Part shown: positions 1 through 64,000 of the stretch, one piece after another
Layout of the letters: the number at the start of each line of letters is the position of its first letter
How positions within the stretch are numbered: position 1 is the stretch's first letter
From: an uncultured Desulfosoma sp.
GTDB lineage: Bacteria; Desulfobacterota; Syntrophobacteria; Syntrophobacterales; DSM-9756
Reading direction: 5' to 3'
DNA: 64,000 bases
Assembly (NCBI GenBank): GCA_937960435.1
Contig: CALGPN010000009.1
Location: 1-64,000, forward strand
Notes under the pieces: generated by a model
What the model was told of the DNA's origin: nothing
Database searches by the model: none
The model's input: the letters and a program-made list of their open reading frames with translations, nothing else
Position numbers and translations under genes: made by a program

Positions 1-14
1 GTCCTTGATTTTCT

Positions 15-91
<77 letters not shown>

Positions 92-155
92 CCAACGAGC
101 AATCCTATATAGCCCGGGGATCCGGGGAAGTCAAGGGCCTCCCTTCGGCTCGGCT

Positions 156-752
156 CTACAAGACCCCTTTGGAGCTGGGAACGGCCCTGCGGCGAGGGTC
201 CTGCCGGACCGCTTCGTCCAAAGCCCGCCCGAAGGCCTTGAAGACGGCCTCCAGAATGTGGTGGGAGTTGTCGCCGTAAGGGACGAGGATGTGGGCCGTG
301 ATCCCCCCGTGCTGACACACGGCGCGAAAGAATTCGGGAGCCAGCTCGGTTTCGAAAGAACCGACCCGTTCGGCGAGGCCCGGCAGCCGCCACACGAGAT
401 ACGGCCGGTTGGAAAGATCCAGGCTCACCTGGGCCATGGCCTCATCCATGGGAACGAAGGCTGTGCCGTAGCGTCGGATACCCCTCCGGTCCCCCAGGGC
501 CTCGGAAAGGGCCTGCCCCAGCGTGATGCCCACATCCTCCACCGTGTGATGGCCGTCCACCTCCAAATCGCCTTGGGCCCGAACGGTGAGGTCGAAAAAA
601 CCGTGAACGGCCCACAAGGTGAGCATGTGGTCGAAAAAAGGAAGGCCCGTGTCCACCTCCGCCGTGCCTGTGCCGTCAAGGACAAGTTGGACGGCCACGG
701 CTGTTTCCCGGGTTTTCCGTTCCACCGTCGCCCGGCGTGATTCCGTTTCCAT
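156..752 (-). CDS. hisB: Imidazoleglycerol-phosphate dehydratase
   Basis: This is the sixth enzyme of histidine biosynthesis, a cytoplasmic manganese enzyme that dehydrates imidazole glycerol phosphate. The 198-residue length fits the monofunctional family. Metal-binding signatures are visible in order: FFDHML near residue 40, DGHHTVEDVGI near 66, MDEAMAQ near 102, CQHGGITAH near 145 and GDNSHHILEA near 160. The ATG at 752 is preceded by GGAG with a 5-nt gap. The gene stands alone on this strand between the tRNA and a divergent gene; no other his gene is in view. There is no N-terminal phosphatase domain of the enterobacterial bifunctional type. Confidence 0.96.
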   Translation of the reverse strand: METESRRATVERKTRETAVAVQLVLDGTGTAEVDTGLPFFDHMLTLWAVHGFFDLTVRAQGDLEVDGHHTVEDVGITLGQALSEALGDRRGIRRYGTAFVPMDEAMAQVSLDLSNRPYLVWRLPGLAERVGSFETELAPEFFRAVCQHGGITAHILVPYGDNSHHILEAVFKAFGRALDEAVRQDPRRRAVPSSKGVL

Positions 753-1088
753 GGGAACTCCTTTGCGCGAGACGCTGCGCTCAAAAAAACGTCCATGAGG
801 GTGAACCGACGCTGATCCAACGGGCCGCCGACCGACTCTTGGGCCTTTTCGATCCCGAAACGTTCGGGCCGGCGGGCGCTCTCATGGACGGTCTTTGTCC
901 CCGTGCGGCGTTATTGTATAAAGGCTTTGTCCAGGCGTGTAAACCATGAGACGAAAGGCCCGCCCGCACGGCTTGCCGGAAATTCCAAAGCGCGCTAAGG
1001 TGCACCAAAGGCGCAGCGCGCGCCTTCCCCGCGGCGCCCGCGCGCCGAAACTCGAGGTGTGCCATAACCTGCAGAGGGAGGACCGAGC
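753..1088. other. Divergent intergenic region
   Basis: These 336 bases separate hisB (minus) from the CMD-family gene (plus). Apart from the hisB promoter candidate, I see a TATAAA at 917-922 on the plus strand with no good -35 partner, and a purine-rich GGGAGG just before the ATG at 1089. Short open frames here have no recognisable product and no ribosome-binding site. Confidence 0.5.
915..943 (-). promoter_or_regulatory. Putative sigma-70 promoter for hisB
   Basis: Read on the minus strand, TTTACA (943-938) is separated by exactly 17 bp from TATACA (920-915). This predicts a start near 908 and a leader of about 155 nt before hisB. The match is 5 of 6 to the -35 consensus and 4 of 6 to the -10 consensus. 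It was found by eye and is not proven. Confidence 0.45.
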
Positions 1089-1424
1089 ATGGCCGAAGAA
1101 AAAGTCCCACGTTGGTATACCACCGTTCGGGAAAAATACCCGGGCGTCATGGCCGCTTTGGACCAATTGGGCATCGCCGTTCGCCGCGAAGGGCCCCTGG
1201 ACCACAAAACGGCCCACCTGGTGCAACTGGCGGCGGCCGCAGCCATCCGTTCCGAAGGGGCCGTGCACAGCCACACCCGTCGAGCGCTCAGGGCCGGGGC
1301 CACCCGGGAGGAAGTGCTGCATGCCTTGGTGCTTCTGGTGAGCACCATCGGTTTCCCCTCGGTGTCCGCGGCCCTCAGCTGGGCCCATGAGGAACTGGAA
1401 AAGACGCCCCAAGAAAACGTCTGA
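1089..1424 (+). CDS. Carboxymuconolactone decarboxylase (CMD)/AhpD-like family protein
   Basis: This is a 111-residue all-helical protein of the CMD family. The core SEGAVHSHTRRALRAGATREEVLHALVLL (residues about 55-85) matches the family's central helix pair, followed by a conserved small-residue stretch. In AhpD-type members the motif is E-x-x-C-x-x-C/H and supports peroxide reduction. Here both cysteines are missing (E-G-A-V-H-S-H), so thiol peroxidase activity is unlikely; only the histidines remain. A GGGAGG sits upstream of the ATG. The gene lies just before glgB, but nothing suggests a shared pathway. The exact function is unknown. Confidence 0.8.
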   Translation: MAEEKVPRWYTTVREKYPGVMAALDQLGIAVRREGPLDHKTAHLVQLAAAAAIRSEGAVHSHTRRALRAGATREEVLHALVLLVSTIGFPSVSAALSWAHEELEKTPQENV

Positions 1425-1536
1425 GCCCGATTGTCCCCCGGGGGGGATGCCGGCCTCGCACCGTGAACCCACCGGGCCGGGGCGCCGGAGCGACGCGGCA
1501 TGAGGGCGGTCGATCGAGAGAGCGCGAAGAGACGGG

Positions 1537-3465
1537 ATGCGGAACATGAGCGAAAGTGAGTGGCGATTTTTCAGCGATTTCGACGTCTATCTGTGGAAAC
1601 AGGGCAGTCATTACCGATCGTGGGAAAAAATGGGCGCCCACCCGTGCCGCATGAACGGCGCGGACGGCGTCCATTTCGCCGTCTGGGCTCCCAACGCGGA
1701 AAAGGTTTCCGTGGTGGGGGATTTCAACGGTTGGGACGAGGCGGCCCACCCTCTGGAATGCTTCGGGGACACGGGCATCTGGAAAGGGTTCATTGCCGGG
1801 ATCGGCCCGGGGACGCTTTACAAATACGCCATCACGTCGCGCGTCAACGGCTATCGGGTCCTGAAGGCCGACCCCTATGCCTTCTTTTCCGAAAAACGGC
1901 CGGGCACGGCCTCCATCGTCTGGGACATCACTGGCTACCCGTGGCAGGACGGGGCCTGGATGAAATCCCGCAAAACGGTCAACTCGCGCTCGGCCCCCAT
2001 GGCCGTCTACGAAGTCCATCTGGGATCCTGGATGCGGGTGGCCGAAGAGGAAAACCGTTGGCTCACGTACCGTGAACTGGCCCCGCGCCTGGCGGCCTAC
2101 GTCTGGGAGATGGGCTTTACGCACGTGGAGCTCCTGCCCGTGACCGAACACCCCTTCGATGCCTCCTGGGGCTACCAGACCACGGGCTATTTCGCCCCCA
2201 CGAGCCGCTTCGGTACCCCACAGGATTTCATGTTCTTCGTCGACACCCTCCACCAGAACGGCATCGGGGTGTTCGTCGATTGGGTGCCGGCCCATTTTCC
2301 CACGGACGAACACGGCCTGGGCTACTTCGACGGCACCCACCTCTATGAACACGCCGACCCGCGCCAAGGCTTCCATACGGACTGGAAATCCTTCATCTAC
2401 AACTTCGGGCGAAACGAAGTGGTCAATTTTCTCATCTCCAGCGCCCTGTTCTGGCTCGACGTCTACCACGTGGACGGTCTGCGCGTGGACGCCGTGGCTT
2501 CCATGCTGTATTTGGACTATTCGCGCCGGGACGGCGAATGGATCCCCAACCGCTACGGGGGCAACGAAAACCTGGAAGCCATCGCCTTTCTGCGCCGCTT
2601 CAACGAGATGGTCTATCGGGAACACCCGGACACGGTGACCATCGCCGAGGAATCCACGGCCTGGCCCATGGTCTCGCGCCCTACCTACCTCGGCGGGTTG
2701 GGTTTCGGGTTCAAGTGGAACATGGGCTGGATGCACGACACCCTGCTCTACATGAGCAAGGATCCCGTCCACCGCAAGTATCACCACAATCTCTTGACCT
2801 TCAGTTTGCTCTACGCCTTTTCGGAAAATTTCATCCTGCCCTTTTCCCACGACGAAGTGGTCCACGGCAAAGCGTCCATGCTGGCCAAGATGCCCGGGGA
2901 TTTGTGGCAAAAGTTCGCCAACCTCCGGCTGCTCTACGGCTACATGTACGGCCATCCCGGAAAGAAACTCCTCTTTATGGGCGGGGAATTCGGCCAATGG
3001 GCCGAATGGAACCACGACGGCCAGCTGGACTGGGCTCTCCTGGAACACGAAAGCCACCGTGGCCTGCAAAAGTGGGTGCAGGACCTCAACCGGCTTCTGC
3101 GCACCGAGCCGGCTCTTTACGCCCTGGACAACGAACCCCAGGGCTTCGAGTGGATCGACTGCAACGACAGCGACCAAAGCACCTTGGTTTTCCTTCGCCG
3201 CGGGCGAAAGGAAGAAGACATTGTGGTCTGCGCCATGAATTTCACCCCCGTGCCCCGGTTCCCCTACCGGATCGGGGTGCCCTTCGGCGGGCACTGGAAA
3301 GAGCTTTTAAACAGCGACGCCGCCGTCTACGGCGGCAGCGGCTTGGGCAATCTGGGCGGAGTCAAGGCGGACCCCGACCCCTATCACGGAAGACCCTATT
3401 CGCTGAGCATCACCTTGCCGCCCCTGGCGGCGGTATTCTTTAAACCGGACAAGGCTACCCCGTGA
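1537..3465 (+). CDS. glgB: 1,4-alpha-glucan branching enzyme (GH13)
   Basis: This cytoplasmic enzyme makes alpha-1,6 branches in glycogen. The 642-residue protein has an N-terminal CBM48 region (residues about 35-120, [22 protein letters not shown]) and a GH13 barrel. Visible catalytic signatures are [18 protein letters not shown] (nucleophile Asp), the acid/base Glu in TIAEEST, and SHDEVVHGK with the transition-state Asp. An all-beta C-terminal domain follows. It has the shorter N-terminus of the roughly 640-residue class. The start may be 1537 or the in-frame ATG at 1546; neither has a strong ribosome-binding site. No glgA, glgC or glgP is nearby. Confidence 0.97.
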
Positions 3466-3609
3466 CCCCGGGGGGACGCCTCCGGCGAGCAGACGGTCTT
3501 TCCTCACGATTTTTGAAGACCCCGGCGGGTCCTCATAAGATTGCAGGAAGGCGTGGGAGGGGGGCGATTGACACATCCACTCTTCGGAAAGTGAGGGGGA
3601 TAGGGCTCC

Positions 3610-5043
3610 GTGGCGTCGACACGAAGGGCATTGATTTCGGGACTTTTTCGGCATCCTGTGGAATGCGCCGCCGTTTTTAACGATCTTCCCGACGCCCTCG
3701 TGTTTCTGTCGCCGGATCGACGGGTCCTCTACCTCAATCGGGCGGCGGAGGTGCTCACGGGACTGAGCGACCCGGAGGCTCGCGGTCTTCCGTGCCGGCA
3801 CGTGGTGCGCAGCAACATGTGCTCCGCCCAATGCCCCGTGGACGATGTGGCCCGAGATGCGGGGCCCGTGTGCCGGCAGGCCGATGTGATCAACCGAGAC
3901 CGGCAGCGTGTGCCCGTTCGCCTCTGCTGCGTCACCCTTCGAGACCTCCGCGGGGCGGTCGTCGGCTTCATGGAGGTTCTCGAAGATCTGCGACCCTTCG
4001 AGGCGCTGGAGACCCGCAAGGGGCAGGCGTATCAGTTCGGCGGCATCGTCGGGCGAAGCCCGGCCATGGAACGCCTTTTCGCCGTTCTTCCGGGCATCGC
4101 CCAGACGGACTCATCGGTTCTCATCACAGGGGAGACGGGCACCGGAAAGGACTTTTTGGCGGAAGCCATTCATCAGTTGTCCGCTCGCTCCAAAGGGCCC
4201 TTCGTGAAAGTCAACTGCGGGGCTTTGCCGGAAACCCTTTTGGAATCGGAACTGTTCGGGCACCAAAAAGGGGCCTTTACGGGCGCGACCGAAAACAAGC
4301 CCGGGCGATTCCGCCTCGCCCACAACGGCACGCTTTTCCTCACGGAAATCGGCGATCTGCCTTTGCCGCTCCAGGTCAAACTCCTCACCTTCTTGGACGA
4401 TCACGTGATCTACCCTCTGGGGTCCACCAAGGGCATCCGTGTCGATGTGCGGATCATCGCGGCGACCCACAGGGATCTTCAGGACATGGTGCGGGAAGGC
4501 AAATTCCGCCAGGATTTGCTTTACCGGTTGAACGTGGTGCGCGTGCACATCCCGCCGCTTCGGGAAAGGGGAGAAGACGTCCGGCTGCTGATGGATCACT
4601 TTCTGGCCGCCTTCGTTTCCGATTTTCATAAGCAGATCAAAGGATTTTCCAAAGACGCCCTGAAATGCCTCCTGGACTACCCCTATCCCGGAAACGTCCG
4701 GGAATTGAAAAACATTATCGAGTACGCGGTCAATGTGTGCCAGGAAGAAACGATCCAGATGCACCATCTGCCGTCTTATGTGACCGAAATTTCGGTGAAG
4801 GCTGCGGGGCCGTCGCCGGAGGTTCGGGAACGGGATGGGGGGGAGGTTTTGCCGGAGGAAGCGCTCGGCGCCGGGGTGGGCAAAGGGGTGAGCTGGGGAG
4901 TGATGGAGCGGCGGCTGATTCTGGACGCCCTGGTGCGGGCCAAGGGACGGCGCGGCCGGGCCGCTCAGATTCTGGGCTGGGGCCGTTCGACCCTGTGGCG
5001 GAAAATGAAGCAGCACGGCCTCATGGACGGGGACGAAGGTTAA
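3610..5043 (+). CDS. PAS-domain sigma-54-dependent activator, altered Walker B
   Basis: The product is a 477-residue enhancer-binding protein. A PAS domain (about 15-125) carries Cys62, Cys71 and Cys75 in a CRHVVRSNMCSAQCP arrangement, suggesting redox or metal sensing. The AAA+ domain (about 145-385) has GETGTGKD, an intact GAFTGA sigma-54 loop and an arginine finger region (FRQDLLYRLNVV). A Fis-type HTH closes the protein (about 435-475). The Walker B reads FLTEIGD: Thr245 replaces the usual Mg-coordinating Asp, while Glu246 is kept. The start is the GTG at 3610 behind a GGGGG-rich site. It directly precedes a NifX-like gene and a sigma-54 promoter. Confidence 0.93.
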   Translation: MASTRRALISGLFRHPVECAAVFNDLPDALVFLSPDRRVLYLNRAAEVLTGLSDPEARGLPCRHVVRSNMCSAQCPVDDVARDAGPVCRQADVINRDRQRVPVRLCCVTLRDLRGAVVGFMEVLEDLRPFEALETRKGQAYQFGGIVGRSPAMERLFAVLPGIAQTDSSVLITGETGTGKDFLAEAIHQLSARSKGPFVKVNCGALPETLLESELFGHQKGAFTGATENKPGRFRLAHNGTLFLTEIGDLPLPLQVKLLTFLDDHVIYPLGSTKGIRVDVRIIAATHRDLQDMVREGKFRQDLLYRLNVVRVHIPPLRERGEDVRLLMDHFLAAFVSDFHKQIKGFSKDALKCLLDYPYPGNVRELKNIIEYAVNVCQEETIQMHHLPSYVTEISVKAAGPSPEVRERDGGEVLPEEALGAGVGKGVSWGVMERRLILDALVRAKGRRGRAAQILGWGRSTLWRKMKQHGLMDGDEG

Positions 5044-5065
5044 GCGCCTGAAAGAGAGTTGTAAA

Positions 5066-5413
5066 ATGCGCCGGGTCGTCATTCCGGTTCGCGAGACGGA
5101 AGTGGCCCCACGGTTCGATCTCGCCGCGGAAGTGTGGATCGGGCTCCAGGGTCCCGAGGGTTCCTTCGTGGAGGAAAGGACGGTGGTGTTGCCGCAGGCG
5201 TCGGCGGATCACCTCTGTCAACTGATCCTTTCCGAGGGGGCCCAGGTGCTTGTGTGCGGCGGCATCGAACAGAAGTACTACGAGTACCTGGTCTGGAAAA
5301 AAGTGCGGGTCTACGACGGGGTGATCGCCACCTTGGCGTCGGCCAAAAAAGCCCTGGAAGAAGGGACGTTGACCCCCGGGGCCATCCTCATGGCGCGGCA
5401 TTTCACGGGCTAG
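5066..5413 (+). CDS. NifX/NifB C-terminal-like (dinitrogenase Fe-Mo cofactor biosynthesis) protein
   Basis: This is a 115-residue single-domain protein. The N-terminus (RRVVIPVRETEVAPRFDLAAEVWI) and the VLVCGGIEQKYYEYLVWKKVRVYDGV segment are characteristic of the ribonuclease-H-like NifX/NafY/NifB-C fold that binds Fe-S cofactors or their precursors. No nif structural genes are in the window, so a role in nitrogenase is not implied; such domains are common in sulfate reducers. It lies 22 bases downstream of the activator gene, probably in the same transcript. The ribosome-binding site is weak (AGAGAG). Confidence 0.85.
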   Translation: MRRVVIPVRETEVAPRFDLAAEVWIGLQGPEGSFVEERTVVLPQASADHLCQLILSEGAQVLVCGGIEQKYYEYLVWKKVRVYDGVIATLASAKKALEEGTLTPGAILMARHFTG

Positions 5414-5459
5414 GAAGGGGCGTTCCAAAGGGCGGAGCTCATCGGTGAAGAGGGGTTGA

Positions 5460-5530
5460 GGGCGGGCACAAGGCCCGCCCCGACAGACGGTCGTGTGGCC
5501 CCCTGGAATAGGCGGGCGGGGGACCGCCCG
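5460..5530. repeat. Two GC-rich hairpins (REP-like or terminator-like)
   Basis: Two perfect stems follow the NifX-like gene. The first is GGGCGGGC (5460-5467) with GCCCGCCC (5473-5480), loop ACAAG. The second is CGGGCGG (5513-5519) with CCGCCCG (5524-5530), loop of 4. Neither has a T run, so they look like dispersed intergenic palindromes or Rho-independent-like stems without a U tract. Confidence 0.6.
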
Positions 5531-5542
5531 GCAATCAAGGGT

Positions 5543-5607
5543 GTTTCATAATGTCTCATAAGGTTTTCTTTGTCGGCCTGAGTTAAAGTCTCATATTGTC
5601 TCATATG
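5543..5607. promoter_or_regulatory. Tandem GTCTCATA repeats, candidate enhancer for the sigma-54 promoter
   Basis: Four 8-mers occur in two pairs: GTTTCATA at 5543, then GTCTCATA at 5553, 5588 and 5598. Within each pair the units are exactly 10 bp apart, and the two pairs start 45 bp apart. They lie about 92-156 bp upstream of the start predicted from the -24/-12 element at 5673, the usual position of activator enhancer sites. They are direct repeats rather than palindromes. Confidence 0.6.
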
Positions 5608-5672
5608 GTGTGGTGCGCTCCGACGCCCCTCCCGTGTCTCTAAAATCTCTTGAAATCCCAAGACATTCTTTC

Positions 5673-5688
5673 TGGCACTTTTTGTGCA
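5673..5688 (+). promoter_or_regulatory. Putative sigma-54 (-24/-12) promoter
   Basis: The sequence CTGGCACTTTTTGTGCA has the -24 GG at 5674-5675 and the -12 GC at 5686-5687, with the required 10 bases between. The -24 half is perfect (TGGCAC); the -12 half is GTGC instead of TTGC. The predicted transcription start is near 5699. The first good gene downstream is the degenerate receiver at 5880. Confidence 0.7.
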
Positions 5689-5879
5689 AATTTCCCGCGC
5701 CCGTGAGGCGGGCCTCATCGCGTGCCCGACTTCACAAAAAGGCCATGGTGCACCGGAAAAGAAAAGTGAGGGATCATGCGACGACGGCGGTCTTTTCCCA
5801 AGGAGGCGGCGCGGCGGCGAACGCGTCGTGCCCAAGGGTTCGTGGTGCCGTCCAGGTCTCAGCGGCCGGTTTGGGGATC

Positions 5880-6419
5880 ATGAAAGGGTGCGTGCTGGTG
5901 GTGGCTTCGGAAGAAGGCTTTCGGGCAGGCCTCACGGCGCGGCTCCGCCAAGACGGGTATCGCGTCGTGGATGCTGCGGATCAAGTGGAAGCCATGGGGC
6001 TTTTGGACGCCCAACCTGTGGACGCCGTGGTGTGGCACTGCGTGGCCAACGACGGGTGGGGCTGGATCCTTTTGGATCATGTGCGCGGGCTTCCTCAGCC
6101 GCCCCCGGTGATCCTTTTGGTCCCCAAAGGTCAGGTGGAGCACGGTATCGAAGGGATGCGGCGCGGCGCCTTCGATGACCTGCTCATCCCTTTTGCCTGG
6201 GAGAGTCTCAAAGAAAAGGTGGCGGCGGCGCTGCGGGCCGCGCGCACGGCCGCCAAGAAGAAGAAAACGGGGAGGCCGAGCGGGGAAGAGGCCGCGGCGG
6301 CGGAAGCTAGTGCCGAAGCCGCTTCCCCGGAAAAAGGGCGGCGTTCCCCGGAATCGTCGCGGTCCAAGGCGGTCAAAAAAGGACGATCAAAAGCAAAAGA
6401 GGGCGAAAGCGAGGCCTAG
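5880..6419 (+). CDS. Degenerate receiver-domain protein with Lys/Ala/Glu-rich tail
   Basis: The protein has 179 residues. Residues 1-120 have the response-regulator receiver pattern (MKGCVLVVASEEGFRAGLTARLRQDGY ... MRRGAFDDLLIPFAWESL). The phospho-accepting Asp position is His53 (DAVVWHC), and the conserved switch Lys before Pro is Ile, so it cannot be phosphorylated normally. Residues about 120-179 are low-complexity and basic/acidic (AAKKKKTGRPS, KAVKKGRSKAKEGE), resembling histone H1- or AlgP-like DNA-binding tails. The ATG at 5880 follows TTGGGGATC. It lies behind a sigma-54 promoter. I infer a pseudo-receiver that may bind DNA or a protein partner; the function is unknown. Confidence 0.75.
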   Translation: MKGCVLVVASEEGFRAGLTARLRQDGYRVVDAADQVEAMGLLDAQPVDAVVWHCVANDGWGWILLDHVRGLPQPPPVILLVPKGQVEHGIEGMRRGAFDDLLIPFAWESLKEKVAAALRAARTAAKKKKTGRPSGEEAAAAEASAEAASPEKGRRSPESSRSKAVKKGRSKAKEGESEA

Positions 6420-6789
6420 AGGGGGCTGCCGGGACGAGGTGCACGGTGCCCCATTTCGTGACCAACGCTGCGAGACACACCACCGAGGCCGGAGATGGGC
6501 GACAATGGGTGCCGGGCACCGGAGACGAGGCGTGTCGCATGGCGAAATCAGGCGTTGTGGAAGACGCCGTGGGGGGCGGCGACGTTCGCACCGCTCGGCG
6601 AATCCATGACGAAGACGGCACGGACGGATGCGGAGGGGGGTGAGAAAGGTGTATGGAATTATGGTATGGGAGTGCAGCGCACAAACGAAAGCATGAAGAT
6701 GGCCTGTGTCGGGCGGCTATGGACGCCGTGGTCGAGCGCAGAGGATGGAAGCCTGTCTTTGCGTTGTTTTTGCGGATGAGGAGGATGCT
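6420..6789. other. Intergenic region of 370 bases
   Basis: No convincing gene is seen. A 65-codon frame at 6446-6643 has no ribosome-binding site and a composition typical of chance frames in GC-rich DNA. A -24/-12-like match near 6699 (TGGCCTG with GGGC) is too weak to call. The true ribosome-binding site of the next gene (AGGAGG, 6779-6784) is at the end. Confidence 0.5.
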
Positions 6790-7344
6790 GTGAGCGTGGA
6801 GACGGTCAAGGACCTGATGGTTCCCATTGAAGAGTATGCCTGTGTTTCCGAGGAGGCCACACTCTACGAAGCGGTTTTGGCCTTGGAGGAAGTGCAAAAG
6901 AAGCCCACGACCCGGGCGTATAAACATCGCGCCGTTTTGGTCTGCAATGCCGCCGGAAAAGTTGTGGGCAAGGTGAGTCAGCTGGACGTCTTGCGGGCGC
7001 TAGAGCCCAAATTCAAGAATCTGGGCGGCGTGGGGCTTCTTGGGCGTTTCGGCCTAGGGCCCGACGTAATCAAAATCATCACGAAAGAACTGTCCATTCT
7101 GGAAAAACCTCTCAACGACTTGTGCAAGAAAGCGGCCAGGATCCGCGTGCGGGACATCATGCACAGCCCCAGCACGGGGGAATTTGTCCCGGAGACGGCG
7201 GGGCTGAATGAAGCCATCCAGCTGTTGGTGCTGGGTCCCCACCAGTCCTTGCTCGTGACGCGAGGCGATGCCATTGTGGGGATCTTGCGTCTGAGCGATG
7301 TCTATGTGGAAGTCAGCGAACGCATCAAAGCGTGTCCGATATAG
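6790..7344 (+). CDS. CBS-domain protein next to an anion transporter
   Basis: This 184-residue soluble protein has two CBS motifs. The first (residues about 5-75, VKDLMVPIEEYACVSEEATLYEAV ... VVGKVSQLDVLRAL) and the second (about 118-178, VRDIMHSPSTGEFVPETAGLNEAI ... IVGILRLSDVY) are separated by a 40-residue helical insert. CBS pairs usually sense adenine nucleotides. The GTG at 6790 is chosen because AGGAGG precedes it by 5 nt; the frame is open further upstream without a signal. The DASS transporter begins 30 bases downstream, so it probably senses energy state for the same uptake function. Confidence 0.88.
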   Translation: MSVETVKDLMVPIEEYACVSEEATLYEAVLALEEVQKKPTTRAYKHRAVLVCNAAGKVVGKVSQLDVLRALEPKFKNLGGVGLLGRFGLGPDVIKIITKELSILEKPLNDLCKKAARIRVRDIMHSPSTGEFVPETAGLNEAIQLLVLGPHQSLLVTRGDAIVGILRLSDVYVEVSERIKACPI

Positions 7345-7374
7345 TGGACGGGTGAAGAATCACGGAGGATGAAC

Positions 7375-8847
7375 ATGCACGATGTGGCGGTGACGGCGCA
7401 AACCCGCGTGGATTGGAAGCGGCTCTGTTTCATGCTTCTGGGAGCTTTGTTGTTTTTCATTGTTTATTATTCTCCTCCTTGGGCCGATGCGGTGGATCCC
7501 ATGGGCAAGCATTTTCCGTTGTCCAAGGAGGCTAAAGGGGCTCTGGCCGTTTTTTTATGGGCCGGCACGTGGTGGGTCTTTGAAGTGGTGCCCATCGGCG
7601 TCACGAGCCTCCTTATCGGCGTGCTTCAGGCCTTGTTCATGGTCCGTCCGGCCAAGGCCGCCTTTAAGGATTTTATGGATCCGTCTGTGCTCTTTATTTT
7701 CGGCTCGGTTGTGATCGGGATGGTTTTCACAAAAACCGGCCTTACCCGGCGCCTCGCCTACAAGATGCTTCGCATCGTCGGCGACAAGAGCAGTCGCATC
7801 CTGTTGGGCTGTTTTGTCGTAACGGCGGCCTTGACCCACATCATGGCCCACACCGCCGTGGCGGCGACCATTTATCCGCTGCTGGTTTCCATTTATTCCC
7901 TGTACGGAGAAGAAAACGGGCCCACAAAATTCGGCAAAGCCATGTTCATGGGCATGGCCTACGTGGCGGGCGCGGGCAGCATCATCACCTTGCTGGGCGC
8001 CGCCCGAGGCGCCGTGGCCATCGGGTTTTTCAACGAGATCGCTCACAAGAACGTGAGCTTTTTCGAGCTGACCTACTACATGTTTCCCATCGGCTGGACG
8101 ATGGTGTTCCTCCTGTGGGGCTTCTTCATGGTCTTTTGCCGTCCGGAAAAGAAAGTGATCCCGGGGCTGAGGGAAAGAGCGGCGGCCTTGGAAGCCCAAC
8201 TGGGTTCCATTACGCCTAAGGAAATCCTCGCTTCGGTCATTGTGGCGGCGGTGATTCTTCTCATGAGCTTGAAATCCTTCATTCCCGCCCTGGATCCCTT
8301 GGACAAGACGGCCATCATCCTGTGCTCCACCATCCTGTTTTTCGTCACCGGCATTTTGGACATTCGGGATTTGGAGGAAATCCCCTGGAACGTGATTCTG
8401 CTTTTCGCCGGCGCCATGAGCATCGGCTTTTGCTTGTGGGAGACCGGGGCGGCCAAATGGCTGGCCGTCAACTGGCTCACCATGTTCCAGAAAGCCAATT
8501 GGTTCGTGTTTGTTTTGAGCATGTCCTTTTTCGTGCTGGTGATGACCAATTTCATCATGAACGTGGCCGCCATCGCCATCTCGTTGCCGGTGGCTCTGGT
8601 CATCGCCCCTTATCTGGGTGTGGCTCCCGAGGTGATTTTCTACGCGTCGTTGGTGACGGCGGGGATGCCTTTCTTGCTCCTGGTCGGGGCTGCGCCCAAC
8701 GCCATCGCCTATGAGTCCAAGCAATTTACGGCCGGCGAATTTTTCCTGTTCGGTATCCCGGCCAGCGTTTTACTCATGGTGGTCTTGGGGCTGTTCGTCG
8801 CCGTGATTTGGCCGCTCATGGGCATGCCCGTGACCCTCAAAGGGTAA
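7375..8847 (+). CDS. DASS (SLC13) family anion:sodium symporter
   Basis: The product is a 490-residue inner-membrane carrier with about 11-12 hydrophobic segments and two inverted halves. The family core MTNFIMNVAAIAISLPVALVIAP and the repeat-end GAAPNAIAYESKQF are present, as is the first-half loop AGAGSIITLLGAARGAVAIG. DASS carriers import sulfate or di- and tricarboxylates; the substrate cannot be read here. The ATG at 7375 is preferred over the in-frame ATG at 7369 because GGAGG (7364-7368) would touch the latter. The gene is co-directional with the CBS protein and is followed by a clear terminator. Confidence 0.9.
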   Translation: MHDVAVTAQTRVDWKRLCFMLLGALLFFIVYYSPPWADAVDPMGKHFPLSKEAKGALAVFLWAGTWWVFEVVPIGVTSLLIGVLQALFMVRPAKAAFKDFMDPSVLFIFGSVVIGMVFTKTGLTRRLAYKMLRIVGDKSSRILLGCFVVTAALTHIMAHTAVAATIYPLLVSIYSLYGEENGPTKFGKAMFMGMAYVAGAGSIITLLGAARGAVAIGFFNEIAHKNVSFFELTYYMFPIGWTMVFLLWGFFMVFCRPEKKVIPGLRERAAALEAQLGSITPKEILASVIVAAVILLMSLKSFIPALDPLDKTAIILCSTILFFVTGILDIRDLEEIPWNVILLFAGAMSIGFCLWETGAAKWLAVNWLTMFQKANWFVFVLSMSFFVLVMTNFIMNVAAIAISLPVALVIAPYLGVAPEVIFYASLVTAGMPFLLLVGAAPNAIAYESKQFTAGEFFLFGIPASVLLMVVLGLFVAVIWPLMGMPVTLKG

Positions 8848-8859
8848 AGAAACCTACGG

Positions 8860-8890
8860 AGCCCAGGGTCCACGGCCCTGGGCTTTTTTT
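8860..8890 (+). terminator. Rho-independent terminator after the DASS gene
   Basis: A perfect 9-bp stem, AGCCCAGGG (8860-8868) with CCCTGGGCT (8876-8884), has a 7-nt loop and runs directly into seven T residues (8884-8890). It lies 12 bases after the stop codon of the transporter gene. Confidence 0.95.
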
Positions 8891-8915
8891 CGACCCTTGA
8901 TGGAGGCTTTGAATC

Positions 8916-10337
8916 ATGTACCGCATTGAAAAATTGATCGACCGGATCATCGATCGGGTGAACATCAATTTAAGGGAACCGGCCTTCGACGTGGGTCCCT
9001 ATGTGCGTCATTTGGTTCCCCTGGACAAGTTCGGAAAATTTTATGCTTTCTACGGCCTGGCCCCCCATTATCCGCTGCACTTTTTCTTCACGCATTCCAG
9101 CCTGGCTGGCAGTTATTTCCTGGGGCGGTGCACTGTGGACCACTCGGTGCTGTACAAAAGCGACCTGCGCGGTGATGAACTCAAGCGGAAAGGCGACTCT
9201 TTTCATTACCGTGGGATCCAGATTCCGCTTCATGATGATGAGTCAATCGTCGTGAAAGACAGCTTCTTGGTGAAGACGTTGGTCCACAACAATTCCCACG
9301 ATCCCGAAAACCCCGAGGAGTTTCGGATTCAAAACACCGTGGCCCTTCACTACGCCAACATCCACGGCGCGCCGGTGGAAGGCTGTTTTCTCGGTCCCTT
9401 TGCCACGGTGGACCTCACCACGGTCCACGACTGCGTCATCGGGGCGTTTGCCTATGTCCAGGTGGGCGAACTGTCTCATGAGCAGGTGCCTCCGGGGACC
9501 GTATGGATCCGATCCCACGACGATTTTGAGTTTCTTTACCGGTTTCCTGAGGACGTCCTCGGCCGCTACATTGCGCTTCGACCCGGCGCCGCCCCGACAG
9601 GCGAACTCATGGATTTTGTGGAGAGCCGTAAGGGGGAATTCCAAGCGGTTTTCGATTCCGTGGCGTGCTGTCCGGGGATTTCCATCCCCGAAGGGGCCTC
9701 CGTCAGCCCCTATGCTGTGGTCAAAGGAGCGACCACCATCGAAGGCAACGTTCTGGTGGCGCAACGGGCTTATCTTTCGGACGCCTGGATGGGCTCCGGG
9801 TCCAATGCCCAGGAAAATTGCTATATCGTGGATGCGCAGCTGCAAGGCTATAATGTGACGGCCCATGGAGGCAAAATCGTCGGGGCGACGTTGGGGCCGA
9901 AGGTTTTTGTGGGGTTTAACGCTTTTGTCCGTGGATCGGCCGACGCCCCCCTTGTCATCGGTGAGGCTTCCATCGTCATGCCGCATACGATCATCGATCT
10001 GGAAGAAGCCGTCGCCATTCCCCCTCGGCATGTGGTCTGGGGCCATATTCGAAGAGCTCGAGACCTGGAGGACAACAGTGTGGCTATGGATGAACTGGTC
10101 GCCTGCCAAGGGGAGTTCAGGCGGGGTCTCATGAGGTTTCGCGGCAGCGGCTCGGCTTTTGTCCGGGGTTTTCAGCATCGCATCGAGCACATCCTGGAGG
10201 AGAACGGGGCTTACTACGACGGTCGCCATCACATGGGGCATGCCCAGAAAGGACAAAACATCATTTTCAACCTCATTCAGCCCTATCCCCAAGGAGACAT
10301 GAAAGGCATGTACCCTACCATCGACATCCGACCGTAG
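8916..10337 (+). CDS. Left-handed beta-helix (hexapeptide-repeat) protein
   Basis: The protein has 473 residues. An N-terminal region of about 90 residues with no family that I recognise is followed by two stretches of imperfect hexapeptide repeats (about 100-170 and 240-350), for example ISIPEGASVSPYAVVKGATTIEGNVLVAQRAYLSDAWMG and IVGATLGPKVFVGFNAFVRG. This fold is shared by acyltransferases and gamma-class carbonic anhydrases. I cannot point to an acyltransferase active site. The C-terminal 100 residues are helical. GGAGG lies 10 nt before the ATG. It follows the transporter after a terminator, so it probably has its own promoter. Substrate and reaction are unknown. Confidence 0.75.
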   Translation: MYRIEKLIDRIIDRVNINLREPAFDVGPYVRHLVPLDKFGKFYAFYGLAPHYPLHFFFTHSSLAGSYFLGRCTVDHSVLYKSDLRGDELKRKGDSFHYRGIQIPLHDDESIVVKDSFLVKTLVHNNSHDPENPEEFRIQNTVALHYANIHGAPVEGCFLGPFATVDLTTVHDCVIGAFAYVQVGELSHEQVPPGTVWIRSHDDFEFLYRFPEDVLGRYIALRPGAAPTGELMDFVESRKGEFQAVFDSVACCPGISIPEGASVSPYAVVKGATTIEGNVLVAQRAYLSDAWMGSGSNAQENCYIVDAQLQGYNVTAHGGKIVGATLGPKVFVGFNAFVRGSADAPLVIGEASIVMPHTIIDLEEAVAIPPRHVVWGHIRRARDLEDNSVAMDELVACQGEFRRGLMRFRGSGSAFVRGFQHRIEHILEENGAYYDGRHHMGHAQKGQNIIFNLIQPYPQGDMKGMYPTIDIRP

Positions 10338-10519
10338 GGGCTTCGGCCTTGCCCCATGGAGCATGAACACCGCGACGCCCGAGGTCGCTTTCCCGAGTTG
10401 GCGGGCCTCTGCGAGGGAAAAAGAGCGGGCCGAAGGGCTGTGGGCCGAAGGGCGGAGGCCGTGAAGGCGTCTTTTGATTTGTGGGTAAAGATCCCCGAGG
10501 GCATGGAGGAGTCCCGGCT

Positions 10520-12001
10520 TTGAGTTTACGAACTCGGATTTTTGTGCTTTTGGCGGCCCTTGTCGGGGTCAACTGCGCTGGCGCTCTCATCACCATCTGG
10601 TACACGTCGCACACCCTGGAGGTGTCCGAGTCCATGGTGAAGCGGGACGTGCAAGCGCTTCTTGCCGCGGAAAAACTGGCCAGCGCCCTCGTCATGCAGA
10701 AAGGCTACGTGACCTACTATTATCTGACCGGAGACGACCAATGGCTGGGGCGGCTCAAGGAACACCAGTTGGCCTTCCATTATTGGCTGGGGACGGCCGG
10801 GGAGCGTTCTCGCATGGAGGAAGGCCGGCGCATTCTGGAGGAAATCGCCAAGGCCTATGAGCGTTTCGAGGCCGGTCGGGATCATGTGATCCAACTTTAC
10901 CGTGAGGGGCGAAAGGAAGAGGGGGCTCGGGAGCATTGGACCGTGCGGGATCAGTTTCATCAAATCTACGCTCTGACCGAGAAATTCAAAAGCCTTCATG
11001 AAGCCCAGATTCAACGCAATCAGGAACTTTACGCCCGCAGGACCAAGAACCTCACGCGGCTGGCGTGGGTGGCCTTGCCCGTGGCCTTGCTCGCGGGGGT
11101 GATGTTGGCCATGGTCCTTTGGGGCCAAATCCTGGAACCCATCCGCCGCTTGGCCTTCTACCAGGAGACGGGACGCGCCGCGGGGCACGGGGAGGACACC
11201 AAGGACGAGGTGCAAGCGTTGAGCCGGCGGGTGCACAGTTTGCTGGAAGACGTGGACCGGGCGCACGAGGAGCTTGAAGAGAGCCGCGAGCACCTGATCC
11301 AATCGGAGAAGCTGGCCATGGTGGGAAAGCTTGCCGCCGGAGTGGCGCACAGCATCCGAAATCCTTTGACCTCCGTTAAAATGCGGCTCTTTTCCCTAGA
11401 AAGAAGCCTCAGCCTTGACCCGACCCAGCGGGAAGACTTCGAAGTGATCGCCGAGGAAATCGCCCATATCGACACCATCGTCGGCAATTTTTTAGAGTTC
11501 AGTCGTCCTCCGAAGCTGAAAATGCAACAGGTGAGCCTTTCCGATGTGGTGGACATGACTTTGCAGCTTCTGCGCCATCGGTTGGATTCCTACGGGGTGC
11601 GCATCGAGGTGGAGCGCAAGGGCCGGCTTCCCAAGACGTCCCTAGATCCGGACCAGATGAAGGAGGTCCTGGTGAATTTGATCTTGAACGCCTGTGAGGC
11701 CATGAGCGAAGGGGGGCAGATCCGGATTGTGGAGGAATCGGGGATGATGGGCGATCAGGGCTTCGTGGTTCTGGTGCGCATCAAGGACAACGGGCCGGGC
11801 ATCCCCGACGAGATCAAGGACAAGATTTTCGAACCCTTCTTCAGCACCAAGGAGGAGGGGTCGGGTTTGGGGTTGGCCATCGCCAAAAGAATCCTTCAGG
11901 ATCACAAAGGGTGGATTCACGTCCATTCCAAACCCGGCCAGGGGACGACTTTTGTCGTGGGCTTGCCGTGTGAGGAGCGGGGGCTGTGGCTGAGATCCTG
12001 A
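10520..12001 (+). CDS. NtrB-like membrane histidine kinase
   Basis: The kinase has 493 residues. TM1 (about 6-28) and TM2 (about 176-198) flank a mostly helical periplasmic region of about 145 residues that resembles a four-helix-bundle sensor. A linker coiled coil, a HisKA domain with His277 (GVAHSIRNPL) and a HATPase domain (NLILNACEA, DNGPGIPDEI, EEGSGLGLAI) follow. TTG at 10520 is chosen because GGAGGA precedes it by about 9 nt; the frame is open to a GTG at 10481 without such a site. It overlaps the next gene by 16 bases, so the two form a co-translated two-component pair. Confidence 0.9.
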   Translation: MSLRTRIFVLLAALVGVNCAGALITIWYTSHTLEVSESMVKRDVQALLAAEKLASALVMQKGYVTYYYLTGDDQWLGRLKEHQLAFHYWLGTAGERSRMEEGRRILEEIAKAYERFEAGRDHVIQLYREGRKEEGAREHWTVRDQFHQIYALTEKFKSLHEAQIQRNQELYARRTKNLTRLAWVALPVALLAGVMLAMVLWGQILEPIRRLAFYQETGRAAGHGEDTKDEVQALSRRVHSLLEDVDRAHEELEESREHLIQSEKLAMVGKLAAGVAHSIRNPLTSVKMRLFSLERSLSLDPTQREDFEVIAEEIAHIDTIVGNFLEFSRPPKLKMQQVSLSDVVDMTLQLLRHRLDSYGVRIEVERKGRLPKTSLDPDQMKEVLVNLILNACEAMSEGGQIRIVEESGMMGDQGFVVLVRIKDNGPGIPDEIKDKIFEPFFSTKEEGSGLGLAIAKRILQDHKGWIHVHSKPGQGTTFVVGLPCEERGLWLRS

Positions 12002-13428
12002 TCGTGGATGACGATCCCCAGCTGCGCCAAAGTTTCGGGAAAATCTTGCGCAGCGAAGGCCATTCGGTGCGCATGGCGGCATCGGGCGAAGCGGGCCTGG
12101 CGGCCGTCAAGGAACATGTCCCGGACCTTGTGGTGCTGGATGTGCGCCTTCCGGGGATGTCCGGGTTGGAGACGTTCAAGGCCATGAAAGAAGTGGACGC
12201 CAAGCTGCCGGTGATCATCATGACGGCCTACGGCACCACGGAAACGGCCATCGAAGCGACCAAAATGGGCGCCTTCGACTATGTGCTCAAGCCCTTCGAC
12301 ATCCCGTCCTTGCTCGATTTGGTCTCCCAAGCGCTCAAAGCGGGCCGCTTCATGCGCAACAAAGTGGCCCTGGACGCCCCGCCGACGTCCCCTCAAGAAG
12401 ACGCCCTCATCGGCCGAAGCCGGGCCATGCAGGAAGTCTACAAAGCCATCGGTCGGGTGGCGGGGACCGACGCCACGGTGCTCATCCGAGGGGAATCGGG
12501 CACAGGCAAAGAGCTGGTGGCTCGGGCCATCTACCAGCACAGCCATCGGGCTCAGGGACCGTTCTTGGTGATCAACTGCGTGGCCATTCCCGAGACGCTT
12601 CTGGAAAGCGAGCTCTTCGGCTACGAGAAGGGGGCGTTTACGGGGGCGGTGAGCCGCCGGGTGGGGAAGGTGGAGCAGGCCCACCACGGCACCCTGTTTT
12701 TGGATGAAATCGGGGATATGCCGGTGAGCATCCAAGCCAAGCTGCTCAGGCTCCTGCAGGAACGAAGCATCGAACGTTTGGGCGGGCGGCGCCCCATTCC
12801 CGTGGATGTGCGCATCCTTGCGGCCACCAATCGTAACCTGGAGGAGGCGGTGGCCGAAGGGCGTTTTCGGGACGATTTGTTCTATCGGTTGAACGTGGTC
12901 ACCCTCACCCTTCCCCCTTTGCGGGAGCGCCGGGAAGACATCCCCCTGTTGGCGGAATACTTTCTCGAACGCTGCGCCGCGGAGTTGGGCATTCCCAATC
13001 CGGGGATGACGGAAGATGCCCTCCAGTGTCTCATGGCCATGGATTGGCCGGGAAACGTGCGGGAACTGGCCAACGTCCTCCGCAAGGCCCTGATCTTTAA
13101 CCGGGGCATTCCTCTGGAGCGCGCCGACGTGCAGAGGGCCGTCGGCGAGGGCCCCGGCGGTGCCGTGCCGGCCCGAGGTGCGGAGGATCTGGCCGAAGCG
13201 GCCTCTGTGCTGGACCAATGGATCCTCGAAAACTTGGGCCGCGGGGAGTCGGAGAGACTCTTCGATACCCTGGTGGACGATTTCAGTGCACGGGTTATTC
13301 GGGCCGCGTTGGAGATCACCAAAGGCAACCGGACCCACGCGGCCAAGCTGCTGGGCATCTCGCGACCGACACTGCTGGCGCGCATGGAAAAGTACGGCAT
13401 TCGGGTGGAAGCCACCGTGGCGACGTGA
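11986..13428 (+). CDS. NtrC-family sigma-54 response regulator
   Basis: The 480-residue regulator has three domains. The receiver (1-120) carries phospho-acceptor Asp52 (VVLDVRLPGMSG). The AAA+ domain (about 140-375) has GESGTGKE, GAFTGA, FLDEIGDMP and the FRDDLFYRLNVV region, all canonical. The Fis-type HTH is at about 435-475 (RAALEITKGNRTHAAKLLGISRPTLLARM). GTG at 11986 lies within the end of the kinase gene, behind a GGAG. It should activate sigma-54 promoters when phosphorylated by the overlapping kinase. Candidate targets are the four -24/-12 promoters in this window, but the sequence does not show which. Confidence 0.95.
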   Translation: MAEILIVDDDPQLRQSFGKILRSEGHSVRMAASGEAGLAAVKEHVPDLVVLDVRLPGMSGLETFKAMKEVDAKLPVIIMTAYGTTETAIEATKMGAFDYVLKPFDIPSLLDLVSQALKAGRFMRNKVALDAPPTSPQEDALIGRSRAMQEVYKAIGRVAGTDATVLIRGESGTGKELVARAIYQHSHRAQGPFLVINCVAIPETLLESELFGYEKGAFTGAVSRRVGKVEQAHHGTLFLDEIGDMPVSIQAKLLRLLQERSIERLGGRRPIPVDVRILAATNRNLEEAVAEGRFRDDLFYRLNVVTLTLPPLRERREDIPLLAEYFLERCAAELGIPNPGMTEDALQCLMAMDWPGNVRELANVLRKALIFNRGIPLERADVQRAVGEGPGGAVPARGAEDLAEAASVLDQWILENLGRGESERLFDTLVDDFSARVIRAALEITKGNRTHAAKLLGISRPTLLARMEKYGIRVEATVAT

Positions 13429-13505
13429 CGGGCGTGGCGGCGGCTTTTGGCGAAGCGTGGAGACTCTTATGGCGCACGCCGAGCACGCCGCCGTTTCCCG
13501 GTGGC

Positions 13506-15854
13506 CTACGAACAAAAGCTTCTTAAGGCGCGTCCCGGGGGGCGGGGACGCCACGCGGCGCGCAGAGTCGCTTCCAAGTCTTCCAATCGGTAGGGTTTGG
13601 CGATGACGGCCGAAAACCCGAAAGTGTGCGGCTTCGCCATGACGGGGTCGTTGGAGTAACCGCTGGAGGCGATGGCACAGACCTCCGGGTCCAAGGCCCG
13701 GATTTTCTTGATGACTTCCCGTCCCCCCACCCCTCCGGGAACGGTCAAATCCAAGATGACGGCATCAAAAGGGCGCCCGGCCGCCAGAGCTTCTTCGTAT
13801 CGGCGCAGCGCTTCCATCCCGTCGTGGGCCTCTTCGCTTTCAAAGCCCAGTTGTTCCAGCATGGCCGAAAGGACTTCGCGGACGATGGGATCGTCGTCCA
13901 TCACGAGCAAGCGTCCTGATCCCGTCAGAGGCGTTCGATCCTCCGCGGCCCATGGATCGGCCCTTTCCGCCTCCGAGGCCGGAAGATAAAAGATCACTTC
14001 GGTGCCCTTGCCCGGCGTAGACCGAACGGTGATGTGGCCGTCATGTCTTTTGACGATGGAATAGGCGGTGGGAAGGCCCAAACCGCTGCCCTCTTTCTTT
14101 GTGGTGAAGTATGGATCGAAGACGGCATCCAGATGCTCTTTGGGAATCCCCACGCCCTGATCCCGCACGGCGACGCACACGTACCGGCCGGGCCGCACGG
14201 GGAGATCCGGGCTTTCGTCCAGGCAAACGTTTTTAGCCGTCACCGTGACGAGGCCCCCATGGGGCATGGCCTGGTGCGCATTGATGACGAGATTCTGGAT
14301 CACCTGGCTGATCTGGGCGGCATCGTAGTCCACAAGCCAGAGATCTTCCTGGAAATGGAATTGGTACCGGGAAGAGGTTCCCCGCAAGGAGAACTCGGTG
14401 CAATCCCGGATGAGATCCTGCAGGGAGCCGGTTTTTTTGATGGGGGCTCCCCCTTTGGCAAAGGTGAGCAGCTGGCGGGTGAGTTCCTGGGCCCGCAGGC
14501 ACGCTTTTTCCACGTGATCCAGACGGTCGCCCAGCGGGGCACCGGTTTTGGCGGCATGCTTGACCAAGGAGATGTGGCCCAGGATGCCCGTGAGGATGTT
14601 GTTGAAATCGTGCGCGATGCCTCCGGCGAGAAGGCCCAGGGATTCCAACTTTTGGGCCCTGAGCCGTTCCTGTTCCGCCACTTTTCTTTCGGTAATGTCC
14701 TGGACGAAGGTCCAGATGGAATCCGGCGTTCCGTCGGGACTTCGGTGAAGGTACATGCGCACTTCCACATCGAGAAGGGAGCCGTCTTTGCGGATGAGCT
14801 GCTTTTCGAATTTGTCGGAAAAGCCGCGTTCCATGAGCATCTTGCGCATGGCTTTGGTCACGGCGTCGAAACGCTGCGTGGGGGTCATATCGCGGCAGGC
14901 GACCCCGATGATTTCCTGAGGGTCTTCATAGCCCAGCATGGCGGCGAAAGGCGGGTTGCATTCGAGGATGACGCCGCGGAAATCCGTTCGCACATATCCG
15001 TCCCGGCTCCTTTCGTAGAGTTCCCGATAGCGCCGTTCCGATTCGGACAGCCGAGCCTGGGCTTCCTGACGTCGGCGCAGCTCTTCCTGAAGTCGGGCGT
15101 TGGCCTCACGAAGTTCGGCCGTTTTGTCGGCCACCTCTTTTTCCAAAAGCCTTGTGGCTTGGTCCAGCAAATCGTCCGAGCCTTTTCTCTGGACCATGGC
15201 CCCAACGAGATGGGCGGCGGTCTTGAGGGCGTCGATTTCCACCGCGTTCCACTGCCGCGGGGTGAGGCAATCGTCGAAGCCGATGAACCCCCACAGCGCA
15301 TCGTGGACAAAGATGGGGGCGGCCACCAGAGAGAGGATCCCTTGGGCCTCGAGCACAGGACGTTCCGAAGGGGGAAATTCCTCAATCAAGCCGTAGACGG
15401 GTTCGCCTTGGAGAAAGAGTTCCACCCATCGGGAAAAGCCGCCGGCATGAATGGGAAAATTTTCCAGATCGGGGTTCCCTTTTTGCGACGGGATTCCTGC
15501 CGCCGTCCACTCGTAGCGTTGGCTGGTGAGCAACGTGCCGTCCGGGGCTTCGTGATTTTCGAAAACGTAGACCCGGCTGACCCGGGCGGCTTCGCCCAGG
15601 CGTCCCAACACGGTTTCGATGGGCACTTCCGTTCGGGAATGGATCAGAAAATATTCGGCGGCGTAGGCCAGAGCTTGAAGGATGGTATCTCGGGATGCCA
15701 GGGCCTGTTCGAAGGCGTTTCGGGCCGTGATGCCGTAGCGTGCCTCCGGAGGCCGCATCGTGTCGTCCAGGTTCCGAAGCCCCGACGTCTGTTCCCAAGG
15801 ATAGGCGTTGTCGTGCCCTTGCCGTGCAGGCTGCTCCGCCGGCTGTCTCTTCAT
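13506..15854 (-). CDS. Hybrid histidine kinase (GAF-PAS-HisKA-HATPase-REC)
   Basis: The 782-residue protein is soluble, with no membrane segment. A GAF-type domain (about 55-215) contains DALWGFIGFDDC, and a coiled coil (about 225-270) leads to a PAS domain (about 275-400). The HisKA domain carries His415 (GGIAHDFNNIL), the HATPase domain has NLVINAHQA, DQGVGIP and GSGLGLPTAYSI, and a C-terminal receiver (about 660-775) ends the protein. The receiver has the phospho-acceptor pattern DAVILDLTVPGG. The ATG at 15854 follows GGAGGGGGAG. It converges on the NtrC-like gene with 77 bases between stops. Its partner is unknown; the fused receiver suggests a phosphorelay or self-control. Confidence 0.93.
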   Translation of the reverse strand: MKRQPAEQPARQGHDNAYPWEQTSGLRNLDDTMRPPEARYGITARNAFEQALASRDTILQALAYAAEYFLIHSRTEVPIETVLGRLGEAARVSRVYVFENHEAPDGTLLTSQRYEWTAAGIPSQKGNPDLENFPIHAGGFSRWVELFLQGEPVYGLIEEFPPSERPVLEAQGILSLVAAPIFVHDALWGFIGFDDCLTPRQWNAVEIDALKTAAHLVGAMVQRKGSDDLLDQATRLLEKEVADKTAELREANARLQEELRRRQEAQARLSESERRYRELYERSRDGYVRTDFRGVILECNPPFAAMLGYEDPQEIIGVACRDMTPTQRFDAVTKAMRKMLMERGFSDKFEKQLIRKDGSLLDVEVRMYLHRSPDGTPDSIWTFVQDITERKVAEQERLRAQKLESLGLLAGGIAHDFNNILTGILGHISLVKHAAKTGAPLGDRLDHVEKACLRAQELTRQLLTFAKGGAPIKKTGSLQDLIRDCTEFSLRGTSSRYQFHFQEDLWLVDYDAAQISQVIQNLVINAHQAMPHGGLVTVTAKNVCLDESPDLPVRPGRYVCVAVRDQGVGIPKEHLDAVFDPYFTTKKEGSGLGLPTAYSIVKRHDGHITVRSTPGKGTEVIFYLPASEAERADPWAAEDRTPLTGSGRLLVMDDDPIVREVLSAMLEQLGFESEEAHDGMEALRRYEEALAAGRPFDAVILDLTVPGGVGGREVIKKIRALDPEVCAIASSGYSNDPVMAKPHTFGFSAVIAKPYRLEDLEATLRAAWRPRPPGRALRSFCS

Positions 15855-15937
15855 TCGCTCCCCCTCCTCATCCCCTTCGCCGCGCCCATGCCGTAGGGCA
15901 TAAGACCGTCATCGTCCTCGAGGCGGCGCCCGAGACA

Positions 15938-16028
15938 TGACCTCCAAATGAGGTCAAACTCATTGTTTTGTCAACATCCTCTTGACAACTCGGCTCAAGA
16001 ACCTCAGGCAGTGTCAGATTTTTTGACA
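15938..16028. promoter_or_regulatory. Three perfect inverted repeats in helical phase
   Basis: Three palindromes lie in the divergent gap. TGACCTC-N5-GAGGTCA spans 15938-15956, TTGTCAA-N7-TTGACAA spans 15968-15988 and TGTCA-N7-TGACA spans 16012-16028. Their centres (15947, 15978, 16020) are 31 and 42 bp apart, close to three and four helical turns, so all would face the same side of DNA. They share the TGTCA/TGACA core. They lie about 150-240 bp upstream of the start predicted from the -24/-12 element at 16153 and so could be enhancers, or operators for the divergent hybrid kinase. Confidence 0.65.
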
Positions 16029-16152
16029 ATCCGTAAAACCCGGCGCCGCCGGACGAGTTCCTTTTGGAGAACGGGGCGCATGGTTTCAGCGAAGATTCAT
16101 CCGCCGCGGCCCGGCTCCTGCAACGCCATCGGATTCTCGAGGGAAATCCTCA

Positions 16153-16168
16153 TGGTGCGAAATTTGCC
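16153..16168 (+). promoter_or_regulatory. Putative sigma-54 promoter
   Basis: TGGTGCGAAATTTGCC has GG at 16154-16155 and GC at 16166-16167 with 10 bases between. The -12 half TTGC is perfect; the -24 half is TGGTGCG against TGGCACG. The predicted start is near 16179, ahead of the gene at 16225. Confidence 0.6.
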
Positions 16169-16224
16169 TTGAATGAAAAACGAGCGGTTAAGGGTTCTAA
16201 GGGTTCTCAACAAGGAGGCGGGAG

Positions 16225-16707
16225 ATGATGACGACGGATGATTTGAAAGCGTGCGGTTTCTTCTTGGTTTTCGGCGATGCGGAATTGGAAAAGATCGGTC
16301 AGGTCACTGAGAAGAAAAGTTACAAAAAGGACGATGTGGTCTACAGGAACGGAGATCCCGCCCAGAAGTTTTTTATCGTCGGGAAGGGTTTGGTCAGCCT
16401 CAGGGAATTTCAACCCGGGGATACTGTGGGCATCGCCTTCGAAACGCGGGGGCCTGGGGAGCTTTTTGGGGTGGCTTCCTTGATGCCTCCCAAAAGTTAC
16501 ACGCTCACGGCCGTGTGCCAGGAGGACACGGAACTCTATGAGGTGAACGTGAAGGGCTTGGAAGAACTGATCCAATGGGCCCCTTCCATCGGCTACATCC
16601 TCATGAAAGAGGTGGCCCGAATTTACTTCGATCGATATCGCCTGTGCAAGCGCCAGTTGTACCAAATGGTCAAGACCCCGACGTTGATTACGGCGCTACC
16701 CGGCTAA
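16225..16707 (+). CDS. Stand-alone cyclic-nucleotide-binding (Crp/Fnr sensor) domain protein
   Basis: The 160-residue product is a cNMP-binding beta-roll (about 12-125, YRNGDPAQKFFIVGKGLVSLREFQPG ... GPGELFGVASLMPPKSYTLTAVCQEDTELYEV) followed by a C-terminal helical part. The helix-turn-helix of Crp/Fnr regulators is absent, so it is unlikely to bind DNA itself. AGGAGG precedes the ATG by 6 nt. It lies alone behind a predicted sigma-54 promoter, upstream of a Cache kinase. It might act as a ligand-sensing partner of the neighbouring kinases; that is inference. Confidence 0.85.
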   Translation: MMTTDDLKACGFFLVFGDAELEKIGQVTEKKSYKKDDVVYRNGDPAQKFFIVGKGLVSLREFQPGDTVGIAFETRGPGELFGVASLMPPKSYTLTAVCQEDTELYEVNVKGLEELIQWAPSIGYILMKEVARIYFDRYRLCKRQLYQMVKTPTLITALPG

Positions 16708-16889
16708 AGAGCCTTTCCGAGAGGGCCGAACCTTTCGCTTTGTGAAAAGGATGGACGACGAACCGGCGCCGGGTCCTGCACCAACGGAGTCCGCTCCCCA
16801 AGGGGTGGGTTTGGCGCCGCCTTTGGGGGGCATGGGGGCGCCTGTGCGCCCGTGTCCCTCGGACTGCGCATCTCCCGTGGTAGGTCGAC

Positions 16890-18563
16890 ATGATGGACGA
16901 CAAGTACGGAAACCTGCGCCTCAAGCTCCTGGCTTCCATGTTGAGTTTTTCCTTGGTGCCGCTGTTTATCGTCGGCCTGAGCCTTTACACCCAGTTTGAT
17001 CGAGCCTACACGACGAGGGTGCAGGAAAATCTTCGGGCTCTTGTGGAAGACCGTCGTCACGCCCTGGATCTCTTTTTCGAGGAGCGCATTTCTCAGCTCT
17101 ATACCGTGGCCCACTCCCACAGTTTCGAACAGCTGTGCGCGCCCTCCAAGCTGCAGGAGGTTTTCGACCTCATGCAGCGCCGCTCCAAGTACTATGTGGA
17201 CCTTGGGGTCATCGACGAAAACGGGGACCACGTGGCCTATGCCGGCCCCTACGCCCTCAAAGGAGTCAACTATCGAAATGCCGAATGGTTCCAGTCCGTG
17301 ATGCTTCACGGCGTTTATGTGAGCGACGTATTTTTGGGGGTTCGGCAGTTTCCCCATTTCATCATCGCGGTACTCCGTCGTGAGGGCGAACGGTACTGGA
17401 TCCTTCGGGCCACCATCAATACCGATCTTTTTGAGTCCATGGTCAAGGCGGCTCAGGCGGGAGAGTTCGGCGACGCTTTCTTGGTCAACGAGAAGAATGT
17501 CTTGCAGACATCGTCGCGTTTCGTCGGCCGTCCCATGGAGCCGCCCGGCATTCCCGCCCTGCCCCGTTTCCAAGGCTCGCGGCTCATGACCCAAAGCATC
17601 GGCCCGCGGACGATGCTCGTGGGGGCCGTGTGGTTGCGCAGCGTGCCGTGGATGTTGGTGGTCATGGAAGACCCCCAGGAAGAGTTCCTGCCGGTGCTGC
17701 AAACGCGATCTTTGGCTCTGATCCTTTTGGCGGCCGGCGTCGGCGTCGTCGTCCTCGGAGCCGTCTTTGTCGTCAATCTCATGATCGCCCAGCTTCGTGA
17801 AACGGATCGTCAGAAGGCCCTTCTGGACGCCGACCTGATGCAGACAAGCAAAATGGCCGCTTTGGGGAGGTTGGCGGCGGGCATCGCCCACGAAATCAAC
17901 AACCCCTTGGCCGTGATTCAGGAAAAAGCCGGCTGGATTCAGGATCTTTTGGAAGAGGAAGACGTTCAGAGCAGCCAAAATTTCAAGGAATTTGAAGCCG
18001 CCGTGACCAAGATCCAGCAGCATGTGGATCGTGCCCGCAACGTCACCCATCGGCTGCTCGGCTTCGCTCGTCGCATGGAACCGGTGCAGCATCCCGTGAA
18101 CATGAACAAGCTGGTGGAAGAGACCTTGACGTTCTTGGAAAACGAGGCGCGCCATCGCAACATCGAAATCACGAGGGAACTGGGAGACAATCTTCCCGAG
18201 GTCCTGAGCGACGGCTCGCAGATTCAGCAGGTTCTCTTGAATGTGATCAACAACGCCATCGACGCTGTGGAAAAGGACGGCCGGGTCCATATCAGGACCC
18301 TCTACGATAAGGATCTCCAGCAGGTGCTGGTGGAAATCAGCGACACGGGGCCGGGGATTCCCTCAGAAATTCTCGATAAAATCTTCGACCCTTTTTTCAC
18401 GACCAAAAAATTGGGCAGCGGCACGGGACTCGGTTTGAGCATCTGCCACAGCATCGTGACCAAATTGGGGGGGCGCATCGAAGCCCGTAACGGTCCTAAG
18501 GGGGGTGCCGTCTTCGTGGTGGCCATTCCCGTGCAACACCATATGTCCGTTTCGGCAGGATGA
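16890..18563 (+). CDS. Cache-sensor membrane histidine kinase (copy A)
   Basis: The 557-residue protein has TM1 (about 11-33), a periplasmic double-Cache sensor (about 34-265) and TM2 (about 270-293). The HisKA domain carries His334 ([17 protein letters not shown]) and the HATPase domain has NVINNAIDAVEK, DTGPGIPSE and [11 protein letters not shown]. Its sensor is clearly related to that of the kinase at 32169 (VDLG-x-DE-G-x-VAYAGP ... WFQ ... VSDVFLG-R-PHFI-AV), and their kinase cores share AGWIQDLL. Cache domains bind small organic ligands outside the cytoplasm. A single-domain receiver follows at 18606. Confidence 0.93.
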   Translation: MMDDKYGNLRLKLLASMLSFSLVPLFIVGLSLYTQFDRAYTTRVQENLRALVEDRRHALDLFFEERISQLYTVAHSHSFEQLCAPSKLQEVFDLMQRRSKYYVDLGVIDENGDHVAYAGPYALKGVNYRNAEWFQSVMLHGVYVSDVFLGVRQFPHFIIAVLRREGERYWILRATINTDLFESMVKAAQAGEFGDAFLVNEKNVLQTSSRFVGRPMEPPGIPALPRFQGSRLMTQSIGPRTMLVGAVWLRSVPWMLVVMEDPQEEFLPVLQTRSLALILLAAGVGVVVLGAVFVVNLMIAQLRETDRQKALLDADLMQTSKMAALGRLAAGIAHEINNPLAVIQEKAGWIQDLLEEEDVQSSQNFKEFEAAVTKIQQHVDRARNVTHRLLGFARRMEPVQHPVNMNKLVEETLTFLENEARHRNIEITRELGDNLPEVLSDGSQIQQVLLNVINNAIDAVEKDGRVHIRTLYDKDLQQVLVEISDTGPGIPSEILDKIFDPFFTTKKLGSGTGLGLSICHSIVTKLGGRIEARNGPKGGAVFVVAIPVQHHMSVSAG

Positions 18564-18605
18564 CCCCGGCCGTGTGATGGGTGACTTTGATGGGAGGTTC
18601 TCGCA

Positions 18606-19004
18606 ATGGATCGCCCGCCGTATCGGGTGTTAGTCGTGGATGATGAGCCGGATTTTCTGGAAACTCTCGTGAGGCGTTTGGAGAGGCGCCAGGTGGAGGC
18701 TTTGGGGGTTCCGGGAGGCCGCGAGGCTCTGGAGACGCTCGCGGAGCATTCTTTTGATGTCGTGGTCTTGGACGTCAAGATGCCCGGCATGGACGGCCTG
18801 GAAGTCTTGAAAGCCATCAAGACGCGATGGCCTCTGGTGGAAGTGATTCTGCTCACGGGCCATGCGTCGGTGGAATCGGGTCTGCAGGGCATGGAGTTGG
18901 GAGCCTTCGACTATGTGATGAAACCCTGCAAGCTAGCCGATCTTTTGCCGAAGATCGAACTCGCCTACGAACGCAAATGTCTGCGGGAAAAGGCTTCCCG
19001 ATAG
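18606..19004 (+). CDS. Single-domain response regulator (receiver only)
   Basis: The product is 132 residues of receiver with no output domain. The acidic pocket is VVDDEPD, the phospho-acceptor is Asp56 (VVVLDVKMPGMDG), the Thr switch is in LLTGHAS and the Lys is in YVMKPC. It lies 42 bases after the Cache kinase, which is its likely partner. Very similar receivers lie at 29952, 33977 and 34827. It ends only 7 bases from the stop of the convergent phosphate transporter gene. Confidence 0.93.
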   Translation: MDRPPYRVLVVDDEPDFLETLVRRLERRQVEALGVPGGREALETLAEHSFDVVVLDVKMPGMDGLEVLKAIKTRWPLVEVILLTGHASVESGLQGMELGAFDYVMKPCKLADLLPKIELAYERKCLREKASR

Positions 19005-19011
19005 GCGGGAA

Positions 19012-19947
19012 TCACAAGCCCAAGGTTCTCAGGAGAGCGTGCGTGCCCATGGCGAGGACGCCGGCCCCGACGGGGGTGAGGACCCACCCCAAGGCGATTT
19101 TCGACACCGTGCGGACATTGATGGTTTTGAAATCCTTGGCGAAGCCGACGCCGATCACGGCCCCGACCACCGCTTGAGAAGAGGAGACGGGCACGTGAAG
19201 TTGGGTGAACAGGTGAAGCGTGGCGGCTTCGGCCAAAACCACCACCATGGCGGAGAAAGGATCCAAGGGGACGATGCCTTTGCCGACGGTGAGCATGACC
19301 CGACGGCTGTAGGTTAAGATGCCCGCGGCGATGCTCAAACCGCCGACCAACGCGCCCATGTCCTCACGGATCAGACCGGCATTGACGTAAACCCCCGTGA
19401 CGTTGGCCACACTGTTGGCGCCTAACCCATAGGCGGCATAACATCCCGTCAGCACCACGCTCACGAGAAAAAAACGGTTTCTAGCGGAAAAGGACCGGAT
19501 TCGTTCCACGGCTAGGCGCAATGGGCCTCGATGCAGCACCGCACTTAACACCAGAGCGGTCACGGGGGTGAACGCCCAGCAGACGAGGATCTTGGTCAGT
19601 TGGCTGAAATTGGGCGTGGAGTCCCAAAAAGACCAGCCGATGATGGCGCCCACGAGCGCTTGGGAGGTGGAGGCCGGCACCCCGGCACGGGTCAGGCCCG
19701 TCATGGCCACGGCGGTGGTCACCGTCAGCACAAAGGCGGCATCGGCGTGGAAAGCGGCCAATTTGGCGTAGGTGGCCATGCATTTGGTGCCCTCCACGAC
19801 GGCTCCCAACACCACATACACCGCGGTCAACCAGACGGCCTGGGTGAAACGTACAAGGCCGCTGGCCACGGCCGTTCCGAAAATGTTGGCGGAATGGTTG
19901 GCCCCGAGACTCCATCCCAAAAAAAGGCCGCCCGCAACCCGCCACAT
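19012..19947 (-). CDS. PiT-family inorganic phosphate (or related anion) transporter
   Basis: The 311-residue inner-membrane protein has about eight hydrophobic segments in two inverted halves. The family repeats appear as LGANHSANIFGTAVASG (residues 14-30) and LGANSVANVTGVYVNAG in the second half; the typical GAND aspartates are His18 and Ser. Paired PASTSQALVGAIIG and PVSSSQAVVGAVIG motifs confirm the family. Members carry phosphate with protons or sodium; some related ones carry sulfate. The altered GAND makes the substrate uncertain. It is last in a minus-strand unit after a CBS protein and a DUF47/PhoU-like protein, the usual PiT partner. Confidence 0.88.
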   Translation of the reverse strand: MWRVAGGLFLGWSLGANHSANIFGTAVASGLVRFTQAVWLTAVYVVLGAVVEGTKCMATYAKLAAFHADAAFVLTVTTAVAMTGLTRAGVPASTSQALVGAIIGWSFWDSTPNFSQLTKILVCWAFTPVTALVLSAVLHRGPLRLAVERIRSFSARNRFFLVSVVLTGCYAAYGLGANSVANVTGVYVNAGLIREDMGALVGGLSIAAGILTYSRRVMLTVGKGIVPLDPFSAMVVVLAEAATLHLFTQLHVPVSSSQAVVGAVIGVGFAKDFKTINVRTVSKIALGWVLTPVGAGVLAMGTHALLRTLGL

Positions 19948-19977
19948 GGTTTCCGCCCACCGCCTTCTCGAAGGGTC

Positions 19978-20604
19978 CTAGCGAAAGCTCACGGTGAGGA
20001 CATAGAGGGCATCGCTGGCGTCTTCGATGAGGTCGCTGAAGGTGGTGAGATTATGGAGAAAGTCCGAGTAAAACTTGCCTTGCCAGAAGTCGGCGACGGG
20101 AACCTCGTGGATTTTTTGCTCGATGTCCCCTTTCAGATCGTCCACCCGTTTTTCCAGAATACGGATGGCCAAGACCTGCTCCCGAATGTCTTCGCCCCGA
20201 ACGGCCAATTCAAAGGCCAGGATGAGGATCTCGCACATTTGGCGGTTGAAGGAGGCGATGCGTCGGCATTCGTCGGCGATGGATGGGTGGAGGGGGATCA
20301 AGTTGAAATATCGGGCCGAGTCCTCCACGGTGTCGAAGGCCTCGTCCACCAGCTCCACGAAGCGGCAGAGATTCGGGCGAAGATAGGGCAGAAAAGCCCC
20401 TTCGAAGATGATGGAAAGAACACGGCGTCGGGCCGCGTCGCCGTCCCGTTCCAGATCGAAAATTTTTTCCACAAGATCTTTTGAGCCGGAGGAGAGCAGT
20501 TCGCTCAGGGCCTGGCCGGCTGCGCACAGCAGGTCCAGGTGCTCGTGCATGGCCGTCAGGGCGGCCTCTTCCTTACGGTCGCCGCGCATGAACTTCTTAA
20601 GCAT
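19978..20604 (-). CDS. DUF47/PhoU-like PiT accessory protein
   Basis: The 208-residue helical protein begins MLKKFMRGDRKEEAAL. It belongs to the TIGR00153/DUF47 group related to PhoU, with two three-helix bundles; acidic stretches such as FDLERDGDAARR and VELVDEAFDTVEDSARYF match the metal-binding helices of that fold. It commonly controls the adjacent PiT transporter. The ATG at 20604 overlaps the end of the CBS gene by 8 bases, so translation is probably coupled. The frame is open further upstream, but that part is only a shadow of the CBS gene. The transporter starts 30 bases downstream. Confidence 0.9.
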   Translation of the reverse strand: MLKKFMRGDRKEEAALTAMHEHLDLLCAAGQALSELLSSGSKDLVEKIFDLERDGDAARRRVLSIIFEGAFLPYLRPNLCRFVELVDEAFDTVEDSARYFNLIPLHPSIADECRRIASFNRQMCEILILAFELAVRGEDIREQVLAIRILEKRVDDLKGDIEQKIHEVPVADFWQGKFYSDFLHNLTTFSDLIEDASDALYVLTVSFR

Positions 20605-20998
20605 GGCGATTCCTGGCTCTGTCCACGAGGGCCGCCTGCAAGATATCCATGAGGGCCACCACACCGACCACGGTGCCGCCGTCACAGACGAACACGCGGG
20701 CCACATTGGACTGTTCCATGAGATTGGCCACACGCTCCACGGTTTCGTCCTTGGAAACACATCGAAGGGGCCGACAGGCGATGTCCCCGACGCGGACCTT
20801 CATGGGATGGAGTCCTTTGGCCAGGACCTTGAAGACCACATCCCGCGCCGTGACCACACCGTCCGATTCGGCGGGGTGAGAGGACCGCACGAGAAGCGAT
20901 CGGATCCGCTTGTCCACCATTTTTTCGATGGCTTCGTAAACCGAGGCGTCTGAAGGGATGGATTCCAACTTTCGGGTCATGATCTCTTCGAGCTTCAT
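20597..20998 (-). CDS. CBS-pair protein
   Basis: The 133-residue protein consists of two CBS motifs: KLEEIMTRKLESIPSDASVYEAIEKMVDKRIRSLLVR (residues 2-40), then VTARDVVFKVLAKGL, and VGDIACRPLRCVSKDETVERVANLMEQSNVARVFVC (70-108). It probably binds adenine nucleotides and modulates the DUF47-PiT pair encoded directly downstream. The ATG at 20998 is preceded by AAAGGAACC. It also closes the long minus-strand gene series that starts at 23971. Confidence 0.9.
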   Translation of the reverse strand: MKLEEIMTRKLESIPSDASVYEAIEKMVDKRIRSLLVRSSHPAESDGVVTARDVVFKVLAKGLHPMKVRVGDIACRPLRCVSKDETVERVANLMEQSNVARVFVCDGGTVVGVVALMDILQAALVDRARNRHA

Positions 20999-21042
20999 GG
21001 GTAGGTTCCTTTACCGTGTCCGGTTCAGCCCCAGCCGATCTC

Positions 21043-21819
21043 TTAAAATCGGGCGACGTAGACGATGGGAGGCATTCGATCGGCTTCTTCGAGCCGCGCT
21101 TGGGCGTCGTTCAGGCTCACGGTTTCCACCTGGGCCACACCCAGAACCCGGCCGTCTTCGGCCACAACCCTCACGGAATCTCCCGGGGACAGACCGTCGG
21201 CGCTGCCTAGGCCGAAGAAGAGGGTGGTCGTCGATCCCTTGCGAAGAGCCCGATAGACAGGCGCCATGCCTTGACGGCGCAAAGCTTCGTCCAGTTTGTC
21301 GCTGGCTTTATAGGACAGGTAGAGGCAGAATACAAGAAAAGGGAGAGAGGCCGCGGCGCCGATCCACGGGCTGACGCCCAGAAGGCGCAAAACGAAAGAT
21401 CTTTCCGAGGCCTGGAAAGCCTGGCGATCGGCCAGGAGGCGAACCGTGTACAGGGGATTCTGGGCGGCGTCCTCGGGCTTTTCCCCGTGCAGGAACACGC
21501 GCAGCGTGTACGTCCCCTCCGGCGCAGTGGGTTCCACGGCCAGCTCCGCGCGCCATAGCCTCCCCTTGGCTTCCAGGAAGGTCAGGCTCAGGCCGGGGGC
21601 CGTGGTTTCATAGGTGAGCCATCGCAGTTCCGGGATGGCCGCTTCGGTTTTCCCGGCCACGGGGGTTTTCATGCCGGGATACAGGCGGATTTCGGTCTTC
21701 GGGGTGCGCACGACGGCAGCCAAACCGTCAAGGAGACACGCCGCCAAGATCAACCCCGCAAGAATCCCAAAGCGTTGGACCCATGAAATGTGCGACGCAC
21801 CGATGGTGCCCATGATCAC
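21043..21819 (-). CDS. Membrane-anchored protein with periplasmic beta domain, function unknown
   Basis: The protein has about 258 residues. One hydrophobic segment lies near the N-terminus (WVQRFGILAGLILAACLLDGLAAVV) and a second near residues 160-180 (GVSPWIGAAASLPFLVFCLYLSY). The part between looks like an Ig/beta-sandwich domain (LRWLTYETTAPGLSLTFLEAKGRLWRAELAVEPTAPEGTYTLRVFLHG). The C-terminal cytoplasmic part (LGSADGLSPGDSVRVVAEDGRVLGVAQVETVS) looks like a small SH3/OB-type barrel. The GTG at 21819 makes a GTGA overlap with the previous stop; an ATG at 21813 is the alternative. I do not recognise the family. Confidence 0.75.
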   Translation of the reverse strand: MIMGTIGASHISWVQRFGILAGLILAACLLDGLAAVVRTPKTEIRLYPGMKTPVAGKTEAAIPELRWLTYETTAPGLSLTFLEAKGRLWRAELAVEPTAPEGTYTLRVFLHGEKPEDAAQNPLYTVRLLADRQAFQASERSFVLRLLGVSPWIGAAASLPFLVFCLYLSYKASDKLDEALRRQGMAPVYRALRKGSTTTLFFGLGSADGLSPGDSVRVVAEDGRVLGVAQVETVSLNDAQARLEEADRMPPIVYVARF

Positions 21820-22031
21820 CGCCCCGTCTCGGAAGCCGCGCTCACTCGATGGATGCGGCGAAGAAGGAACCAGGCCGTCCCCACCGTGGCGGCGGCCATG
21901 GGAAGATAGGTCTTGAGAAATACGGCCGCCATGGCGTTGCCGTGGGGCGCGCTCCAGTACATGCACAGGGTCAGTTCCGCGAGAAGAAGCAGGTCCATGC
22001 CGAGAACGACCAACCGCCTTTGAGTGTTCAT
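21816..22031 (-). CDS. Small two-TM membrane protein
   Basis: The 71-residue product has two hydrophobic helices (VVLGMDLLLLAELTLCMYW and AVFLKTYLPMAAATVGTAWFLL) and a basic C-terminal tail (RRIHRVSAASETGR). GGGAGAG precedes the ATG by a few bases, and its stop overlaps the start of the next gene (GTGA), so it is translated as part of the unit. I do not recognise the family. It is probably an accessory of the membrane protein encoded just downstream. Confidence 0.75.
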   Translation of the reverse strand: MNTQRRLVVLGMDLLLLAELTLCMYWSAPHGNAMAAVFLKTYLPMAAATVGTAWFLLRRIHRVSAASETGR

Positions 22032-22079
22032 CGTGCTCTCCCGCTAGGTTTCCTTCGCCCATCCTGAAGGTCTTTTGCG

Positions 22080-22142
22080 CCAGAGCCGCCGGCCTCCCTG
22101 CAGGAGCGCTCGGTGTCGGCTCCTGCAGGGAGAGGGCTCTGG
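22080..22142. repeat. Large nested hairpin between genes
   Basis: An inner stem of 14 perfect pairs (CTCCCTGCAGGAGC at 22094-22107 with GCTCCTGCAGGGAG at 22119-22132, 11-nt loop) is enclosed by an outer 8-bp stem (CCAGAGCC 22080-22087 with GGCTCTGG 22135-22142). No T run follows on the minus strand. It may be a processing or mRNA-stability element, or a REP-type repeat. Confidence 0.7.
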
Positions 22143-22152
22143 GTGCCTCAGC

Positions 22153-22491
22153 CTATTTTTTCCGCAGGTCTTGTTTGGACACGTTCATGATGCGCACGGC
22201 GATGCGTTCCGTGCCCTGCGTTTTGAAGGCGATCCTTACCACGTCCCCGGGTTGGGGTTTGATGCCGACGAGGGTTTGCTTTTCAATCTTATAGTCGGCC
22301 GTCACCCCTGTGGGGCGGCCGTAAGGGTGATCCGCACTTTTGTGGGTGTCGAATTCCTCGATGGTCAAGATGTTCGTCGCCGTGTCCATGGAAAGGACTT
22401 TTCCTTGAGCCACGTCGGCGGCGAGCGCCGTCGCGGTCATGAAGAAGGCGGCCGTCAAGGCCAAGAAGAAACCGAGAAGCGAGCGTTTCAT
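22153..22491 (-). CDS. Small secreted (periplasmic) protein, function unknown
   Basis: The 112-residue precursor has a clear signal peptide (MKRSLLGFFLALTAAFFMTATALAA, cleavage after ALA) and a mature part of about 88 residues that looks like a small beta barrel (VAQGKVLSMDTATNILTIEEFDTHKSA ... GDVVRIAFKTQGTERIAVRIMNV). The ATG at 22491 is preceded by GGAGG; the frame upstream is a chance extension. It sits between the TauE permease gene and two small membrane-protein genes. It may bind or present the permease substrate outside the membrane, which is inference. Confidence 0.8.
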   Translation of the reverse strand: MKRSLLGFFLALTAAFFMTATALAADVAQGKVLSMDTATNILTIEEFDTHKSADHPYGRPTGVTADYKIEKQTLVGIKPQPGDVVRIAFKTQGTERIAVRIMNVSKQDLRKK

Positions 22492-22573
22492 AAGGACCTC
22501 CGTTCTGCCTTGTTTGTTTCTTGGGGAATGTGCCCCGGATTGTGCGTTTCCTTTAGCTTTCGGGGAGAACCGA

Positions 22574-22597
22574 CGGCCGCCCTGTTCAGGGCGGCCG
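22574..22597. repeat. Perfect 10-bp stem hairpin after the TauE gene
   Basis: CGGCCGCCCT (22574-22583) pairs with AGGGCGGCCG (22588-22597) across a GTTC loop, 16 bases after the TauE stop on the minus strand. It has no T run. It could partially terminate transcription or protect the upstream part of the transcript, giving different amounts of the permease and the genes after it. Confidence 0.65.
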
Positions 22598-22612
22598 AAA
22601 GGGTCTGCATCA

Positions 22613-23647
22613 TTAGATGCGCGATGCCGCTTGCTGAGCCTTCTTGTCGCGAAGTTCCTGGGCCGCACCCCGGAGCATGATCACACAGATATAAAGAGAG
22701 ATGATGCTGATGGCTCCCAGGACAACCACAGCCGCCGAGTTGCTGAAGCCGTATTGTTTGAGGATGATGGAGACCATGCATGCCAGCACGGCACAGCCGA
22801 AAAGGATGCGGATGCCGTAGCCCTTGGCGTACTTGGTGGCCACGGTACCGATTTGGGCCCCGATGGCGGCTCCCGTGAGCATGACGAACACGGCGACCAG
22901 TTCAATGCGCCCCTTCATGCTGTACGTGAAGGCCCCATACAAACCGGAAATCATCACCTCGAAGAGGTCGGTGCCGACGGCGATGTGGGTGGGGCAGCCG
23001 ATGAGATACACGAGTGCCGGCATGCGCAGCAACCCGCCGCCGATCCCCAAGAACCCGGCCAAAACACCCGTGGCAAAGCTCACCATGATGGGCAACCACG
23101 CGGAGCAGGTGAATCCGGCCGCTTTGAAGTGCATCATGGGAGGAATGCGGATCTTGTGCAGGGTCTTATACCAGGTGATGCCTTCGGTGCCTTTTTCCCC
23201 CTCCACAATACCGGCCCTTTTCTTCTGTTCGGCTTTGTAGAAGTCATAGAAGACCATGGTCGCGATGAGCGCCAGGAAAACCACGTAAACCCAGCGGACG
23301 ACCCCGCCCACGATCCCTAGACGTTCAAGATACATGATGAGTTGGGCGCCGCACTCGATGCCGATCATGGTGCCGATAATCATGACGAAACCGAGCTTGT
23401 AGTCCACATTGCCGAACTTGGAGTGGCGCATGGTGGACACCATGGATTTCCCGGCGATGTGAGCGATGTCGGTTCCTATGGCGAAAGCCATGGGAAATCC
23501 CAGGATGTTCAGACCCGGAGTCACCATCCAGGCTCCGCCCATGCCGAAGAAGCCGCCGATGACCCCGACGGAAAACCCGATGAGGACCAAACCGGGCCAG
23601 AGAATATCCATTCCCGCAATAGGCATATAAATATACAACCAATCCAT
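22613..23647 (-). CDS. TauE/SafE (sulfite exporter) family permease, copy A
   Basis: The protein has about 344 residues and about nine hydrophobic segments. The two inverted-repeat signatures are GVIGGFFGMGGAWMVTPGLNILG near the N-terminus and GVLAGFLGIGGGLLRMPALVYLIG in the second half, each followed by IGTDIAHI or VGTDLFEV. Family members move sulfite, sulfoacetate and other small organic anions, usually outward. The ATG at 23647 is preferred because GGAGG lies 6 nt upstream; the ATG at 23653 abuts the ribosome-binding site. It is second in a minus-strand unit that begins with a small membrane protein at 23971. Confidence 0.92.
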   Translation of the reverse strand: MDWLYIYMPIAGMDILWPGLVLIGFSVGVIGGFFGMGGAWMVTPGLNILGFPMAFAIGTDIAHIAGKSMVSTMRHSKFGNVDYKLGFVMIIGTMIGIECGAQLIMYLERLGIVGGVVRWVYVVFLALIATMVFYDFYKAEQKKRAGIVEGEKGTEGITWYKTLHKIRIPPMMHFKAAGFTCSAWLPIMVSFATGVLAGFLGIGGGLLRMPALVYLIGCPTHIAVGTDLFEVMISGLYGAFTYSMKGRIELVAVFVMLTGAAIGAQIGTVATKYAKGYGIRILFGCAVLACMVSIILKQYGFSNSAAVVVLGAISIISLYICVIMLRGAAQELRDKKAQQAASRI

Positions 23648-23668
23648 GGTCATCCTCCTTACCGTGTA

Positions 23669-23971
23669 TTAGTGCTCGACGAGTTTCCGACTCTTGAGAT
23701 CCAAACCCGTGCGGGCCATGATGAAATCCATGAGGAAGCCCAAAAACGCTCCGTACACGGCCGTTAGAACCACGGCCCAGACCGCGAAAAGGAGCGTGTT
23801 CGTGTTATAGAGGTCGGCGATGTATTTGACAAACGCGTTATTGATGACCCGCGTGTCCGCCACGATAATCAGCTGATCGACCTTTTCCCCGCCGCCAGCC
23901 CACACCAGAGACGGCACGGCCGTCACGAGCGCTACGGCTCCTAGGACAATTTTCTTAGCGAAATGCATCAT
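23669..23971 (-). CDS. Small membrane protein with signal peptide, TauE partner
   Basis: The 100-residue protein has a signal-like N-terminus (MMHFAKKIVLGAVALVTAVPSLVWA), a short periplasmic loop (GGGEKVDQLIIVADTRVINNAFVKYIADLYNTN) and one strong membrane helix (TLLFAVWAVVLTAVYGAFLGFLMDFIM), with a basic end. A GGAGGAGG lies before the ATG. It is the first gene of the minus-strand unit, 21 bases ahead of the TauE gene. The second TauE copy at 35274 also has a small membrane protein next to it (36631), although the two are not obviously similar. Function unknown. Confidence 0.8.
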   Translation of the reverse strand: MMHFAKKIVLGAVALVTAVPSLVWAGGGEKVDQLIIVADTRVINNAFVKYIADLYNTNTLLFAVWAVVLTAVYGAFLGFLMDFIMARTGLDLKSRKLVEH

Positions 23972-24254
23972 GGCGAAAACCTCCTCCGATGAATGCCCAT
24001 TAAGAGTGACTCAGACCTGCTGCTTGCCTCATCGTCTCCACAACGAAATTTTTCTTCCCTCCTTTCCATCTAAGCGATTTCATCTCCGACTGTCTCGTTT
24101 GCACCGTGCTTTTGCCGTCACGAACCGGCTTCACCGCTTGGAAACTGTTGCATCGCATCGCCGGGTGGAGGGATCAAAAGGCGTGCCTGCCCTATCGGGA
24201 AGGAGTGCGTGATCTCAATGAAACCAGCTCTGGAGGCTGGGAAAATTTTTTGAA

Positions 24255-24304
24255 GCGCACAAATCGCGCACTTTGGTGCGCGATCTCCCGCTCGGATCGC
24301 GCAC
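24255..24304. promoter_or_regulatory. GCGCAC palindrome cluster, candidate activator-binding sites
   Basis: A perfect palindrome has arms ATCGCGCAC (24263-24271) and GTGCGCGAT (24276-24284) around TTTG. A third full half-site ATCGCGCAC lies at 24296-24304, and a shorter GCGCAC lies at 24255-24260. The same-strand GCGCAC cores start at 24255, 24266 and 24299, that is 11 and 33 bp apart. The cluster lies between the two divergent units and about 220-270 bp upstream of the predicted sigma-54 start. Confidence 0.65.
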
Positions 24305-24499
24305 GATGGGCAACGTATCGTTGGGTATGACACAACTTATTGAAATCAAACACATAAAATTTAGGAACACGCATCGGTGTCAGAGACTTTAACACTCACG
24401 GGAGGCGATCTCTGAAAGTTGTCCGACGGCGGCTTTGCGTCTTCGGGAAAAAGCTTATGATTCCAGTATCGTGTCATTCCATTGGGGGTGTGCCGTTCT

Positions 24500-24515
24500 T
24501 GGCATGGAAGGTGCT
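24500..24515 (+). promoter_or_regulatory. Putative sigma-54 promoter of the activator/PpsA-like operon
   Basis: TTGGCATGGAAGGTGCT has GG at 24501-24502 and GC at 24513-24514, with exactly 10 bases between. The -24 half TGGCATG is one base from consensus; the -12 half is GTGC. The predicted start near 24526 would give a leader of about 53 nt before the ATG at 24579. Confidence 0.55.
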
Positions 24516-24578
24516 CGTGAAGAAGGCTGTGGGCGAAACGGGCGGTCCCACAGACCATGGCATGGGGAGAAGCCGTCG

Positions 24579-27197
24579 ATGAGGTTGAAGTGGTTTTATG
24601 AAGAATGGCCGGGTTCCGGGGGCGGCGTGTCCTTCCGGGCTTTGCGTATCCGCACGAAATTGTGGCTCACCTTGGTGCCCACGGTGCTCACCATCTTGAT
24701 CGTCATGGGCTATGTGAGCCACTGGTTTTCCAGCCGGTTTCTCCAGGAGGCCGTCCGGCGCACGGTGCTGCTCCAGACCCTGGCCGTTGCCCACGAATAT
24801 GAAATGTTCATGGATCGGTGCCGAGAAGATTTGTTCTGGGTCTCGCAAGGGGACTTTACAGAAGAACGCTTTCGGGACGTTTGGGCCAAGTTCAAGGCGG
24901 CCCGGGGTTGGGGCTACGCGGAGCTCGGCTTTGTAGAGAACAACGGCGGCAACGGCATGGTGTTGGCCCTATCGGGCGAAGGGGTGCAGAGCGTGGTGTT
25001 CGAACCGGGCACGTCCCTGTGGGACGGTCTCGATAAGCTTTACGGCTGGGCTCAAGGGCCTCCGGAATCCGATCCCGGCCCGTGGCTCGGTCCTGTGGTG
25101 CACGTAGGGTATCGTTCCGCGGACGGAACGGCTTTTTACGGCAAGGCGACCCATGTGGTGCGCTTCATTACCCGGGTAGGCCCCCGCGACGGGGGATCGC
25201 CCGAAGGATTCGTTTTTCTTTCCGTGGACGCCCGTCGCTGGCGGGATATCCTCTCCCTCTACAACTCTCCGCAATCTCCCCTGTTCGGTTTCGTGCGAAG
25301 CCCCGAACTGCGCTATCTCTATTTCATCGACTCCCAGGGATGGATTGTCTTTCAATCGGAAGACAAGGTGAATTCCGAAAAAGCGCTCAACACGGACACG
25401 GCCCGCTTCGGGCTTTCCGGGACGTACGGCAGGCCGGGTCTCCCTTTCGCTTTTCGTCCCAACGTGGATCACGGGGATTTTTGGGACATTGTCGGGGACA
25501 TTCGAGAAATGAAATCCGGAGTCATGGTCCGTTACATTCCCCCGGCCCCTGAAAGTAAGGTGGATCGCGTCTACATCGGATATGCTCCCATTTTCTTTGG
25601 GAGAAGCTCCGACGGGCAGGGGAAAACCCTTTACGGCGCTGTGGTCTTCGTGGACCGCAGTCGGCTGATCACCATGGCGGGTTATCGTCAGGTAGATGTG
25701 GTTTTCATCATCGGGCTCGTCAGCGCGGTTCTTGTGGCCTTTGTGCTCTGGGGGGTCAGCCGCATCATCACCCGCCCTCTGGTGCACTTGGCCGAGGCGG
25801 TGAACGTCATCCAGGAAACGGGCCGTTTGGAACCCATCGACATTCCGGAAAGGGATCTGGATACCGCGTTTCTCAAAGACGCAGTCAATCGCCTCATCGA
25901 GCGCATCCGGGATCAGATGGCGGCTCTGGAGATGCAGGATCGTCAACTTCGGGAAATGATCATGCGGGAGAAAATTTCCCTTGATGAAGAAAGCGATGTC
26001 CTGCGACTGGATCGAGAAAGTCTTCCCGAACCTTTGGCCCGGCTGGTGGGGCAGTCGGCGGGCATGCAGCGATTTCGGGAGCTTGTGGTGCGGGCCGCTG
26101 CGGTGGAGGCGGATGTGCTCATTGTAGGGGAAACGGGGACGGGCAAGCAGCTTGCCGCCGAAGCCATCCACGCGCTAAGCCGTCGGTCGGCGAAGCCTTT
26201 TGTCGCCATCAACTGCGGCGCTCTGGATGAAAACCTCCTTTTGGACGCTTTGTTCGGTCATGTGAAGGGGGCCTTCTCCGAGGCCAAAAGCGACCGCAAA
26301 GGGGCCTTTTTGGCGGCGGACGGCGGCACCCTTTTCTTGGATGAAATCGGCACGGCTTCGCCCAAGGTGCAGCAGGCGTTGCTTCGCGTGCTGGCCGAGC
26401 GGAAAGTGCGCCCTTTGGGAAGCGACGCGGAGCATTCGGTGGATGTGCGCGTCGTGGCGGCGACAAACGTGGATCTGACGGACTTGGTGCGCCGGGGGCT
26501 TTTTCGGGAAGATCTCTATTACCGAATGAATGTGCTCACCCTGCACACGCCGCCGTTGAGGGACCGGCGTGAGGATATCCCGCTCTTGGCGGCCCATTTC
26601 CTGTCGCAGGCCGGCTCGCGGCTGAACCGTCCCAAGGTGTCCTTGACGCAAGGCGCTCTGGAGGCCCTTTTGGCCTACGACTGGCCGGGGAACGTCCGTG
26701 AGTTGGAAAACCGTCTCACTCGGGCCCTCGCCATGACCAAAGGCTCGCGGATTCACGCTTGCGATTTGGGCCTGGATCATGACTTAGGGAACCACGGGGG
26801 TGCGGACGCCGGCGGCGAAGCGGGACCGGTGGAAGGGGTCGGCTGGAGTGCAAGCAACGGGAGCACGGACAGGGGTGGGGAACCTCAGCGCGGGACGGAA
26901 AAGGCCGGGACCCAAAACGGAATGAGCGGCACGAGGCAAACGGCGCCTGTGGAACTCAACGACCGGCAACGAAAGGCGCTCAAGATCCTTCTCCAGCGCG
27001 GCCACATCACGCGGGCCGAGTATCAGGAGGCGGTCGGGGGCGGCGTGGCACCCCGTACGGCCCTCAACGACCTCCAGGACATGGTGGCCAAAGGGGTGCT
27101 CAAGAAAACAGGCCGAGGTCCGGCGACGCGTTATAAGGTCATGAGACGCGAGCACCTCCAGGCTTATCTGACTCACGAACCCGGAGGATCTTCATGA
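24579..27197 (+). CDS. Membrane Cache-HAMP AAA+ regulator of the sigma-54 activator type, GAFSEA loop, winged-helix end
   Basis: The protein has 872 residues. TM1 (about 27-48) and TM2 (about 372-395) flank a large Cache-like sensor, and a HAMP-type linker and coiled coil follow to about 480. The AAA+ domain (about 490-730) has GETGTGKQ, FLDEIGTASP and FREDLYYRMNVL. The sigma-54-contacting loop reads GAFSEA (564-569) instead of GAFTGA. The Fis helix-turn-helix is missing; a low-complexity linker leads to a winged-helix domain (LNDRQRKALKILLQRGHITRAEYQEAVGGGVAPRTALNDLQDMVAKGVLKK). The ATG at 24579 follows GGGGAGA. It overlaps the next gene by ATGA. It may use a different partner from sigma-54. 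Confidence 0.9.
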   Translation: MRLKWFYEEWPGSGGGVSFRALRIRTKLWLTLVPTVLTILIVMGYVSHWFSSRFLQEAVRRTVLLQTLAVAHEYEMFMDRCREDLFWVSQGDFTEERFRDVWAKFKAARGWGYAELGFVENNGGNGMVLALSGEGVQSVVFEPGTSLWDGLDKLYGWAQGPPESDPGPWLGPVVHVGYRSADGTAFYGKATHVVRFITRVGPRDGGSPEGFVFLSVDARRWRDILSLYNSPQSPLFGFVRSPELRYLYFIDSQGWIVFQSEDKVNSEKALNTDTARFGLSGTYGRPGLPFAFRPNVDHGDFWDIVGDIREMKSGVMVRYIPPAPESKVDRVYIGYAPIFFGRSSDGQGKTLYGAVVFVDRSRLITMAGYRQVDVVFIIGLVSAVLVAFVLWGVSRIITRPLVHLAEAVNVIQETGRLEPIDIPERDLDTAFLKDAVNRLIERIRDQMAALEMQDRQLREMIMREKISLDEESDVLRLDRESLPEPLARLVGQSAGMQRFRELVVRAAAVEADVLIVGETGTGKQLAAEAIHALSRRSAKPFVAINCGALDENLLLDALFGHVKGAFSEAKSDRKGAFLAADGGTLFLDEIGTASPKVQQALLRVLAERKVRPLGSDAEHSVDVRVVAATNVDLTDLVRRGLFREDLYYRMNVLTLHTPPLRDRREDIPLLAAHFLSQAGSRLNRPKVSLTQGALEALLAYDWPGNVRELENRLTRALAMTKGSRIHACDLGLDHDLGNHGGADAGGEAGPVEGVGWSASNGSTDRGGEPQRGTEKAGTQNGMSGTRQTAPVELNDRQRKALKILLQRGHITRAEYQEAVGGGVAPRTALNDLQDMVAKGVLKKTGRGPATRYKVMRREHLQAYLTHEPGGSS

Positions 27198-29815
27198 TCG
27201 GCTTATGGCGAGAGCTCACGAGGCGTTTCTCAAAAAAACCGCGCCGGCCCCCTGAAGAAATCGCCGATCTTTTTCGGTTCAAATACAGCCATTTTAAAGA
27301 TCTGCTCCAGTCCAACACGGACCTGGCGCAAATCATCGCCGACATTACGGAACGGCTTCGGGGACACGACATTTTCGGCATGGGTTATGTGAGGGCCAAA
27401 GCGACCATGGCCATGTCCCATGCCGCCAGGATGGTTCGGGCGTTGAACGCCTTGTCTTTTCATCGCTATGCCCCTTTGGATGAGGCTCTGGAGAGGATTC
27501 AGAAACATATCCGTGAGGAACTGGAAGCGGAAACGGGAAAGGTCGTCCCGTGTCCCCATTTGGTGATCCCCTTGGAGAAGGTGGATCGACGGATGGTGGA
27601 CTGGGTCGGGGGGAAAAGCGCGAACCTGGGGGAAGTGGCGGGCCGAGTGGGTCTGAGGGTGCCGCACGGTTTTGCCGTCACGACGCGGGCGTTCGAGCTT
27701 TTTTTGGACCAGGGAGACCTCCGCGACCGGATTCGAAAGTACAAGACGGAAACCGACATGACGTCTCCGGCGGCGGTGCAGGAATTCAGCGAAACCGTGC
27801 AGCATCTGATCCTGCGCACGCCCGTGCCCCGCGAGATCCAGGAAGCGCTGGACGGAGCCTTCCTGGACTTGGAGGCCAAAGCCGCCCAAGGGGCCGATTG
27901 CGGCCGTCCCGTGAGAGTGGCCATGCGCAGCAGCGCCATCGGAGAGGACAGCGATCTGTCCTTTGCGGGCCAATATGTCAGCGTGCTCAATGTGGAACGC
28001 GACCGACTCGCCGAAACCTACCGGCTCGTGGTGGCGAGCCTCTACACGCCCCGGGCCGTTTCGTACCGGTATCAAAAAGGCATCCGAGATGAGGACACGG
28101 CCATGGGGGTGACGGTATTGGCCATGATCGACTCGGTGGCCGCTGGGGTGGCCTATTCCACGGATCCCTTGCGCCCCAACCCGGACGAGCTTCTGGTGAC
28201 CGGCATTTGGGGCTTGGGTCCCTACGCGGTGGAAGGCGTGGTGACGCCGGACATGATCCGCGTGTCCAAGAAGCCGGGGTTGGCCATCCTGGAAAAGACA
28301 ATTTCGGTGAAACCGGTGCAACTCATTCTCAACCCGGACGGGGGGTTGCGGGAGATTCCCGTGCCCGAGCCCGATCGGGCGCGCTCATGTCTCGACGATG
28401 AGCATGTTCGGCGGCTCGCCGAAGCGGTGACGCGGTTGGAAGAGCATTTCGGATGCCCTCAGGATGTGGAGTGGGCCCTGGACGGCCGTGGGGAGCTCTA
28501 TATTCTTCAGAGTCGGCCTTTGCAAATCCTCGGGGCGACGGACTCCGAGCTCCTTGCGGAGCCGGCTCGAGAGGGGGAGGAACCGGGGGTGATCGCCCGC
28601 GGGGGGAGCACCGCCGTTCCCGGCGTTGGGTGTGGACCGGTTTATGTCGTGCGAAAAGACGAAGACCTGGCCGACTTTCCCCAAGGGGGCGTGCTGGTGG
28701 CCGCCCAGTCCTCACCGTCCTACGTGGTCGTCATGGCACGGGCCGCGGCCATCGTCACGGAAGCGGGCAGCGTCACGGGCCACATGGCCTCGGTGGCCCG
28801 GGAATTCGGGGTTCCGACCCTCCTGGGGGTCCCGGGGGTGCTTGCCGCGCTCAAGCGCGGCGACCTGATCACCGTGGATGCTTCGCGGCGTCGCCTTTAC
28901 GAAGGCTGCCGTGAGGACCTGATGCAGGAAGCCGGAACACGAAAGCCTTTCATGAAGGGGACCCCTGTCTACGACACGCTGAGCCGCGTGGCCGCCTGGA
29001 TTGTTCCCTTGAATCTGGTGGATCCCAAAGACGCGTCCTTTCGGCCGGAAGGATGCCGCACGCTCCACGATGTGATGCGGTTTGCCCATGAAATGTCCTA
29101 CCACGAGATGTTCCGACTGAGCGACAGCGTGGCCGACGGCGAAGGCTGGGCTGTGAAGCTCGATGTGCGCCTGCCCATCGATCTCTATCTCATCGATTTG
29201 GGCGGCGGTCTGGTTCCCGAGGCGACCCATCGGTCCCGTGTCGGTCTGGACGATTTGGCCTGCATCCCCCTGCGGGCGCTTCTGGACGGCATGACGCACG
29301 AAGCGCTCCGGGAAGAAGGACCCCGTCCCGTCAATCTGAGGGGCTTCTTTTCGGTGATGGCCGAACAGATGCTCGCGCCGCCCCGTTTGGGTGTCGAAAG
29401 GTTCGGCGACAAGAGCTATGCCATCATTTCGGATAAATACATGAATTTCAGCTCCCGGGTGGGCTACCATTACAGCATCGTGGACAGCTACTGCGGCGCG
29501 GATCCTCACAAGAACTATGTGACGTTTTCGTTTATGGGGGGAGCTGCCGACGAGGTCCGGCGAAACCGGCGGGTGCGCGCCATCGGCCGCATTCTGGAAG
29601 CCATGGATTTTCGTGTGGACGTGGTGGGCGACCGGGTGACCGCCCGATGCCAAAAATACCCGTGTGAAAAGACGGCGCAACACTTGGAAAGGCTCGGCCG
29701 GCTGCTTCAATTCACGCGCCAGTTGGACATGTTCATGGACAGCGAGCGGTCCGTGGAGGACTTGGCCCGTCGATTCCTCGAAGAGCGCTACTCCCTGACG
29801 ACCGAAGAGGTCTGA
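27194..29815 (+). CDS. PEP-synthase-like ATP-grasp/phosphohistidine protein without PEP barrel (copy A)
   Basis: The protein has 873 residues. An N-terminal helical domain (about 25-110, FRFKYSHFKDLLQSN ... FGMGYVRAKA) precedes a PPDK/PpsA-type ATP-grasp domain (about 130-455) with GGKSANLGEV, AMRSSAIGEDSDLSFAGQY and EWALDGRGELYILQSRP. The swivelling domain (about 485-580) carries the phosphate-accepting His530 (GSVTGHMASVAREFGVP). The C-terminal 290 residues are not the PEP/pyruvate TIM barrel; they form a domain that I do not recognise, shared with the protein at 37607. The protein should phosphorylate its own histidine from ATP, but the acceptor is unknown. GGAGG and an ATGA overlap tie it to the membrane regulator. 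Confidence 0.9.
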   Translation: MIGLWRELTRRFSKKPRRPPEEIADLFRFKYSHFKDLLQSNTDLAQIIADITERLRGHDIFGMGYVRAKATMAMSHAARMVRALNALSFHRYAPLDEALERIQKHIREELEAETGKVVPCPHLVIPLEKVDRRMVDWVGGKSANLGEVAGRVGLRVPHGFAVTTRAFELFLDQGDLRDRIRKYKTETDMTSPAAVQEFSETVQHLILRTPVPREIQEALDGAFLDLEAKAAQGADCGRPVRVAMRSSAIGEDSDLSFAGQYVSVLNVERDRLAETYRLVVASLYTPRAVSYRYQKGIRDEDTAMGVTVLAMIDSVAAGVAYSTDPLRPNPDELLVTGIWGLGPYAVEGVVTPDMIRVSKKPGLAILEKTISVKPVQLILNPDGGLREIPVPEPDRARSCLDDEHVRRLAEAVTRLEEHFGCPQDVEWALDGRGELYILQSRPLQILGATDSELLAEPAREGEEPGVIARGGSTAVPGVGCGPVYVVRKDEDLADFPQGGVLVAAQSSPSYVVVMARAAAIVTEAGSVTGHMASVAREFGVPTLLGVPGVLAALKRGDLITVDASRRRLYEGCREDLMQEAGTRKPFMKGTPVYDTLSRVAAWIVPLNLVDPKDASFRPEGCRTLHDVMRFAHEMSYHEMFRLSDSVADGEGWAVKLDVRLPIDLYLIDLGGGLVPEATHRSRVGLDDLACIPLRALLDGMTHEALREEGPRPVNLRGFFSVMAEQMLAPPRLGVERFGDKSYAIISDKYMNFSSRVGYHYSIVDSYCGADPHKNYVTFSFMGGAADEVRRNRRVRAIGRILEAMDFRVDVVGDRVTARCQKYPCEKTAQHLERLGRLLQFTRQLDMFMDSERSVEDLARRFLEERYSLTTEEV

Positions 29816-29951
29816 GAAAGGGGGGAAGGTCACGGAGCGCCGAAGATGCTCCCCCGGTCGGGATCGGCCCCTATGGGCCGGGGCTTCGCTGATAGGAAGG
29901 CGGAGAGATCCGTCATGAGCGATCCTTCCGGGTGAGCCTTTGCGGCGTCTC

Positions 29952-30353
29952 CTAGGCGCGGAGAACCTTTTCCCGAGCTTTTTTCTTTTCCAAAGCCCCC
30001 TCGATTTTGACCACCAAATCGTCGATGGGGCAAGGTTTCAAAAGGTATTCGTATCCGCCGAGGCGCATGATCTCCACAGCGGCGTCCACATTGGCGTGCC
30101 CTGTGAGGATGATGACCTCCGGCAAAGGGTCCAGCGTTTTGATCTTCGCCAGGGCCTGGATGCCGTCCATGCCCGGCATTTTCACATCGAGAACGATCAC
30201 GTCCACATCGCCTTGCTGCACACGCACCAGGGCCTCATGGGCGGATCCCGCCTCCTCGACGGCGAAACCTCTTTTCCGCAAGAGCTTTCCCATGGTGGTC
30301 CGAAAGCGCTCTTCATCATCTACGAGAAGAATCCGTGCTGTGGGGGATGCCAT
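29952..30353 (-). CDS. Single-domain response regulator
   Basis: The 133-residue receiver has LVDDEE, phospho-acceptor Asp56 (VIVLDVKMPGMDG), ILTGHAN and YLLKPCP. There is no output domain. GGAGGAG lies ahead of the ATG. It follows the sensorless kinase at 30363 by 9 bases in the same direction, so the two form a kinase-receiver pair. It converges on the PpsA-like gene with 136 bases between; that gap shows no terminator. Confidence 0.93.
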   Translation of the reverse strand: MASPTARILLVDDEERFRTTMGKLLRKRGFAVEEAGSAHEALVRVQQGDVDVIVLDVKMPGMDGIQALAKIKTLDPLPEVIILTGHANVDAAVEIMRLGGYEYLLKPCPIDDLVVKIEGALEKKKAREKVLRA

Positions 30354-30362
30354 AGACTCCTC

Positions 30363-31292
30363 CTATTCAAAAGTTTTTCGCGTCTCTATGGGGCGTCGGG
30401 GCAGCCGCACGGTGAATTGACTGCCGCACCCTTCTTTGGAGTCCACAAGGATGAGGCCTCCCAAGGCCGTCACGATCTTTTGGCACACGGCCAGCCCCAG
30501 CCCCGTACCCTTTCCGGGCGCTTTGGTGCTGAAAAAGGGGTCGAAAAGGTGCGGCAGGTGGTGGGGGGCGATGCCGCACCCGGTATCGGCGATGGCGATG
30601 TCCACCCAGCCCTTGGCATCGTCCCGCGTGCTGACGGTTACCGTCCCTTCTCGGTCGATGGCCTGGACGGCGTTGTTGAGAAGATTGAGGACGACCTGGC
30701 GGAGCAGGGGGGGATCGGTCCAAACGGGCGCGAGATTGTCGTGATAGTGTCTTTCAAAGGTCACGGTTTTCGTTTTCGTGACCCGCTCCACAAGCCGCAC
30801 CATTTCTTCGATCAAATTGTTTAGATCGACCCACTGGAGAACGGGCTTGTTCATTCGCGCGAAATCCAGGAGCCGATGAGTGATGTCGGCGCATCGGGTG
30901 ACCTGGGCCGTAATGACGTGAAGCGATTCCTGGATTTCGCGCTGAGCTTGGGGGTCGGGCGGAGGGGACTCTTTGAGGAGTTCCTGAATCCATTCCACTT
31001 CACGTCCGATGACCGCCAAAGGGTTGTTTACCTCATGGGCGATTCCCGAAGCCATTTCACCGATGGTGGCCATCTTTTGGGCTTGGAGCAGCTGGCGCGT
31101 CGTGAACTCATCCTTGGACCGTTCTTGAAGGATAGTGCGGACGACAAAGAAAGTGACGACGAGGGACCAGACGCCCCACAGGACCAGAGTGATTCCTGAG
31201 AGGTTTCGGTCCGCCGACAGGGTACCGACAGCGCAACCGAAGGCGCCCAGAGCCGGGAGGTAGGCCCAGAAGTACCGCGCATGTTCTTTCAT
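30363..31292 (-). CDS. Membrane histidine kinase without large sensor domain
   Basis: The product has about 309 residues. Two close hydrophobic helices (ARYFWAYLPALGAFGCAVGTL and GITLVLWGVWSLVVTFFVV) are joined by a very short loop, leaving no room for an extracytoplasmic sensor. HisKA follows with His86 (GEMASGIAHEVNNPLAV), then HATPase with NLLNNAVQAID, DTGCGIAPHH and GTGLGLAVCQ. The kinase core is related to those at 16890 and 32169 (compare REVEWIQELL with AGWIQDLL). ATG at 31292 is used; the frame extends to 31388 and the ribosome-binding site is poor, so the start is uncertain. Confidence 0.88.
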   Translation of the reverse strand: MKEHARYFWAYLPALGAFGCAVGTLSADRNLSGITLVLWGVWSLVVTFFVVRTILQERSKDEFTTRQLLQAQKMATIGEMASGIAHEVNNPLAVIGREVEWIQELLKESPPPDPQAQREIQESLHVITAQVTRCADITHRLLDFARMNKPVLQWVDLNNLIEEMVRLVERVTKTKTVTFERHYHDNLAPVWTDPPLLRQVVLNLLNNAVQAIDREGTVTVSTRDDAKGWVDIAIADTGCGIAPHHLPHLFDPFFSTKAPGKGTGLGLAVCQKIVTALGGLILVDSKEGCGSQFTVRLPRRPIETRKTFE

Positions 31293-31461
31293 GAGACGTG
31301 AGAGCTCCGCGTCACATCGTCCAGCTGTGCCGTCGACCGTGCGTGGGCCCGCGAGGTTTCCTCGGCGCGGGCAGGGTCGCACACCCATCTCTCATCAAGG
31401 AGCAAAAGACGCGCCGTTTCTCATAGATTTGGAAACTCTTCCGGGTATATGGCGAGGGGCT

Positions 31462-31494
31462 GTCCAAGAGGACCGTTTTGTCCTTCCGTGGGAC
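31462..31494. promoter_or_regulatory. Two adjacent GTCC/GGAC inverted repeats
   Basis: GTCC-N4-GGAC (31462-31473) is followed by GTCC-N6-GGGAC (31480-31494). Half-sites alternate over 33 bases, about 170-205 bp upstream of the start predicted from the sigma-54 promoter at 31640. They are candidate activator sites, but the arms are short. Confidence 0.35.
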
Positions 31495-31586
31495 CCCGCT
31501 GACGTGGGTTTCTGGGTTTGACGAAATGTTAAAGATCCTGACAGTCATTGGCGGCGCCGTGCCGCGCCACGAACTCGGCCTGCCTC

Positions 31587-31614
31587 GGACGCCTCAGAGT
31601 TTAGGCGTCCTTTT
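31587..31614 (+). terminator. GC-rich hairpin followed by TTTT
   Basis: GGACGCCT (31587-31594) pairs perfectly with AGGCGTCC (31603-31610) over an 8-nt loop, followed by four T residues. No plus-strand gene lies just upstream, so it may insulate the sigma-54 promoter from read-through or act as an operator at about -79 to -56. Confidence 0.45.
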
Positions 31615-31639
31615 CGGCCCTGTGCGTCGTGGAACCCTC

Positions 31640-31655
31640 TGGCATGTTCCTTGCC
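31640..31655 (+). promoter_or_regulatory. Putative sigma-54 promoter of the REC/kinase/TauE unit
   Basis: CTGGCATGTTCCTTGCC has GG at 31641-31642 and GC at 31653-31654 with 10 bases between. It matches YTGGCAYG-N4-TTGC throughout and is the best sigma-54 match in the window. The predicted start is near 31666, 70 bases before the first gene at 31736. Confidence 0.75.
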
Positions 31656-31735
31656 CCACAGGGGAACGGCTTGTGGGGAAAACGATGGATTTTCGACTTG
31701 GAGAGCACTCTTAGACGTGCAAGGCGCCGGCTTTC

Positions 31736-32185
31736 ATGGACCGACCTTTCCGAATCCTCGTGACCGATCGCAATCGTCACGTACGGGCCTTCTTGAGGAG
31801 AGAACTGGCCCGGGAGGGCTACGAGGTCTTGGAAGCCAAGGACTGTCGAGAGCTTCGGAAAATTCTGCGGTCACCGCTGGCGGTGGATTTGCTGGTGTTC
31901 GATCCGGATATTGCTTTTGAAAACCACCGGAACATGATCCAGACTTTGAGGGAGCGGTATCCTTCGTTGCTGGTGGTGCTGCATAGCTTTTGGGAAGAGC
32001 CCGCCGAGTGCCCCGAGGTGCAGGCGATGGTGCCCAAGACGGGCTCACCCAAAGAGCTTAAAACGGTGGTGGCTCGGCTTCTTGCGGAAGGCGCCTCATG
32101 GGAGGCTTCCGGGCGGCTCTCTGTGAACGATTCGTGGAACGGTCCCCCGACACCGGGAAGGAATTCGGATGATCACGGCGGATGA
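31736..32185 (+). CDS. Divergent receiver-domain protein
   Basis: The 149-residue protein begins FRILVTDRNRHVRAFLRRELAREGYEVLEAKDCREL, a receiver-like start. Asp56 (LLVFDPDIAF) fits the phospho-acceptor position, and MVPKTGSPKEL supplies a Lys near the expected place. The acidic pocket is weak (TDRN instead of DDE) and the region after Asp56 is unlike other receivers here, so activity is uncertain. The C-terminal 30 residues look disordered. It overlaps the Cache kinase by 17 bases and is the first gene behind the sigma-54 promoter at 31640. Confidence 0.75.
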   Translation: MDRPFRILVTDRNRHVRAFLRRELAREGYEVLEAKDCRELRKILRSPLAVDLLVFDPDIAFENHRNMIQTLRERYPSLLVVLHSFWEEPAECPEVQAMVPKTGSPKELKTVVARLLAEGASWEASGRLSVNDSWNGPPTPGRNSDDHGG

Positions 32186-33977
32186 GAGATATTACGCCAG
32201 CTTGCGTCGCAACATCATGGCCATCATCATCACGGTGGCCCTGATGCCGCTGCTCGCGATGATGGCCATTGCCGGGTACCAGTTTCACACAGCCTATCGC
32301 CATAAAGTTGTCGATCACCTGGCCGCTCTGGTGGACCGCCACACGATGCATGTGGACACGTTTCTTTCGGAAAAGCTGGCGGACATCAGCACTCTGGCGG
32401 TCATCAAGCCTTTGGAAAAGCTCCGGGACTCCGCTGAATTGGAAAAGATTCTCACCATGTTTCAAGAAAAGCACCGCGGCGTCTTCGTGGACCTGGGGCT
32501 TGTAGACGAGCAGGGTTTTCAAGTGGCCTACGCCGGTCCGTTTCGCCTGACGCGGGCGCAATACGGGGACGCGTCGTGGTTTCAGGAATCCATCCGGCAG
32601 CCTTTTACCGTCAGTGACGTGTTCCTCGGGCTTCGAGGGCTTCCGCATTTTATCGTGGCCGTGCGCATCGAATCCGGCGGGCATTTCTGGGTTTTGCGTT
32701 CCACCATCGATTTTGTGGCGTTCAATCGCCTTGTGGAGGATCTGCGCATCGGGAAGACGGGGCAGGCTTTCATCGTCAATGCGGAAGGACAGTTTCAAAC
32801 GCAGCCGCACGCCAGACCCGGCGTGGATCCCCAGGAACTTCTGCGCATCGTTCGCGGTGAGGCACCAAAGGAGATTTATTCCACGGCGGTGGAAGGCCTG
32901 GAAATCATGGGGGGATCGGGCAACGTGTATAAAACGCCCACAGGCCTCCATGGGGCCTCGTGGTTCGAGTATACGGTCCCCGAGACCCAGCGTCGGTTCC
33001 TCGTATTTTACCAAAACCTGAAAGGGGGGCGTTGGGTCCTTTTTTACCTCCAGGAATTGGAGGATGCCTTCCACGACCTTTACAAGGCCCGCATGCTGAC
33101 TTTGGTTGTCTTGGCCTTCAGTACCTTGGGCGTGACGTTAACGGCCTGGGCCCTGTCCCGGCGGGTGGTCCTGCGGATCATCCAAGTGGATCGTGAAAAG
33201 GAAATGATGAACGAACAGGTCGTCGAGGCGGGCAAGCTGGCTTCCATCGGGGAATTGGCCGCCGGAATCGCCCACGAAATCAACAATCCTGTGGCCATCA
33301 TGGTGGAAGAGGCCGGATGGATTCAAGATTTGTTGGAAGATTGTGAACGGGGCGAACGCTTGGACGTGGAGGAAGTTCGCCGATCCCTACAGCAAATTCG
33401 CACCCAGGGGGCGCGGTGCAAGGAAATCACGCACAAGCTGTTGAGTTTTGCTCGTCGCACGGACCCCACGGTGCAACAGGTGCAGCTGAACAAGCTCGTC
33501 CAGGAAGTGGTGGCTCTGGTGGAACAGAGGGCGCGATACGCCGGGGTGACGATCCGAACGCATCTGACGGAAGGCCTCCCCTGGGTGGCCATGTCCCCCT
33601 CGGAAATGCAGCAAGTGCTCTTGAACCTCATCAACAACGCTTTAGACGCCATGGAAAAGAGCGGCGGGACGCTGGATATCACTACGCGCTACGAGGACGG
33701 GCGGGTCATTGTGGATGTGGCGGATACGGGTGAAGGCATTCCCCAGGCCATTCTCCAACGCATCTTCGACCCCTTTTTCACCACGAAACCCGTCGGCAAA
33801 GGAACCGGTCTCGGCCTCTCCATCTGTTATGGCATCATTCGGAAGCTCGGCGGCGACATTTCCGTCAACAGCGCCGTCGGCGTGGGAACCACTTTTCACA
33901 TTTATTTGCCTGCCGGTGACGGGGTTGTGCAAACCAAAACCGTGGAGAGAGACACACTCACCAAGGAGGAGTCGTGA
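32169..33977 (+). CDS. Cache-sensor membrane histidine kinase (copy B)
   Basis: The 602-residue kinase has TM1 (about 16-38), a periplasmic double-Cache domain (about 40-300) and TM2 (about 308-330). A HisKA domain follows with His369 ([17 protein letters not shown]), then a HATPase with [21 protein letters not shown] and [11 protein letters not shown]. It is a paralogue of the kinase at 16890 in both sensor and catalytic parts, with a longer Cache region. It is flanked by one divergent receiver upstream and three receivers downstream, all tightly packed, so it may phosphorylate several targets. Its stop shares one base with the next ATG. Confidence 0.94.
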
Positions 33978-34411
33978 TGGATCGGACGTATGTGATGCTC
34001 GTGGACGACGAAGTGCCCTTCGTGGACACCATGACCCGGCGCTTGGGCAAGCGGGGATTCGAGATTCTTCAGGCCTACAGCGGCCCGGAAGCTTTGGAGG
34101 CGTTGTCGAAAAACCCCAAAGTGGACGTGGTGGTGCTGGACGTGAAGATGCCCGGCATGGACGGCATCGAGGCCTTGAGGGAGATCAAGAAGGCGTACCC
34201 CCTCGTGGAAGTCATCATGCTCACGGGCCATGCCACCGTGGAAACGGCCATCGAAGGGATGCGCCTCGGCGCTTTCGATTACCTCATGAAGCCGTGCGAC
34301 ATCGACGAGCTGGTTTCCAAGGTTCGGGAGGCCAAAGAAAAGAAGGCCCGCCATGAAGAAAAGATCGTGGAAGCCAAGGCCAAATCCATCGCTTTGCGCC
34401 GAGGCGATTGA
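33977..34411 (+). CDS. Single-domain response regulator
   Basis: The 144-residue receiver has MLVDDEVPF, phospho-acceptor Asp55 (VVVLDVKMPGMDG), MLTGHAT and YLMKPCD. A 25-residue charged tail (AKEKKARHEEKIVEAKAKSIALRRGD) is predicted helical. The ATG at 33977 is preferred over the GTG at 33974 because AGGAGG (33964-33969) is then 7 nt away. It overlaps the kinase stop by one base and is its most likely partner. Confidence 0.93.
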   Translation: MDRTYVMLVDDEVPFVDTMTRRLGKRGFEILQAYSGPEALEALSKNPKVDVVVLDVKMPGMDGIEALREIKKAYPLVEVIMLTGHATVETAIEGMRLGAFDYLMKPCDIDELVSKVREAKEKKARHEEKIVEAKAKSIALRRGD

Positions 34412-34426
34412 GGAGACGAAGACGCC

Positions 34427-34822
34427 ATGACCGCTCCGCATGAGCCCACAGCGCGCCAATTGCGCGTCCTTTTGGTGGACGACGAAAGGGGCTTTACCGA
34501 TGTTTTGGCCCGCCGTCTGGGGCGCCGATGCATGCTCGTCACCACGGCTGCCAGTGGCACCGAAGGCATTCAAAAACTTCGGGACAATCGGTTCGACGTG
34601 GCGGTCTTGGACCTGAAGATGGAAGACATGGACGGCATCGAAGTTCTCAAGATCTTCAAGAAGATTGACCCTCACATGCCGGTGATCATGCTGACCGGCC
34701 ATGGTTCGGAACAGGCGGCGCGAGAGGGGCTGGCTTACGGGGCTTTCGATTACCTGACAAAGCCCTGTGAGCTGGAGGACCTCGTGGCCAAGATCTGTCG
34801 GGCCGTGGAAACGACGAGGTGA
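34427..34822 (+). CDS. Single-domain response regulator
   Basis: The 131-residue receiver has LLVDDERGF, phospho-acceptor Asp62 (VAVLDLKMEDMDG), MLTGHGS and YLTKPCE. The loop after the phospho-Asp reads KMEDMDG in place of the MPGMDG of the neighbours, which may change partner choice. GAGGAGA precedes the ATG. It is the middle one of three consecutive receivers. Confidence 0.92.
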   Translation: MTAPHEPTARQLRVLLVDDERGFTDVLARRLGRRCMLVTTAASGTEGIQKLRDNRFDVAVLDLKMEDMDGIEVLKIFKKIDPHMPVIMLTGHGSEQAAREGLAYGAFDYLTKPCELEDLVAKICRAVETTR

Positions 34823-34826
34823 GTCC

Positions 34827-35261
34827 GTGGAAACGATCCGAGTTTTACTCGTCGACGATGAAGTGGAATTTCTCGACACCCTCCTCAAGCGCATGCGCAA
34901 GCGGCAGGTGGAGGCCGCCGGAGTGTACAGCGCCGAAGATGCCCTGCGCTACCTGGAGTCCTCGCCCGTGGACGTGGTGGTCTTGGACGTGAAGATGCCG
35001 GGCATGGACGGGATCGATGCCTTGAAGGCCATCAAAGAGCGGCATCCCTTAGTGGAAGTAATCATGCTCACCGGCCATGCCAACGTGGAAGTGGCCATTC
35101 AAGGCATGGAACTGGGCGCCTTCGATTACCTCATGAAGCCCATGGACATCGATGAGCTCCTCTACAAGGTCCAGGATGCCTGCAAGAAAAAAAGACTGCA
35201 CGAAAAAAGAATCCAGAAGAGAAAGGGGGTGGAAGCAGAGGAGGAAAACGGCACCGCGTGA
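34827..35261 (+). CDS. Single-domain response regulator
   Basis: The 144-residue receiver has LLVDDEVEF, phospho-acceptor Asp54 (VVVLDVKMPGMDG), MLTGHAN and YLMKPMD, with a basic tail (KKKRLHEKRIQKRKGVEAEEENGTA). The GTG at 34827 is the start that gives a normal receiver N-terminus; the frame upstream only shadows the previous gene. It lies 4 bases after the preceding stop and 12 bases before the TauE permease gene, linking the receivers to transport. Confidence 0.92.
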   Translation: METIRVLLVDDEVEFLDTLLKRMRKRQVEAAGVYSAEDALRYLESSPVDVVVLDVKMPGMDGIDALKAIKERHPLVEVIMLTGHANVEVAIQGMELGAFDYLMKPMDIDELLYKVQDACKKKRLHEKRIQKRKGVEAEEENGTA

Positions 35262-35273
35262 GGCCGGAGCACA

Positions 35274-36626
35274 ATGGGATCGGCAATGGGAGAGTTTTTT
35301 GGAGACCCGAAAGTAGAGGTTGAAACCATGAAGAGCATGCGAAAAGTGTACGAGCTCCTTCTCAGTGCATCGAAAGCGCACGCCCGTTGGGATTACGAGA
35401 CGTCCATGAACATCGTGCGCAGCCGAAAGCGTTTGGTCATTCTTGGTCTTTTGGCGCTTCCGGCGCTGCTGTTCGCCGTGGCCTTTGCGGCGGATCCCAC
35501 CGGCGGGGGACTGCCGGGGATGTTGGGCGGCAAGGAAGCCTATACGCCGGCTTTTTACGACACTTGGATCTTCTTGATTTCCATCCTCATCGGTTTGTGT
35601 GCCGGTCTGATCACGGGGTGTATCGGCGCAGGCGGCGGGTTTATCATCACCCCTGCCTTGATGAGTGCCGGCATCAAGGGGATTTTGGCGGTTGGCACCG
35701 ACCTGTTTCACATTTTCGCCAAAGCCATCATGGGGACCACAGTTCATAAAAAGCTGGGCAACGTGTCCGTTCCTTTGGCTATCTGGTTCCTGGTGGGGTC
35801 CGGAGTCGGGGTTACTGCCGGCGGGGTCATTAACCGGACGCTGTATGAAATTAACCCCCTGCTGAGCGACACATTCATCAGCGTGGTCTACGTCGTGTTG
35901 TTGGGGTTCTTGGGTATCTATGCTTTGACGGACTTTTTCCGGTTGCGCAAAGCCGGCGTGGATGTGGGTGCCCATCACGGCGAAAGCCCTCACGGCGCCG
36001 AAGCGGCTTCGGGAAAGGTTGGCCTTCCGGCCCGGTTGCAGGCCATGAGCATTCCGCCTTACATCCGCTTCGATGAGGACCTGGTTCCCGGCGGCAAAAA
36101 GATCCCCGCCATTTTCGTCATTATCTCCGGGGCCTTGGTAGGTTTTGTGGCGGCCATCATGGGAGTGGGCGGCGGTTTCCTCACGTTCCCCATCTTTGTC
36201 TATGTCCTCGGCGTCTCCTCGTTCACTACGGTGGGAACGGACATCTTGCAAATCATTTTCACAGGTGCCTATGCGGCCATCTTCCAATACGCCATCTATG
36301 GGTTCATATTCTACACCCTGGCCATGGGCATGCTTCTGGGGTCCCTTCTCGGCGTCCAGTTGGGGGCTCTAACGACAAAGGTCATCAAGGGCATCTATAT
36401 TCGCGGTTTTTACGCCACGGCCATCATGGCCGGTTTCGTCAACCGTTTGTTCGCCCTGCCCAAGAAATTGGCGGACATGAAGTACATCACCCTGGCTCCC
36501 GAAACAGGCAAGGCGCTCACTACGGTGGGCAATTGGGCGTTTTTCGTCGTGGTGACCATTTTTGCCCTATGGGTGATCGGGACCTTTGTGGCACGCATTG
36601 GAGCCCTTCGTGGAGAGGAGGCATAA
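35274..36626 (+). CDS. TauE/SafE family permease, copy B (long form)
   Basis: The permease has 450 residues, about 100 longer than copy A. A cytoplasmic N-terminal stretch (MRKVYELLLSASKAHARWDYETSMNIVRSRKR) precedes the first membrane helix. The family signatures are GLITGCIGAGGGFIITPALMSAGIKGILAVGTDLFHI and GFVAAIMGVGGGFLTFPIFVYVLGVSSFTTVGTDILQI. A cytoplasmic loop of about 70 residues separates the halves. It should export or import a small organic or sulfur anion. The start may be 35274 or the ATG at 35329 (MKSMRK). It is in one run with three receivers upstream and a membrane protein downstream. Confidence 0.92.
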   Translation: MGSAMGEFFGDPKVEVETMKSMRKVYELLLSASKAHARWDYETSMNIVRSRKRLVILGLLALPALLFAVAFAADPTGGGLPGMLGGKEAYTPAFYDTWIFLISILIGLCAGLITGCIGAGGGFIITPALMSAGIKGILAVGTDLFHIFAKAIMGTTVHKKLGNVSVPLAIWFLVGSGVGVTAGGVINRTLYEINPLLSDTFISVVYVVLLGFLGIYALTDFFRLRKAGVDVGAHHGESPHGAEAASGKVGLPARLQAMSIPPYIRFDEDLVPGGKKIPAIFVIISGALVGFVAAIMGVGGGFLTFPIFVYVLGVSSFTTVGTDILQIIFTGAYAAIFQYAIYGFIFYTLAMGMLLGSLLGVQLGALTTKVIKGIYIRGFYATAIMAGFVNRLFALPKKLADMKYITLAPETGKALTTVGNWAFFVVVTIFALWVIGTFVARIGALRGEEA

Positions 36627-36630
36627 GACC

Positions 36631-37335
36631 ATGATTCGAAACAAGAAAACTTTCGGTTTGGGGCTCGTTTTGACCGTTTCTTTCTTCGTTGTGTTATGGA
36701 TCATGTTTTTGCCCTATTTTGGCGGCGAAAACGCCTTTCACGCCGCAGACCGTCTCTTCAACACCATTTCCAAGGGGTCGTCCTATTACATTCCGGACTT
36801 GATGGAAAAAGCCAAGGAATGGGACGGGAAGACTTTTGAGATCAAGATTTCCGTCGGTCCCGACAAACTTCGGGACAATGTGGCCAAGATCCTGATGACC
36901 AATGGCGCGATGGTCGCCCAAGAAGGCCAGGCCTTGAAAGTGCAGGGCGATTTGGGATCCTTGTTCAAAGCGGCGTTGAAAGACAGCGACATCATGTACC
37001 ACAACCGTGGAGAAGAGATCCGCAGCCGATACGGGATTCCGGAAAAGGAAGCTCTCTTCGCCTGGTGGAATGCGCTGAAAGCCACGGACAAGGCTTTTAA
37101 AGAGCAAAAAAAATTTACAGAATCCAAGGCCGTCGCTGAGGTGATCGCCCGCGCCGTCGAGGTCGGCTACAATTATTACGGCATCGCGCCGGAAAAGGCG
37201 GCCGCTCGTGCAGGCATCCTGGCCTTCGCCCTGGTTTTCTATGTGGTCTATACCATGTGGTGGGGCTTCGCCATCATGTATCTGTGTGATGGGCTCGGCC
37301 TGGAAATGAAAAAAGGCGCGAAGAAGGAAGTTTAG
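36631..37335 (+). CDS. Membrane protein with large soluble domain, TauE partner, function unknown
   Basis: The 234-residue protein has a membrane helix at about 8-28 (FGLGLVLTVSFFVVLWIMFLPYF) and another at about 195-222 (AGILAFALVFYVVYTMWWGFAIMYL). Between them, about 160 residues face outward or inward (DRLFNTISKGSSYYIPDLMEKAKEWDGKTFEIKISVGPDKLRDNVAKILMTNGAMV). GAGGAGG precedes the ATG at 36631; the frame upstream shadows the permease gene. It follows the permease by 4 bases and is probably its accessory subunit. I do not recognise the family. Confidence 0.82.
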   Translation: MIRNKKTFGLGLVLTVSFFVVLWIMFLPYFGGENAFHAADRLFNTISKGSSYYIPDLMEKAKEWDGKTFEIKISVGPDKLRDNVAKILMTNGAMVAQEGQALKVQGDLGSLFKAALKDSDIMYHNRGEEIRSRYGIPEKEALFAWWNALKATDKAFKEQKKFTESKAVAEVIARAVEVGYNYYGIAPEKAAARAGILAFALVFYVVYTMWWGFAIMYLCDGLGLEMKKGAKKEV

Positions 37336-37606
37336 AGTTTTGTTCGATGTGGAGGAGGCCTGCCGTAGGTCGAACGTTCCCCCCGAACCGGCGCATCCCC
37401 ACGGCAGGCTGTTTCCTCGACCATCCCGACAAAAACACCGTCGGGATGGGATACTGCAGCCTTTTGTCGGTGCAAGCATCCCGTCGGCTTTAGGGGTTTG
37501 CCCATCGGCTTTAGGGGCTTGTAAGTTTCCTTGCTGGCGGCGTTTCTTGGAAATGACGGGCGCGCTGAAGGGGACACGGTGAGCGGGACACGTGGGGGAG
37601 GATCCG
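37336..37606. repeat. Intergenic region with hairpin and direct repeat
   Basis: These 271 bases hold a perfect 10-bp hairpin, CCATCCCGAC (37421-37430) with GTCGGGATGG (37440-37449), and a 13-bp direct repeat TCGGCTTTAGGGG at 37484 and 37505, 21 bp apart. No promoter was recognised for the PpsA-like gene. The features look like dispersed intergenic repeats. Confidence 0.6.
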
Positions 37607-40264
37607 GTGGCGAGCGGTTTGCGAAGAGGCCTGGAAAAATGGGCGAAAAACGTGTCCGGGTGGTTCGGACTCTCCCTGTCCAAAGAACCGGTCCCTGAGG
37701 AGAGTCTGGAAGATCTACGGCTTGCTTTTCAAAATCGGTATCATCACTTTAAACTCCTCTTGAATGCCAACAACCGCGCCTTGGAGGTCATGACCGAAAT
37801 GGAAGAGATGCTCCAAGGGACGCGCCCGTTCGGCATGACCTTCGTTCGATCCCGATGCACCCAAGTTTCCACCGCCGTTTTTCAGATCATCCAACACCTG
37901 AATGCCTTGGCCCCGGGGAAGTATACGGAGCTCTACGAGCGGTTCCGTGCCATTCAAAAACAGATCAACCCCTATATTTCCATTCCCCATGGGTCGGTTT
38001 CCGGACCATTGGTTTTGCCCATGGATCAGGTGGACAAGGAATCGGGCGATTTGGTGGGATCCAAGATGGCCAACCTGGGGGAAGTGAGGCGGCACCTCGG
38101 GGTGGCGACGCCCGAAGGGTTTGCGGTCACGGTGTGCGGTGTCGCCCGGTTCTTTGAAGAAAACGACCTGCAGGTGGAAATTGATCGGCGGGTCCAGGCG
38201 GTGCCTTCGGATCGTTTGGACGATCTTTTTGCTTTAAGCGCCCAGATTCAGCAATTGATCATTGCCGCGCCGGTCCCGGAAGACCTTCGCGAAGCCGTCC
38301 AGGGGCAGGTCCAGGCCCTAAAGGAAAGGCTCGGCGGGCGGCTGCGATTCGCCGTCAGAAGCAGTTCTTTGGCGGAAGATCTCCCGGGCATGTCCTTCGC
38401 CGGCCAGTTCCGTTCCGAACTCAATGTGGGGGAAGAAAACATCCTGCAGGCTTTTAAGGAAGTGGTCGCCAGCAAGTACGGGGTCGCCGCCATGACTTAT
38501 CGCCTGCGCCACGGCCTTCGGGACGAGGATGTGGCCATGTGTGTGGGGTGTCTCGTCATGGTGGACGCCGTGGCGAGCGGCGTGCTCTACACGCGAAACC
38601 CGTTGAATATCCGGGACGATGTGCTGGTGATCAACGCGGTCTGGGGGCTTCCCAAGTCGGTTGTGGACGGCAGTGTGAGCCCCGACGTGTGGGTCGTCTC
38701 CCGCAAGGAACCGCACACCGCGTTGGAGCGCCGAATCGGTGAGAAGTCCGTCAAATATGTGTGCTACCCGGACGAAGGAGTGTGTCGGTTGGAAACAGCC
38801 GGCGACGAAAGGCGTCACGCGTCTTTGACGGATGCGCAGGTGGCGGATCTGGCCAGGCTGGCGCTTCAGATCGAGGCCCATTACGGAGGGGCCCAGGACA
38901 TCGAATGGGCCCTGGACGGTTCAGGGCGTTTGGTGATCCTGCAGACGCGCCCTTTCGAAGGGCGTTCCGCGGCGGATCGTCCCGTTCATGTGGCGGGAGA
39001 CGACCGCGGAGTTCCGGAAGGGGTAGAGGTGCTCGCCGAGGGGGGCGTGACGGCTTCTTCCGGTGTGGCTTCCGGGCCTGTTTATGTGGTGCGCCGTGAC
39101 GCCGACGCCTTGCAATTTCCCGAAGGGGCCGTCTTGGTGGTGGCTCAGGCGCTTCCTCGCTGGGCGCCGCTTCTTGGGCGCGCCGCCGCCGTGGTCAGCG
39201 AACAGGGAAGCGTGGCCGGCCATCTGGCCAATGTGGCCCGGGAATTCCGCGTCCCCGCGCTTTTCGGCCTCTCCGGCGTCATGGAACGCCTTCAACCGGG
39301 TCGGACGGTCACCGTCGATGCCGACCAGGGGCGCGTTTACGACGGTCTGGTGGAGATCCGGGTGGAGCGGCCCGAGGAACGCCAGGCCCTCATGAAAGGC
39401 ACTCCCGTCTACGAGGCTTTGGAAGGGGTGAGTCGACTCATCCTGCCTTTGCATCTGTTGGATCCCGAATCGCCGGATTTTTCGCCGAAAAAATGTCGGT
39501 CCTTCCACGACATCACCCGGTTCTGTCATGAAAAAGCCGTCGATGAAATGTTCCGATTCGGCTCGGAACACCGCTTTCCCCAAAAATCGGCCAAGCAGCT
39601 CAAATGCCGCGTGCCCATGCAGTTCTGGATCATCAACTTGGATGACGGCTTTGCGGAAGAGATCGCGGGCCCCTATGTGACGCTGGACCAAATCACCTCC
39701 GTTCCCATGCTGGCTCTGTGGCAGGGGATGACGGCCATCCCATGGGAAGGCCCGCCCCCCATCGACAGCAAGGGGTTCATGTCCATTCTCCTGGAAGCCA
39801 CGTCCAATCCGGGTTTGGACCCTTCCGTGGCCTCCCCCTACGGCGTGCGCAACTATTTTATGATTTCACGGAATTTTTGCAGTTTGCAGTCCCGATTCGG
39901 CTTTCATTTCTCCACGCTGGAAGCCCTCGTGGATGAAAGGACCTCGCAAAACTATATAAGTTTTCAGTTCAAGGGTGGGGCGGCCGACCGGACGCGCCGG
40001 ATTCTTCGAGCGCGTTTTGTGGCGGAGCTTTTGGAGTCTTTCGATTTTCGCTGTGAGGTCAGAGAGGACGCGGCTTTCGCCCGCCTGGAGGGGCGATCCC
40101 AGGACGTTATGGTGGATCGGCTGCGCATTTTGGGTTATCTCATCATCCATACGCGCCAGCTGGACATGGTCATGGGCAATGCGGGATCGGTGCAACACTA
40201 CCGGAGCAAGATGCTCCAAGAGATTGAAACGGTGCGACGGGCCGAAGGCGTCTCTTGTCCTTAG
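37607..40264 (+). CDS. PEP-synthase-like ATP-grasp/phosphohistidine protein without PEP barrel (copy B)
   Basis: The protein has 885 residues and is a paralogue of the protein at 27194. The N-terminal helical domain contains FQNRYHHFKLLLNAN and FGMTFVRSRC. The ATP-grasp domain (about 125-465) has GSKMANLGEV, AVRSSSLAEDLPGMSFAGQF and EWALDGSGRLVILQTRP. The swivelling domain carries His539 (GSVAGHLANVAREFRVP). The C-terminal 285 residues match copy A (FHDITRF-HE, FGFHFS, NYISFQFKGGAAD, HTRQLDMVM) and are not a TIM barrel. GTG 37607 follows GGGGGAGG by 5 nt; an in-frame GTG at 37592 is the alternative. The GAF kinase follows directly. Confidence 0.9.
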   Translation: MASGLRRGLEKWAKNVSGWFGLSLSKEPVPEESLEDLRLAFQNRYHHFKLLLNANNRALEVMTEMEEMLQGTRPFGMTFVRSRCTQVSTAVFQIIQHLNALAPGKYTELYERFRAIQKQINPYISIPHGSVSGPLVLPMDQVDKESGDLVGSKMANLGEVRRHLGVATPEGFAVTVCGVARFFEENDLQVEIDRRVQAVPSDRLDDLFALSAQIQQLIIAAPVPEDLREAVQGQVQALKERLGGRLRFAVRSSSLAEDLPGMSFAGQFRSELNVGEENILQAFKEVVASKYGVAAMTYRLRHGLRDEDVAMCVGCLVMVDAVASGVLYTRNPLNIRDDVLVINAVWGLPKSVVDGSVSPDVWVVSRKEPHTALERRIGEKSVKYVCYPDEGVCRLETAGDERRHASLTDAQVADLARLALQIEAHYGGAQDIEWALDGSGRLVILQTRPFEGRSAADRPVHVAGDDRGVPEGVEVLAEGGVTASSGVASGPVYVVRRDADALQFPEGAVLVVAQALPRWAPLLGRAAAVVSEQGSVAGHLANVAREFRVPALFGLSGVMERLQPGRTVTVDADQGRVYDGLVEIRVERPEERQALMKGTPVYEALEGVSRLILPLHLLDPESPDFSPKKCRSFHDITRFCHEKAVDEMFRFGSEHRFPQKSAKQLKCRVPMQFWIINLDDGFAEEIAGPYVTLDQITSVPMLALWQGMTAIPWEGPPPIDSKGFMSILLEATSNPGLDPSVASPYGVRNYFMISRNFCSLQSRFGFHFSTLEALVDERTSQNYISFQFKGGAADRTRRILRARFVAELLESFDFRCEVREDAAFARLEGRSQDVMVDRLRILGYLIIHTRQLDMVMGNAGSVQHYRSKMLQEIETVRRAEGVSCP

Positions 40265-40293
40265 GCGAGAGGCAAAAGCCGGGAGATGTCTCA

Positions 40294-41586
40294 ATGGTTC
40301 CCATCTCGTTTCAGAGCGATTTGACGACGGTGTCTTTCAGCCGTCGGAAACTCATGCGCCGCAACCGGGCTTTGTCGGTGCTTTTGGGGTTGAGCGAACT
40401 GCTTTCCCAATCCAAGGGGCTTAGGGATCTGCTTACTCAAGCGTTGGACTATGTTTTGGAACACACGGCTTTTGATGCCGGCCGAATTTATCTCATGGAA
40501 CCCGACCGGCAGGCCCTAAAACTGGCCGCGTATCGGGGCATGGACGTGGAAGGTCTGGAACGGGTGAGTCTGGATGAAGGCTTTACGGGGCGGGCCGCCA
40601 AATCTTGTTCTTTCATCGCCCAATCGGTCCAGTCTCTGGGTGACGTTAAGCGAGCGGAGCTCTTGGCATCCAAGGGGATTCACACGGTGGTTTGTGTCCC
40701 GTTCGTCGTTTTGGATCGCGTGGAAGGGGTGATGAACCTGGCGTCCAAAAACCCCATTCGATTGGACCAAGATGAGGTGGATTTGCTTATGATGATCGGG
40801 CACCTCATCGGCGTCGCGGCCATCCACGCGGAAACCGAGGAAATCCTCAGGGAAACCGTGGAAGAAATCCAGCGAAGAAAGGAAAACATCAAACTCTTCG
40901 TGTCCACCATCGGCCACGACCTCAAAGGACCGGCCGTCGCCGCCTTTGGATTCGCCAAAAGGCTCTCTGAGCTTTACCGCGGCGTCCTGGACGAGCGCGG
41001 TGTCACCTATCTGGAACAGATTTTCAAGGCCACAAGGCAAATCGCGTGCATGGTGGATGAACTCAACCACTTCGTCCGGACGCGGGAAATGCCCCTTAAA
41101 GCCCAACGCCTGGCGGTCTCCTCGCTGTGGGAAAGCCTGCGGCAGGAATTTTCCGCGGAGCTGGAAAAAAGGGCCATTGGATGGGCCGAAAACGCTCGGG
41201 TGTCGGAGGTTATCGCCGACGAGGTGATGGTGTTGCGAGCCTTGAGAAATCTCATCCAAAACGCCCTCGTCCACGGCGGGTCCTCGATGCGGACCGTGCA
41301 AGTGGGGTGCGAGGAAAGGGAAAATTTCTTCGTTTTTTGGGTTGCCGACGACGGGCGGGGAATTCCTCTGGAGGAGCAAGGAAAGTTGTTTGAACCTTTC
41401 GCGCGCCTTAAGACCTCCAAGGTCGTCGACGGCTCGGGCCTGGGGCTCGCGATTGTGCGCGAAGTGGCGCGTCGTCATGGTGGGGAAGCCTGGCTGCGCT
41501 CTGAACCGGGCAAAGGGGCCGTCTTCTTTTTCAGCGTGGCCAAACCGACGCCGACCGAATGCGGGCGCGTGCCTGAAGGAGAGTGA
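40294..41586 (+). CDS. GAF-domain histidine kinase
   Basis: The 430-residue soluble kinase has a GAF domain at about 40-185 (ALDYVLEHTAFDAGRIYLMEPDRQALKLAAYRGMD ... VCVPFVVLDRVEGVMNLAS). A coiled coil leads to HisKA with His208 (STIGHDLKGPAVAA), then HATPase with NLIQNALVHG, DDGRGIPLEE and GSGLGLAIVREV. ATG 40294 follows GGGAG by 8 nt; a TTG at 40255 would overlap the PpsA-like gene. It lies 29 bases after that gene and just before a UspA gene, so it probably belongs to the same unit. No receiver follows it, so it may use the orphan receivers nearby. Confidence 0.92.
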   Translation: MVPISFQSDLTTVSFSRRKLMRRNRALSVLLGLSELLSQSKGLRDLLTQALDYVLEHTAFDAGRIYLMEPDRQALKLAAYRGMDVEGLERVSLDEGFTGRAAKSCSFIAQSVQSLGDVKRAELLASKGIHTVVCVPFVVLDRVEGVMNLASKNPIRLDQDEVDLLMMIGHLIGVAAIHAETEEILRETVEEIQRRKENIKLFVSTIGHDLKGPAVAAFGFAKRLSELYRGVLDERGVTYLEQIFKATRQIACMVDELNHFVRTREMPLKAQRLAVSSLWESLRQEFSAELEKRAIGWAENARVSEVIADEVMVLRALRNLIQNALVHGGSSMRTVQVGCEERENFFVFWVADDGRGIPLEEQGKLFEPFARLKTSKVVDGSGLGLAIVREVARRHGGEAWLRSEPGKGAVFFFSVAKPTPTECGRVPEGE

Positions 41587-41588
41587 TC

Positions 41589-42050
41589 ATGTTCAAAAAA
41601 ATTCTTTTCCCGGTGGACTTTTCGGAGGTGTCGACCACGATCGTACCCGTGGTGCGGGAAATGGCCGTGCGTTTCGATGCCACGGTGCACGTGCTTTTTG
41701 TGGCCCGGGTTTTCGAACACTTGGGGAGTATCTACGTGCCGCATCCCAGCATCAAGACCATTCAGGCGGAATTGGCCGAAGGGGCTCAGAGGAAATTGAA
41801 CGAATTCCTTCAGGAACACTTTCAGGGGATGACCGTGCAAGGGCGCGTGGCTTCCGGCGACCCCGCCGAGGAAATTTTAAAGTATGCGGCGTCTGAGGCG
41901 GTGGATCTCATTGTCATGGGCACTCATGGACGCAAAGGTTTCGAACGGATCGTCTTCGGCAGCGTCGCCGAGCGTGTGGTCAAGGGAGCCGCCGTGCCGG
42001 TGCTCACCGTGAATCCCTATGGCGAAAAGATGAAAATGACGGGGAAGTGA
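41589..42050 (+). CDS. Universal stress protein (single UspA domain)
   Basis: The 153-residue product begins FKKILFPVDFSEVS and ends with the ATP-binding motif G-T-H-G-x9-G-S (MGTHGRKGFERIVFGSVAERV), so it should bind ATP. The ATG at 41589 follows GGAG; a GTG at 41583 overlaps the kinase stop. It is the last gene of the kinase/PpsA-like run before a block of repeats. UspA proteins act in energy and redox stress in the cytoplasm. Confidence 0.93.
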   Translation: MFKKILFPVDFSEVSTTIVPVVREMAVRFDATVHVLFVARVFEHLGSIYVPHPSIKTIQAELAEGAQRKLNEFLQEHFQGMTVQGRVASGDPAEEILKYAASEAVDLIVMGTHGRKGFERIVFGSVAERVVKGAAVPVLTVNPYGEKMKMTGK

Positions 42051-42060
42051 CGGCGGGGGT

Positions 42061-42087
42061 GTTGGGGTTCGCTGTGCTCACCCCAAC
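42061..42087. repeat. Dispersed palindromic repeat, copy 1
   Basis: GTTGGGGT (42061-42068) pairs with ACCCCAAC (42080-42087). The 31 bases from 42061 differ at only two positions from those starting at 49230. Both copies lie between genes, so this is an intergenic repeat family. A second small hairpin, ACGGGC-TTGC-GCCCGT (42090-42105), follows directly. Confidence 0.75.
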
Positions 42088-42108
42088 CTACGGGCTTGCG
42101 CCCGTCTT

Positions 42109-42172
42109 GTAGGAGCCGGCTTGCCGGCGATTTCATCCGCCATCCACCCGTAGGAGCCGGCTTGCCGGCGAT
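42109..42172. repeat. Two identical 23-bp direct repeats (REP-like)
   Basis: Identical 23-mers beginning GTAGGAGCCGG start at 42109 and 42150, 41 bp apart. Each contains a small palindrome (GCCGGCTTGCCGGC). The pattern resembles the REP-type elements seen between genes in many bacteria. They lie just before the acyl-CoA ligase gene. Confidence 0.75.
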
Positions 42173-42258
42173 CATCCTCCTCCGGGGCGCGAAACCTGAT
42201 TCCGGGCGGATGCCTTCGATTTCCTTTTCGATTCTTCAACGACAAAGGGAGTGCATAC

Positions 42259-44982
42259 ATGGGACTGTTCCATCTCGACCGGATGCTGAACCCAAAATCG
42301 ATCGCCGTCATCGGGGCCAGTGAACGCCCGGAAAGCGTGGGCGCCGCCGTGATGCGAAACCTTGTGGACGGAGGCTTCCCGGGAGCCGTCTATCCCATCA
42401 ACCCGCGGCGCCGGACCATTCGGGGCCTTCAAGCCTATCCCGATCTCCGGGAAGCTCCCGGCCCCATCGACATGGCCGTGGTGGCCACCCCCATCGACAC
42501 GGTGCCGGGAATCATTCAGGAATGCGGCGCCAAGGGGGTGGCAGGAGCCGTCGTCCTTTCCGCAGGGGGAAAGGAGACGGGGGAAGAAGGCCGACGCCTC
42601 GAGGAGGCCATCTCCCGCCAGGCCGCGGAGGCCAATGTGCGCATCATCGGCCCTAATTGCCTCGGTGTAATCATTCCCGCTGCAAAGCTCAACGCCAGTT
42701 TCGCAGCGCATATGCCCAAGGCGGGCCGGCTGGCTTTCATCTCCCAAAGCGGGGCTCTGTGCACGGCGATCCTCGACCTGTCTTTGCAGGAAGGGATCGG
42801 CTTCAGCCATTTTGTGAGTATCGGCTCCATGCTGGACGTGGATTTTGCCGACCTTATCGATTACTTGGGCAATGAGTTCCGGGTGACGAGCATCCTGCTG
42901 TACGTGGAAAGCATTCCCAATTTGCGCAAATTCATGAGCGCCGCGCGCGCCGTCTCGCGCATCAAGCCCATTGTGGTGTTGAAGTCGGGCAAAAGTCCCG
43001 CGGGCGCACGAGCCGCTTCATCGCACACAGGGGCCATGGCCGGCGAGGACGCCCTTTATGATGCGGCTTTTCGCCGCGCCGGCGTTCTTCGCGTGCAAAC
43101 CATCGGGGAACTTTTCGACTGTGCCGAACTTCTGGCCAAACAGCCTCGACCCGAAGGACCTCGACTGGCCATCATCACCAATGCCGGAGGCCCCGGCGTC
43201 ATGGCCGCGGACGCTCTGGCGGAATACGGGCTTGACCCCGCCCCTTTGGGCGAAGAGACCCTGGCGGCGCTGGACAAGGTGCTGCCGCCGTTTTGGAGCC
43301 GCAACAACCCGGTGGATATCCTCGGGGACGCCTCCCCCGAGCGCTATGCCAAGGCTCTGCAGGTCTGCCTCGATTCTACGGACATCGACGGCGTCCTTCT
43401 CATTCTTACTCCGCAGGCCATGACCGATCCTTCGGCAGTGGCCCGTCAAGTGGCTTCCATGGGTGCTCGCCGCGTGTGCCCCGTGCTGGCGTCGTGGATG
43501 GGCGGTGTCAATGTGGAGGAAGGCCGTAACATCCTCAACCAAGCCGGCATCCCCACCTATGCGACACCGGAACAAGCCGTCCGGGCTTTCATGGAATTGC
43601 ACCAGTACGCCGTCAACCAAAAGATGCTCAAAGAGATCCCCAAAAGGTTTCGGGAAGACCTGACCTTCGACAGCCCCAAAGCCGCAGCCATTCTCCGCAC
43701 GGGACTCAACCGACCCAACGGGATGCTCACCGAGGTGGAATCCAAGGGCCTCCTGGAAGCTTACGGCATTCCCATCACGGCGACGCGGCTTGCCGCAGAT
43801 GAAGACCAGGCCGTGCATTTTGCTCGAGAAATGGGCTTCCCCGTGGTCCTCAAGATCTGCTCCCCGGACATCGTCCACAAGACGGAAGCGGGAGGCATTC
43901 AGCTGGATCTTCAGAACGAGGAACAGGTTCGCAACGCCTTTCGCTCCATTGTGCAGAGTGCTCGGGCATACAATCGGGACGCCGAAATCCAGGGGGTGTC
44001 CGTCCAGCCCATGCTGCGCAGCGCACAAGGCTCTTCAGGGGTGGAACTCATTGTGGGAGCCAAGAAAGACGATCAGTTCGGGCCGGTTCTTCTTTTCGGG
44101 ATGGGCGGGATTTTGGCCGAGCTATTGAAAGACCGTTCTTTGGGGCTTCCCCCGCTCAATCGAGCCTTGGCCCGGCGCCTCATGGAAGACACCAAGGTGT
44201 ACAAGGTGCTCCAAGGATATCGAAATCTTCCGCCGGCCAATATGGCGGCCCTGGAAGAGCTGCTCATTCGCTTGAGCCAGCTGGTGACGGATTTTCCGGA
44301 AATCGCGGAACTGGACATGAACCCGGTGATTCTCCAACACGGTCGCCCCTGGGCCGTCGATGCCCGGGTGCTGGTGCGACCCAGCGCCGTGCCGTCACCC
44401 ATGCATCTGATCATCAGCCCTTATCCGGCGCGGTATGAAAAGCACGCCGTGACGTCCTCCGGGATGCCCTTGTTCATCCGGCCCATCAAACCCGAGGATG
44501 CGCCGTTGCTGGTGGACCTCTTTCATGTGCTGTCCCCGACGAGTATCTACTTTCGGTTTTTCAGTCCCCTCAAGGAACTTTCGGAAGATATGCTGGCACG
44601 GTTCACCCAAATCGACTACGACCGAGAAATCGCCATGGTGGCAGTGGAGGGCCAGGGCACGGGTCGGGAAAAACTGCTGGGCGTGGCGCGGGTGATCAGC
44701 GATCCCGACGGCAAGAAGGCCGAATTCGCCGTGTTGGTGGGTGATCCTTGGCAGGGCAAAGGGATCGGAGCGTTGCTCTTGGAAAACTGTCTCCACATCG
44801 CCAAGGAGCGGGGCATCGAAACGGTGTGGGGTACGGTGCTTCAGGAAAACACCCACATGTTGGCCCTGGGCCGGAAGTTGGGCTTCAAGATCTGCAGAAT
44901 GGCGGAAAGCACGGATTGTGAATTGACCATCGACCTGCGCCGGGTGGATTTCGACGAGCATGGTCGATTGGTGCGTTCTTAG
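42259..44982 (+). CDS. ADP-forming acyl-CoA synthetase fused to GNAT acetyltransferase (Pat-like)
   Basis: The 907-residue protein has a CoA-binding domain (about 1-130, SIAVIGASERPESVGAAVMRNL), a succinyl-CoA-ligase-like domain (about 150-450) with the phospho-His motif SSHTGAMAGEDALYDAAFRRAG, an ATP-grasp domain (about 480-700) and a C-terminal GNAT domain (about 725-900) with the acetyl-CoA loop WQGKGIGALLLE. This architecture is that of protein lysine acetyltransferase Pat and of ADP-forming acetate-CoA ligases. The His in SHTGA is intact, so ligase activity is possible. It may acetylate acetyl-CoA synthetase or related targets. It is flanked by universal stress proteins, again linking energy state and signalling. 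Confidence 0.93.
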   Translation: MGLFHLDRMLNPKSIAVIGASERPESVGAAVMRNLVDGGFPGAVYPINPRRRTIRGLQAYPDLREAPGPIDMAVVATPIDTVPGIIQECGAKGVAGAVVLSAGGKETGEEGRRLEEAISRQAAEANVRIIGPNCLGVIIPAAKLNASFAAHMPKAGRLAFISQSGALCTAILDLSLQEGIGFSHFVSIGSMLDVDFADLIDYLGNEFRVTSILLYVESIPNLRKFMSAARAVSRIKPIVVLKSGKSPAGARAASSHTGAMAGEDALYDAAFRRAGVLRVQTIGELFDCAELLAKQPRPEGPRLAIITNAGGPGVMAADALAEYGLDPAPLGEETLAALDKVLPPFWSRNNPVDILGDASPERYAKALQVCLDSTDIDGVLLILTPQAMTDPSAVARQVASMGARRVCPVLASWMGGVNVEEGRNILNQAGIPTYATPEQAVRAFMELHQYAVNQKMLKEIPKRFREDLTFDSPKAAAILRTGLNRPNGMLTEVESKGLLEAYGIPITATRLAADEDQAVHFAREMGFPVVLKICSPDIVHKTEAGGIQLDLQNEEQVRNAFRSIVQSARAYNRDAEIQGVSVQPMLRSAQGSSGVELIVGAKKDDQFGPVLLFGMGGILAELLKDRSLGLPPLNRALARRLMEDTKVYKVLQGYRNLPPANMAALEELLIRLSQLVTDFPEIAELDMNPVILQHGRPWAVDARVLVRPSAVPSPMHLIISPYPARYEKHAVTSSGMPLFIRPIKPEDAPLLVDLFHVLSPTSIYFRFFSPLKELSEDMLARFTQIDYDREIAMVAVEGQGTGREKLLGVARVISDPDGKKAEFAVLVGDPWQGKGIGALLLENCLHIAKERGIETVWGTVLQENTHMLALGRKLGFKICRMAESTDCELTIDLRRVDFDEHGRLVRS

Positions 44983-45017
44983 CACGCACCGTCGTGACCG
45001 TTTGGGGAGCACATCCC

Positions 45018-45974
45018 ATGAAGAAAAAGAAGATCTTATTGGCTGTGGACGGATCCCGGTGGGCGACGGAACTCGTGGCCTATGTCGCCGAGGTGTGTGA
45101 ACCTCGTACGGCGGAAGTGGTTCTTTTCCACGTGACCACACCCGTGCCGGAAAGCTTTTGGGATGTGGAAAAGAATCCCACGTTTCGGACCAGTCGCGCC
45201 CCCGCCCGCGCATGGGAGGAAGCGTGGCGCCTCATGATCGAAGATTTTATGCAGAGGGCCTCGGGGATTTTGCAAAAGGGCGGTTTTGAGGGCTCCGGAG
45301 TTCGGGTGATCATCCAGCCGCGGCACGTGGGGATTGCGCGGGACATCCTCACGGAAGCGGAAAAGGGCTATGACGCCGTGGTCCTGGGACGACGCGGCAT
45401 GAGCGATATGCGGGATTTGATTCTGGGTGGCGTGAGCACCAAGCTCATGAGCCGCCTCACCCAAGTGCCCGTGTGGCTCGTGGGGGAAAAAGCGCCTGGT
45501 GACGGGTTTCTCGTGGCGCTGGACGCCTCCGACGAATCCTTGAAAGCCGTGACCTTCGCCGCCCCTTTTCTGGCGGCGAAACCCCGTGACGTCCTTCTCC
45601 TCCATGTGGTTCGAGGTCTGGATCCTCAAGCGGAAGCCCTAGCTCGGTTCCTGGCCCCAGAAGACCAGAAGGATTGGTTGAAAAAAGTCCAAGAAGAAAT
45701 CCATCGGACCGCGGGTTACATGGACGAGGTGTTCGAGAGGGCTTTCATGATTCTCGAAGAGCAGGGGGTGCCTCGAGATCTGGTGAAGACGAAGGTCGTG
45801 AGCGGAGTGTCGAGCCGAGCGGCCGCCATTGTGGACACGGCGGTTTCGCAAGGGTGTGGGACGATCGTCATGGGGCGGCGCGGATTGAGCCGCGTGGAAG
45901 AATTCTTCATGGGGCGGGTCAGCAACAAGGTGATCCAGCTGGCCAAGAATCACACTGTCTGGATCGTGCTGTGA
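45018..45974 (+). CDS. Tandem universal stress protein (two UspA domains)
   Basis: The protein has 318 residues. Domain 1 (about 1-150) starts KKKILLAVDGSRWATELV and ends with LGRRGMSDMRDLILGGVSTKL; domain 2 (about 155-318) starts GFLVALDASDESLKAV and ends with MGRRGLSRVEEFFMGRVSNKV. Both have the G-x-x-G-x9-G nucleotide-binding pattern, although the last position is followed by V or R instead of S/T in part. ATG 45018 follows GGGGAG by 8 nt; the GTG at 44994 is less likely. It lies 35 bases after the Pat-like gene and is likely co-transcribed with it. Confidence 0.92.
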   Translation: MKKKKILLAVDGSRWATELVAYVAEVCEPRTAEVVLFHVTTPVPESFWDVEKNPTFRTSRAPARAWEEAWRLMIEDFMQRASGILQKGGFEGSGVRVIIQPRHVGIARDILTEAEKGYDAVVLGRRGMSDMRDLILGGVSTKLMSRLTQVPVWLVGEKAPGDGFLVALDASDESLKAVTFAAPFLAAKPRDVLLLHVVRGLDPQAEALARFLAPEDQKDWLKKVQEEIHRTAGYMDEVFERAFMILEEQGVPRDLVKTKVVSGVSSRAAAIVDTAVSQGCGTIVMGRRGLSRVEEFFMGRVSNKVIQLAKNHTVWIVL

Positions 45975-46133
45975 ATCCGAAGTGCGTTGCTGCGCGTTTT
46001 GCCATGGGGAATCTTCTTGACGGAAGGGAGGGGATCGGCCTCGAGACTTTGTGAAAGTTTTCAAGTCAGGAAGACATTGCGCCGATAACTCCTATGGGGA
46101 AAACTTCGCGGACACTCCGGTGGGTATGTTCCG

Positions 46134-47426
46134 ATGGAAATCATTACAACGCACAAGAATGCCGATTTCGACGCGCTGGCCTCCGTTGTGGCCGCCTCTC
46201 ATCTTTACCCGAAAGCCCGCATCGTCCTGCCCCGCAGTATCAACGCCAACGTGCGGGCGTTCCTTTCCATCCACAAGGATCTCTTTCCCGTGCTGAGCCC
46301 CCTGGAGCTTCGTCACGACGAGGTCTCGCGCCTCATCGTGGTGGATGCCAACCGTTGGGAGCGGCTCGACTGTATGCACCCGCTCATGGGTCGTTCGGAC
46401 CTGGATATTCACCTCTTCGACCACCATCCCGAGATCGGCGACATCCTCGCTTCTCAGGGAAAACAAGCCCCGGTGGGATCGGCCGCCACGTTACTGGTCC
46501 AAGAGCTGGAAAAGCGCCGCATAGGGATCGATCCCATCCACGCCACCCTTTTTCTGGCGGGAATCTACGAAGACACGGGGCATCTCACCTTTCCGTGCAC
46601 GAAGCCCGAAGACGCCCGAGCCGCCGCATTTCTCCTGGAAGGGCAGGCGGATTTGCATGTGATCCAAACGGCGTTGCGGCCGGGCTACGGGCCTCATCAT
46701 AAAGAGATTCTCACCCGCCTTCTGGAAACCGCCCGGCGCACCACCGTGAACGGCCATGTGGTGTCCTTCGCCCACGCCGAACTCAACGGGCACGTGACCG
46801 GACTCGCCTCCGTGGTGGCCATGCTGCGGGACATTTTGAGTGCCGACGTGATTTTCGGCATGTTCTGGGACGGTCGGCGAAAACAAAGCATTGTCATTGC
46901 CCGAAGCGGGTCCGAAGGTGTCGATGTGTCCGCCTTGTTGAAACCTTTAGGCGGAGGCGGCCGCCCCGAAGCGGCATCCGCCCTGGTCAAGGGGGCGCGC
47001 CCGGAAGGTCTGGAGAACTGGATCCGGGAGCTTATGGCTCAAAACGGGCACGCGTCGGTGCAGATTTTCGATATCATGTCTTTTCCGGTCTTTACGGTGA
47101 GGCCCGATGACACCGTGGAGGCGGTTCACACCCGGCTGCGGGAACGAGGCCACACGGGAGCGCCGGTCATGGACGGGGAGAAACTCGTCGGGGTCATTTC
47201 CGTGCGCGATCTGGTGAAGCTGGAGCGGCCCACGCAGCGCTCGGCTCCAGTGAAGGCCTTCATGAAAAGGGATGTGATCACCATCGACCCGCAGGATTCC
47301 ATCAGCACGGCCTTGCGGCTTATGGTGAAACACGATATCGGGCGCCTGCCCGTGGTGGAAGAGGGGCGTCTCGTGGGGATCGTGACGCGATCGGATTTGA
47401 TGCTTTATTATTACAATCTGATTTAA
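46134..47426 (+). CDS. DHH-DHHA1-CBS protein (front half of an A-adding tRNA nucleotidyltransferase)
   Basis: The protein has 430 residues. The DHH phosphoesterase domain (about 1-180) has THKNADFDALAS, VVDANRWERL and FDHHPEIGD; a DHHA1 domain (about 200-305) ends in GGGGRPEAASA; two CBS motifs (about 310-430) follow (DIMSFPVFTVRPDDTVEAV, MKRDVITIDPQDSISTAL). In many delta-proteobacteria this N-terminal set is fused to a poly(A) polymerase/CCA-type nucleotidyltransferase of about 870 residues. Here the protein stops after the second CBS, and no nucleotidyltransferase frame follows. It may degrade small phosphodiesters or oligonucleotides under adenine-nucleotide control. Confidence 0.88.
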   Translation: MEIITTHKNADFDALASVVAASHLYPKARIVLPRSINANVRAFLSIHKDLFPVLSPLELRHDEVSRLIVVDANRWERLDCMHPLMGRSDLDIHLFDHHPEIGDILASQGKQAPVGSAATLLVQELEKRRIGIDPIHATLFLAGIYEDTGHLTFPCTKPEDARAAAFLLEGQADLHVIQTALRPGYGPHHKEILTRLLETARRTTVNGHVVSFAHAELNGHVTGLASVVAMLRDILSADVIFGMFWDGRRKQSIVIARSGSEGVDVSALLKPLGGGGRPEAASALVKGARPEGLENWIRELMAQNGHASVQIFDIMSFPVFTVRPDDTVEAVHTRLRERGHTGAPVMDGEKLVGVISVRDLVKLERPTQRSAPVKAFMKRDVITIDPQDSISTALRLMVKHDIGRLPVVEEGRLVGIVTRSDLMLYYYNLI

Positions 47427-47569
47427 AAGAGGCGTGAACGGCCCGCTCAGGGGAGGAATACGGGGAGCCGGCCCATATTCGTGCAGACGGGAACCGAGCC
47501 GGACCGCTCACGCGTCGGAGCCGGGCCTGGGGGCATCACCCTTCGGCCCGGCGATGCCCAGAGGCGTTA

Positions 47570-48886
47570 TTAGCCGCCGTCTACATCGAGCCCGAAGCGC
47601 TCCCACTGGGCTTTGGCTTCCTGCTCGGCTTTCTCGATTTCCTCGTCGCTCCACGGTTCGATGATCAGCGTGTCCGCCACCAATTCCCAAATGTATTTCA
47701 CCTGGTATTTGGCATCTTCCGGGTAATACTTGGGCAAGCGTTTCATCATCTGATCGTGGCAGTTGGAACAGCCCACCACGACCACGTCCGCTCCGGCGTT
47801 TTTGATCTGTTTGACCTTGTATCGCCCGTGATAGGCGGATTCCTGCTCAAACGGCATAGGCCACATGCCGCCGCCGGCCCCACAGCAGTAGTTCATACTG
47901 CGGTTGGGTTCCATGTCCACGAACTGATCGACGCATTGTTGAATGATCCAGCGCGGCTCCTCGTAATAGCCCTTGCCGAAGTTGCGCTCCAGCTCGCGGC
48001 CGTGTTTACAGGAGTCATGCCACGTGAACACCTTGCCGGCATTGCGGCTTTTATCCAGCTTGATCCGGCCCGTTTCGATAATTTCCTTCAAATAATCGTA
48101 GAGATAAATGTAATCCACGCGGTTGTCGGGATCCTCCATGGAACAGACTTTCATGCCTTTTCGGCACCCATAAGAGCCGCCGCCGCAGTCGGGCATGATC
48201 ATGCGTTTGGCCTTGAGCTGCTTCATGAGGTCGATTTTGCGTTTGGCCAGGATCTTCGTCGCCTCGTAATTGCCTGTAAATAGACCCCAATCCACCGCTT
48301 CCCAGTTCGTGGACGGGATGGTCCAGTTTTCCTTGGCGGCGTAAAAGATCTTCCACCACCACTTCATATCCTCATTATCGGCAAAAACTTCCTTGGAATT
48401 AGGGAAGAAGAGGATATTCGCCCCTTGCTTGTCGATGGGCACGTAAAAGCCGGGACATTCTTCGGCCAGTTCCGCCCCGAGATCGGACATCAAAAACAGG
48501 TAGTCTTCCAGGGGAATGGCCATGTTGTTGCCGGTGTTGAGAACATTTTCCACGCCCTTATGCAGGATGCCGGGAACCTGGTCCCGGGGGCGCAGGTGCT
48601 TCATGTGCCCCAGAATGGCCACGATGTCGATCCCCATGGGGCAAGCGTGGGCACAGCGGCCGCAGCCCGTGCAGATCCATGGGAATTTGGAGTTGACAAC
48701 CTCGTCCAAGAGCCCGAAGGACAGCATGCGGATCACCTTGCGGGTGTCCCAGCCTTCCATGCCCGGGGTCCCTGTGATGGGGCAGCCGTTAGAGCAGGTG
48801 CCGCACGTGAGGCACAACGTGAGGTCGAACTTGTTGAGATATTCCTTGACGTCATCCTGGAGTTTCTTCGGAGCCATTATATCCAT
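47570..48886 (-). CDS. HdrD-like heterodisulfide-reductase-related Fe-S protein
   Basis: The 438-residue cytoplasmic or membrane-associated electron carrier has two [4Fe-4S] motifs: Cys25-x2-Cys28-x2-Cys31-x3-Cys35-Pro and Cys72-x2-Cys75-x2-Cys78-x3-Cys82-Pro. Two CCG-type clusters follow, seen as CGGGSYGC, HDSCKHG, CCGAGGGMW and CSNCHDQ. This matches the HdrD/DsrK/HmcF group that links quinone or cytochrome pools to thiol or other two-electron reactions. GGAGG lies 8 nt before the ATG at 48886. No other electron-transfer subunit is next to it, so its partner is unknown. Confidence 0.92.
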   Translation of the reverse strand: MDIMAPKKLQDDVKEYLNKFDLTLCLTCGTCSNGCPITGTPGMEGWDTRKVIRMLSFGLLDEVVNSKFPWICTGCGRCAHACPMGIDIVAILGHMKHLRPRDQVPGILHKGVENVLNTGNNMAIPLEDYLFLMSDLGAELAEECPGFYVPIDKQGANILFFPNSKEVFADNEDMKWWWKIFYAAKENWTIPSTNWEAVDWGLFTGNYEATKILAKRKIDLMKQLKAKRMIMPDCGGGSYGCRKGMKVCSMEDPDNRVDYIYLYDYLKEIIETGRIKLDKSRNAGKVFTWHDSCKHGRELERNFGKGYYEEPRWIIQQCVDQFVDMEPNRSMNYCCGAGGGMWPMPFEQESAYHGRYKVKQIKNAGADVVVVGCSNCHDQMMKRLPKYYPEDAKYQVKYIWELVADTLIIEPWSDEEIEKAEQEAKAQWERFGLDVDGG

Positions 48887-49343
48887 GAACTCTTCCTCCT
48901 TGTTCGAAATCGTCGCCGCAGCCCGCAAAGCCAAGACTGCCCTTCGGCCGGCGATGCGTAAAGCCGCTTCCACCTCTGGCGCTTTCTATCTTTCCCCCCT
49001 TTTGGAGATCAAATAGGAAGTTCCGATATCTACTTATTCCATTGATTGATGCGTAAAATGATCTGTCAGTGGGGCATCCATGACGAGAAGCCCTCTACCG
49101 AGTTTCACAACACGGTCGGCCGAATGCCGCACCTGGACTTCCGACCCGTATCGGCCAAAATCTTGCGGACAAATCCGGAACAGACCCCAAACCGGGCTCG
49201 CATAGAGTGGACCTGCGTACTGGGCTTACGTTGGGGTTCGCTTCGCTCACCCCAACCTACCGCCTGTCGTCCGGGAACACCCCCGGCACATCGATCGTGG
49301 AGGCTTGCGAGGATGCCGTTTTCAGGCTTCGCTCTCCAAGCGG
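48887..49343. other. Intergenic region of 457 bases
   Basis: It lies upstream of the HdrD-like gene (minus) and downstream of the dehydratase-activator gene (minus). It holds copy 2 of the dispersed palindromic repeat (49230-49256) and an AT-rich tract (49010-49070) that is a reasonable place for the HdrD promoter, although no clear -10/-35 pair was found. No gene is seen. Confidence 0.5.
49230..49256. repeat. Dispersed palindromic repeat, copy 2
   Basis: GTTGGGGT (49230-49237) pairs with ACCCCAAC (49249-49256), with CTAC after it, as in the copy at 42061. The two 31-base copies differ at two loop positions. Sequence outside them is unrelated. Confidence 0.75.
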
Positions 49344-50135
49344 TCACGGTCTATGGAGCGAAGACGATGTCCGTGCGGCCAGCAAGGCCGCTCCCAGGGC
49401 GCCCAGGATGTCGGGATTTTCGGCGACGACGAAACCGTCCCCGACGGCTTCCGCCAGGAGTCGGCACATGCACCGGTTGTGGGCGACCCCTCCGGCAAAA
49501 ACCACCGGCTTCTCTATGCCCACACGGTTCAGCATGGCCAAAACCCTCTGAGCGATGGCCGTGTGAAGGCCCATGGCAATATTCTGAGCTTTTTCGCCGC
49601 GAGCCATGAGGGATGTGGCTTCCGATTCGGCAAAAACCGTGCACATGCTGGTGATCTGGACGCGCTTGTCGGCGCCGAGGGCGAAATCGCCGAACTCTTC
49701 CAAGGGAACTTGGAGCGCCGTGGCCATGAATTCCAGGAATTTTCCCGTCCCCGCGGCGCACCGGTCGTTCATTTCGAAGCGAGAGACCTTGCCGGCCTCA
49801 TTCAAGGCGATGACTTTGGTGTCTTGACCGCCGATGTCCACAACCGTGCGCGCTTCGGGGTAGAGGAAGTGGGCGCCTATGGCGTAGGCCTGGATTTCCG
49901 TCACGGTTTCCACGCGCACATGGGTGAAAGTTCCCGCCACCAGCTTTCTTCCGTAGCCGGTGGCCGTCACGGGCATGCCGTCCACATCGGCCAGAAGCTT
50001 ACGGCATTGCCCGACGGGGTCGAAGGTCGTGGGCACTTTCGCCCACGACCACGAACCTGTGGCCGGATCCCACACCACCCGTTCGATGGATCGGCTGCCG
50101 ACGTCGAGTCCGACCGTTTTCATCGGCGTCTTCAT
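49344..50135 (-). CDS. BadF/BcrA-type activator ATPase of a 2-hydroxyacyl-CoA dehydratase family protein
   Basis: The 263-residue ASKHA-fold ATPase binds one [4Fe-4S] cluster between two subunits. Visible motifs are GLDVGSRSIERVVWD (phosphate 1), VVDIGGQDTKVI, the cluster ligand Cys in NDRCAAGTGKFLE, the second ligand Cys in ITSMCTVFAESE, and VFAGGVAHN. It uses ATP to inject an electron into its partner encoded directly upstream (50149-51420), 13 bases away. The ribosome-binding site is weak, and an in-frame ATG at 50123 (MKTVGLDVG) is a possible alternative start. Confidence 0.94.
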   Translation of the reverse strand: MKTPMKTVGLDVGSRSIERVVWDPATGSWSWAKVPTTFDPVGQCRKLLADVDGMPVTATGYGRKLVAGTFTHVRVETVTEIQAYAIGAHFLYPEARTVVDIGGQDTKVIALNEAGKVSRFEMNDRCAAGTGKFLEFMATALQVPLEEFGDFALGADKRVQITSMCTVFAESEATSLMARGEKAQNIAMGLHTAIAQRVLAMLNRVGIEKPVVFAGGVAHNRCMCRLLAEAVGDGFVVAENPDILGALGAALLAARTSSSLHRP

Positions 50136-50148
50136 CTATCGTTTGAGG

Positions 50149-51420
50149 CTATCGAATCATTTCCACGAAGGCTTCCACCCGGGTCTTGAGCTGCTCCACA
50201 TCTTCCATGCTGTAGTCGGTTTCGATGGTCAACATGGGGATGCCCGCCTGGCGCAAGGCTTTTTCCACCTTGAAGCTTTCGATGCCGTACGGTTGGCAAA
50301 AAGACAGGCCGTAGTGGATGACGCCTTTGACCTTGAGCTCCCGGGCCATGGCCACGATGTGGTCCAGCCGCTCCTGATTGGGCGTGAAGCACGCGCAATC
50401 GATGCGCATGTAACGGTCCACGAGGGCGTCCAACAAGGCGTCGAGCGTATCGGGGCTCTCATCCACAAGATCCCGCGTGTTTCGCGTGCCGACACAAGAC
50501 TCCTCGCCGACGACCACGGCGCCGGAAGATTCGATGATATAGGGCAGCTTCCAGTTGGGAATGGCCATGGGGCACCCCGAAAGCATGACCCTTTGGGCGC
50601 CGTCCGCGACGCCCTCACCCCGGGCGATCTTCTGCTCCAGCTCATCGCAGAGTTCGGAAATCTTTTGGGTGAACCGGGCCGGGTCGTCGTAAAAGCTCAC
50701 CTGATTGACGAGCAGGACGTCTCGACCGGAAATGGGCGTCGGTTCCGCGGCACGCAAACGATTGAGGCGCTGGAGCACGCGGCGCCGGTCGTTGATGAGT
50801 CGAACGGCCTTTTTGAGGCTTTCCGCCGTGATGGTTCGGCCCGTGAGTTTTTCCACCGCCTCTTTGAATCGAAGAACTTCGGCTTTCCACAGATCCCGGT
50901 CACAGGCGTGCTTCATCTGAGGGATTTCCATGACGTAGACCGGGGCGTAGTCGGCGAAAATCTCGTAGGCTTTCTTTTTCCCGTCACATGTGGTCTCGCC
51001 CACGATGAGATCGCACGATTCGAAAAAAGGACACAGCCGGGACAGTTTGAATCCCACGAAGGATTTGATGAGCGCGCAGGTGTTTCGCGGCAGGATCTTT
51101 TCGGCTTTGTCGAACCCCGCTTCCGCCCCGGCGCACAGGCCGACCTGGATGGCGTCCGCGGCGTAAACCAGTTCCTCGGGAACGAAAACACAAAAAGTGC
51201 CCACCACCTTTCGGCCTTGAGCCTTGGCTTCTTGAAGCTCCTTGATCCTTAGGCCGTGGATCTCCGAAAGAACGAAATCGAGATACTCCATCCCTCGAAG
51301 CCGCTTGTCCTGGCTGAGGTAAATGTCGCCGTAGAACTTTCCCAGGACTTCCAAGAGCCCCGCATGGGCTTCCAGGTCCAGATTGAGCTTTTCCCACATG
51401 GCTTCATACGATCCGGCCAT
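50149..51420 (-). CDS. 2-hydroxyacyl-CoA dehydratase D-family / double-cubane-cluster-type protein
   Basis: The protein has 423 residues. It shows the family pattern with conserved cysteines in CAGAEAGF, LPRNTCALIKSFVGF, LCPFFESCDLIVGETTCDGKKKAYE, LSGCPMAIPN and GEESCVGTRNTRD, and late cysteines in IDCACFTPNQERLD and LSFCQPYGIE. Only one such subunit is present together with one activator, whereas classical dehydratases have two related subunits. This favours the double-cubane cluster protein (YjiM-like) type, which reduces small molecules at low potential. GGAG precedes the ATG at 51420. The substrate is unknown. Confidence 0.88.
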   Translation of the reverse strand: MAGSYEAMWEKLNLDLEAHAGLLEVLGKFYGDIYLSQDKRLRGMEYLDFVLSEIHGLRIKELQEAKAQGRKVVGTFCVFVPEELVYAADAIQVGLCAGAEAGFDKAEKILPRNTCALIKSFVGFKLSRLCPFFESCDLIVGETTCDGKKKAYEIFADYAPVYVMEIPQMKHACDRDLWKAEVLRFKEAVEKLTGRTITAESLKKAVRLINDRRRVLQRLNRLRAAEPTPISGRDVLLVNQVSFYDDPARFTQKISELCDELEQKIARGEGVADGAQRVMLSGCPMAIPNWKLPYIIESSGAVVVGEESCVGTRNTRDLVDESPDTLDALLDALVDRYMRIDCACFTPNQERLDHIVAMARELKVKGVIHYGLSFCQPYGIESFKVEKALRQAGIPMLTIETDYSMEDVEQLKTRVEAFVEMIR

Positions 51421-51692
51421 CGGCAGTCTCCTTTTGGGGTTCGATGGGGAACAAAACGTCCTTTCGCGATTCTCCAAGATATCTTCTAGGAAAACGGGAA
51501 GCGGGAAGGCAAATAGGAAAGGGCGACCCAAAGTCTTTCATTCCATCGACTGATCCAATGACGGAATCGGGAAGAGGGAATCGTCCCGAGGGCGGACCTT
51601 CTGGTGTGTCGGTCCCATGGGGGCGGGCCTCACGGCGAACGCTTCGCGGCGGAGCTCCTTCGGAAAGGTTGGGCCCGCAAAGGGCCCAGAGG

Positions 51693-52148
51693 TTAAAACT
51701 TCACGGTCTTAATGATGGATTCGTACTCTTTGACCTCTTCCGGCGTGAGTTCCCGACGCAACAACTTTTTGTTCACCAAAATGGGGCACTGTTCGTGAAG
51801 GGCCAGGGCCACGGCGTCGCTCGGGCGGCTGTCGAAAACCACCTCCTCGTCGCCGATCCGGGCGATGATGCGCGCGTAATAGGTGTTTTCCTTCATGGTG
51901 TAGATTTCCACCCGTTCAAAACGCACGCCGGCCCGCTGCAAAATGGTCAAATAGGTGTCGTGGGTCAGAGGCCGCTTCGGTTCCACAAACCCCTTTTCCT
52001 TGGCGATGGCCGTGATTTCGCTGTCGCCGACGAACATGAGAAAATACTGGGAAGCGTCTTCCGTTTCTTTGAGAATAACCATATTGCCCTGCTGGCGGTC
52101 CGTCTTGATGTAGACCTCATTGGCGACGATAAAGTCCTGATTTTCCAT
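51693..52148 (-). CDS. Bifunctional nuclease (BFN/DUF151) family protein
   Basis: The 151-residue protein has the DUF151 core (TYLTILQRAGVRFERVEIYTMKENTYYARIIARIGDEEVVFDSRPSDAVALALHEQCPILV, about residues 65-130), including the conserved R-P-S-D-A-x-A-L-A motif. Members have been described as nucleases in plants and are widespread in bacteria with unknown roles. GGAGGTGAGCCC precedes the ATG. It is transcribed away from the NifX-like gene, with a TATAAT-type -10 box on its side. Confidence 0.9.
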   Translation of the reverse strand: MENQDFIVANEVYIKTDRQQGNMVILKETEDASQYFLMFVGDSEITAIAKEKGFVEPKRPLTHDTYLTILQRAGVRFERVEIYTMKENTYYARIIARIGDEEVVFDSRPSDAVALALHEQCPILVNKKLLRRELTPEEVKEYESIIKTVKF

Positions 52149-52204
52149 GGGCTCACCTCCACACGTGTGCGCTGCCGATTGTGCTGCTGCCGAGCGCTCA
52201 AAAC

Positions 52205-52210
52205 ATTATA
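52205..52210 (-). promoter_or_regulatory. -10 box for the DUF151 gene
   Basis: Read on the minus strand, TATAAT is perfect and is followed by a start near 52199, about 50 bases before the ATG at 52148. The -35 region is poor (TCCCAT at 17 bp). It forms a divergent pair with the promoter at 52292. Confidence 0.5.
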
Positions 52211-52291
52211 AAAAGAGCTTGAGCCGGATGGGAAGGGAAAAGCCGCGTCGCCACAAAACCTTCATGGATGCCGGATGGTTTGCAGCTCAAG

Positions 52292-52320
52292 TTGACAACC
52301 TTAATGAGCGATCCTATAAA
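52292..52320 (+). promoter_or_regulatory. Sigma-70 promoter for the NifX-like gene
   Basis: TTGACA (52292-52297, perfect) and TATAAA (52315-52320) are separated by exactly 17 bp. The predicted start near 52327 gives a leader of about 68 nt to the ATG at 52396. Confidence 0.8.
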
Positions 52321-52395
52321 AGCCAGGCTGATCGGTTGATGGTATTGACAGGGTGTCCATGATAAGTGTCTCGGTGGTCCAAGGAGGAAAAAAAG

Positions 52396-52776
52396 ATGAA
52401 GATCTGTTTTCCCGCAGCGCGCTTAAGCGGTCTCGACAGCGAGGTTTTCGGTCATTTCGGATCGGCTCCGGGCTTTGTCATCGTGGATACGGAATCGGGT
52501 GCGGTGGAAGAAGTGTCCAACGGCGATCTGCACCACGCGCACGGCATGTGCCAGCCCCTCAAGGCTTTGGGGGGGCGTTCCGTGGACGGCGTTGTCGTCG
52601 GCGGCATCGGCATGGGCGCTCTCATGAAGCTTCAGGCCCAAGGCATCACTGTGTACCGGGCCATGGAAGGGTCCGTGAAAGACAACCTGGAGATGTGGCG
52701 GCAGGGAAAGCTTCCGGTGTTTTCGGCGCAATGGACCTGTGCCGGTCATCATCATGGCGGCGGCTGCGCCCACTGA
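52396..52776 (+). CDS. NifX/NifB C-terminal-like protein with His/Cys-rich tail
   Basis: The 126-residue protein of the dinitrogenase iron-molybdenum cofactor family begins MKICFPAARLSGLDSEVFGHFGSAPGFVIVD; the HFGSAP motif and VDGVVVGGIGMGALMKL fit the family well. The tail WTCAGHHHGGGCAH could bind metal. AAGGAGG lies 9 nt before the ATG. It is followed by an FmdB zinc-ribbon gene. In sulfate reducers such proteins are usually linked to iron-sulfur or metal handling instead of nitrogenase; a second member lies at 5066. Confidence 0.92.
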   Translation: MKICFPAARLSGLDSEVFGHFGSAPGFVIVDTESGAVEEVSNGDLHHAHGMCQPLKALGGRSVDGVVVGGIGMGALMKLQAQGITVYRAMEGSVKDNLEMWRQGKLPVFSAQWTCAGHHHGGGCAH

Positions 52777-52793
52777 TCGGACGGGAGGGGGCC

Positions 52794-53045
52794 ATGCCCA
52801 TTTACGAATATGTGTGCACCGAATGCGGTCAGGTGTCGGAGCATTTGGTTTTCGGGAAAGAAGAAGATGTCTCGTGTCCCGGGTGCGGCGGAGGGAAATT
52901 GAAAAGACTCCTTTCGGTCTCCTCCACGGCTTCGGGAGCCAAAGGGGCTCATCGAATCCCCGGGGCGGGGGACACGGGCTGCTGCGGCACAAGCCCCGCC
53001 GCCCAGGGGTGTGTTCCCGGATCCTGCTGCGGCAAAGCGCCTTAA
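52794..53045 (+). CDS. FmdB-type zinc-ribbon protein
   Basis: The 83-residue protein begins MPIYEYVCTECGQVSEHLV, then CPGCGGGKLKRLLSVSS, the FmdB/CxxC_CXXC ribbon. The C-terminal part is unusually rich in Cys and Gly (GCCGTSPAAQGCVPGSCCGKAP). GGGAGG precedes the ATG at 52794, 17 bases after the NifX-like gene, so both are probably co-transcribed. FmdB regulates formamidase in one methylotroph; the role here is unknown, perhaps metal delivery. Confidence 0.9.
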   Translation: MPIYEYVCTECGQVSEHLVFGKEEDVSCPGCGGGKLKRLLSVSSTASGAKGAHRIPGAGDTGCCGTSPAAQGCVPGSCCGKAP

Positions 53046-53211
53046 GGCCTGCCCCCCTGCCTTTGCGGGCTTTCTCCTCCTCAGGGTGAGAAGGCTCGGG
53101 GGGGCGGAGGGACGATTTCGTCGAAACGACCGAATATTTTGAAACGGCACGGGAACCCCGACGACCACAAGGGCGCGGGGGCCGTGCCCTTGCCCGCACG
53201 GCTTCGATCGC

Positions 53212-54696
53212 TTAACGCACGCGCCAGCGGGTTCCTTCCGGCGTATCTTCCAGTTGCACCCCCATTTCGGCGAGGCGGTCGCGGATGCGGTCGGCTTCCG
53301 CAAAGTTCTTTTCCTTTCGCGCCGCGTTGCGCTGATCGATGAGGGCTTCCACCTCAGCTTCGGCGATTCCTTTTTGAGCGATTTTTCGCCGCTTGATCTC
53401 CTCGAAAAAGGCCTCGGGTGTTCGCGTGAGAAGCCCCAAGACGTGGCCGTGATCCCGAAGGCATGCGGCGGCTTTGCGGGCAAGGGCCGCTGCCGGTCCT
53501 TTGAGCGGCTTTCGGCCGAAGGAATCGAGGAACCGCTGGGTCGCCCGTTGCAGCTCAAAGAGGAGCGCCAAGGCCTGGGCCGTGTTGAAATCGTTGTCCA
53601 TGGCGTCGCGGAAAGCGTCGTCGAATGCGGCGATTTTCTGAAAAAGCTCCTTGTCCTGACTTATCAAGGCCTTTTCGGGAACACTTTCCTCGTCAATGTC
53701 CTTAGGGGTTCGGGCGATCGTCTCCTCCAGGGTCCCGTAGAGCCTTTCCAGGGCCCTTTCGGCTTCGTTGAGGGCTTCGTCGGAAAAATCCACGGGGTTG
53801 CGATAGTGCTTGGAAATGACAAAAAGTCTGAGGGCTTCCGGGTGGACGGCCTTGAGGATGTCCCGGATGGTGAAAAAATTGCCCAGGGATTTGGACATCT
53901 TTTCATTGTTGATGTTCACGAAGCCGTTATGGAGCCAATACCGAACGAACGGCACGCCGAAGGCCGCCTCGCTCTGAGCGATCTCGTTTTCGTGATGCGG
54001 AAAAATGAGGTCCTTGCCTCCGCCGTGGATATCGAAGGTCGGCCCCAGAAATCGACTGCCCATGGCCGAGCATTCGATATGCCATCCGGGTCTTCCCGGT
54101 CCCCAGGGGCTGTCCCAGGCCGGTTCGCCGGGCTTGCTTCCTTTCCAGAGGACAAAATCCAAAGGATTACGTTTGTGGACGTCCACCTCCACACGAGCCC
54201 CGGCCATCATGTCGTCCAGGCTCCGGCCGGAAAGTTTGCCGTACTCGGGAAATTTTTCGACGGCGAAGTACACGTCGGTTCCGGCCTTGTAGGCGATCCC
54301 TTTTTCTTCCAGGCGGCGGATGATCTCGATCATCTGAGGGATATTGTCGGTGGCCAGAGGTTCGATGTCCGGGCGCAGCACGTCCAGAGCGTCCATATCT
54401 TCGTAGAACGCTCTGATGTAGCGATCCGCAATGGTGCGATAGTCGGTGCCTTCCTCTTGGGCCCGCTTGATGATCTTGTCGTCGATATCCGTGAAGTTGC
54501 GGACGTACACGACGCGGTAGCCCCGGGACTTCAGATACCGGTAAATCACGTCGAAGACGATGGCCGAACGGGCATGTCCGACGTGGCACAGGTCGTAGAC
54601 CGTGACCCCGCACACGTAAAGCTTGACCGTGCCGGGTTCCAAGGGGACGAAAGGTTCTTTTTGCTTCGTCAAGGTGTTGTAGACGACCAAGCTCAT
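53212..54696 (-). CDS. cysS: Cysteinyl-tRNA synthetase
   Basis: The 494-residue class I synthetase has the zinc and HIGH region CGVTVYDLCHVGHARS (residues 29-44), the zinc-binding HIECSAMG segment, the KMSKSLGNF loop near residue 268 and a helical anticodon region rich in Glu and Lys. Length and motifs are normal. The ispF stop overlaps its ATG (ATGA), so translation is coupled in the order ispD, ispF, cysS. Confidence 0.98.
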   Translation of the reverse strand: MSLVVYNTLTKQKEPFVPLEPGTVKLYVCGVTVYDLCHVGHARSAIVFDVIYRYLKSRGYRVVYVRNFTDIDDKIIKRAQEEGTDYRTIADRYIRAFYEDMDALDVLRPDIEPLATDNIPQMIEIIRRLEEKGIAYKAGTDVYFAVEKFPEYGKLSGRSLDDMMAGARVEVDVHKRNPLDFVLWKGSKPGEPAWDSPWGPGRPGWHIECSAMGSRFLGPTFDIHGGGKDLIFPHHENEIAQSEAAFGVPFVRYWLHNGFVNINNEKMSKSLGNFFTIRDILKAVHPEALRLFVISKHYRNPVDFSDEALNEAERALERLYGTLEETIARTPKDIDEESVPEKALISQDKELFQKIAAFDDAFRDAMDNDFNTAQALALLFELQRATQRFLDSFGRKPLKGPAAALARKAAACLRDHGHVLGLLTRTPEAFFEEIKRRKIAQKGIAEAEVEALIDQRNAARKEKNFAEADRIRDRLAEMGVQLEDTPEGTRWRVR

Positions 54697-55193
54697 GAGA
54701 CGGCTCCTTGCGGCTTGTGGAGCAGGGCGACGGCGCAGGCGGCGATGCCTTCCAGACGACCGACGAATCCCAACCCCTCGGTGGTGGTGGCTTTGACGCT
54801 CACCGCATCCTCCTCCAGGTGCAGGACGTGAGCGAGCGTGCGGCGCATGGCCCGGATATGCGGGGCGATTTTGGGCCTTTGGGCCAAGACGGTCACATCC
54901 ACATTGACGATGCCGTAACCGGCGCCCTGGATCAAGTCGCGCACGGTCCCGAGCAGCACGAGGCTGGAAACGCCTCGGTATCGAGGGTCCGAGTCGGGGA
55001 AGTGCATGCCGATGTCTCCGAGGGCTGCGGCCCCGAGCAACGCGTCACAGAGGGCATGGCACAGGACGTCGGCGTCGGAATGGCCGAGAAGCCCGCGGTC
55101 GAAAGGAACGGTCACCCCGCCCAAGACCAGCGGACGCCCCTCGACGAAGGCGTGGACGTCCCAGCCCATGCCGACCCGGAAGTTTCCATTCAT
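54693..55193 (-). CDS. ispF: 2-C-methyl-D-erythritol 2,4-cyclodiphosphate synthase
   Basis: This is the fifth enzyme of the MEP isoprenoid pathway, a zinc trimer. The 166 residues carry GMGWDVHAFVEGRPLVLGGV (metal Asp-x-His), GLLGHSDADVLCHALCDALLGAA and DIGMHFPDSDPRYRG, then VNVDVTVLAQRPKI and SVKATTTEGLGFVGR. It starts within the end of ispD (ATGA overlap) and ends within the start of cysS (ATGA overlap), so three genes form one unit. Confidence 0.97.
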   Translation of the reverse strand: MNGNFRVGMGWDVHAFVEGRPLVLGGVTVPFDRGLLGHSDADVLCHALCDALLGAAALGDIGMHFPDSDPRYRGVSSLVLLGTVRDLIQGAGYGIVNVDVTVLAQRPKIAPHIRAMRRTLAHVLHLEEDAVSVKATTTEGLGFVGRLEGIAACAVALLHKPQGAVS

Positions 55194-55942
55194 GAGAGGC
55201 CCTCTCCTTGGGGGAACTCCGCGGGGGCTTTCGCGGAGGTTTCCAGAATCCACGCGGCCCAGCGGAGATCTTCCGGCGTGGTGATCTTGATGTTGGTTTT
55301 TTCTCCATCCACGACGGCCACACGAACGCCCAGACGTTCCACCAAGGAGGCGTCGTCGGTGGCTTCCAAACCTTCCGCTTCGGCCGTGCGAAAGGCCTCT
55401 TCCACCACCTCCCGTCGAAAGACTTGAGGGGTCTGCACCAGCCACACCTGGTCGCGAGGCACGGTGGCGCGAACCCATCCGTCTTGGACGAGTTTGACGG
55501 TTTCCAGCGCGCGGCAGGCACAGATGGCGGCGCCGCACCGGAGAGCGGCCTCATGGGTTTTGCGGAAAAGTTCAGAGGAAGCGAAAGGGCGAACGCCGTC
55601 GTGGATGAGCACCCACCGGCAATCCTCGGGCAAAGCCTTTATGCCGGCCACGACGCTGTCTTGGCGACGGGCTCCTCCGCCGACCACCGTGACGGCCGGA
55701 AAAGCAGGCAGGGTGGAAAGGAGAGCTCTGACCGCCGTCACGGCCTCTTGGGGCACCACGGCGACGATGCCGGCCAAGAAGGGAAGGGTGCACAGTCGTT
55801 CCAACGTCCACACAAGGATGGGTTTGCCGTGAAGCGGATGAAATTGCTTGGGGTGGGGCAGCCCCATTCTTACCCCGGACCCGGCGGCGGGCACCACGGC
55901 GAAGGTTTGAGGGTTGGGCGCGGGGTGTGTCACGATCGCCAC
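55190..55942 (-). CDS. ispD: 2-C-methyl-D-erythritol 4-phosphate cytidylyltransferase
   Basis: This third enzyme of the MEP pathway has the nucleotide loop FAVVPAAGSGVRMGLPHPKQFHPLHGKPILVWTL, then HDGVRPFAS and TPQVFRREVVEEAF ... TDDASLVERLG. The core ends with NIKITTPEDLRWA. From the GTG at 55942 the protein would have 250 residues. That start is uncertain because no ribosome-binding site is visible and a GTG at 55933 is also in frame; the frame stays open into the RNase P RNA gene, which cannot be coding. It overlaps ispF by four bases. Confidence 0.93.
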   Translation of the reverse strand: MAIVTHPAPNPQTFAVVPAAGSGVRMGLPHPKQFHPLHGKPILVWTLERLCTLPFLAGIVAVVPQEAVTAVRALLSTLPAFPAVTVVGGGARRQDSVVAGIKALPEDCRWVLIHDGVRPFASSELFRKTHEAALRCGAAICACRALETVKLVQDGWVRATVPRDQVWLVQTPQVFRREVVEEAFRTAEAEGLEATDDASLVERLGVRVAVVDGEKTNIKITTPEDLRWAAWILETSAKAPAEFPQGEGLS

Positions 55943-56007
55943 ATCATCGTCTGCGGCTGAAAGTTCATTGAGACCATGGGGCTTAAAAACCCTCGGCGGT
56001 TCCGGGA

Positions 56008-56415
56008 GGATGTGGAGGCGCCCGTAAGCCGGGTTCTGTGCCCCCCTGAAAAGGGAGGTCCCGATCATTCCTCTAGGCCCCACGTTGCCGAGGGGCTCAA
56101 GCGGCCGACCCGGGAGCTTCGAGCGGGCAACTCTCAAACGCTCCCCTATTTGGCCTTGCTCCGGGTGGGGTTTACCGAGCTCCCGGTGTCACCACCGGGA
56201 CTGGTGAGCTCTTACCTCACCGTTTCACCCTTACCGAGAACCCGGCAGGTCCTCGGGCCGTCCGAGGACGCCGGGAGGGCTCGGCGGTTTGCTTTCTGTG
56301 GCACTGTCCTGCTCGTCACCGAGACTGGGCGTTACCCAGCACCCTGCCCTGCGGAGCCCGGACTTTCCTCCCGTTCCGAAACGGAACCGGCGATCGGGTG
56401 GGCTCCTCCACATCC
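56008..56415 (-). ncRNA. rnpB: RNase P RNA (type A)
   Basis: On the minus strand the molecule of about 408 nt contains the conserved GAGGAAAGTCCGGGCTCC near the 5' end, GGGCAGGGTGC, ACAGAAAG, GGTAAGGGTGAAA and the 3' CAGAACCCGGCTTA block. The ends pair perfectly as helix P1: GGATGTGGAGG (56405-56415 side) with CCTCCACATCC (56008-56018 side). It processes tRNA 5' ends. A promoter with correct spacing ends at the inferred 5' end. Confidence 0.96.
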
Positions 56416-56421
56416 GTTCAC

Positions 56422-56450
56422 AGGGTATCCAAAATGAAGGCTTTCTGCAA
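56422..56450 (-). promoter_or_regulatory. Sigma-70 promoter of rnpB
   Basis: Read on the minus strand, TTGCAG (56450-56445) is 17 bp from TACCCT (56427-56422). The start expected about 7 nt downstream is 56415, exactly the 5' end of helix P1. Confidence 0.6.
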
Positions 56451-56558
56451 GCCGGGGTGTGGTCTTCTTCCAGAGGCCGGCGTCACAGGGCGACACTCGA
56501 GAGGTCCCCAGGAGCGAGCACGGCATGAGCATCCCCGAACCTTGCCCCCCGCCGGCGC

Positions 56559-56957
56559 TTATTCAATGGGATGGATGTTTCGGCGGGCCCACTGGATGAG
56601 CTGCTCGTGGGTGGTGCCCTTGGGGAAAAACTCCACGACACCGAGTTTTTTCAATTCGGGAACCAAAGCCTCGTCGAAAAAGCCGCCGGCGGTGACCCCG
56701 ATGTTTTGGGCGTCGTGGGCTTTGAGCAGTTCGAGCACGGAGGCGAACTGATCGAGGCGTGCTTCCGGCAAAGTGGTGATGCCGATGTGGTCGACGGATT
56801 CCTGGAGCGCCGCATTGACGATGGCTTGGGGGTCCTCCGATTCGGTGTAGATGACTTCGAATCCCGCTTCACTGAAAGCGGCGGCGAGGCGCGAGAGGGC
56901 CGCCTCGTAGCCCTGGCCGAATTTGGCCATGAGGATTCTCACCTTCCGCTGACCCAT
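56559..56957 (-). CDS. Cobalamin-binding-domain-like protein lacking the B12 ligand motif
   Basis: The 132-residue protein has the fold pattern of the small B12-binding domain of methylmalonyl-CoA mutase (VRILMAKFGQGYEAALSRLAAAFSEAGFEVIYTESEDPQAIVNAALQESVDHIGITTL ... NIGVTAGGFFDEALVPELKKLGVVEFFPKGT). The family motif D-x-H-x2-G, whose His binds cobalt, reads Q15-x-Y17-x2-A20, so all three key residues are changed. It is unlikely to bind cobalamin in the base-off/His-on form. GGAGGAG precedes the ATG. Its neighbours are rnpB and a dodecin gene, with no mutase nearby. The function is unknown. Confidence 0.85.
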   Translation of the reverse strand: MGQRKVRILMAKFGQGYEAALSRLAAAFSEAGFEVIYTESEDPQAIVNAALQESVDHIGITTLPEARLDQFASVLELLKAHDAQNIGVTAGGFFDEALVPELKKLGVVEFFPKGTTHEQLIQWARRNIHPIE

Positions 56958-57148
56958 GGCTTCTCCTCCGAATGTTCCAAAAAGGATTTTCCTCGGACCA
57001 CGTGTGCACGCCGGTGACGGATTGTGCCATCGAAGGGGCCTTCCCGATCGGGCCGAGGCCTGGCATTTGGCTGAAATTCTTGCAAGACGTTAAAGGAGCG
57101 GCGGCGGTGCGGCCCCTTGTTCCCCTCACGGGTGACATTGCGACAACT

Positions 57149-57361
57149 TTAACTTCCCTGGTACTTGAAGGAAATGGCTACTCGAGCCCGATAGGCCACG
57201 ACCTTGCCTTCTTCGAGCTTCATGTCCAGTTTTGTGATTTCCGCGATGCGAAGATCGCGCAAGGTTTTGGACGCCGTTTCCACGGCGTTTTTGGCGGCGT
57301 CTTCCCACGAAACCGTGCTTGTTCCCACCAATTCGATGATCTTGTAAACACTCTCGGCCAT
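57149..57361 (-). CDS. Dodecin family protein
   Basis: The 70-residue protein (AESVYKIIELVGTSTVSWEDAAKNAVETASKTLRDLRIAEITKLDMKLEEGKVVAYRARVAISFKYQ) matches dodecin along its whole length. Dodecins form hollow dodecamers that bind flavins (riboflavin, FMN) or CoA and store or sequester them. The Trp of the flavin site is present in VSWEDAA. AAAGGAGG precedes the ATG. It is a single gene between ruvB and the B12-domain-like gene. Confidence 0.95.
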   Translation of the reverse strand: MAESVYKIIELVGTSTVSWEDAAKNAVETASKTLRDLRIAEITKLDMKLEEGKVVAYRARVAISFKYQGS

Positions 57362-57503
57362 GGGAACCTCCTTTGCGACCCGGCCTCATGGACCGGCTTC
57401 CATAGATTGGACCGCTTCCGCCGCCTCGAAAACCTGACAGGCCCCGCCATGACGATGCTAACGCTCTTTATACACGCTTTGCCGTCCGCCGAACAGGACT
57501 TTG

Positions 57504-58523
57504 TCAAAACAACGCCAATTGGCGGGAAGGACGGTACGGGCGGCCCAAGTGTTCAAAAGCCAGACGGGTGGCCACGCGGCCTCGAGGCGTTTTTTTCAGA
57601 AACCCTTCCTGGATCAGGTAAGGCTCATAGACTTCTTCCAGAGTGTCCTTTTCTTCGGAAACGGCGGCTGCCAGGGTTTCGATGCCCACAGGGCCGCCGT
57701 CGTATTTTTCGATAATGGTGGCAAGGATGCGCCGATCCATGCGGTCGAAACCGCGTTCGTCCACATCGAGCATCCTCAGGGCCGTGTCCGCCACGTCCCG
57801 GGTGATGATGCCTTGGGCGCGCACTTCTGCAAAATCCCGCACACGCCGCAGAAGCCTGTTGGCGATGCGGGGAGTGCCACGGGAGCGGCGGGCGATTTCG
57901 TGGGCGCCTTCTTCATCGACGGCCAAACCCAGAATCCGCGCCGATCTCAGAACGATCTCTTTGAGATCTTCGACCGGGTAGAACTCAAGCCGCAACACGA
58001 CCCCGAAACGATCGCGAAGCGGTGGGGACAGCAGCCCGGCCCGGGTGGTCGCCCCCACCAGGGTGAACGGGGGAAGGTCCAATTTGATGGTCCGCGCCGA
58101 AGGGCCTTGGCCGATGATGATGTCCAGCTGGAAGTCTTCCATGGCGGGGTAAAGGATTTCTTCCACCACGTGGTTGAGCCGATGGATTTCGTCGATGAAA
58201 AGGACGGATCTCGGTTCCAGGTTGGTCAGGATGGCGGCCAGATCGCCGGGGCGTTCGATGACGGGCCCCGATGTGGAACGAAAAGGGACGCCCAATTCCC
58301 GGCTGATGATGGAGGCCAGGGAGGTTTTCCCCAGGCCGGGGTGGCCGTGGAGAAGGACGTGGTCCAGAGGTTCGTTGCGCTGCAGAGCCGCTTGCACAAA
58401 GATGGCCAGTTTTTCCTTGAGTTCCTTTTGGCCCAGGTATTCGTCGAAAGTGCGCGGTCTGAGGCCGGCCTCCAGGGGGAGTTCGTCGTCTTTCGGCCTC
58501 GGTTCCACCAATCGATCCCTCAT
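57504..58523 (-). CDS. ruvB: Holliday junction DNA helicase RuvB
   Basis: The 339-residue AAA+ motor drives branch migration with RuvA. It has [14 protein letters not shown], Walker [12 protein letters not shown], Walker [10 protein letters not shown], sensor 1 [19 protein letters not shown] with the arginine finger, and the winged-helix end ([13 protein letters not shown]). It is the last gene of yebC-ruvC-ruvA-ruvB and follows ruvA by 43 bases. Confidence 0.98.
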
Positions 58524-58566
58524 CGGTCATGTTCTCCCGTCCACCGACCCGTTCAAAGCGCCCCGG

Positions 58567-59178
58567 TTAGGCCAGAATCCGCAGCGCCTCCCGCAGAAGC
58601 TGTTCCAAAGAAGGCTTTTCGGTGATCGAGGCCACAGACGCCCGAGCCTTTTGAAGCGCCTTGGAGGCTTCGGCGGGCCGGTACCCCAAATTGAGAAGGG
58701 CCGAATACGCATCGGCGTAATTTTCGTCTTCGTCTGCTTCCGCCGAAGGTGTCATGGGCGGCGGTTCCGACACGGCGATGCGCAACCGGTCTTTGAGCTC
58801 GAGCAGGATCCGTTCCGCCGTTTTTTTCCCGATCCCCGGGATCTTTTGGAGACGCTGCCGGTCTTGCAAGACCACCACGCGGTGCAACGCGTCGGGGTCG
58901 ATCCCGGAAAGGATCGTCAGAGCCATTTTGGGGCCGACGCCGTTGACGGCGATGAGATGCAAGAACATCTCCTTTTCGGCAAGCGTCCCGAACCCGAAAA
59001 GTTGGAGTGCGTCTTCCCGCACGTAGGTGTGCACGTGGAGGCTCACCGGCGAGCCGACTTCGGGCAGGCCGTAAAACGTGCTCAGCGGCACGTGGACGCT
59101 GTAGCCCACCCCGTGGACATCCACGATGACATGGTGCGGAGCCTTATGGCGCAGGCGGCCTTCCAGAGAAGCGATCAT
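58567..59178 (-). CDS. ruvA: Holliday junction DNA helicase subunit RuvA
   Basis: The 203-residue protein has the N-terminal OB fold (MIASLEGRLRHKAPHHVIVDVHGVGYSVHVP), two helix-hairpin-helix motifs (LIAVNGVGPKMALTIL and LQKIPGIGKKTAERILLEL) and the C-terminal RuvB-binding domain (NYADAYSALLNLGYRPAEASKAL). Its start overlaps the ruvC stop (ATGA), showing translational coupling. Confidence 0.98.
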   Translation of the reverse strand: MIASLEGRLRHKAPHHVIVDVHGVGYSVHVPLSTFYGLPEVGSPVSLHVHTYVREDALQLFGFGTLAEKEMFLHLIAVNGVGPKMALTILSGIDPDALHRVVVLQDRQRLQKIPGIGKKTAERILLELKDRLRIAVSEPPPMTPSAEADEDENYADAYSALLNLGYRPAEASKALQKARASVASITEKPSLEQLLREALRILA

Positions 59179-59675
59179 GGCCGGTCGGCGATTCGGAAAC
59201 GTCGGGACACAGTGCGCGCATGGATGTGGCAGACGGCCACGGCCAAGGCGTCGGCGGCGTGAGGGTCGTTGAGGTCATGGAGGCCCAAAAGGAGCCGAAT
59301 CATCTGCATCACCTGGCCTTTCTCGGCTTTTCCATAGCCCACGACCGCCTGTTTGATGGCCAAGGCGCTGTATTCAAAAACGCCGACCCCGCCGTGGATC
59401 CCCGCCGCAATGGCGGCGCCGCGGGCTTGTCCCAAAATGAGGGCGCTGCGGGCGTTACGAGACACGAACACGTCTTCGACGGCCATCTCTTCCGGGCGCG
59501 TTTCCTCGATGAGGCGGCTGATTTCGGCGAAGATGCGTCCCAGCCGCACGGGCAGCGGCACGGTCGCCGGCAGGGGCACGGAACCGTAGGCGACGGAGAT
59601 CAAGCGATCGCCGTCGCTTGCCACCACCCCATAGCCCGTGTGGCGGGACCCGGGATCTATCCCGAGGACGCGCAT
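59175..59675 (-). CDS. ruvC: Holliday junction resolvase RuvC
   Basis: The 166-residue RNase H-fold endonuclease has catalytic acidic residues in MRVLGIDPGSRHTGYGV (Asp7), EEMAVEDVFVSRN (Glu) and DPHAADALAVAVCH (two Asp). GVFEYSALAIKQAVVGYGKAEKGQVMQMIRLLL is typical of the family. It precedes ruvA with a four-base overlap and follows yebC by 18 bases. Confidence 0.98.
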   Translation of the reverse strand: MRVLGIDPGSRHTGYGVVASDGDRLISVAYGSVPLPATVPLPVRLGRIFAEISRLIEETRPEEMAVEDVFVSRNARSALILGQARGAAIAAGIHGGVGVFEYSALAIKQAVVGYGKAEKGQVMQMIRLLLGLHDLNDPHAADALAVAVCHIHARTVSRRFRIADRP

Positions 59676-59693
59676 TCCCGGTCCTTTCCGCGC

Positions 59694-60443
59694 TCAGGCG
59701 ACGGCGTTGAGGATTTCGTCGGGAATATCGAAGTTGGCGTAGGCGTTCTGCACGTCGTCGTTGTCTTCCAGGGCGTCCATGAGTTTAAGCAACTGCTGGG
59801 CGGTCTTTTCATCCTCAACCCGGATCGTGGTCTGAGGGACCATGGTGACATGGGCCATCTCATAGACCATGCCGCGTTGGTCAAAGACGGTTTTGATTTT
59901 CTCCAAGTCCCCCGGTGTCGTGATGACCTCGAACTGATCCCCTTGATCGCGCACATCCTCGGCGCCCGCTTCCAAAGCGACTTCCATGAGTTCGTCTTCG
60001 CCGACTTTGTCCTTGTTGAACACGATCAAGCCGTGTTTTTCGAACATCCACGCCACACACCCGGCCTCCCCGAGGCTTCCGCCGTTTTTGCTGAAAATAT
60101 GGCGGATTTCGCTGGCGGCTCGGTTGCGGTTGTCCGTCGTCACTTCCACCAGGATGGCCACGCCTCCGGGGCCGTACCCTTCATAGACGGCTTCTTCGTA
60201 GGCCGCACCTTCCAATTCCCCCGTGCCTTTCTTGATGGCCCGTTCGATGTTTTCCTTGGGCATGTTTTCGGCTTTGGCCGCAGCGATGGCCGCCCGCAGC
60301 CGCGGGTTGGCTTCCGGATCGCCGCCTCCCAGGCGGGCGGCCACGGTCAATTCTTTGATGAGCTTTGTGAAAATCTTGCCGCGCTTGGCATCCTGGGCGG
60401 CTTTCTTGTGCTTGATGGTGCTCCATTTGGAATGTCCCGACAT
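59694..60443 (-). CDS. yebC: YebC/PmpR-family regulator or translation factor
   Basis: The 249-residue protein begins [50 protein letters not shown], the family signature, and includes [34 protein letters not shown]. Family members were described as DNA-binding regulators; more recent work links them to relief of ribosome stalling. GGAGG lies 4 nt before the ATG. The position ahead of ruvCAB is common in proteobacteria. Confidence 0.97.
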
Positions 60444-60458
60444 CCGTCCATCCTCCGT

Positions 60459-61058
60459 TCAACCGTTTGTGCCCTTGAAGTCCATGGCAAGGACATAAAT
60501 TTCTCGACTCTGCTTTCGCGATGCGTCCGGTTTGACCACCTTGACGCGCCGAAAAGAGTGCTTGACCGTGGCAAGCAGGGTATGGAATGCGTCACCTTGA
60601 AAAATTTTCGCCAGGAAATGACCTCCGGGCCGAAGCACATGCCGGGCCACTTCCAAGGCCCTTTCGAAAAGGAGCTCCGAGCGGGCGGCATCGGCGGATT
60701 TGACACCCGAAGTTTTCGGCGCCATGTCGCTCAGCACCACGTCGAACGGGCCGTAGCGAGTCTCCAGAAGTCCGAGAAAATCCTCGTCGAAAATATCCTT
60801 CTGCCACGTCACCACGTGTTCGGGGAAAGGGTGGGTAATGGGTTGAAGATCGACGCCCACCACCAGCCCTTTTGGCCCCACGATGCGGCTGGTGAGCTGC
60901 ATCCACGAACCCGGCGCCGCGCCCAGATCCAGGACTCGGTCTCCCTGCCGCAGCAGTCGGTGTTTGTTTTGAATCTCTTGGAGCTTGTAGACGGCGCGCG
61001 CAAGGTAACGTTCTTTCTTGGCCCGGTGGAAGTAATGGTCCTGATAGGGATGGGACAT
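60459..61058 (-). CDS. rlmE: 23S rRNA 2'-O-ribose methyltransferase (FtsJ/RlmE)
   Basis: The SAM-dependent enzyme has about 199 residues. Motifs are ARAVYKLQEI (catalytic Lys), VLDLGAAPGSWMQ (SAM loop), VVGVDLQPI, DVVLSDMAPKTSG (catalytic Asp), GGHFLAKIFQG (Lys) and SREIYVLA (Glu). The start is given as the ATG at 61058 (MSHPYQDHY); a GTG at 61091 would add 11 residues, and neither has a good ribosome-binding site. It lies 15 bases before yebC on the same strand. Confidence 0.95.
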   Translation of the reverse strand: MSHPYQDHYFHRAKKERYLARAVYKLQEIQNKHRLLRQGDRVLDLGAAPGSWMQLTSRIVGPKGLVVGVDLQPITHPFPEHVVTWQKDIFDEDFLGLLETRYGPFDVVLSDMAPKTSGVKSADAARSELLFERALEVARHVLRPGGHFLAKIFQGDAFHTLLATVKHSFRRVKVVKPDASRKQSREIYVLAMDFKGTNG

Positions 61059-61165
61059 GCCCCTGAAAAACCTCGAATTATCTCTTTTCACAACCGGGAC
61101 GGTTCATAACACATCCGCCGCGTCCTTGCAAACGCCTCCGCGGTGCTCCCCGAGCGGCTGCGCGG

Positions 61166-61606
61166 TCATCTTTCATTGCCCGTCGAAATGGGGACGCCGC
61201 GTCTTTTGAGGAATTCAGCGCAGAGCTCCATCACCGCCCTGACATCACCAAGGGCGTGGGTCAAATCCTCCGCTGTGTAGACCTGAAAGGGGGAGCCGCC
61301 TGGTAAACCGTTGGGGTACCGGGTCGGCACGTAGAAGCGATCGAGACGTCGTGCAGCGTTGGAAACCGATGTAAAGGAATGGTCTATGGTTTTTAGCCTT
61401 TCCGTGAGCTCAAAAAGGCTATGTCCAATGACGTGTCTTTCTCCTATTGCATAGAGGCAGGCTTTCAGGGCTTTCTCCCCCGCTTGCTGGGCAACGAAAC
61501 ATCCCTTGTCGAAGAAAACGCCTTCCCGATGGATCCATTGCACAAAGAGGAAGTCATCCTTGGCTTGGAGAAACCAGCGAAGAGCCTCTTTCTCCGGGTT
61601 TTTCAT
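61166..61606 (-). CDS. HEPN-domain protein of an MNT/HEPN pair
   Basis: The 146-residue all-helical protein has FDKGCFVAQQAGEKALKACLYAIGERHVIGHSLFEL. The HEPN motif R-x4-H is present (RHVIGH), but the Tyr two residues later, which is the modified residue in HepT toxins, is Leu. The C-terminal RFYVPTRYPNGLPGGSPFQVYTAEDLTHAL is typical of this COG2250-type branch. It overlaps the nucleotidyltransferase gene by 53 bases. Such pairs are toxin-antitoxin modules or related two-gene enzymes; the missing Tyr argues against the classical control mechanism. Confidence 0.9.
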   Translation of the reverse strand: MKNPEKEALRWFLQAKDDFLFVQWIHREGVFFDKGCFVAQQAGEKALKACLYAIGERHVIGHSLFELTERLKTIDHSFTSVSNAARRLDRFYVPTRYPNGLPGGSPFQVYTAEDLTHALGDVRAVMELCAEFLKRRGVPISTGNER

Positions 61607-61895
61607 AGAGGATTTCTCCTTGTTTCACCGCTTCTTGAACAAAGGGGCTTTCATCGACCAATCGGTCGAACTCTTCAGGCGTGTAGGCCAAAAGGTCCAC
61701 AGCCATGGGGATGTCCCAAGCCAGGTAGAGTTCTTCCAGGCGATCCAGGAAGCGCTTTTCCGTTGGATAGACAATGATCACGTCTACGTCGCTCACCGGG
61801 TCATCATCGCCCCGTGCTCTGGAGCCGAAAAGAATAATCTTTTCCGGATGAAATGGCTTGAAAGTTTCGATGATCTTCTTTCGCAATTCTTGCAT
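61554..61895 (-). CDS. MNT minimal nucleotidyltransferase
   Basis: The 113-residue protein carries GSRARGDDDPVSDVD, an exact G-S-x10-D-x-D motif of minimal nucleotidyltransferases (MntA-type antitoxins or adenylyltransferases). The third acidic residue is probably in MAVDLLAYTPEEF. GGAAGG precedes the ATG at 61895; the frame further upstream is an extension without a start signal. Its 3' end overlaps the HEPN gene by 53 bases in another frame, so the two are made together. Confidence 0.9.
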   Translation of the reverse strand: MQELRKKIIETFKPFHPEKIILFGSRARGDDDPVSDVDVIIVYPTEKRFLDRLEELYLAWDIPMAVDLLAYTPEEFDRLVDESPFVQEAVKQGEILYEKPGERGSSLVSPSQG

Positions 61896-62078
61896 GGGAG
61901 ACCTTCCACGCCCCGAAGTTTTCTTCAATGTGCCATGGATCGTCGGAAAGGCAAAAGATAAAAACCGCCGGCGTGCCGTGATGACCCTTTGACAAGGACC
62001 CGGGGACCTTCTAAGCTCGAAAACACAAGGGTTGGGAAAAAGGATGGAATCGGAAAACCGAGGCGAGGGAGGAGCGGT

Positions 62079-62882
62079 ATGAGTCAGGAAGGTGCCGGCA
62101 TCGGGGAACTTCGGGCGTTCGCCGTGGACGTCATTCGTGAAGTGGGGCGTGAGGCCATGGCTTTCTACGGCAAAGGCCGAAGAGACGTGAAGTTTGACGA
62201 AGACCTGGTCACGGAAGCGGAACTGCATCTCATCCGGTTTTTCCATGACAGACTGCGCCAGCGCTTCCCGGAACACGAAGTTTTCGGCGACGCACCTCCC
62301 CGAAAGGATTATGTTCACGGCCACAAAGGCTATCTCTGGGTCTATGACGCTTTGGACGGTGTGGCCAATTTCCAAGCCGGCATCCCCTTGTGGGGAACCT
62401 CCCTGGCCCTCTTCGAAAATTTTTGGCCCGTCCTCGGGCTGTTTCTCATGCCTGTGACGGGGGATCTCTTTTACGCCGAACCGGACCGAGGGGCGTTCTT
62501 AAACGACTCCCCCATCGGCATCTCTTACTCCGGTGAGATCCATAACGAGAGCCTTCTGTTCACCTACTCGCGAATGCATGACCATTTCCGCTCCCATTTC
62601 CCGGGCAAGATTCGAAACCTCGGCTGCACGGCGGCCCATATCGGCTATGTGGCCATGGGCCGGGCCGAAGGGGCTCTGATGCGCAGCGTGTCCTATCAAG
62701 ACCTGGCCGCCGCTCAGATAATCCTCCAAGCCTCGGGCGGGAGCATTCGATTCTTGGACGGGAAGCCTTTCCATCTCAATGAATATTTCGAGTCACGCCG
62801 GGTTGAGGGGACTTTGCTGGCGGCGCCGGAGGGAGCTCACGAGATGATTCGGGGCTACGTGACCGACATCCATCAGTCCTGA
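62079..62882 (+). CDS. Inositol-monophosphatase-family protein
   Basis: The 267-residue member of the IMPase/FBPase fold has the metal motif YDALDGVANFQAGIPLWGTSLAL, a form of D-x-x-D-G-x-x-N-F, and the late SYQDLAAAQIILQASGG motif (D in place of the usual WD). The first metal site, normally GEE, reads FGDAP, so one carboxylate differs. GGGAGGAG precedes the ATG at 62079. It may be a sugar-phosphate or 3'-phosphoadenosine phosphatase; the substrate is unknown. It is a single gene. Confidence 0.85.
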   Translation: MSQEGAGIGELRAFAVDVIREVGREAMAFYGKGRRDVKFDEDLVTEAELHLIRFFHDRLRQRFPEHEVFGDAPPRKDYVHGHKGYLWVYDALDGVANFQAGIPLWGTSLALFENFWPVLGLFLMPVTGDLFYAEPDRGAFLNDSPIGISYSGEIHNESLLFTYSRMHDHFRSHFPGKIRNLGCTAAHIGYVAMGRAEGALMRSVSYQDLAAAQIILQASGGSIRFLDGKPFHLNEYFESRRVEGTLLAAPEGAHEMIRGYVTDIHQS

Positions 62883-63037
62883 CCCGAAAGCCTTGGGGAC
62901 GCCCGCCGGGCCTCGCAGAACGGGACAGGGGAAAAAACACTGAAGCGTGTGCCGCATCGTGCCGATATCTGTGACGTGCAGCATGGAGAAGGGCCCAAAC
63001 CGTCACATGGCGAATCCTCAAGGGAGTCGAAAGGGCG

Positions 63038-63220
63038 ATGACCACATGCGTCGACTGCGCGTGGTATTCGTTGTGCCAGCCTGAAGACATTTTGTGTGTG
63101 TGCGTGGATTTTATCCGACCGGAGGAGTTGCAGCGGCGCATCGGCCAGGCTCTGTATGAAGAGCTCATGATGCACCGCGCGGCCTCCGGTGAAGAAGAAC
63201 CCGAAGAAACGAGCCATTGA
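63038..63220 (+). CDS. Small Cys-rich protein, function unknown
   Basis: The 60-residue product MTTCVDCAWYSLCQPEDILCVCV... has Cys at positions 4, 7, 13, 20 and 22, then an amphipathic helix (RPEELQRRIGQALYEELMMHR) and an acidic end. The spacing could hold a metal or Fe-S cluster. AAAGGGCG lies just before the ATG. A hairpin directly follows its stop, which supports a real gene end. I do not recognise the family. Confidence 0.6.
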   Translation: MTTCVDCAWYSLCQPEDILCVCVDFIRPEELQRRIGQALYEELMMHRAASGEEEPEETSH

Positions 63221-63242
63221 GAGCCCGGCCGGCACCGGGCTC
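63221..63242. terminator. Hairpin between convergent genes
   Basis: GAGCCCGG (63221-63228) pairs perfectly with CCGGGCTC (63235-63242), starting right after the stop of the small Cys-rich gene and 17 bases before the end of the bacterioferritin gene. There is no T run, so it is a candidate bidirectional terminator only. Confidence 0.5.
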
Positions 63243-63258
63243 ACGGTTTCTACCGTGC

Positions 63259-63795
63259 TTAGGCTTCGGCGCCCGTTCCGACGGCGAAACCCCGCGGCGT
63301 TAGACCCGATTCCGAAGGGGTACCGGCGATCTTGGCGAGGAAGGTGTCGCCGAGCTTCTTGATATGCCCGTCGACGTTGTCGAAGTAATTGTAGTGGATC
63401 TGCTCTTCTTTGATGATGTCCTCGAAGAGCTTCATGCTGATGGCATCGCCGTTTTCCTGACACACGAGACGAAATTGGTTATAGACGTCGATGGTGTCGT
63501 CTTCCAAGTTGGCATCGAAGGGGTAAATCTCCCGCACATCCTGCCCCTTGATGACTTGGCCGTCGTGGCCGGTGACCGGTTCCCCACCCAGCTCCTTGAC
63601 ACGTTCCGCGAACATTTCCGCGTGGCGCATCTCGTCGATGGCGATGAGTTTCATCTTGGCGGCCAGTTCCCCGTAGTCCAGGTTGTCCAAATTGTAGTGC
63701 TGGTTCATGTACTGGTGGATGGCCAAGAGTTCCATGGCCCGGGCCTTGTTGAGGACTTCGATCACCTTTTCACGACGCTTTTCCTTGCTTTCCAT
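63259..63795 (-). CDS. Bacterioferritin/ferritin-like protein
   Basis: The 178-residue four-helix ferritin-like protein has diiron ligands in MELLAIHQYMNQHY (Glu), AIDEMRHAEMFAERV (E-x2-H) and late DIIKEEQIHYNYF (E-x2-H). It should oxidise and store iron in the cytoplasm; haem ligation cannot be judged. GGAGG lies 8 nt before the ATG at 63795. The last 200 bases of the window upstream of it hold no recognisable gene and only a weak promoter-like stretch (TTTAAACTAG on the minus strand near 63863). Confidence 0.92.
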   Translation of the reverse strand: MESKEKRREKVIEVLNKARAMELLAIHQYMNQHYNLDNLDYGELAAKMKLIAIDEMRHAEMFAERVKELGGEPVTGHDGQVIKGQDVREIYPFDANLEDDTIDVYNQFRLVCQENGDAISMKLFEDIIKEEQIHYNYFDNVDGHIKKLGDTFLAKIAGTPSESGLTPRGFAVGTGAEA

Positions 63796-64000
63796 GGTTT
63801 CATCCTCCAAAGTTCTTTTCCGTTGTTTTGTGCCTTGGCCTCATTTCGCATCGAATTTGGTCTAGTTTAAACACCCCCGGCACGCGCTGCAACCGATGGA
63901 AGGCGGCTGAATCGGGATGGTCCGAACGGTGTGCGCCGGCCGAAAGGGCCTAAAGGGCACAATTTTGATGGCCCGATGGCCCATAGGAGTCTCCTCGGGA

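Follow-up and report, generated by a model that had tools for sequence, protein, structure and literature searches.

The 370-bp intergenic region at 15855-16224 lies between two divergent genes, one for a hybrid histidine kinase (13506-15854, minus strand) and one for a stand-alone, 160-amino-acid protein with a cNMP-binding domain (16225-16707, plus strand), and it raises the question of which of its symmetric sequences could serve as a regulatory site. The region is part of a 64-kb stretch of contig 9 of a 3.0-Mb draft genome, referred to here as the window. An earlier note described three perfect palindromes in this region, phased on the DNA helix upstream of a sigma-54 promoter, and proposed that a dimeric protein binds them cooperatively. 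All three palindromes are present: palindrome 1 is TGACCTC-N5-GAGGTCA (15938-15956, center 15947), palindrome 2 is TTGTCAA-N7-TTGACAA (15968-15988, center 15978), and palindrome 3 is TGTCA-N7-TGACA (16012-16028, center 16020). Their centers are 31 and 42 bp apart, as claimed, and a sigma-54-like element, TGGTGCGAAATTTGCC, is found at 16153-16168, where it had been placed. The TGTCA-N7-TGACA core attributed to both palindromes 2 and 3 does not exist in palindrome 2, where the spacer between TGTCA and TGACA is 9 bp; because one reads TGTCA-N9-TGACA and the other TGTCA-N7-TGACA, the two have no single core in common. A search for TGTCA-N7-TGACA returned 16012-16028 as the sole exact match in the whole genome.

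We compared these palindromes with those expected by chance in the same 370 bp. Of 500 dinucleotide shuffles, 1.8% contained at least two perfect inverted repeats whose arms were 7 bp or longer, and palindromes 1 and 2 are therefore mildly unusual as a pair. Inverted repeats whose arms are 5 bp or longer are common (8 observed versus 3.6 expected in the shuffled region), so palindrome 3, with its 5-bp arms, is unremarkable as a palindrome. We estimate the chance that both spacings fall near whole helical turns by coincidence at roughly 8%. Autoregulation of the cNMP gene, with its product acting through the palindromes as a Crp/Fnr regulator, was rejected: in a domain search of the 160-residue protein, PF00027 was the only domain, and no C-terminal HTH was present.

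The cNMP gene has orthologues in the same genus (90% identical in G002 and 75% in G001) and in two Desulfacinum genomes of the Syntrophobacterales (70 to 71%). All close orthologues of the 16225-16707 protein end in a near-invariant C-terminal tail, TP(T/S)(L/I/V)I(T/A)ALPG. Downstream on the plus strand are a histidine kinase gene (16890-18563; dCache-like, HisKA, and HATPase domains), whose order is kept in relatives, and a single-domain receiver gene (18606-19004; PF00072), both possibly in the same operon as the cNMP gene. A nucleotide search with the entire 15855-16224 region found no relatives, and conservation is limited to short elements. Palindrome 1 has at least five mismatches in every relative, and no other perfect copy of it was found anywhere in the genome. 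Palindrome 2 has three and five mismatches in two congeners and six in Desulfacinum; only its left arm, TTGTCAAC, is kept, and only within the genus, where it lies 42 to 43 bp from TGTCAG in three genomes. Neither Desulfacinum nor the flanks of other sites of the 27-bp element described below contain the arm, so it is no more than an accessory site of the genus, if it does not belong to the divergent kinase gene instead. Palindrome 3 has one or two mismatches in all relatives compared and lies within a longer element. Lack of conservation in close relatives, which the earlier note named as evidence against its proposal, was thus found for palindromes 1 and 2 as palindromes and not for palindrome 3. 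Judged by sequence comparison, the three phased palindromes are the wrong unit, and only palindrome 3 is inside a widely conserved element.

Chance may account for palindromes 1 and 2, or they may be part of the divergent kinase gene. If they serve that gene (13506-15854), TTGACA on the minus strand (15974-15969) would be its −35 element, with palindrome 1 acting as an operator that covers its −10 region. In line with this idea, TTGTCAAC is found in the three genomes whose cNMP gene has this kinase gene as its divergent neighbor and is absent in Desulfacinum, where the neighbor is another gene. However, the implied −10 (TCATTT) is poor, a promoter scan finds no sigma-70-type site, and palindrome 1 is not conserved. 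We regard this role as unlikely; it is compatible with the activator-site model developed below, and both can hold.

The longer element around palindrome 3 is a 27-mer, GTGTCAGATTTTTTGACAATCCGTAAA, at 16011-16037 on the plus strand, conserved upstream of the cNMP orthologues; the block in the upstream region of G002 reads CTGTCAGCTTCTTTTACAGTCCGTCAA. The consensus of 62 sites is C-TG(T/C)CAG-N-(A/T)-TTTTTTACA-NNN-(T/C)GTAAA, which has TTTACA-N3-TGTAAA as its inner dyad, together with an outer half-site that begins 20 bp 5′ of the right half of the dyad. In the window, the outer half-site is TGTCAG (16012-16017) and the dyad halves are TTGACA (16023-16028) and CGTAAA (16032-16037), all on the plus strand. 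Palindrome 3 joins the outer half-site to the left dyad half, and its symmetry depends on a G seldom seen at that position. The axis of this palindrome is not the conserved one, since it blends the outer half-site with the inner dyad; the center of the conserved dyad is near 16030, about 10 bp downstream of that axis.

Allowing up to three mismatches, we found 37 matches to the 27-mer in 60 relatives, compared with 3 for a reversed control pattern, and the matches looked at in the relatives' stretches are intergenic according to automatic gene calls. The 27-mer recurs across the phylum, in dozens of related species, and Desulfacinum has the 27-mer alone, without palindromes 1 and 2. A weight matrix was built from 20 sites, none from this genome, although these had been selected with a pattern partly derived from this window. 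Its only strong matches in the window are 16011-16037 (35.4 bits) and 31518-31544 (34.1 bits), with a next best window score of 5.4 bits and a best control of 7.3 bits. A looser pattern used earlier gave four further matches in this genome, two of them intragenic and one without a convincing promoter; only 31527-31543 passed the stricter 27-mer. A second half-site at −43, sought at all sites, was not found.

The 27-mer is closely associated with sigma-54 promoters. The −24/−12 element TGGTGCGAAATTTGCC is on the plus strand, its GG-N10-GC is kept in four relatives, and the relatives' upstream regions retain the form TGGT(G/C)C-N5-TTGCC. The distance between 27-mer and promoter in the five cNMP orthologues is about 141 to 142 bp (here), 99, 99, 99, and 163 bp. 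Among all sites, 57 of 62 have a sigma-54-like promoter within 330 bp, either side counted, where about 9% would be expected (score of at least 12.4 within 330 bp; 4.6% per random 330-bp stretch). The distances cluster at 100 to 102 and 118 to 125 bp, about two helical turns apart. Rayleigh tests with a period of 10.5 gave p values of 2e-4 and 1e-6 for all sites and 0.24 and 0.03 for unique distances; because of the latter values, we claim only the two clusters and not helical quantization. The portion of the earlier note that looked toward the −24/−12 element holds up in this form: a conserved predicted activator site precedes a sigma-54-type promoter that is itself conserved, and the distance between the two would allow DNA looping.

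Several other sequence features were seen. Between the promoter and the cNMP start codon, TAAGGGTTC is perfectly duplicated in tandem (16189-16206). In one related family (L075, L076, and L077; G044 and G040), the 27-mer is 100 to 102 bp before TGGCAC-N5-TTTCA, in which the sigma-54-like −12 part is without the usual GC (TTTCA, not TTGC). Elsewhere in the window, a sigma-54-like sequence, TGGCACTTTTTGTGCA, is found at 5673-5688 in front of a receiver gene (5880-6419) that has no 27-mer in its vicinity, and another, TGGCATGGAAGGTGCT, at 24500 precedes a gene (24579-27197) for a protein with a sigma-54 interaction AAA+ domain, in which Pfam finds no HTH; this gene is followed by one for a PPDK_N/PEP-utilizers protein (27194-29815).

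The proposed binder of the 27-mer is an NtrC-type response regulator encoded at 11986-13428 on the plus strand (REC, Sigma54_activat, and HTH_8), in which a receiver, an AAA+ domain with GAFTGA, and a Fis-type HTH are all present. The gene of its probable partner histidine kinase (10481-12001, plus strand; HisKA and HATPase; start codon uncertain) overlaps the regulator gene and stays beside it in many relatives. In a sequence search, the DNA-binding domain matches 1ojl ZraR, Fis, and 1ntc NtrC. Assignment of the regulator as NtrC, PrsR, AtoC, or ZraR was rejected on NCBIfam scores of 502.3, 433.3, 493.9, and 410 versus cutoffs of 558.6, 502.6, 714, and 760, respectively; it scores under every curated equivalog cutoff shown, and no curated family names it. 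Its orthologues are sharply separated from paralogues, with full-length matches of at least 63% identity versus up to about 50%, and a search of plasmids returned generic paralogues only. In congener G001 (L079, G001:C9:50000-69999), the cNMP gene, the next kinase gene, and the regulator gene seem broken by stops or fragmentation, and the 27-mer and promoter are still present beside them.

The regulator and the 27-mer co-occur. Across 297 genomes of the phylum, the regulator (E value up to 1e-165) is found in 52, the site (up to one mismatch) in 50, and both in 40, about 9 being expected (Fisher p = 2e-29, kinship ignored); 12 genomes have the regulator without a site at this threshold, and 10 have a site without a detected orthologue. 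Many genomes carry a site no more than about 300 bp past the regulator stop codon, and a promoter on the side of the site away from the regulator gene faces a TauE/TSUP permease, receiver, CBS, or kinase gene.

The two also covary. In the recognition helix, SRPTL is followed by Q in regulators that accompany TGCC outer half-sites and by L, H, or I in those that accompany TGTC; the outer half-site alone changes base. We recorded this as a prediction for 18 further genomes, and in the 17 checked, Q was present in 4 of 4 with TGCC and 0 of 13 with TGTC. Two TGTC genomes outside the prediction list are without Q, and the mixed genome G159 has Q. In total, 11 genomes combine TGCC with Q and 40 combine TGTC with another residue, with one exception each way (G130 and G017), giving p = 1.8e-9 over 53 genomes with kinship ignored. 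In a tree from which the HTH was left out, Q was gained four separate times; a sign test on independent pairs, of which there are too few, was not significant. In an HTH alignment, the covarying position corresponds to Fis residue 89, which we take to be DNA contacting. Computation thus directly shows that the element is conserved, that it is linked to sigma-54 promoters, and that it co-occurs and covaries with the regulator.

These observations bear on whether another NtrC-family regulator of the same cell binds the 27-mer, with the 11986-13428 protein merely sharing its phylogenetic range. These genomes encode many NtrC-type regulators, and a few strong sites are in genomes without a detected orthologue (e.g., G063 and G318). 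However, G063 is 85% complete and belongs to the same genus as the orthologue-bearing G099 and G133, sites directly behind the regulator gene are seen in many families, and the residue and base switched together on four separate occasions; we consider a different binder improbable. Cooperative binding of one dimeric regulator to three equivalent palindromes, as first proposed, draws on the 31- and 42-bp spacings and on the recurring TTGTCAAC-TGTCAG distance within the genus, but it is unsupported and very improbable, given that palindrome 1 differs in sequence and has no counterpart in any relative, no relative retains palindrome 2 in symmetric form, the axis of palindrome 3 differs from that of the conserved dyad, and the 27-mer stands by itself in Desulfacinum.

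We therefore favor the reading that 16011-16037 is an upstream activator site (UAS) of the 11986-13428 regulator and drives sigma-54 transcription of the cNMP gene, which we consider highly probable. The kinase (10481-12001) would phosphorylate the regulator, encoded 2.6 kb from the UAS, and the phosphorylated regulator would bind both the inner dyad, TTTACA-N3-TGTAAA, and, roughly two helical turns from it, the outer TGTCAG half-site. The bound regulator would then oligomerize, the DNA would loop, and sigma-54 RNA polymerase at 16153-16168 would be remodeled, turning on the cNMP gene and probably also the kinase and receiver genes behind it. Binding, oligomerization, looping, phosphorylation, and the direction of the effect are inferred here from the known behavior of the NtrC family. 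Palindromes 1 and 2 would be unnecessary in this model.

The second UAS copy, CTGTCAGGATCTTTAACATTTCGTCAA (31518-31544, minus strand), is conserved in G002, G004, and G007. It lies between two divergent sigma-54-like promoters (31401-31655), an arrangement kept in three relatives. On the plus strand, TGGCATGTTCCTTGCC (31640-31655) is 122 bp from the UAS and precedes an operon that begins with a receiver-like gene at 31736, behind which is a row of kinase, receiver, and TauE genes; its equivalents in G002, G004, and G007 are at 123 to 125 bp. On the minus strand, CGGCGCGTCTTTTGCT (31401-31416) is 128 bp from the UAS and precedes kinase and receiver genes (31292-29952). The same regulator would act on both promoters from this single site, and it probably activates further genes for sensors and stress proteins through sigma-54 promoters.

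By its testable sequence features, the system is a sigma-54/UAS/response-regulator unit, and it would work like one. The NifA upstream activator site is TGT-N10-ACA, and that of PilR is a tandem TGTC. The element described here resembles these in having TGT/ACA and TGTC half-sites upstream of sigma-54 promoters, but it was rejected as a NifA UAS, the 62-site consensus being TGT-N11-ACA, and it is without the tandem array of four TGTC seen for PilR; where examined, the downstream genes are not nif or pilin genes. The regulator shares a Fis-type HTH with LuxO, NtrC, and Fis. Sites of this family typically consist of a dyad with two arms, about 100 bp before the sigma-54 promoter (LuxO: PMC11407668), whereas the site here has, besides TTTACA-N3-TGTAAA, an extra TGTCAG half-site 20 bp away.

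The nearest described systems, likened here by their descriptions, are the D. vulgaris response-regulator regulons (PMC3333781; Kazakov 2015, PMC4641369), especially that of DVU0539/DVU0946. As described there, these are small regulons with NtrC-type response regulators, sigma-54 promoters, and TGT/ACA half-sites, which fall into three motif groups with spacings of 9, 11, or 12 bp, and one site (DVU2956) has three half-sites (PMC3333781, PMC4641369); in the element studied here, the outer TGT and the inner ACA are 11 bp apart. The targets of DVU0539/DVU0946 include universal stress proteins and sulfate-exporter-type transporters (PMC10102598), a likeness drawn from target types alone; they also include lactate genes, none of which were seen near the sites examined here.

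We think it reasonably probable that the regulator represents an unnamed NtrC-type family present in many families of the phylum, with a three-half-site UAS and a core regulon composed largely of signaling and stress proteins (kinases, receivers, cNMP, CBS, and Usp proteins, and TauE permeases), in which the helix position at Fis 89 determines which base is tolerated in the outer half-site and has changed in step with the sites on at least four occasions. If the motif is identical to that of a D. vulgaris regulon, the system would be already partly known in Desulfovibrio and is here extended to new lineages. A guess about phased palindromes is replaced by a specific proposed regulator, site, and target set, and the model is testable in culturable species such as Desulfacinum infernum. 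The linked change of helix residue and site base in four lineages offers a natural experiment on DNA site selection by the Fis-type HTH of sigma-54 activators. If the model is true, one two-component system would stand above several others in many relatives of the sulfate reducers.

What the first reader, a model, noticed from the sequence alone, without database searches (positions are those of the whole stretch)
31736..35261. One kinase with four receiver proteins, none with an output domain
Receivers at 31736, 33977, 34427 and 34827 surround a single kinase. They differ at the loop after the phospho-Asp (MPGMDG, MEDMDG, or unlike any), which suggests a branched network with phosphate sinks or several protein targets, possibly the permease or PpsA-like proteins.
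Basis: partly seen in the sequence, partly recalled or inferred. Interest (0 to 1): 0.5.

Follow-up and report, generated by a model that had tools for sequence, protein, structure and literature searches.

The report
Conserved four-receiver, transporter-linked signalling operon
In a sulfate-reducing bacterium one sensor kinase sits in a gene run with four different receiver proteins that carry no output part, and the same order recurs in distant relatives beside an anion permease and a PEP-synthase-like enzyme, which suggests that the signal may control these proteins directly rather than genes.

Summary
Three ordinary stand-alone receivers (R2 33977, R3 34427, R4 34827) follow a dCache kinase (32169). 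A fourth, divergent receiver (R1, 31736) precedes it: below Pfam's cut-off, but a receiver fold by prediction. It is not a one-kinase system: a GAF kinase ends the gene run (40255) and another kinase/receiver pair diverges upstream.

The array is ancient. In a tree of 233 receivers R1, R3 and R4 form pure clades and R2 a nearly pure one, each holding the window's copy. Kinase-R2-R3-R4 recurs in 18 other loci, the full order up to TauE-X366-PpsA-like in ten. A sigma-54 element (at most one mismatch) precedes R1 in 19 of 25 loci; in the other six R1 follows TauE-X366.

R3 tracks the kinase; R4 tracks the PpsA-like gene and usually lies directly before TauE. A sister Desulfovibrio 'nitrate cluster' (TauE, kinase, one receiver, PpsA-like) is published: insertions in TauE, receiver and PpsA-like genes give the same nitrate resistance.

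Best reading: a branched, non-transcriptional system acting on TauE/X366/PpsA-like. Phosphate sinks lack specific support. Phosphotransfer and binding were not tested. New variant of a known kind; interest about 0.5.

The parts
31640..31654 (+). sigma-54 (-24/-12) element TGGCATGTTCCTTGC, ending 81 nt before the R1 start
   Evidence: only exact match to TGGCAYRN4TTGC in the window (the stricter form ending in W has none; matches with up to 1 mismatch are not above chance, 5 against 4.35). Same element within 350 bp upstream of R1 in relatives: 14 of 25 exact, 19 of 25 with at most 1 mismatch, against 0.98% and 2.8% of random 350-bp pieces
31736..32185 (+). R1: divergent stand-alone receiver (149 aa)
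   Evidence: Pfam Response_reg 25.7 bits, below cut-off; R1 clade 27 of 27, support 100; phospho-Asp in 24 of 27, second acidic residue Arg in 24 of 27; AF2 model is a receiver fold without a predicted helix 4
32169..33977 (+). HK321: dCache-HisKA-HATPase_c kinase (602 aa)
   Evidence: phospho-His motif H[ED][ILV][NS]N[PA] in 42 of 42 HK321-class sequences of at least 430 bits, L033 and five repeats left out
33977..34411 (+). R2: canonical stand-alone receiver (144 aa)
   Evidence: Pfam 107.3 bits; clade of 42, 40 of them R2, support 82; phospho-Asp in 38 of 42
34427..34822 (+). R3: stand-alone receiver with DLKMEDMDG loop (131 aa)
   Evidence: Pfam 102.9 bits; pure clade of 37, support 98; DD, D, T and K kept in 37 of 37; Glu at D+4 in 35 of 37
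34827..35261 (+). R4: stand-alone receiver (144 aa), directly before TauE
   Evidence: Pfam 104.1 bits; pure clade of 48, support 95; DD, D, T and K kept in 48 of 48; counted directly before TauE in 35 of 43 X366 loci that have R4
35274..36626 (+). TauE/SafE (TSUP) permease (450 aa)
   Evidence: Pfam TauE 120.8 bits
36631..37335 (+). X366: conserved protein (234 aa) paired with TauE
   Evidence: no Pfam or NCBIfam match; alignment of 11; 369 relatives in genome contigs, best 80 kept
37592..40264 (+). PPSA2: PEP-synthase-like protein, helical N-terminus + PPDK_N + phospho-His mobile domain + C-terminus without a Pfam match
   Evidence: mobile-domain His544 in 45 of 45 aligned sequences, one of them the window's PPSA1; AF2 model; closest folds PEP synthase and rifampin phosphotransferase
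40255..41586 (+). GAF-HisKA-HATPase_c kinase at the end of the gene run
   Evidence: HATPase_c 86.5 bits; HisKA 25.4, just under its cut-off of 26.9; follows PPSA2 in L031-L035, L041, L043, L046, L049, L050
30363..31388 (-). HK303: divergent HisKA kinase
29952..30353 (-). RR299: receiver beside HK303, of another clade

Best explanation
The four receivers are parts of one conserved, sigma-54-driven gene run, R1-HK321-R2-R3-R4-TauE-X366-PPSA2(-GAF kinase). HK321 senses a ligand through its dCache domain and phosphorylates R2 and/or R3; phosphate or binding state then reaches R4. The receivers act by binding proteins, not DNA. R4 sits on the effector side and acts on the TauE/X366/PPSA2 trio, so that a signal adjusts traffic of an anion (sulfite-, thiosulfate- or nitrate-like; not known) together with the PEP-synthase-like phosphotransferase. 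R3 is the kinase-side receiver. R1 is a divergent receiver that probably works mainly by binding, perhaps as an adaptor or brake. Shown: genes, order, receiver families, phospho-site conservation, promoter element, co-occurrence. Inferred: all phosphotransfer, all partners, substrate and direction of control.
For: Order HK-R2-R3-R4 in 18 loci and the full order in 10, beyond the window (L032 and L033 are near-duplicates). Receiver clades. In 55 TauE-X366 loci with enough flank: R3 with HK321 in 22 of 23 (the exception, L090, has HK321 split in two ORFs), and HK321 in 0 of 32 loci without R3; R4 with PPSA2 in 29 of 32 (two of the three exceptions, L038 and L039, have PPSA2 after R4 but outside the counting limit) against 5 of 23. 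R4 counted directly before TauE in 35 of 43. Loci without HK321 keep receivers beside TauE/X366/PPSA2: R1-R2-R4 in L095 and L116, R1-R4 in L111, L124, L125, R1 in L079. Hybrid kinase in L128 carries an R2-class receiver (172 against 138 bits for R4), followed by R4-TauE-X366-PPSA2. Sigma-54 element, at most 1 mismatch, upstream of R1 in 19 of 25; in the other six R1 follows TauE-X366, and five of these have an exact element before TauE. Sister cluster: isolated insertions in TauE, hypothetical, receiver and PPDK genes grew alike with or without nitrate in D. vulgaris (PMC4001038); loci L163/L164 have that cluster's domain order with a receiver and a PPSA homologue.
Against: No binding or phosphotransfer was tested. 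No receiver is fused to PPSA, TauE or X366 in the 121 loci scanned, repeats included. In loci fetched by the kinase R3 is present in only 16 of 24 and none of R1-R4 nearby in 5 of 24, so the R3-HK321 link is not strict outside the TauE-X366 loci. R4 without HK321 (11 of 32) is partly soft: L082 has a kinase just under my threshold (423 bits), and L094, L100, L128 and L167 have another kinase near R4. Five of 34 PPSA2 loci lack R4. The nitrate cluster's PPSA matches PPSA2 at only 31-35% and its TauE matches the window's second TauE with 22-23 bits and the operon's TauE not at all at E 1e-4. The published insertions may be polar, and in D. vulgaris the kinase is annotated as a pseudogene whose isolated mutant showed little or no resistance. 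Counts over related genomes are not independent.
Confidence: 0.5

Rival explanations
1. Phosphate-sink network: HK321 phosphorylates all three canonical receivers, one is the working output and the others drain phosphate to set a threshold, with their targets elsewhere in the cell.
For: One kinase beside three canonical receivers in order; sinks are a known use of extra receivers (PMC4214558, search listing only; PMC5964349, abstract and passages).
Against: D+2 and T+2 residues are almost identical in R2, R3 and R4. R4 and R1 persist without HK321 (11 of 32 and 7 of 20 loci, with the softness told above). R4 tracks PPSA2 and TauE.
Confidence: 0.17
2. The receivers act on transcription indirectly, by modulating the sigma-54 activator or the upstream kinase-NtrC pair that drives the operon, so the array is a feedback loop on its own expression.
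For: Recurring sigma-54 element; a kinase-NtrC pair stands directly upstream of R1 in L079, L080, L085, L088, L089 and L090; in the window an activator without a receiver lies at 24435-27197.
Against: Upstream activators differ between lineages (NtrC with receiver, receiver-less NtrCx, none seen) while receiver-TauE-X366-PPSA2 stays together.
Confidence: 0.15
3. R1 is chiefly an inhibitor of HK321 that binds its transmitter domain without phosphorylation, like Osp on CckA, and R2-R4 form an ordinary output set.
For: R1 lacks one acidic residue, has lost the phospho-Asp in 3 of 27 and has its best-conserved stretch in helix 1 (N13, R17, R22 invariant); R1 and HK321 overlap by 17 nt; Osp precedent (PMC9430884, abstract and outline).
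Against: R1 occurs without HK321 in 7 of 20 loci (one, L090, has it split), for example R1-TauE-X366-PPSA2 in L079.
Confidence: 0.15
4. The receivers are largely redundant paralogues kept by chance after duplication.
For: All are receivers of one broad family; several lineages have lost one or more.
Against: Pure or nearly pure clades in fixed order, class-specific residues, dN/dS 0.06-0.17 against L031 and 0.16-0.24 against L032 (dS is 0.8-2.0 for these genes, so rough).
Confidence: 0.05

Closest known systems
Desulfovibrio 'nitrate cluster' DVU0251-DVU0245 / Dde_0597-0605 (PMC4001038: abstract, sections 16 and 17, passages)
   Same: TauE permease, kinase, stand-alone receiver and PPDK_N/PEP-utilizer protein in one gene run; loci of the same domain order recovered here (L163, L164).
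   Different: One receiver instead of four; has a phosphonate-binding periplasmic protein, a PAS kinase, a phosphatase and DUF169; a TauE with little sequence likeness; PPSA only 31-35% identical.
D. vulgaris DVU0539/DVU0946 regulons with PSE/TSUP transporters (PMC3333781: section 9 and passages; PMC4641369 and PMC10102598: passages)
   Same: Sigma-54 promoters, two-component control and transporters of putative anion-export families.
   Different: Control there is by DNA-binding NtrC-type regulators; no receiver array is described in the passages I read.
Stand-alone receiver networks: MrrA hub (PMC5964349: abstract and passages) and Osp inhibitor of CckA (PMC9430884: abstract and outline)
   Same: Output-less receivers that pass phosphate between kinases, or inhibit a kinase.
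   Different: There the described end output is a transcription or stress-response regulator; here receivers share a gene run with a permease and a phosphotransferase-like enzyme.
PEP synthase / rifampin phosphotransferase (PDB 2ols, 5hv1, 5hv2)
   Same: ATP-grasp plus phospho-His mobile domain.
   Different: Below the NCBIfam cut-offs for PEP synthase; helical N-terminus and its own C-terminus.

Membership tests
Response_reg receiver family (PF00072) | score over the curated cut-off (30.2 bits), R2-R4 | tested here: met
   R2 107.3, R3 102.9, R4 104.1 bits
Response_reg receiver family (PF00072) | score over the curated cut-off (30.2 bits), R1 | tested here: not met
   25.7 bits
Response_reg receiver family (PF00072) | conserved acidic pair, phospho-Asp, Thr/Ser and Lys | tested here: met
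   R3 37 of 37, R4 48 of 48; R2 phospho-Asp 38 of 42; R1 only partly: phospho-Asp 24 of 27, second acidic residue replaced by Arg in 24 of 27
Response_reg receiver family (PF00072) | receiver fold for R1 | tested here: met
   AF2 pLDDT 84.0; best VIA Z 18.8, rmsd 1.6, 124 aligned to 3crn_A; helix 4 not predicted
Desulfovibrio nitrate cluster | TauE + kinase + stand-alone receiver + PPDK_N/PEP-utilizer protein in one run | tested here: met
   compare L163/L164
Desulfovibrio nitrate cluster | phosphonate-binding periplasmic protein and dual-specificity phosphatase in the run | tested here: not met
   no such Pfam match among the nine proteins from R1 to 41586
Desulfovibrio nitrate cluster | loss gives nitrate resistance | not testable with these tools
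   needs mutants
Phosphate-sink two-component system | one kinase phosphorylates several receivers, one draining the other | not testable with these tools
   needs phosphotransfer assays
Phosphate-sink two-component system | different D+2/T+2 residues as a proxy for dephosphorylation rate (recalled rule, not a defining feature) | tested here: inconclusive
   no difference seen: D+2 K in 38 of 42 (R2), 36 of 37 (R3), K or R in 48 of 48 (R4); T+2 H in 38, 37 and 48; a sink could still exist
Sigma-54-dependent operon | -24/-12 element upstream, recurring in relatives | tested here: met
   use of the promoter was not tested
PEP synthase (TIGR01418 / NF005057) | score over the curated cut-off | tested here: not met
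   PPSA2 333.1 and 346.8 bits against 739.75 and 598
Osp-like kinase inhibitor (for R1) | binds the kinase transmitter domain and blocks autophosphorylation | not testable with these tools
   R1 occurs without HK321 in 7 of 20 loci, so it is unlikely to be its only role

The most novel reading that the evidence does not exclude
A two-component system whose output is an enzyme-transporter complex: receivers of separate ancient families, one of them a binding-only pseudo-receiver, dock on a PEP-synthase-like phospho-histidine protein (perhaps its conserved helical N-terminus) and through it switch a TauE-type anion permease, so that membrane flux is tied directly to an external signal and to cell energy state without any gene regulation.
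Probability: 0.25. Interest if true: 0.78.

Novelty: new variant of a known kind. Interest (0 to 1): 0.5.

Why it matters
Output-less receivers often have unknown partners. Here receiver families are tied by order and co-occurrence to three concrete candidate partners (permease, X366, phosphotransferase-like enzyme), and a simpler one-receiver version exists in genetically tractable Desulfovibrio with a measured phenotype. If true it would show how sulfate reducers control anion traffic post-translationally, and give a role to a family of PEP-synthase-like proteins that has up to 11 matches per genome in the family of G060 (pieces of one gene may count twice).

Tried and rejected
HPt idea for the PPSA2 N-terminus (RYHxFK resembling HxLK, recalled): the His is kept in only 32 of 45, so rejected. 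Receiver fusions to PPSA, TauE or X366: none found in 121 loci. Link to dissimilatory sulfate reduction through dsrA: over the cut-off in 46 of 59 genomes, the window's own included, so not informative. First promoter count (16 of 26) used stop-to-stop starts and is superseded. The PPSA2 C-terminus was not folded alone, so no statement about its fold is made. HK-receiver covariation was not attempted: too few pairs. Paper searches for a described receiver array with TauE/PEP synthase; no listed title or abstract start describes one, but most listed papers were not opened.

Rows dropped: five loci that repeat others (L066, L067, L068, L072, L081) before the tree and the counts; also L033 (near-duplicate of L032), but not, 243 receivers were found, 16 were dropped (over 90 aa after the match, or under 95 aa) and 6 window rows added, giving 233; loci without at least 5 kb upstream and 4.5 kb downstream of X366 in the co-occurrence test (55 of 88 kept). 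Each clade is the branch that best fits the label (F-score), so purity is a best case. The split of promoter loci into R1-first and TauE-first was made after seeing the result. In one search the gene order uses stop-to-stop starts; this makes L034 look as if R3 were nearer TauE than R4, which the trimmed starts do not bear out.
Full report
What is there. The window is contig C9 of a 3.0-Mb genome (61 contigs, 95% complete) with dsrA over its cut-off. From 31736 to 41586 on the plus strand the genes are: R1 (divergent receiver), HK321 (dCache-HisKA-HATPase_c), R2, R3, R4 (receivers), TauE, X366 (no Pfam or NCBIfam match), PPSA2 (PPDK_N + PEP-utilizer mobile domain) and a GAF kinase. R1/HK321 overlap by 17 nt and HK321/R2 by 1 nt (ATG at 33977); the gaps are 15 nt (R2/R3), 4 nt (R3/R4), 12 nt (R4/TauE) and 4 nt (TauE/X366); 256 nt precede PPSA2. 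Upstream on the minus strand are HK303 and its neighbour receiver RR299.

Is R1 a receiver? It scores 25.7 bits against a cut-off of 30.2. Its AF2 model (pLDDT 84.0, 26 sequences) has the receiver order of strands and helices but no helix 4; Foldseek and VIA place it with receivers (best VIA Z 18.8, rmsd 1.6, 124 aligned). Across the 27 clade members the phospho-Asp is kept in 24, the second acidic residue is Arg in 24, Thr/Ser is kept in 22 and Lys in 23; the three without the Asp are L088, L089 and L090. The best-conserved stretch is helix 1, roughly (D/E)RNxHVRxFLxRE, with N13, R17 and R22 invariant in 26.

Conservation. A search of 59 genomes, the window's own included, with HK321 (58 have a match at E 1e-40, most of them paralogues) and one genome-contig scan with the X366 alignment (369 relatives, best 80 kept) gave loci whose record titles name mostly Desulfobacterota-type and Nitrospirae organisms, with a few others. 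After dropping five repeats, a FastTree tree of 233 receivers has R1 as 27 of 27 (support 100), R3 as a pure clade of 37 of the 43 labelled R3 (98), R4 as a pure clade of 48 of 64 (95), and R2 as a clade of 42 with 40 of the 49 labelled R2 (82); each holds the window's copy. Labels outside the clades are best-hit labels of more distant receivers. HK-R2-R3-R4 is colinear in 18 loci and R1-HK-R2-R3-R4-TauE-X366-PPSA2 in 10. Same-genus genome G001 has no X366 match and no HK321 match better than E 1.2e-49, so the module looks dispensable.

Promoter. TGGCATGTTCCTTGC at 31640-31654 is the only exact match to TGGCAYRN4TTGC in the window; the stricter form ending in W has no match, and the count with one mismatch, 5 against 4.35 expected, is not above chance. 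In relatives the element lies within 350 bp of the R1 start in 14 of 25 (exact) and 19 of 25 (at most one mismatch), against 0.98% and 2.8% of random pieces from the same loci. The six without are loci where R1 follows TauE-X366; five of these have an exact element before TauE, and the sixth (L121) is cut by the contig start. Of all 38 TauE-first loci 9 have an exact element.

Who goes with whom. In 55 TauE-X366 loci with enough flank: R3 with HK321 22 of 23 (L090, the exception, has HK321 split), and HK321 in 0 of 32 loci without R3; R2 with HK321 17 of 20 (5 of 35 without R2); R4 with PPSA2 29 of 32 (of L038, L039 and L122 only L122 lacks PPSA2; the other two fall outside the counting limit), and PPSA2 in 5 of 23 without R4 (L077, L079, L090, L120, L145); R4 without HK321 11 of 32; R1 without HK321 7 of 20. 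Of the 11, L082 has a kinase of 423 bits, under my threshold of 430, and L094, L100, L128 and L167 have another kinase near R4. R4 was counted directly before TauE in 35 of 43. In loci fetched by the kinase the picture is looser: R3 16 of 24, R2 13 of 24, R4 10 of 24, none of R1-R4 nearby in 5. L046 and L050 hold HK-R3-PPSA2; L095 and L116 hold R1-R2-R4-TauE-X366-PPSA2 with no match to the window's kinases in the 7 kb upstream or between; L111, L124 and L125 hold TauE-X366-R1-R4-PPSA2 behind a kinase-NtrC pair. In L128 (Anaeromyxobacter sp.) a kinase is fused to a receiver that scores best as R2 (172.3 bits; R4 137.6), followed by R4. These counts are from related genomes and are not independent, so the Fisher p-values overstate significance.

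How the receivers differ. R3 has Glu for the usual Pro at D+4 (35 of 37) and a hydrophobic helix-3 face (V67, I70, F71, M74); R4 has Glu97 (88%) and Tyr115 (88%) toward helices 4 and 5; R2 has Lys97 (79%) (R2 numbering; helix places by homology). D+2 and T+2 are alike in R2-R4. This fits different protein partners better than sinks, but it is inference. dN/dS against L031 is 0.167 (R1), 0.064 (R2), 0.083 (R3) and 0.073 (R4), and against L032 0.236, 0.177, 0.160 and 0.202 (dS 0.8-2.0, so rough).

The effector side. PPSA2 keeps the mobile-domain His in 45 of 45, scores far below the PEP synthase cut-offs, and its AF2 model (pLDDT 82.7, pTM 0.70) has a helical N-terminus (36-129) before the ATP-grasp part; closest folds are PEP synthase and rifampin phosphotransferase, with low TM over the whole chain (at most 0.42 of the query in the rows shown).

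Published sister system. Korte et al. 2014 (PMC4001038; abstract, sections 16 and 17 and passages read) describe a poorly annotated 'nitrate cluster': DUF169, TauE, hypothetical, PtxB, kinase, single receiver, PPDK-like, phosphatase. Isolated D. vulgaris insertions in TauE, the hypothetical, the receiver and PPDK grew alike with or without 100 mM nitrate; the phosphatase insertion did not help. The authors suggest a leaky thiosulfate transporter. Caveats: polarity (mine), pooled and isolated results disagree for DVU0250, and the kinase is annotated as a pseudogene in D. vulgaris, its isolated mutant giving little or no advantage. L163 and L164 carry that domain order (Pfam run on L163's genes, DUF169 on L164's), and their PPSA proteins match PPSA2 over both halves at 31-35%. 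This makes TauE, receiver and PPSA-like protein likely parts of one pathway in a related system; it does not show binding. Other Desulfovibrio two-component/TSUP or PSE links: PMC3333781 (section 9 and passages), PMC4641369 and PMC10102598 (passages).

Verdict. A real, conserved, branched receiver array; most likely a non-transcriptional controller of the TauE/X366/PPSA2 trio. Phosphate sinks remain possible but unsupported. I found no description of the array in the searches listed.

Noticed in passing
window 16225-23971: A second transporter/two-component block: cNMP-binding protein, kinase with a dCache match just under cut-off, stand-alone receiver (18606-19004), then on the minus strand a PHO4-type transporter, PhoU_div, CBS protein, an unmatched 338-aa protein, a second TauE (22613-23653) and a 100-aa protein.
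   Followed up: partly
window 24435-27197: Sigma-54 activator without a receiver, with an N-terminal part that has no Pfam match; it reads GAFSEA where GAFTGA is usual, the variant listed for DVU0151 in PMC4641369.
   Followed up: no
window 37421-37521: Between X366 and PPSA2: a perfect 10-bp inverted repeat and two 21-nt direct repeats, 90% alike.
   Followed up: no
L128 6523-8046: Natural fusion of an HK321-like kinase with an R2-class receiver, followed by R4-TauE-X366-PPSA2, in an Anaeromyxobacter MAG.
   Followed up: partly
L122: HK-R2-R3-R4-TauE-X366 in a record titled Candidatus Magnetomicrobium cryptolimnococcus, so the array may reach beyond the Desulfobacterota if the bin is right.
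   Followed up: no
L111 10709-11158, L125 9668-10153, L121 1651-2106: A universal-stress-like ORF (recognised by eye from ILVPLDGS / LLVPVDGS) lies between X366 and R1.
   Followed up: no
L090 6070-7778: HK321 is split into two overlapping ORFs of 416 and 196 codons: frameshift or assembly error.
   Followed up: no
genomes G160, G172: PPSA-like proteins look strongly expanded: 11 matches each at E <= 1e-25; 89 of 119 genomes of that family have at least one.
   Followed up: no
window 42259-47426: After the gene run: an acyl-CoA-synthetase-like protein with an acetyltransferase domain, a universal stress protein with two matched stretches and a DHH-CBS protein.
   Followed up: no
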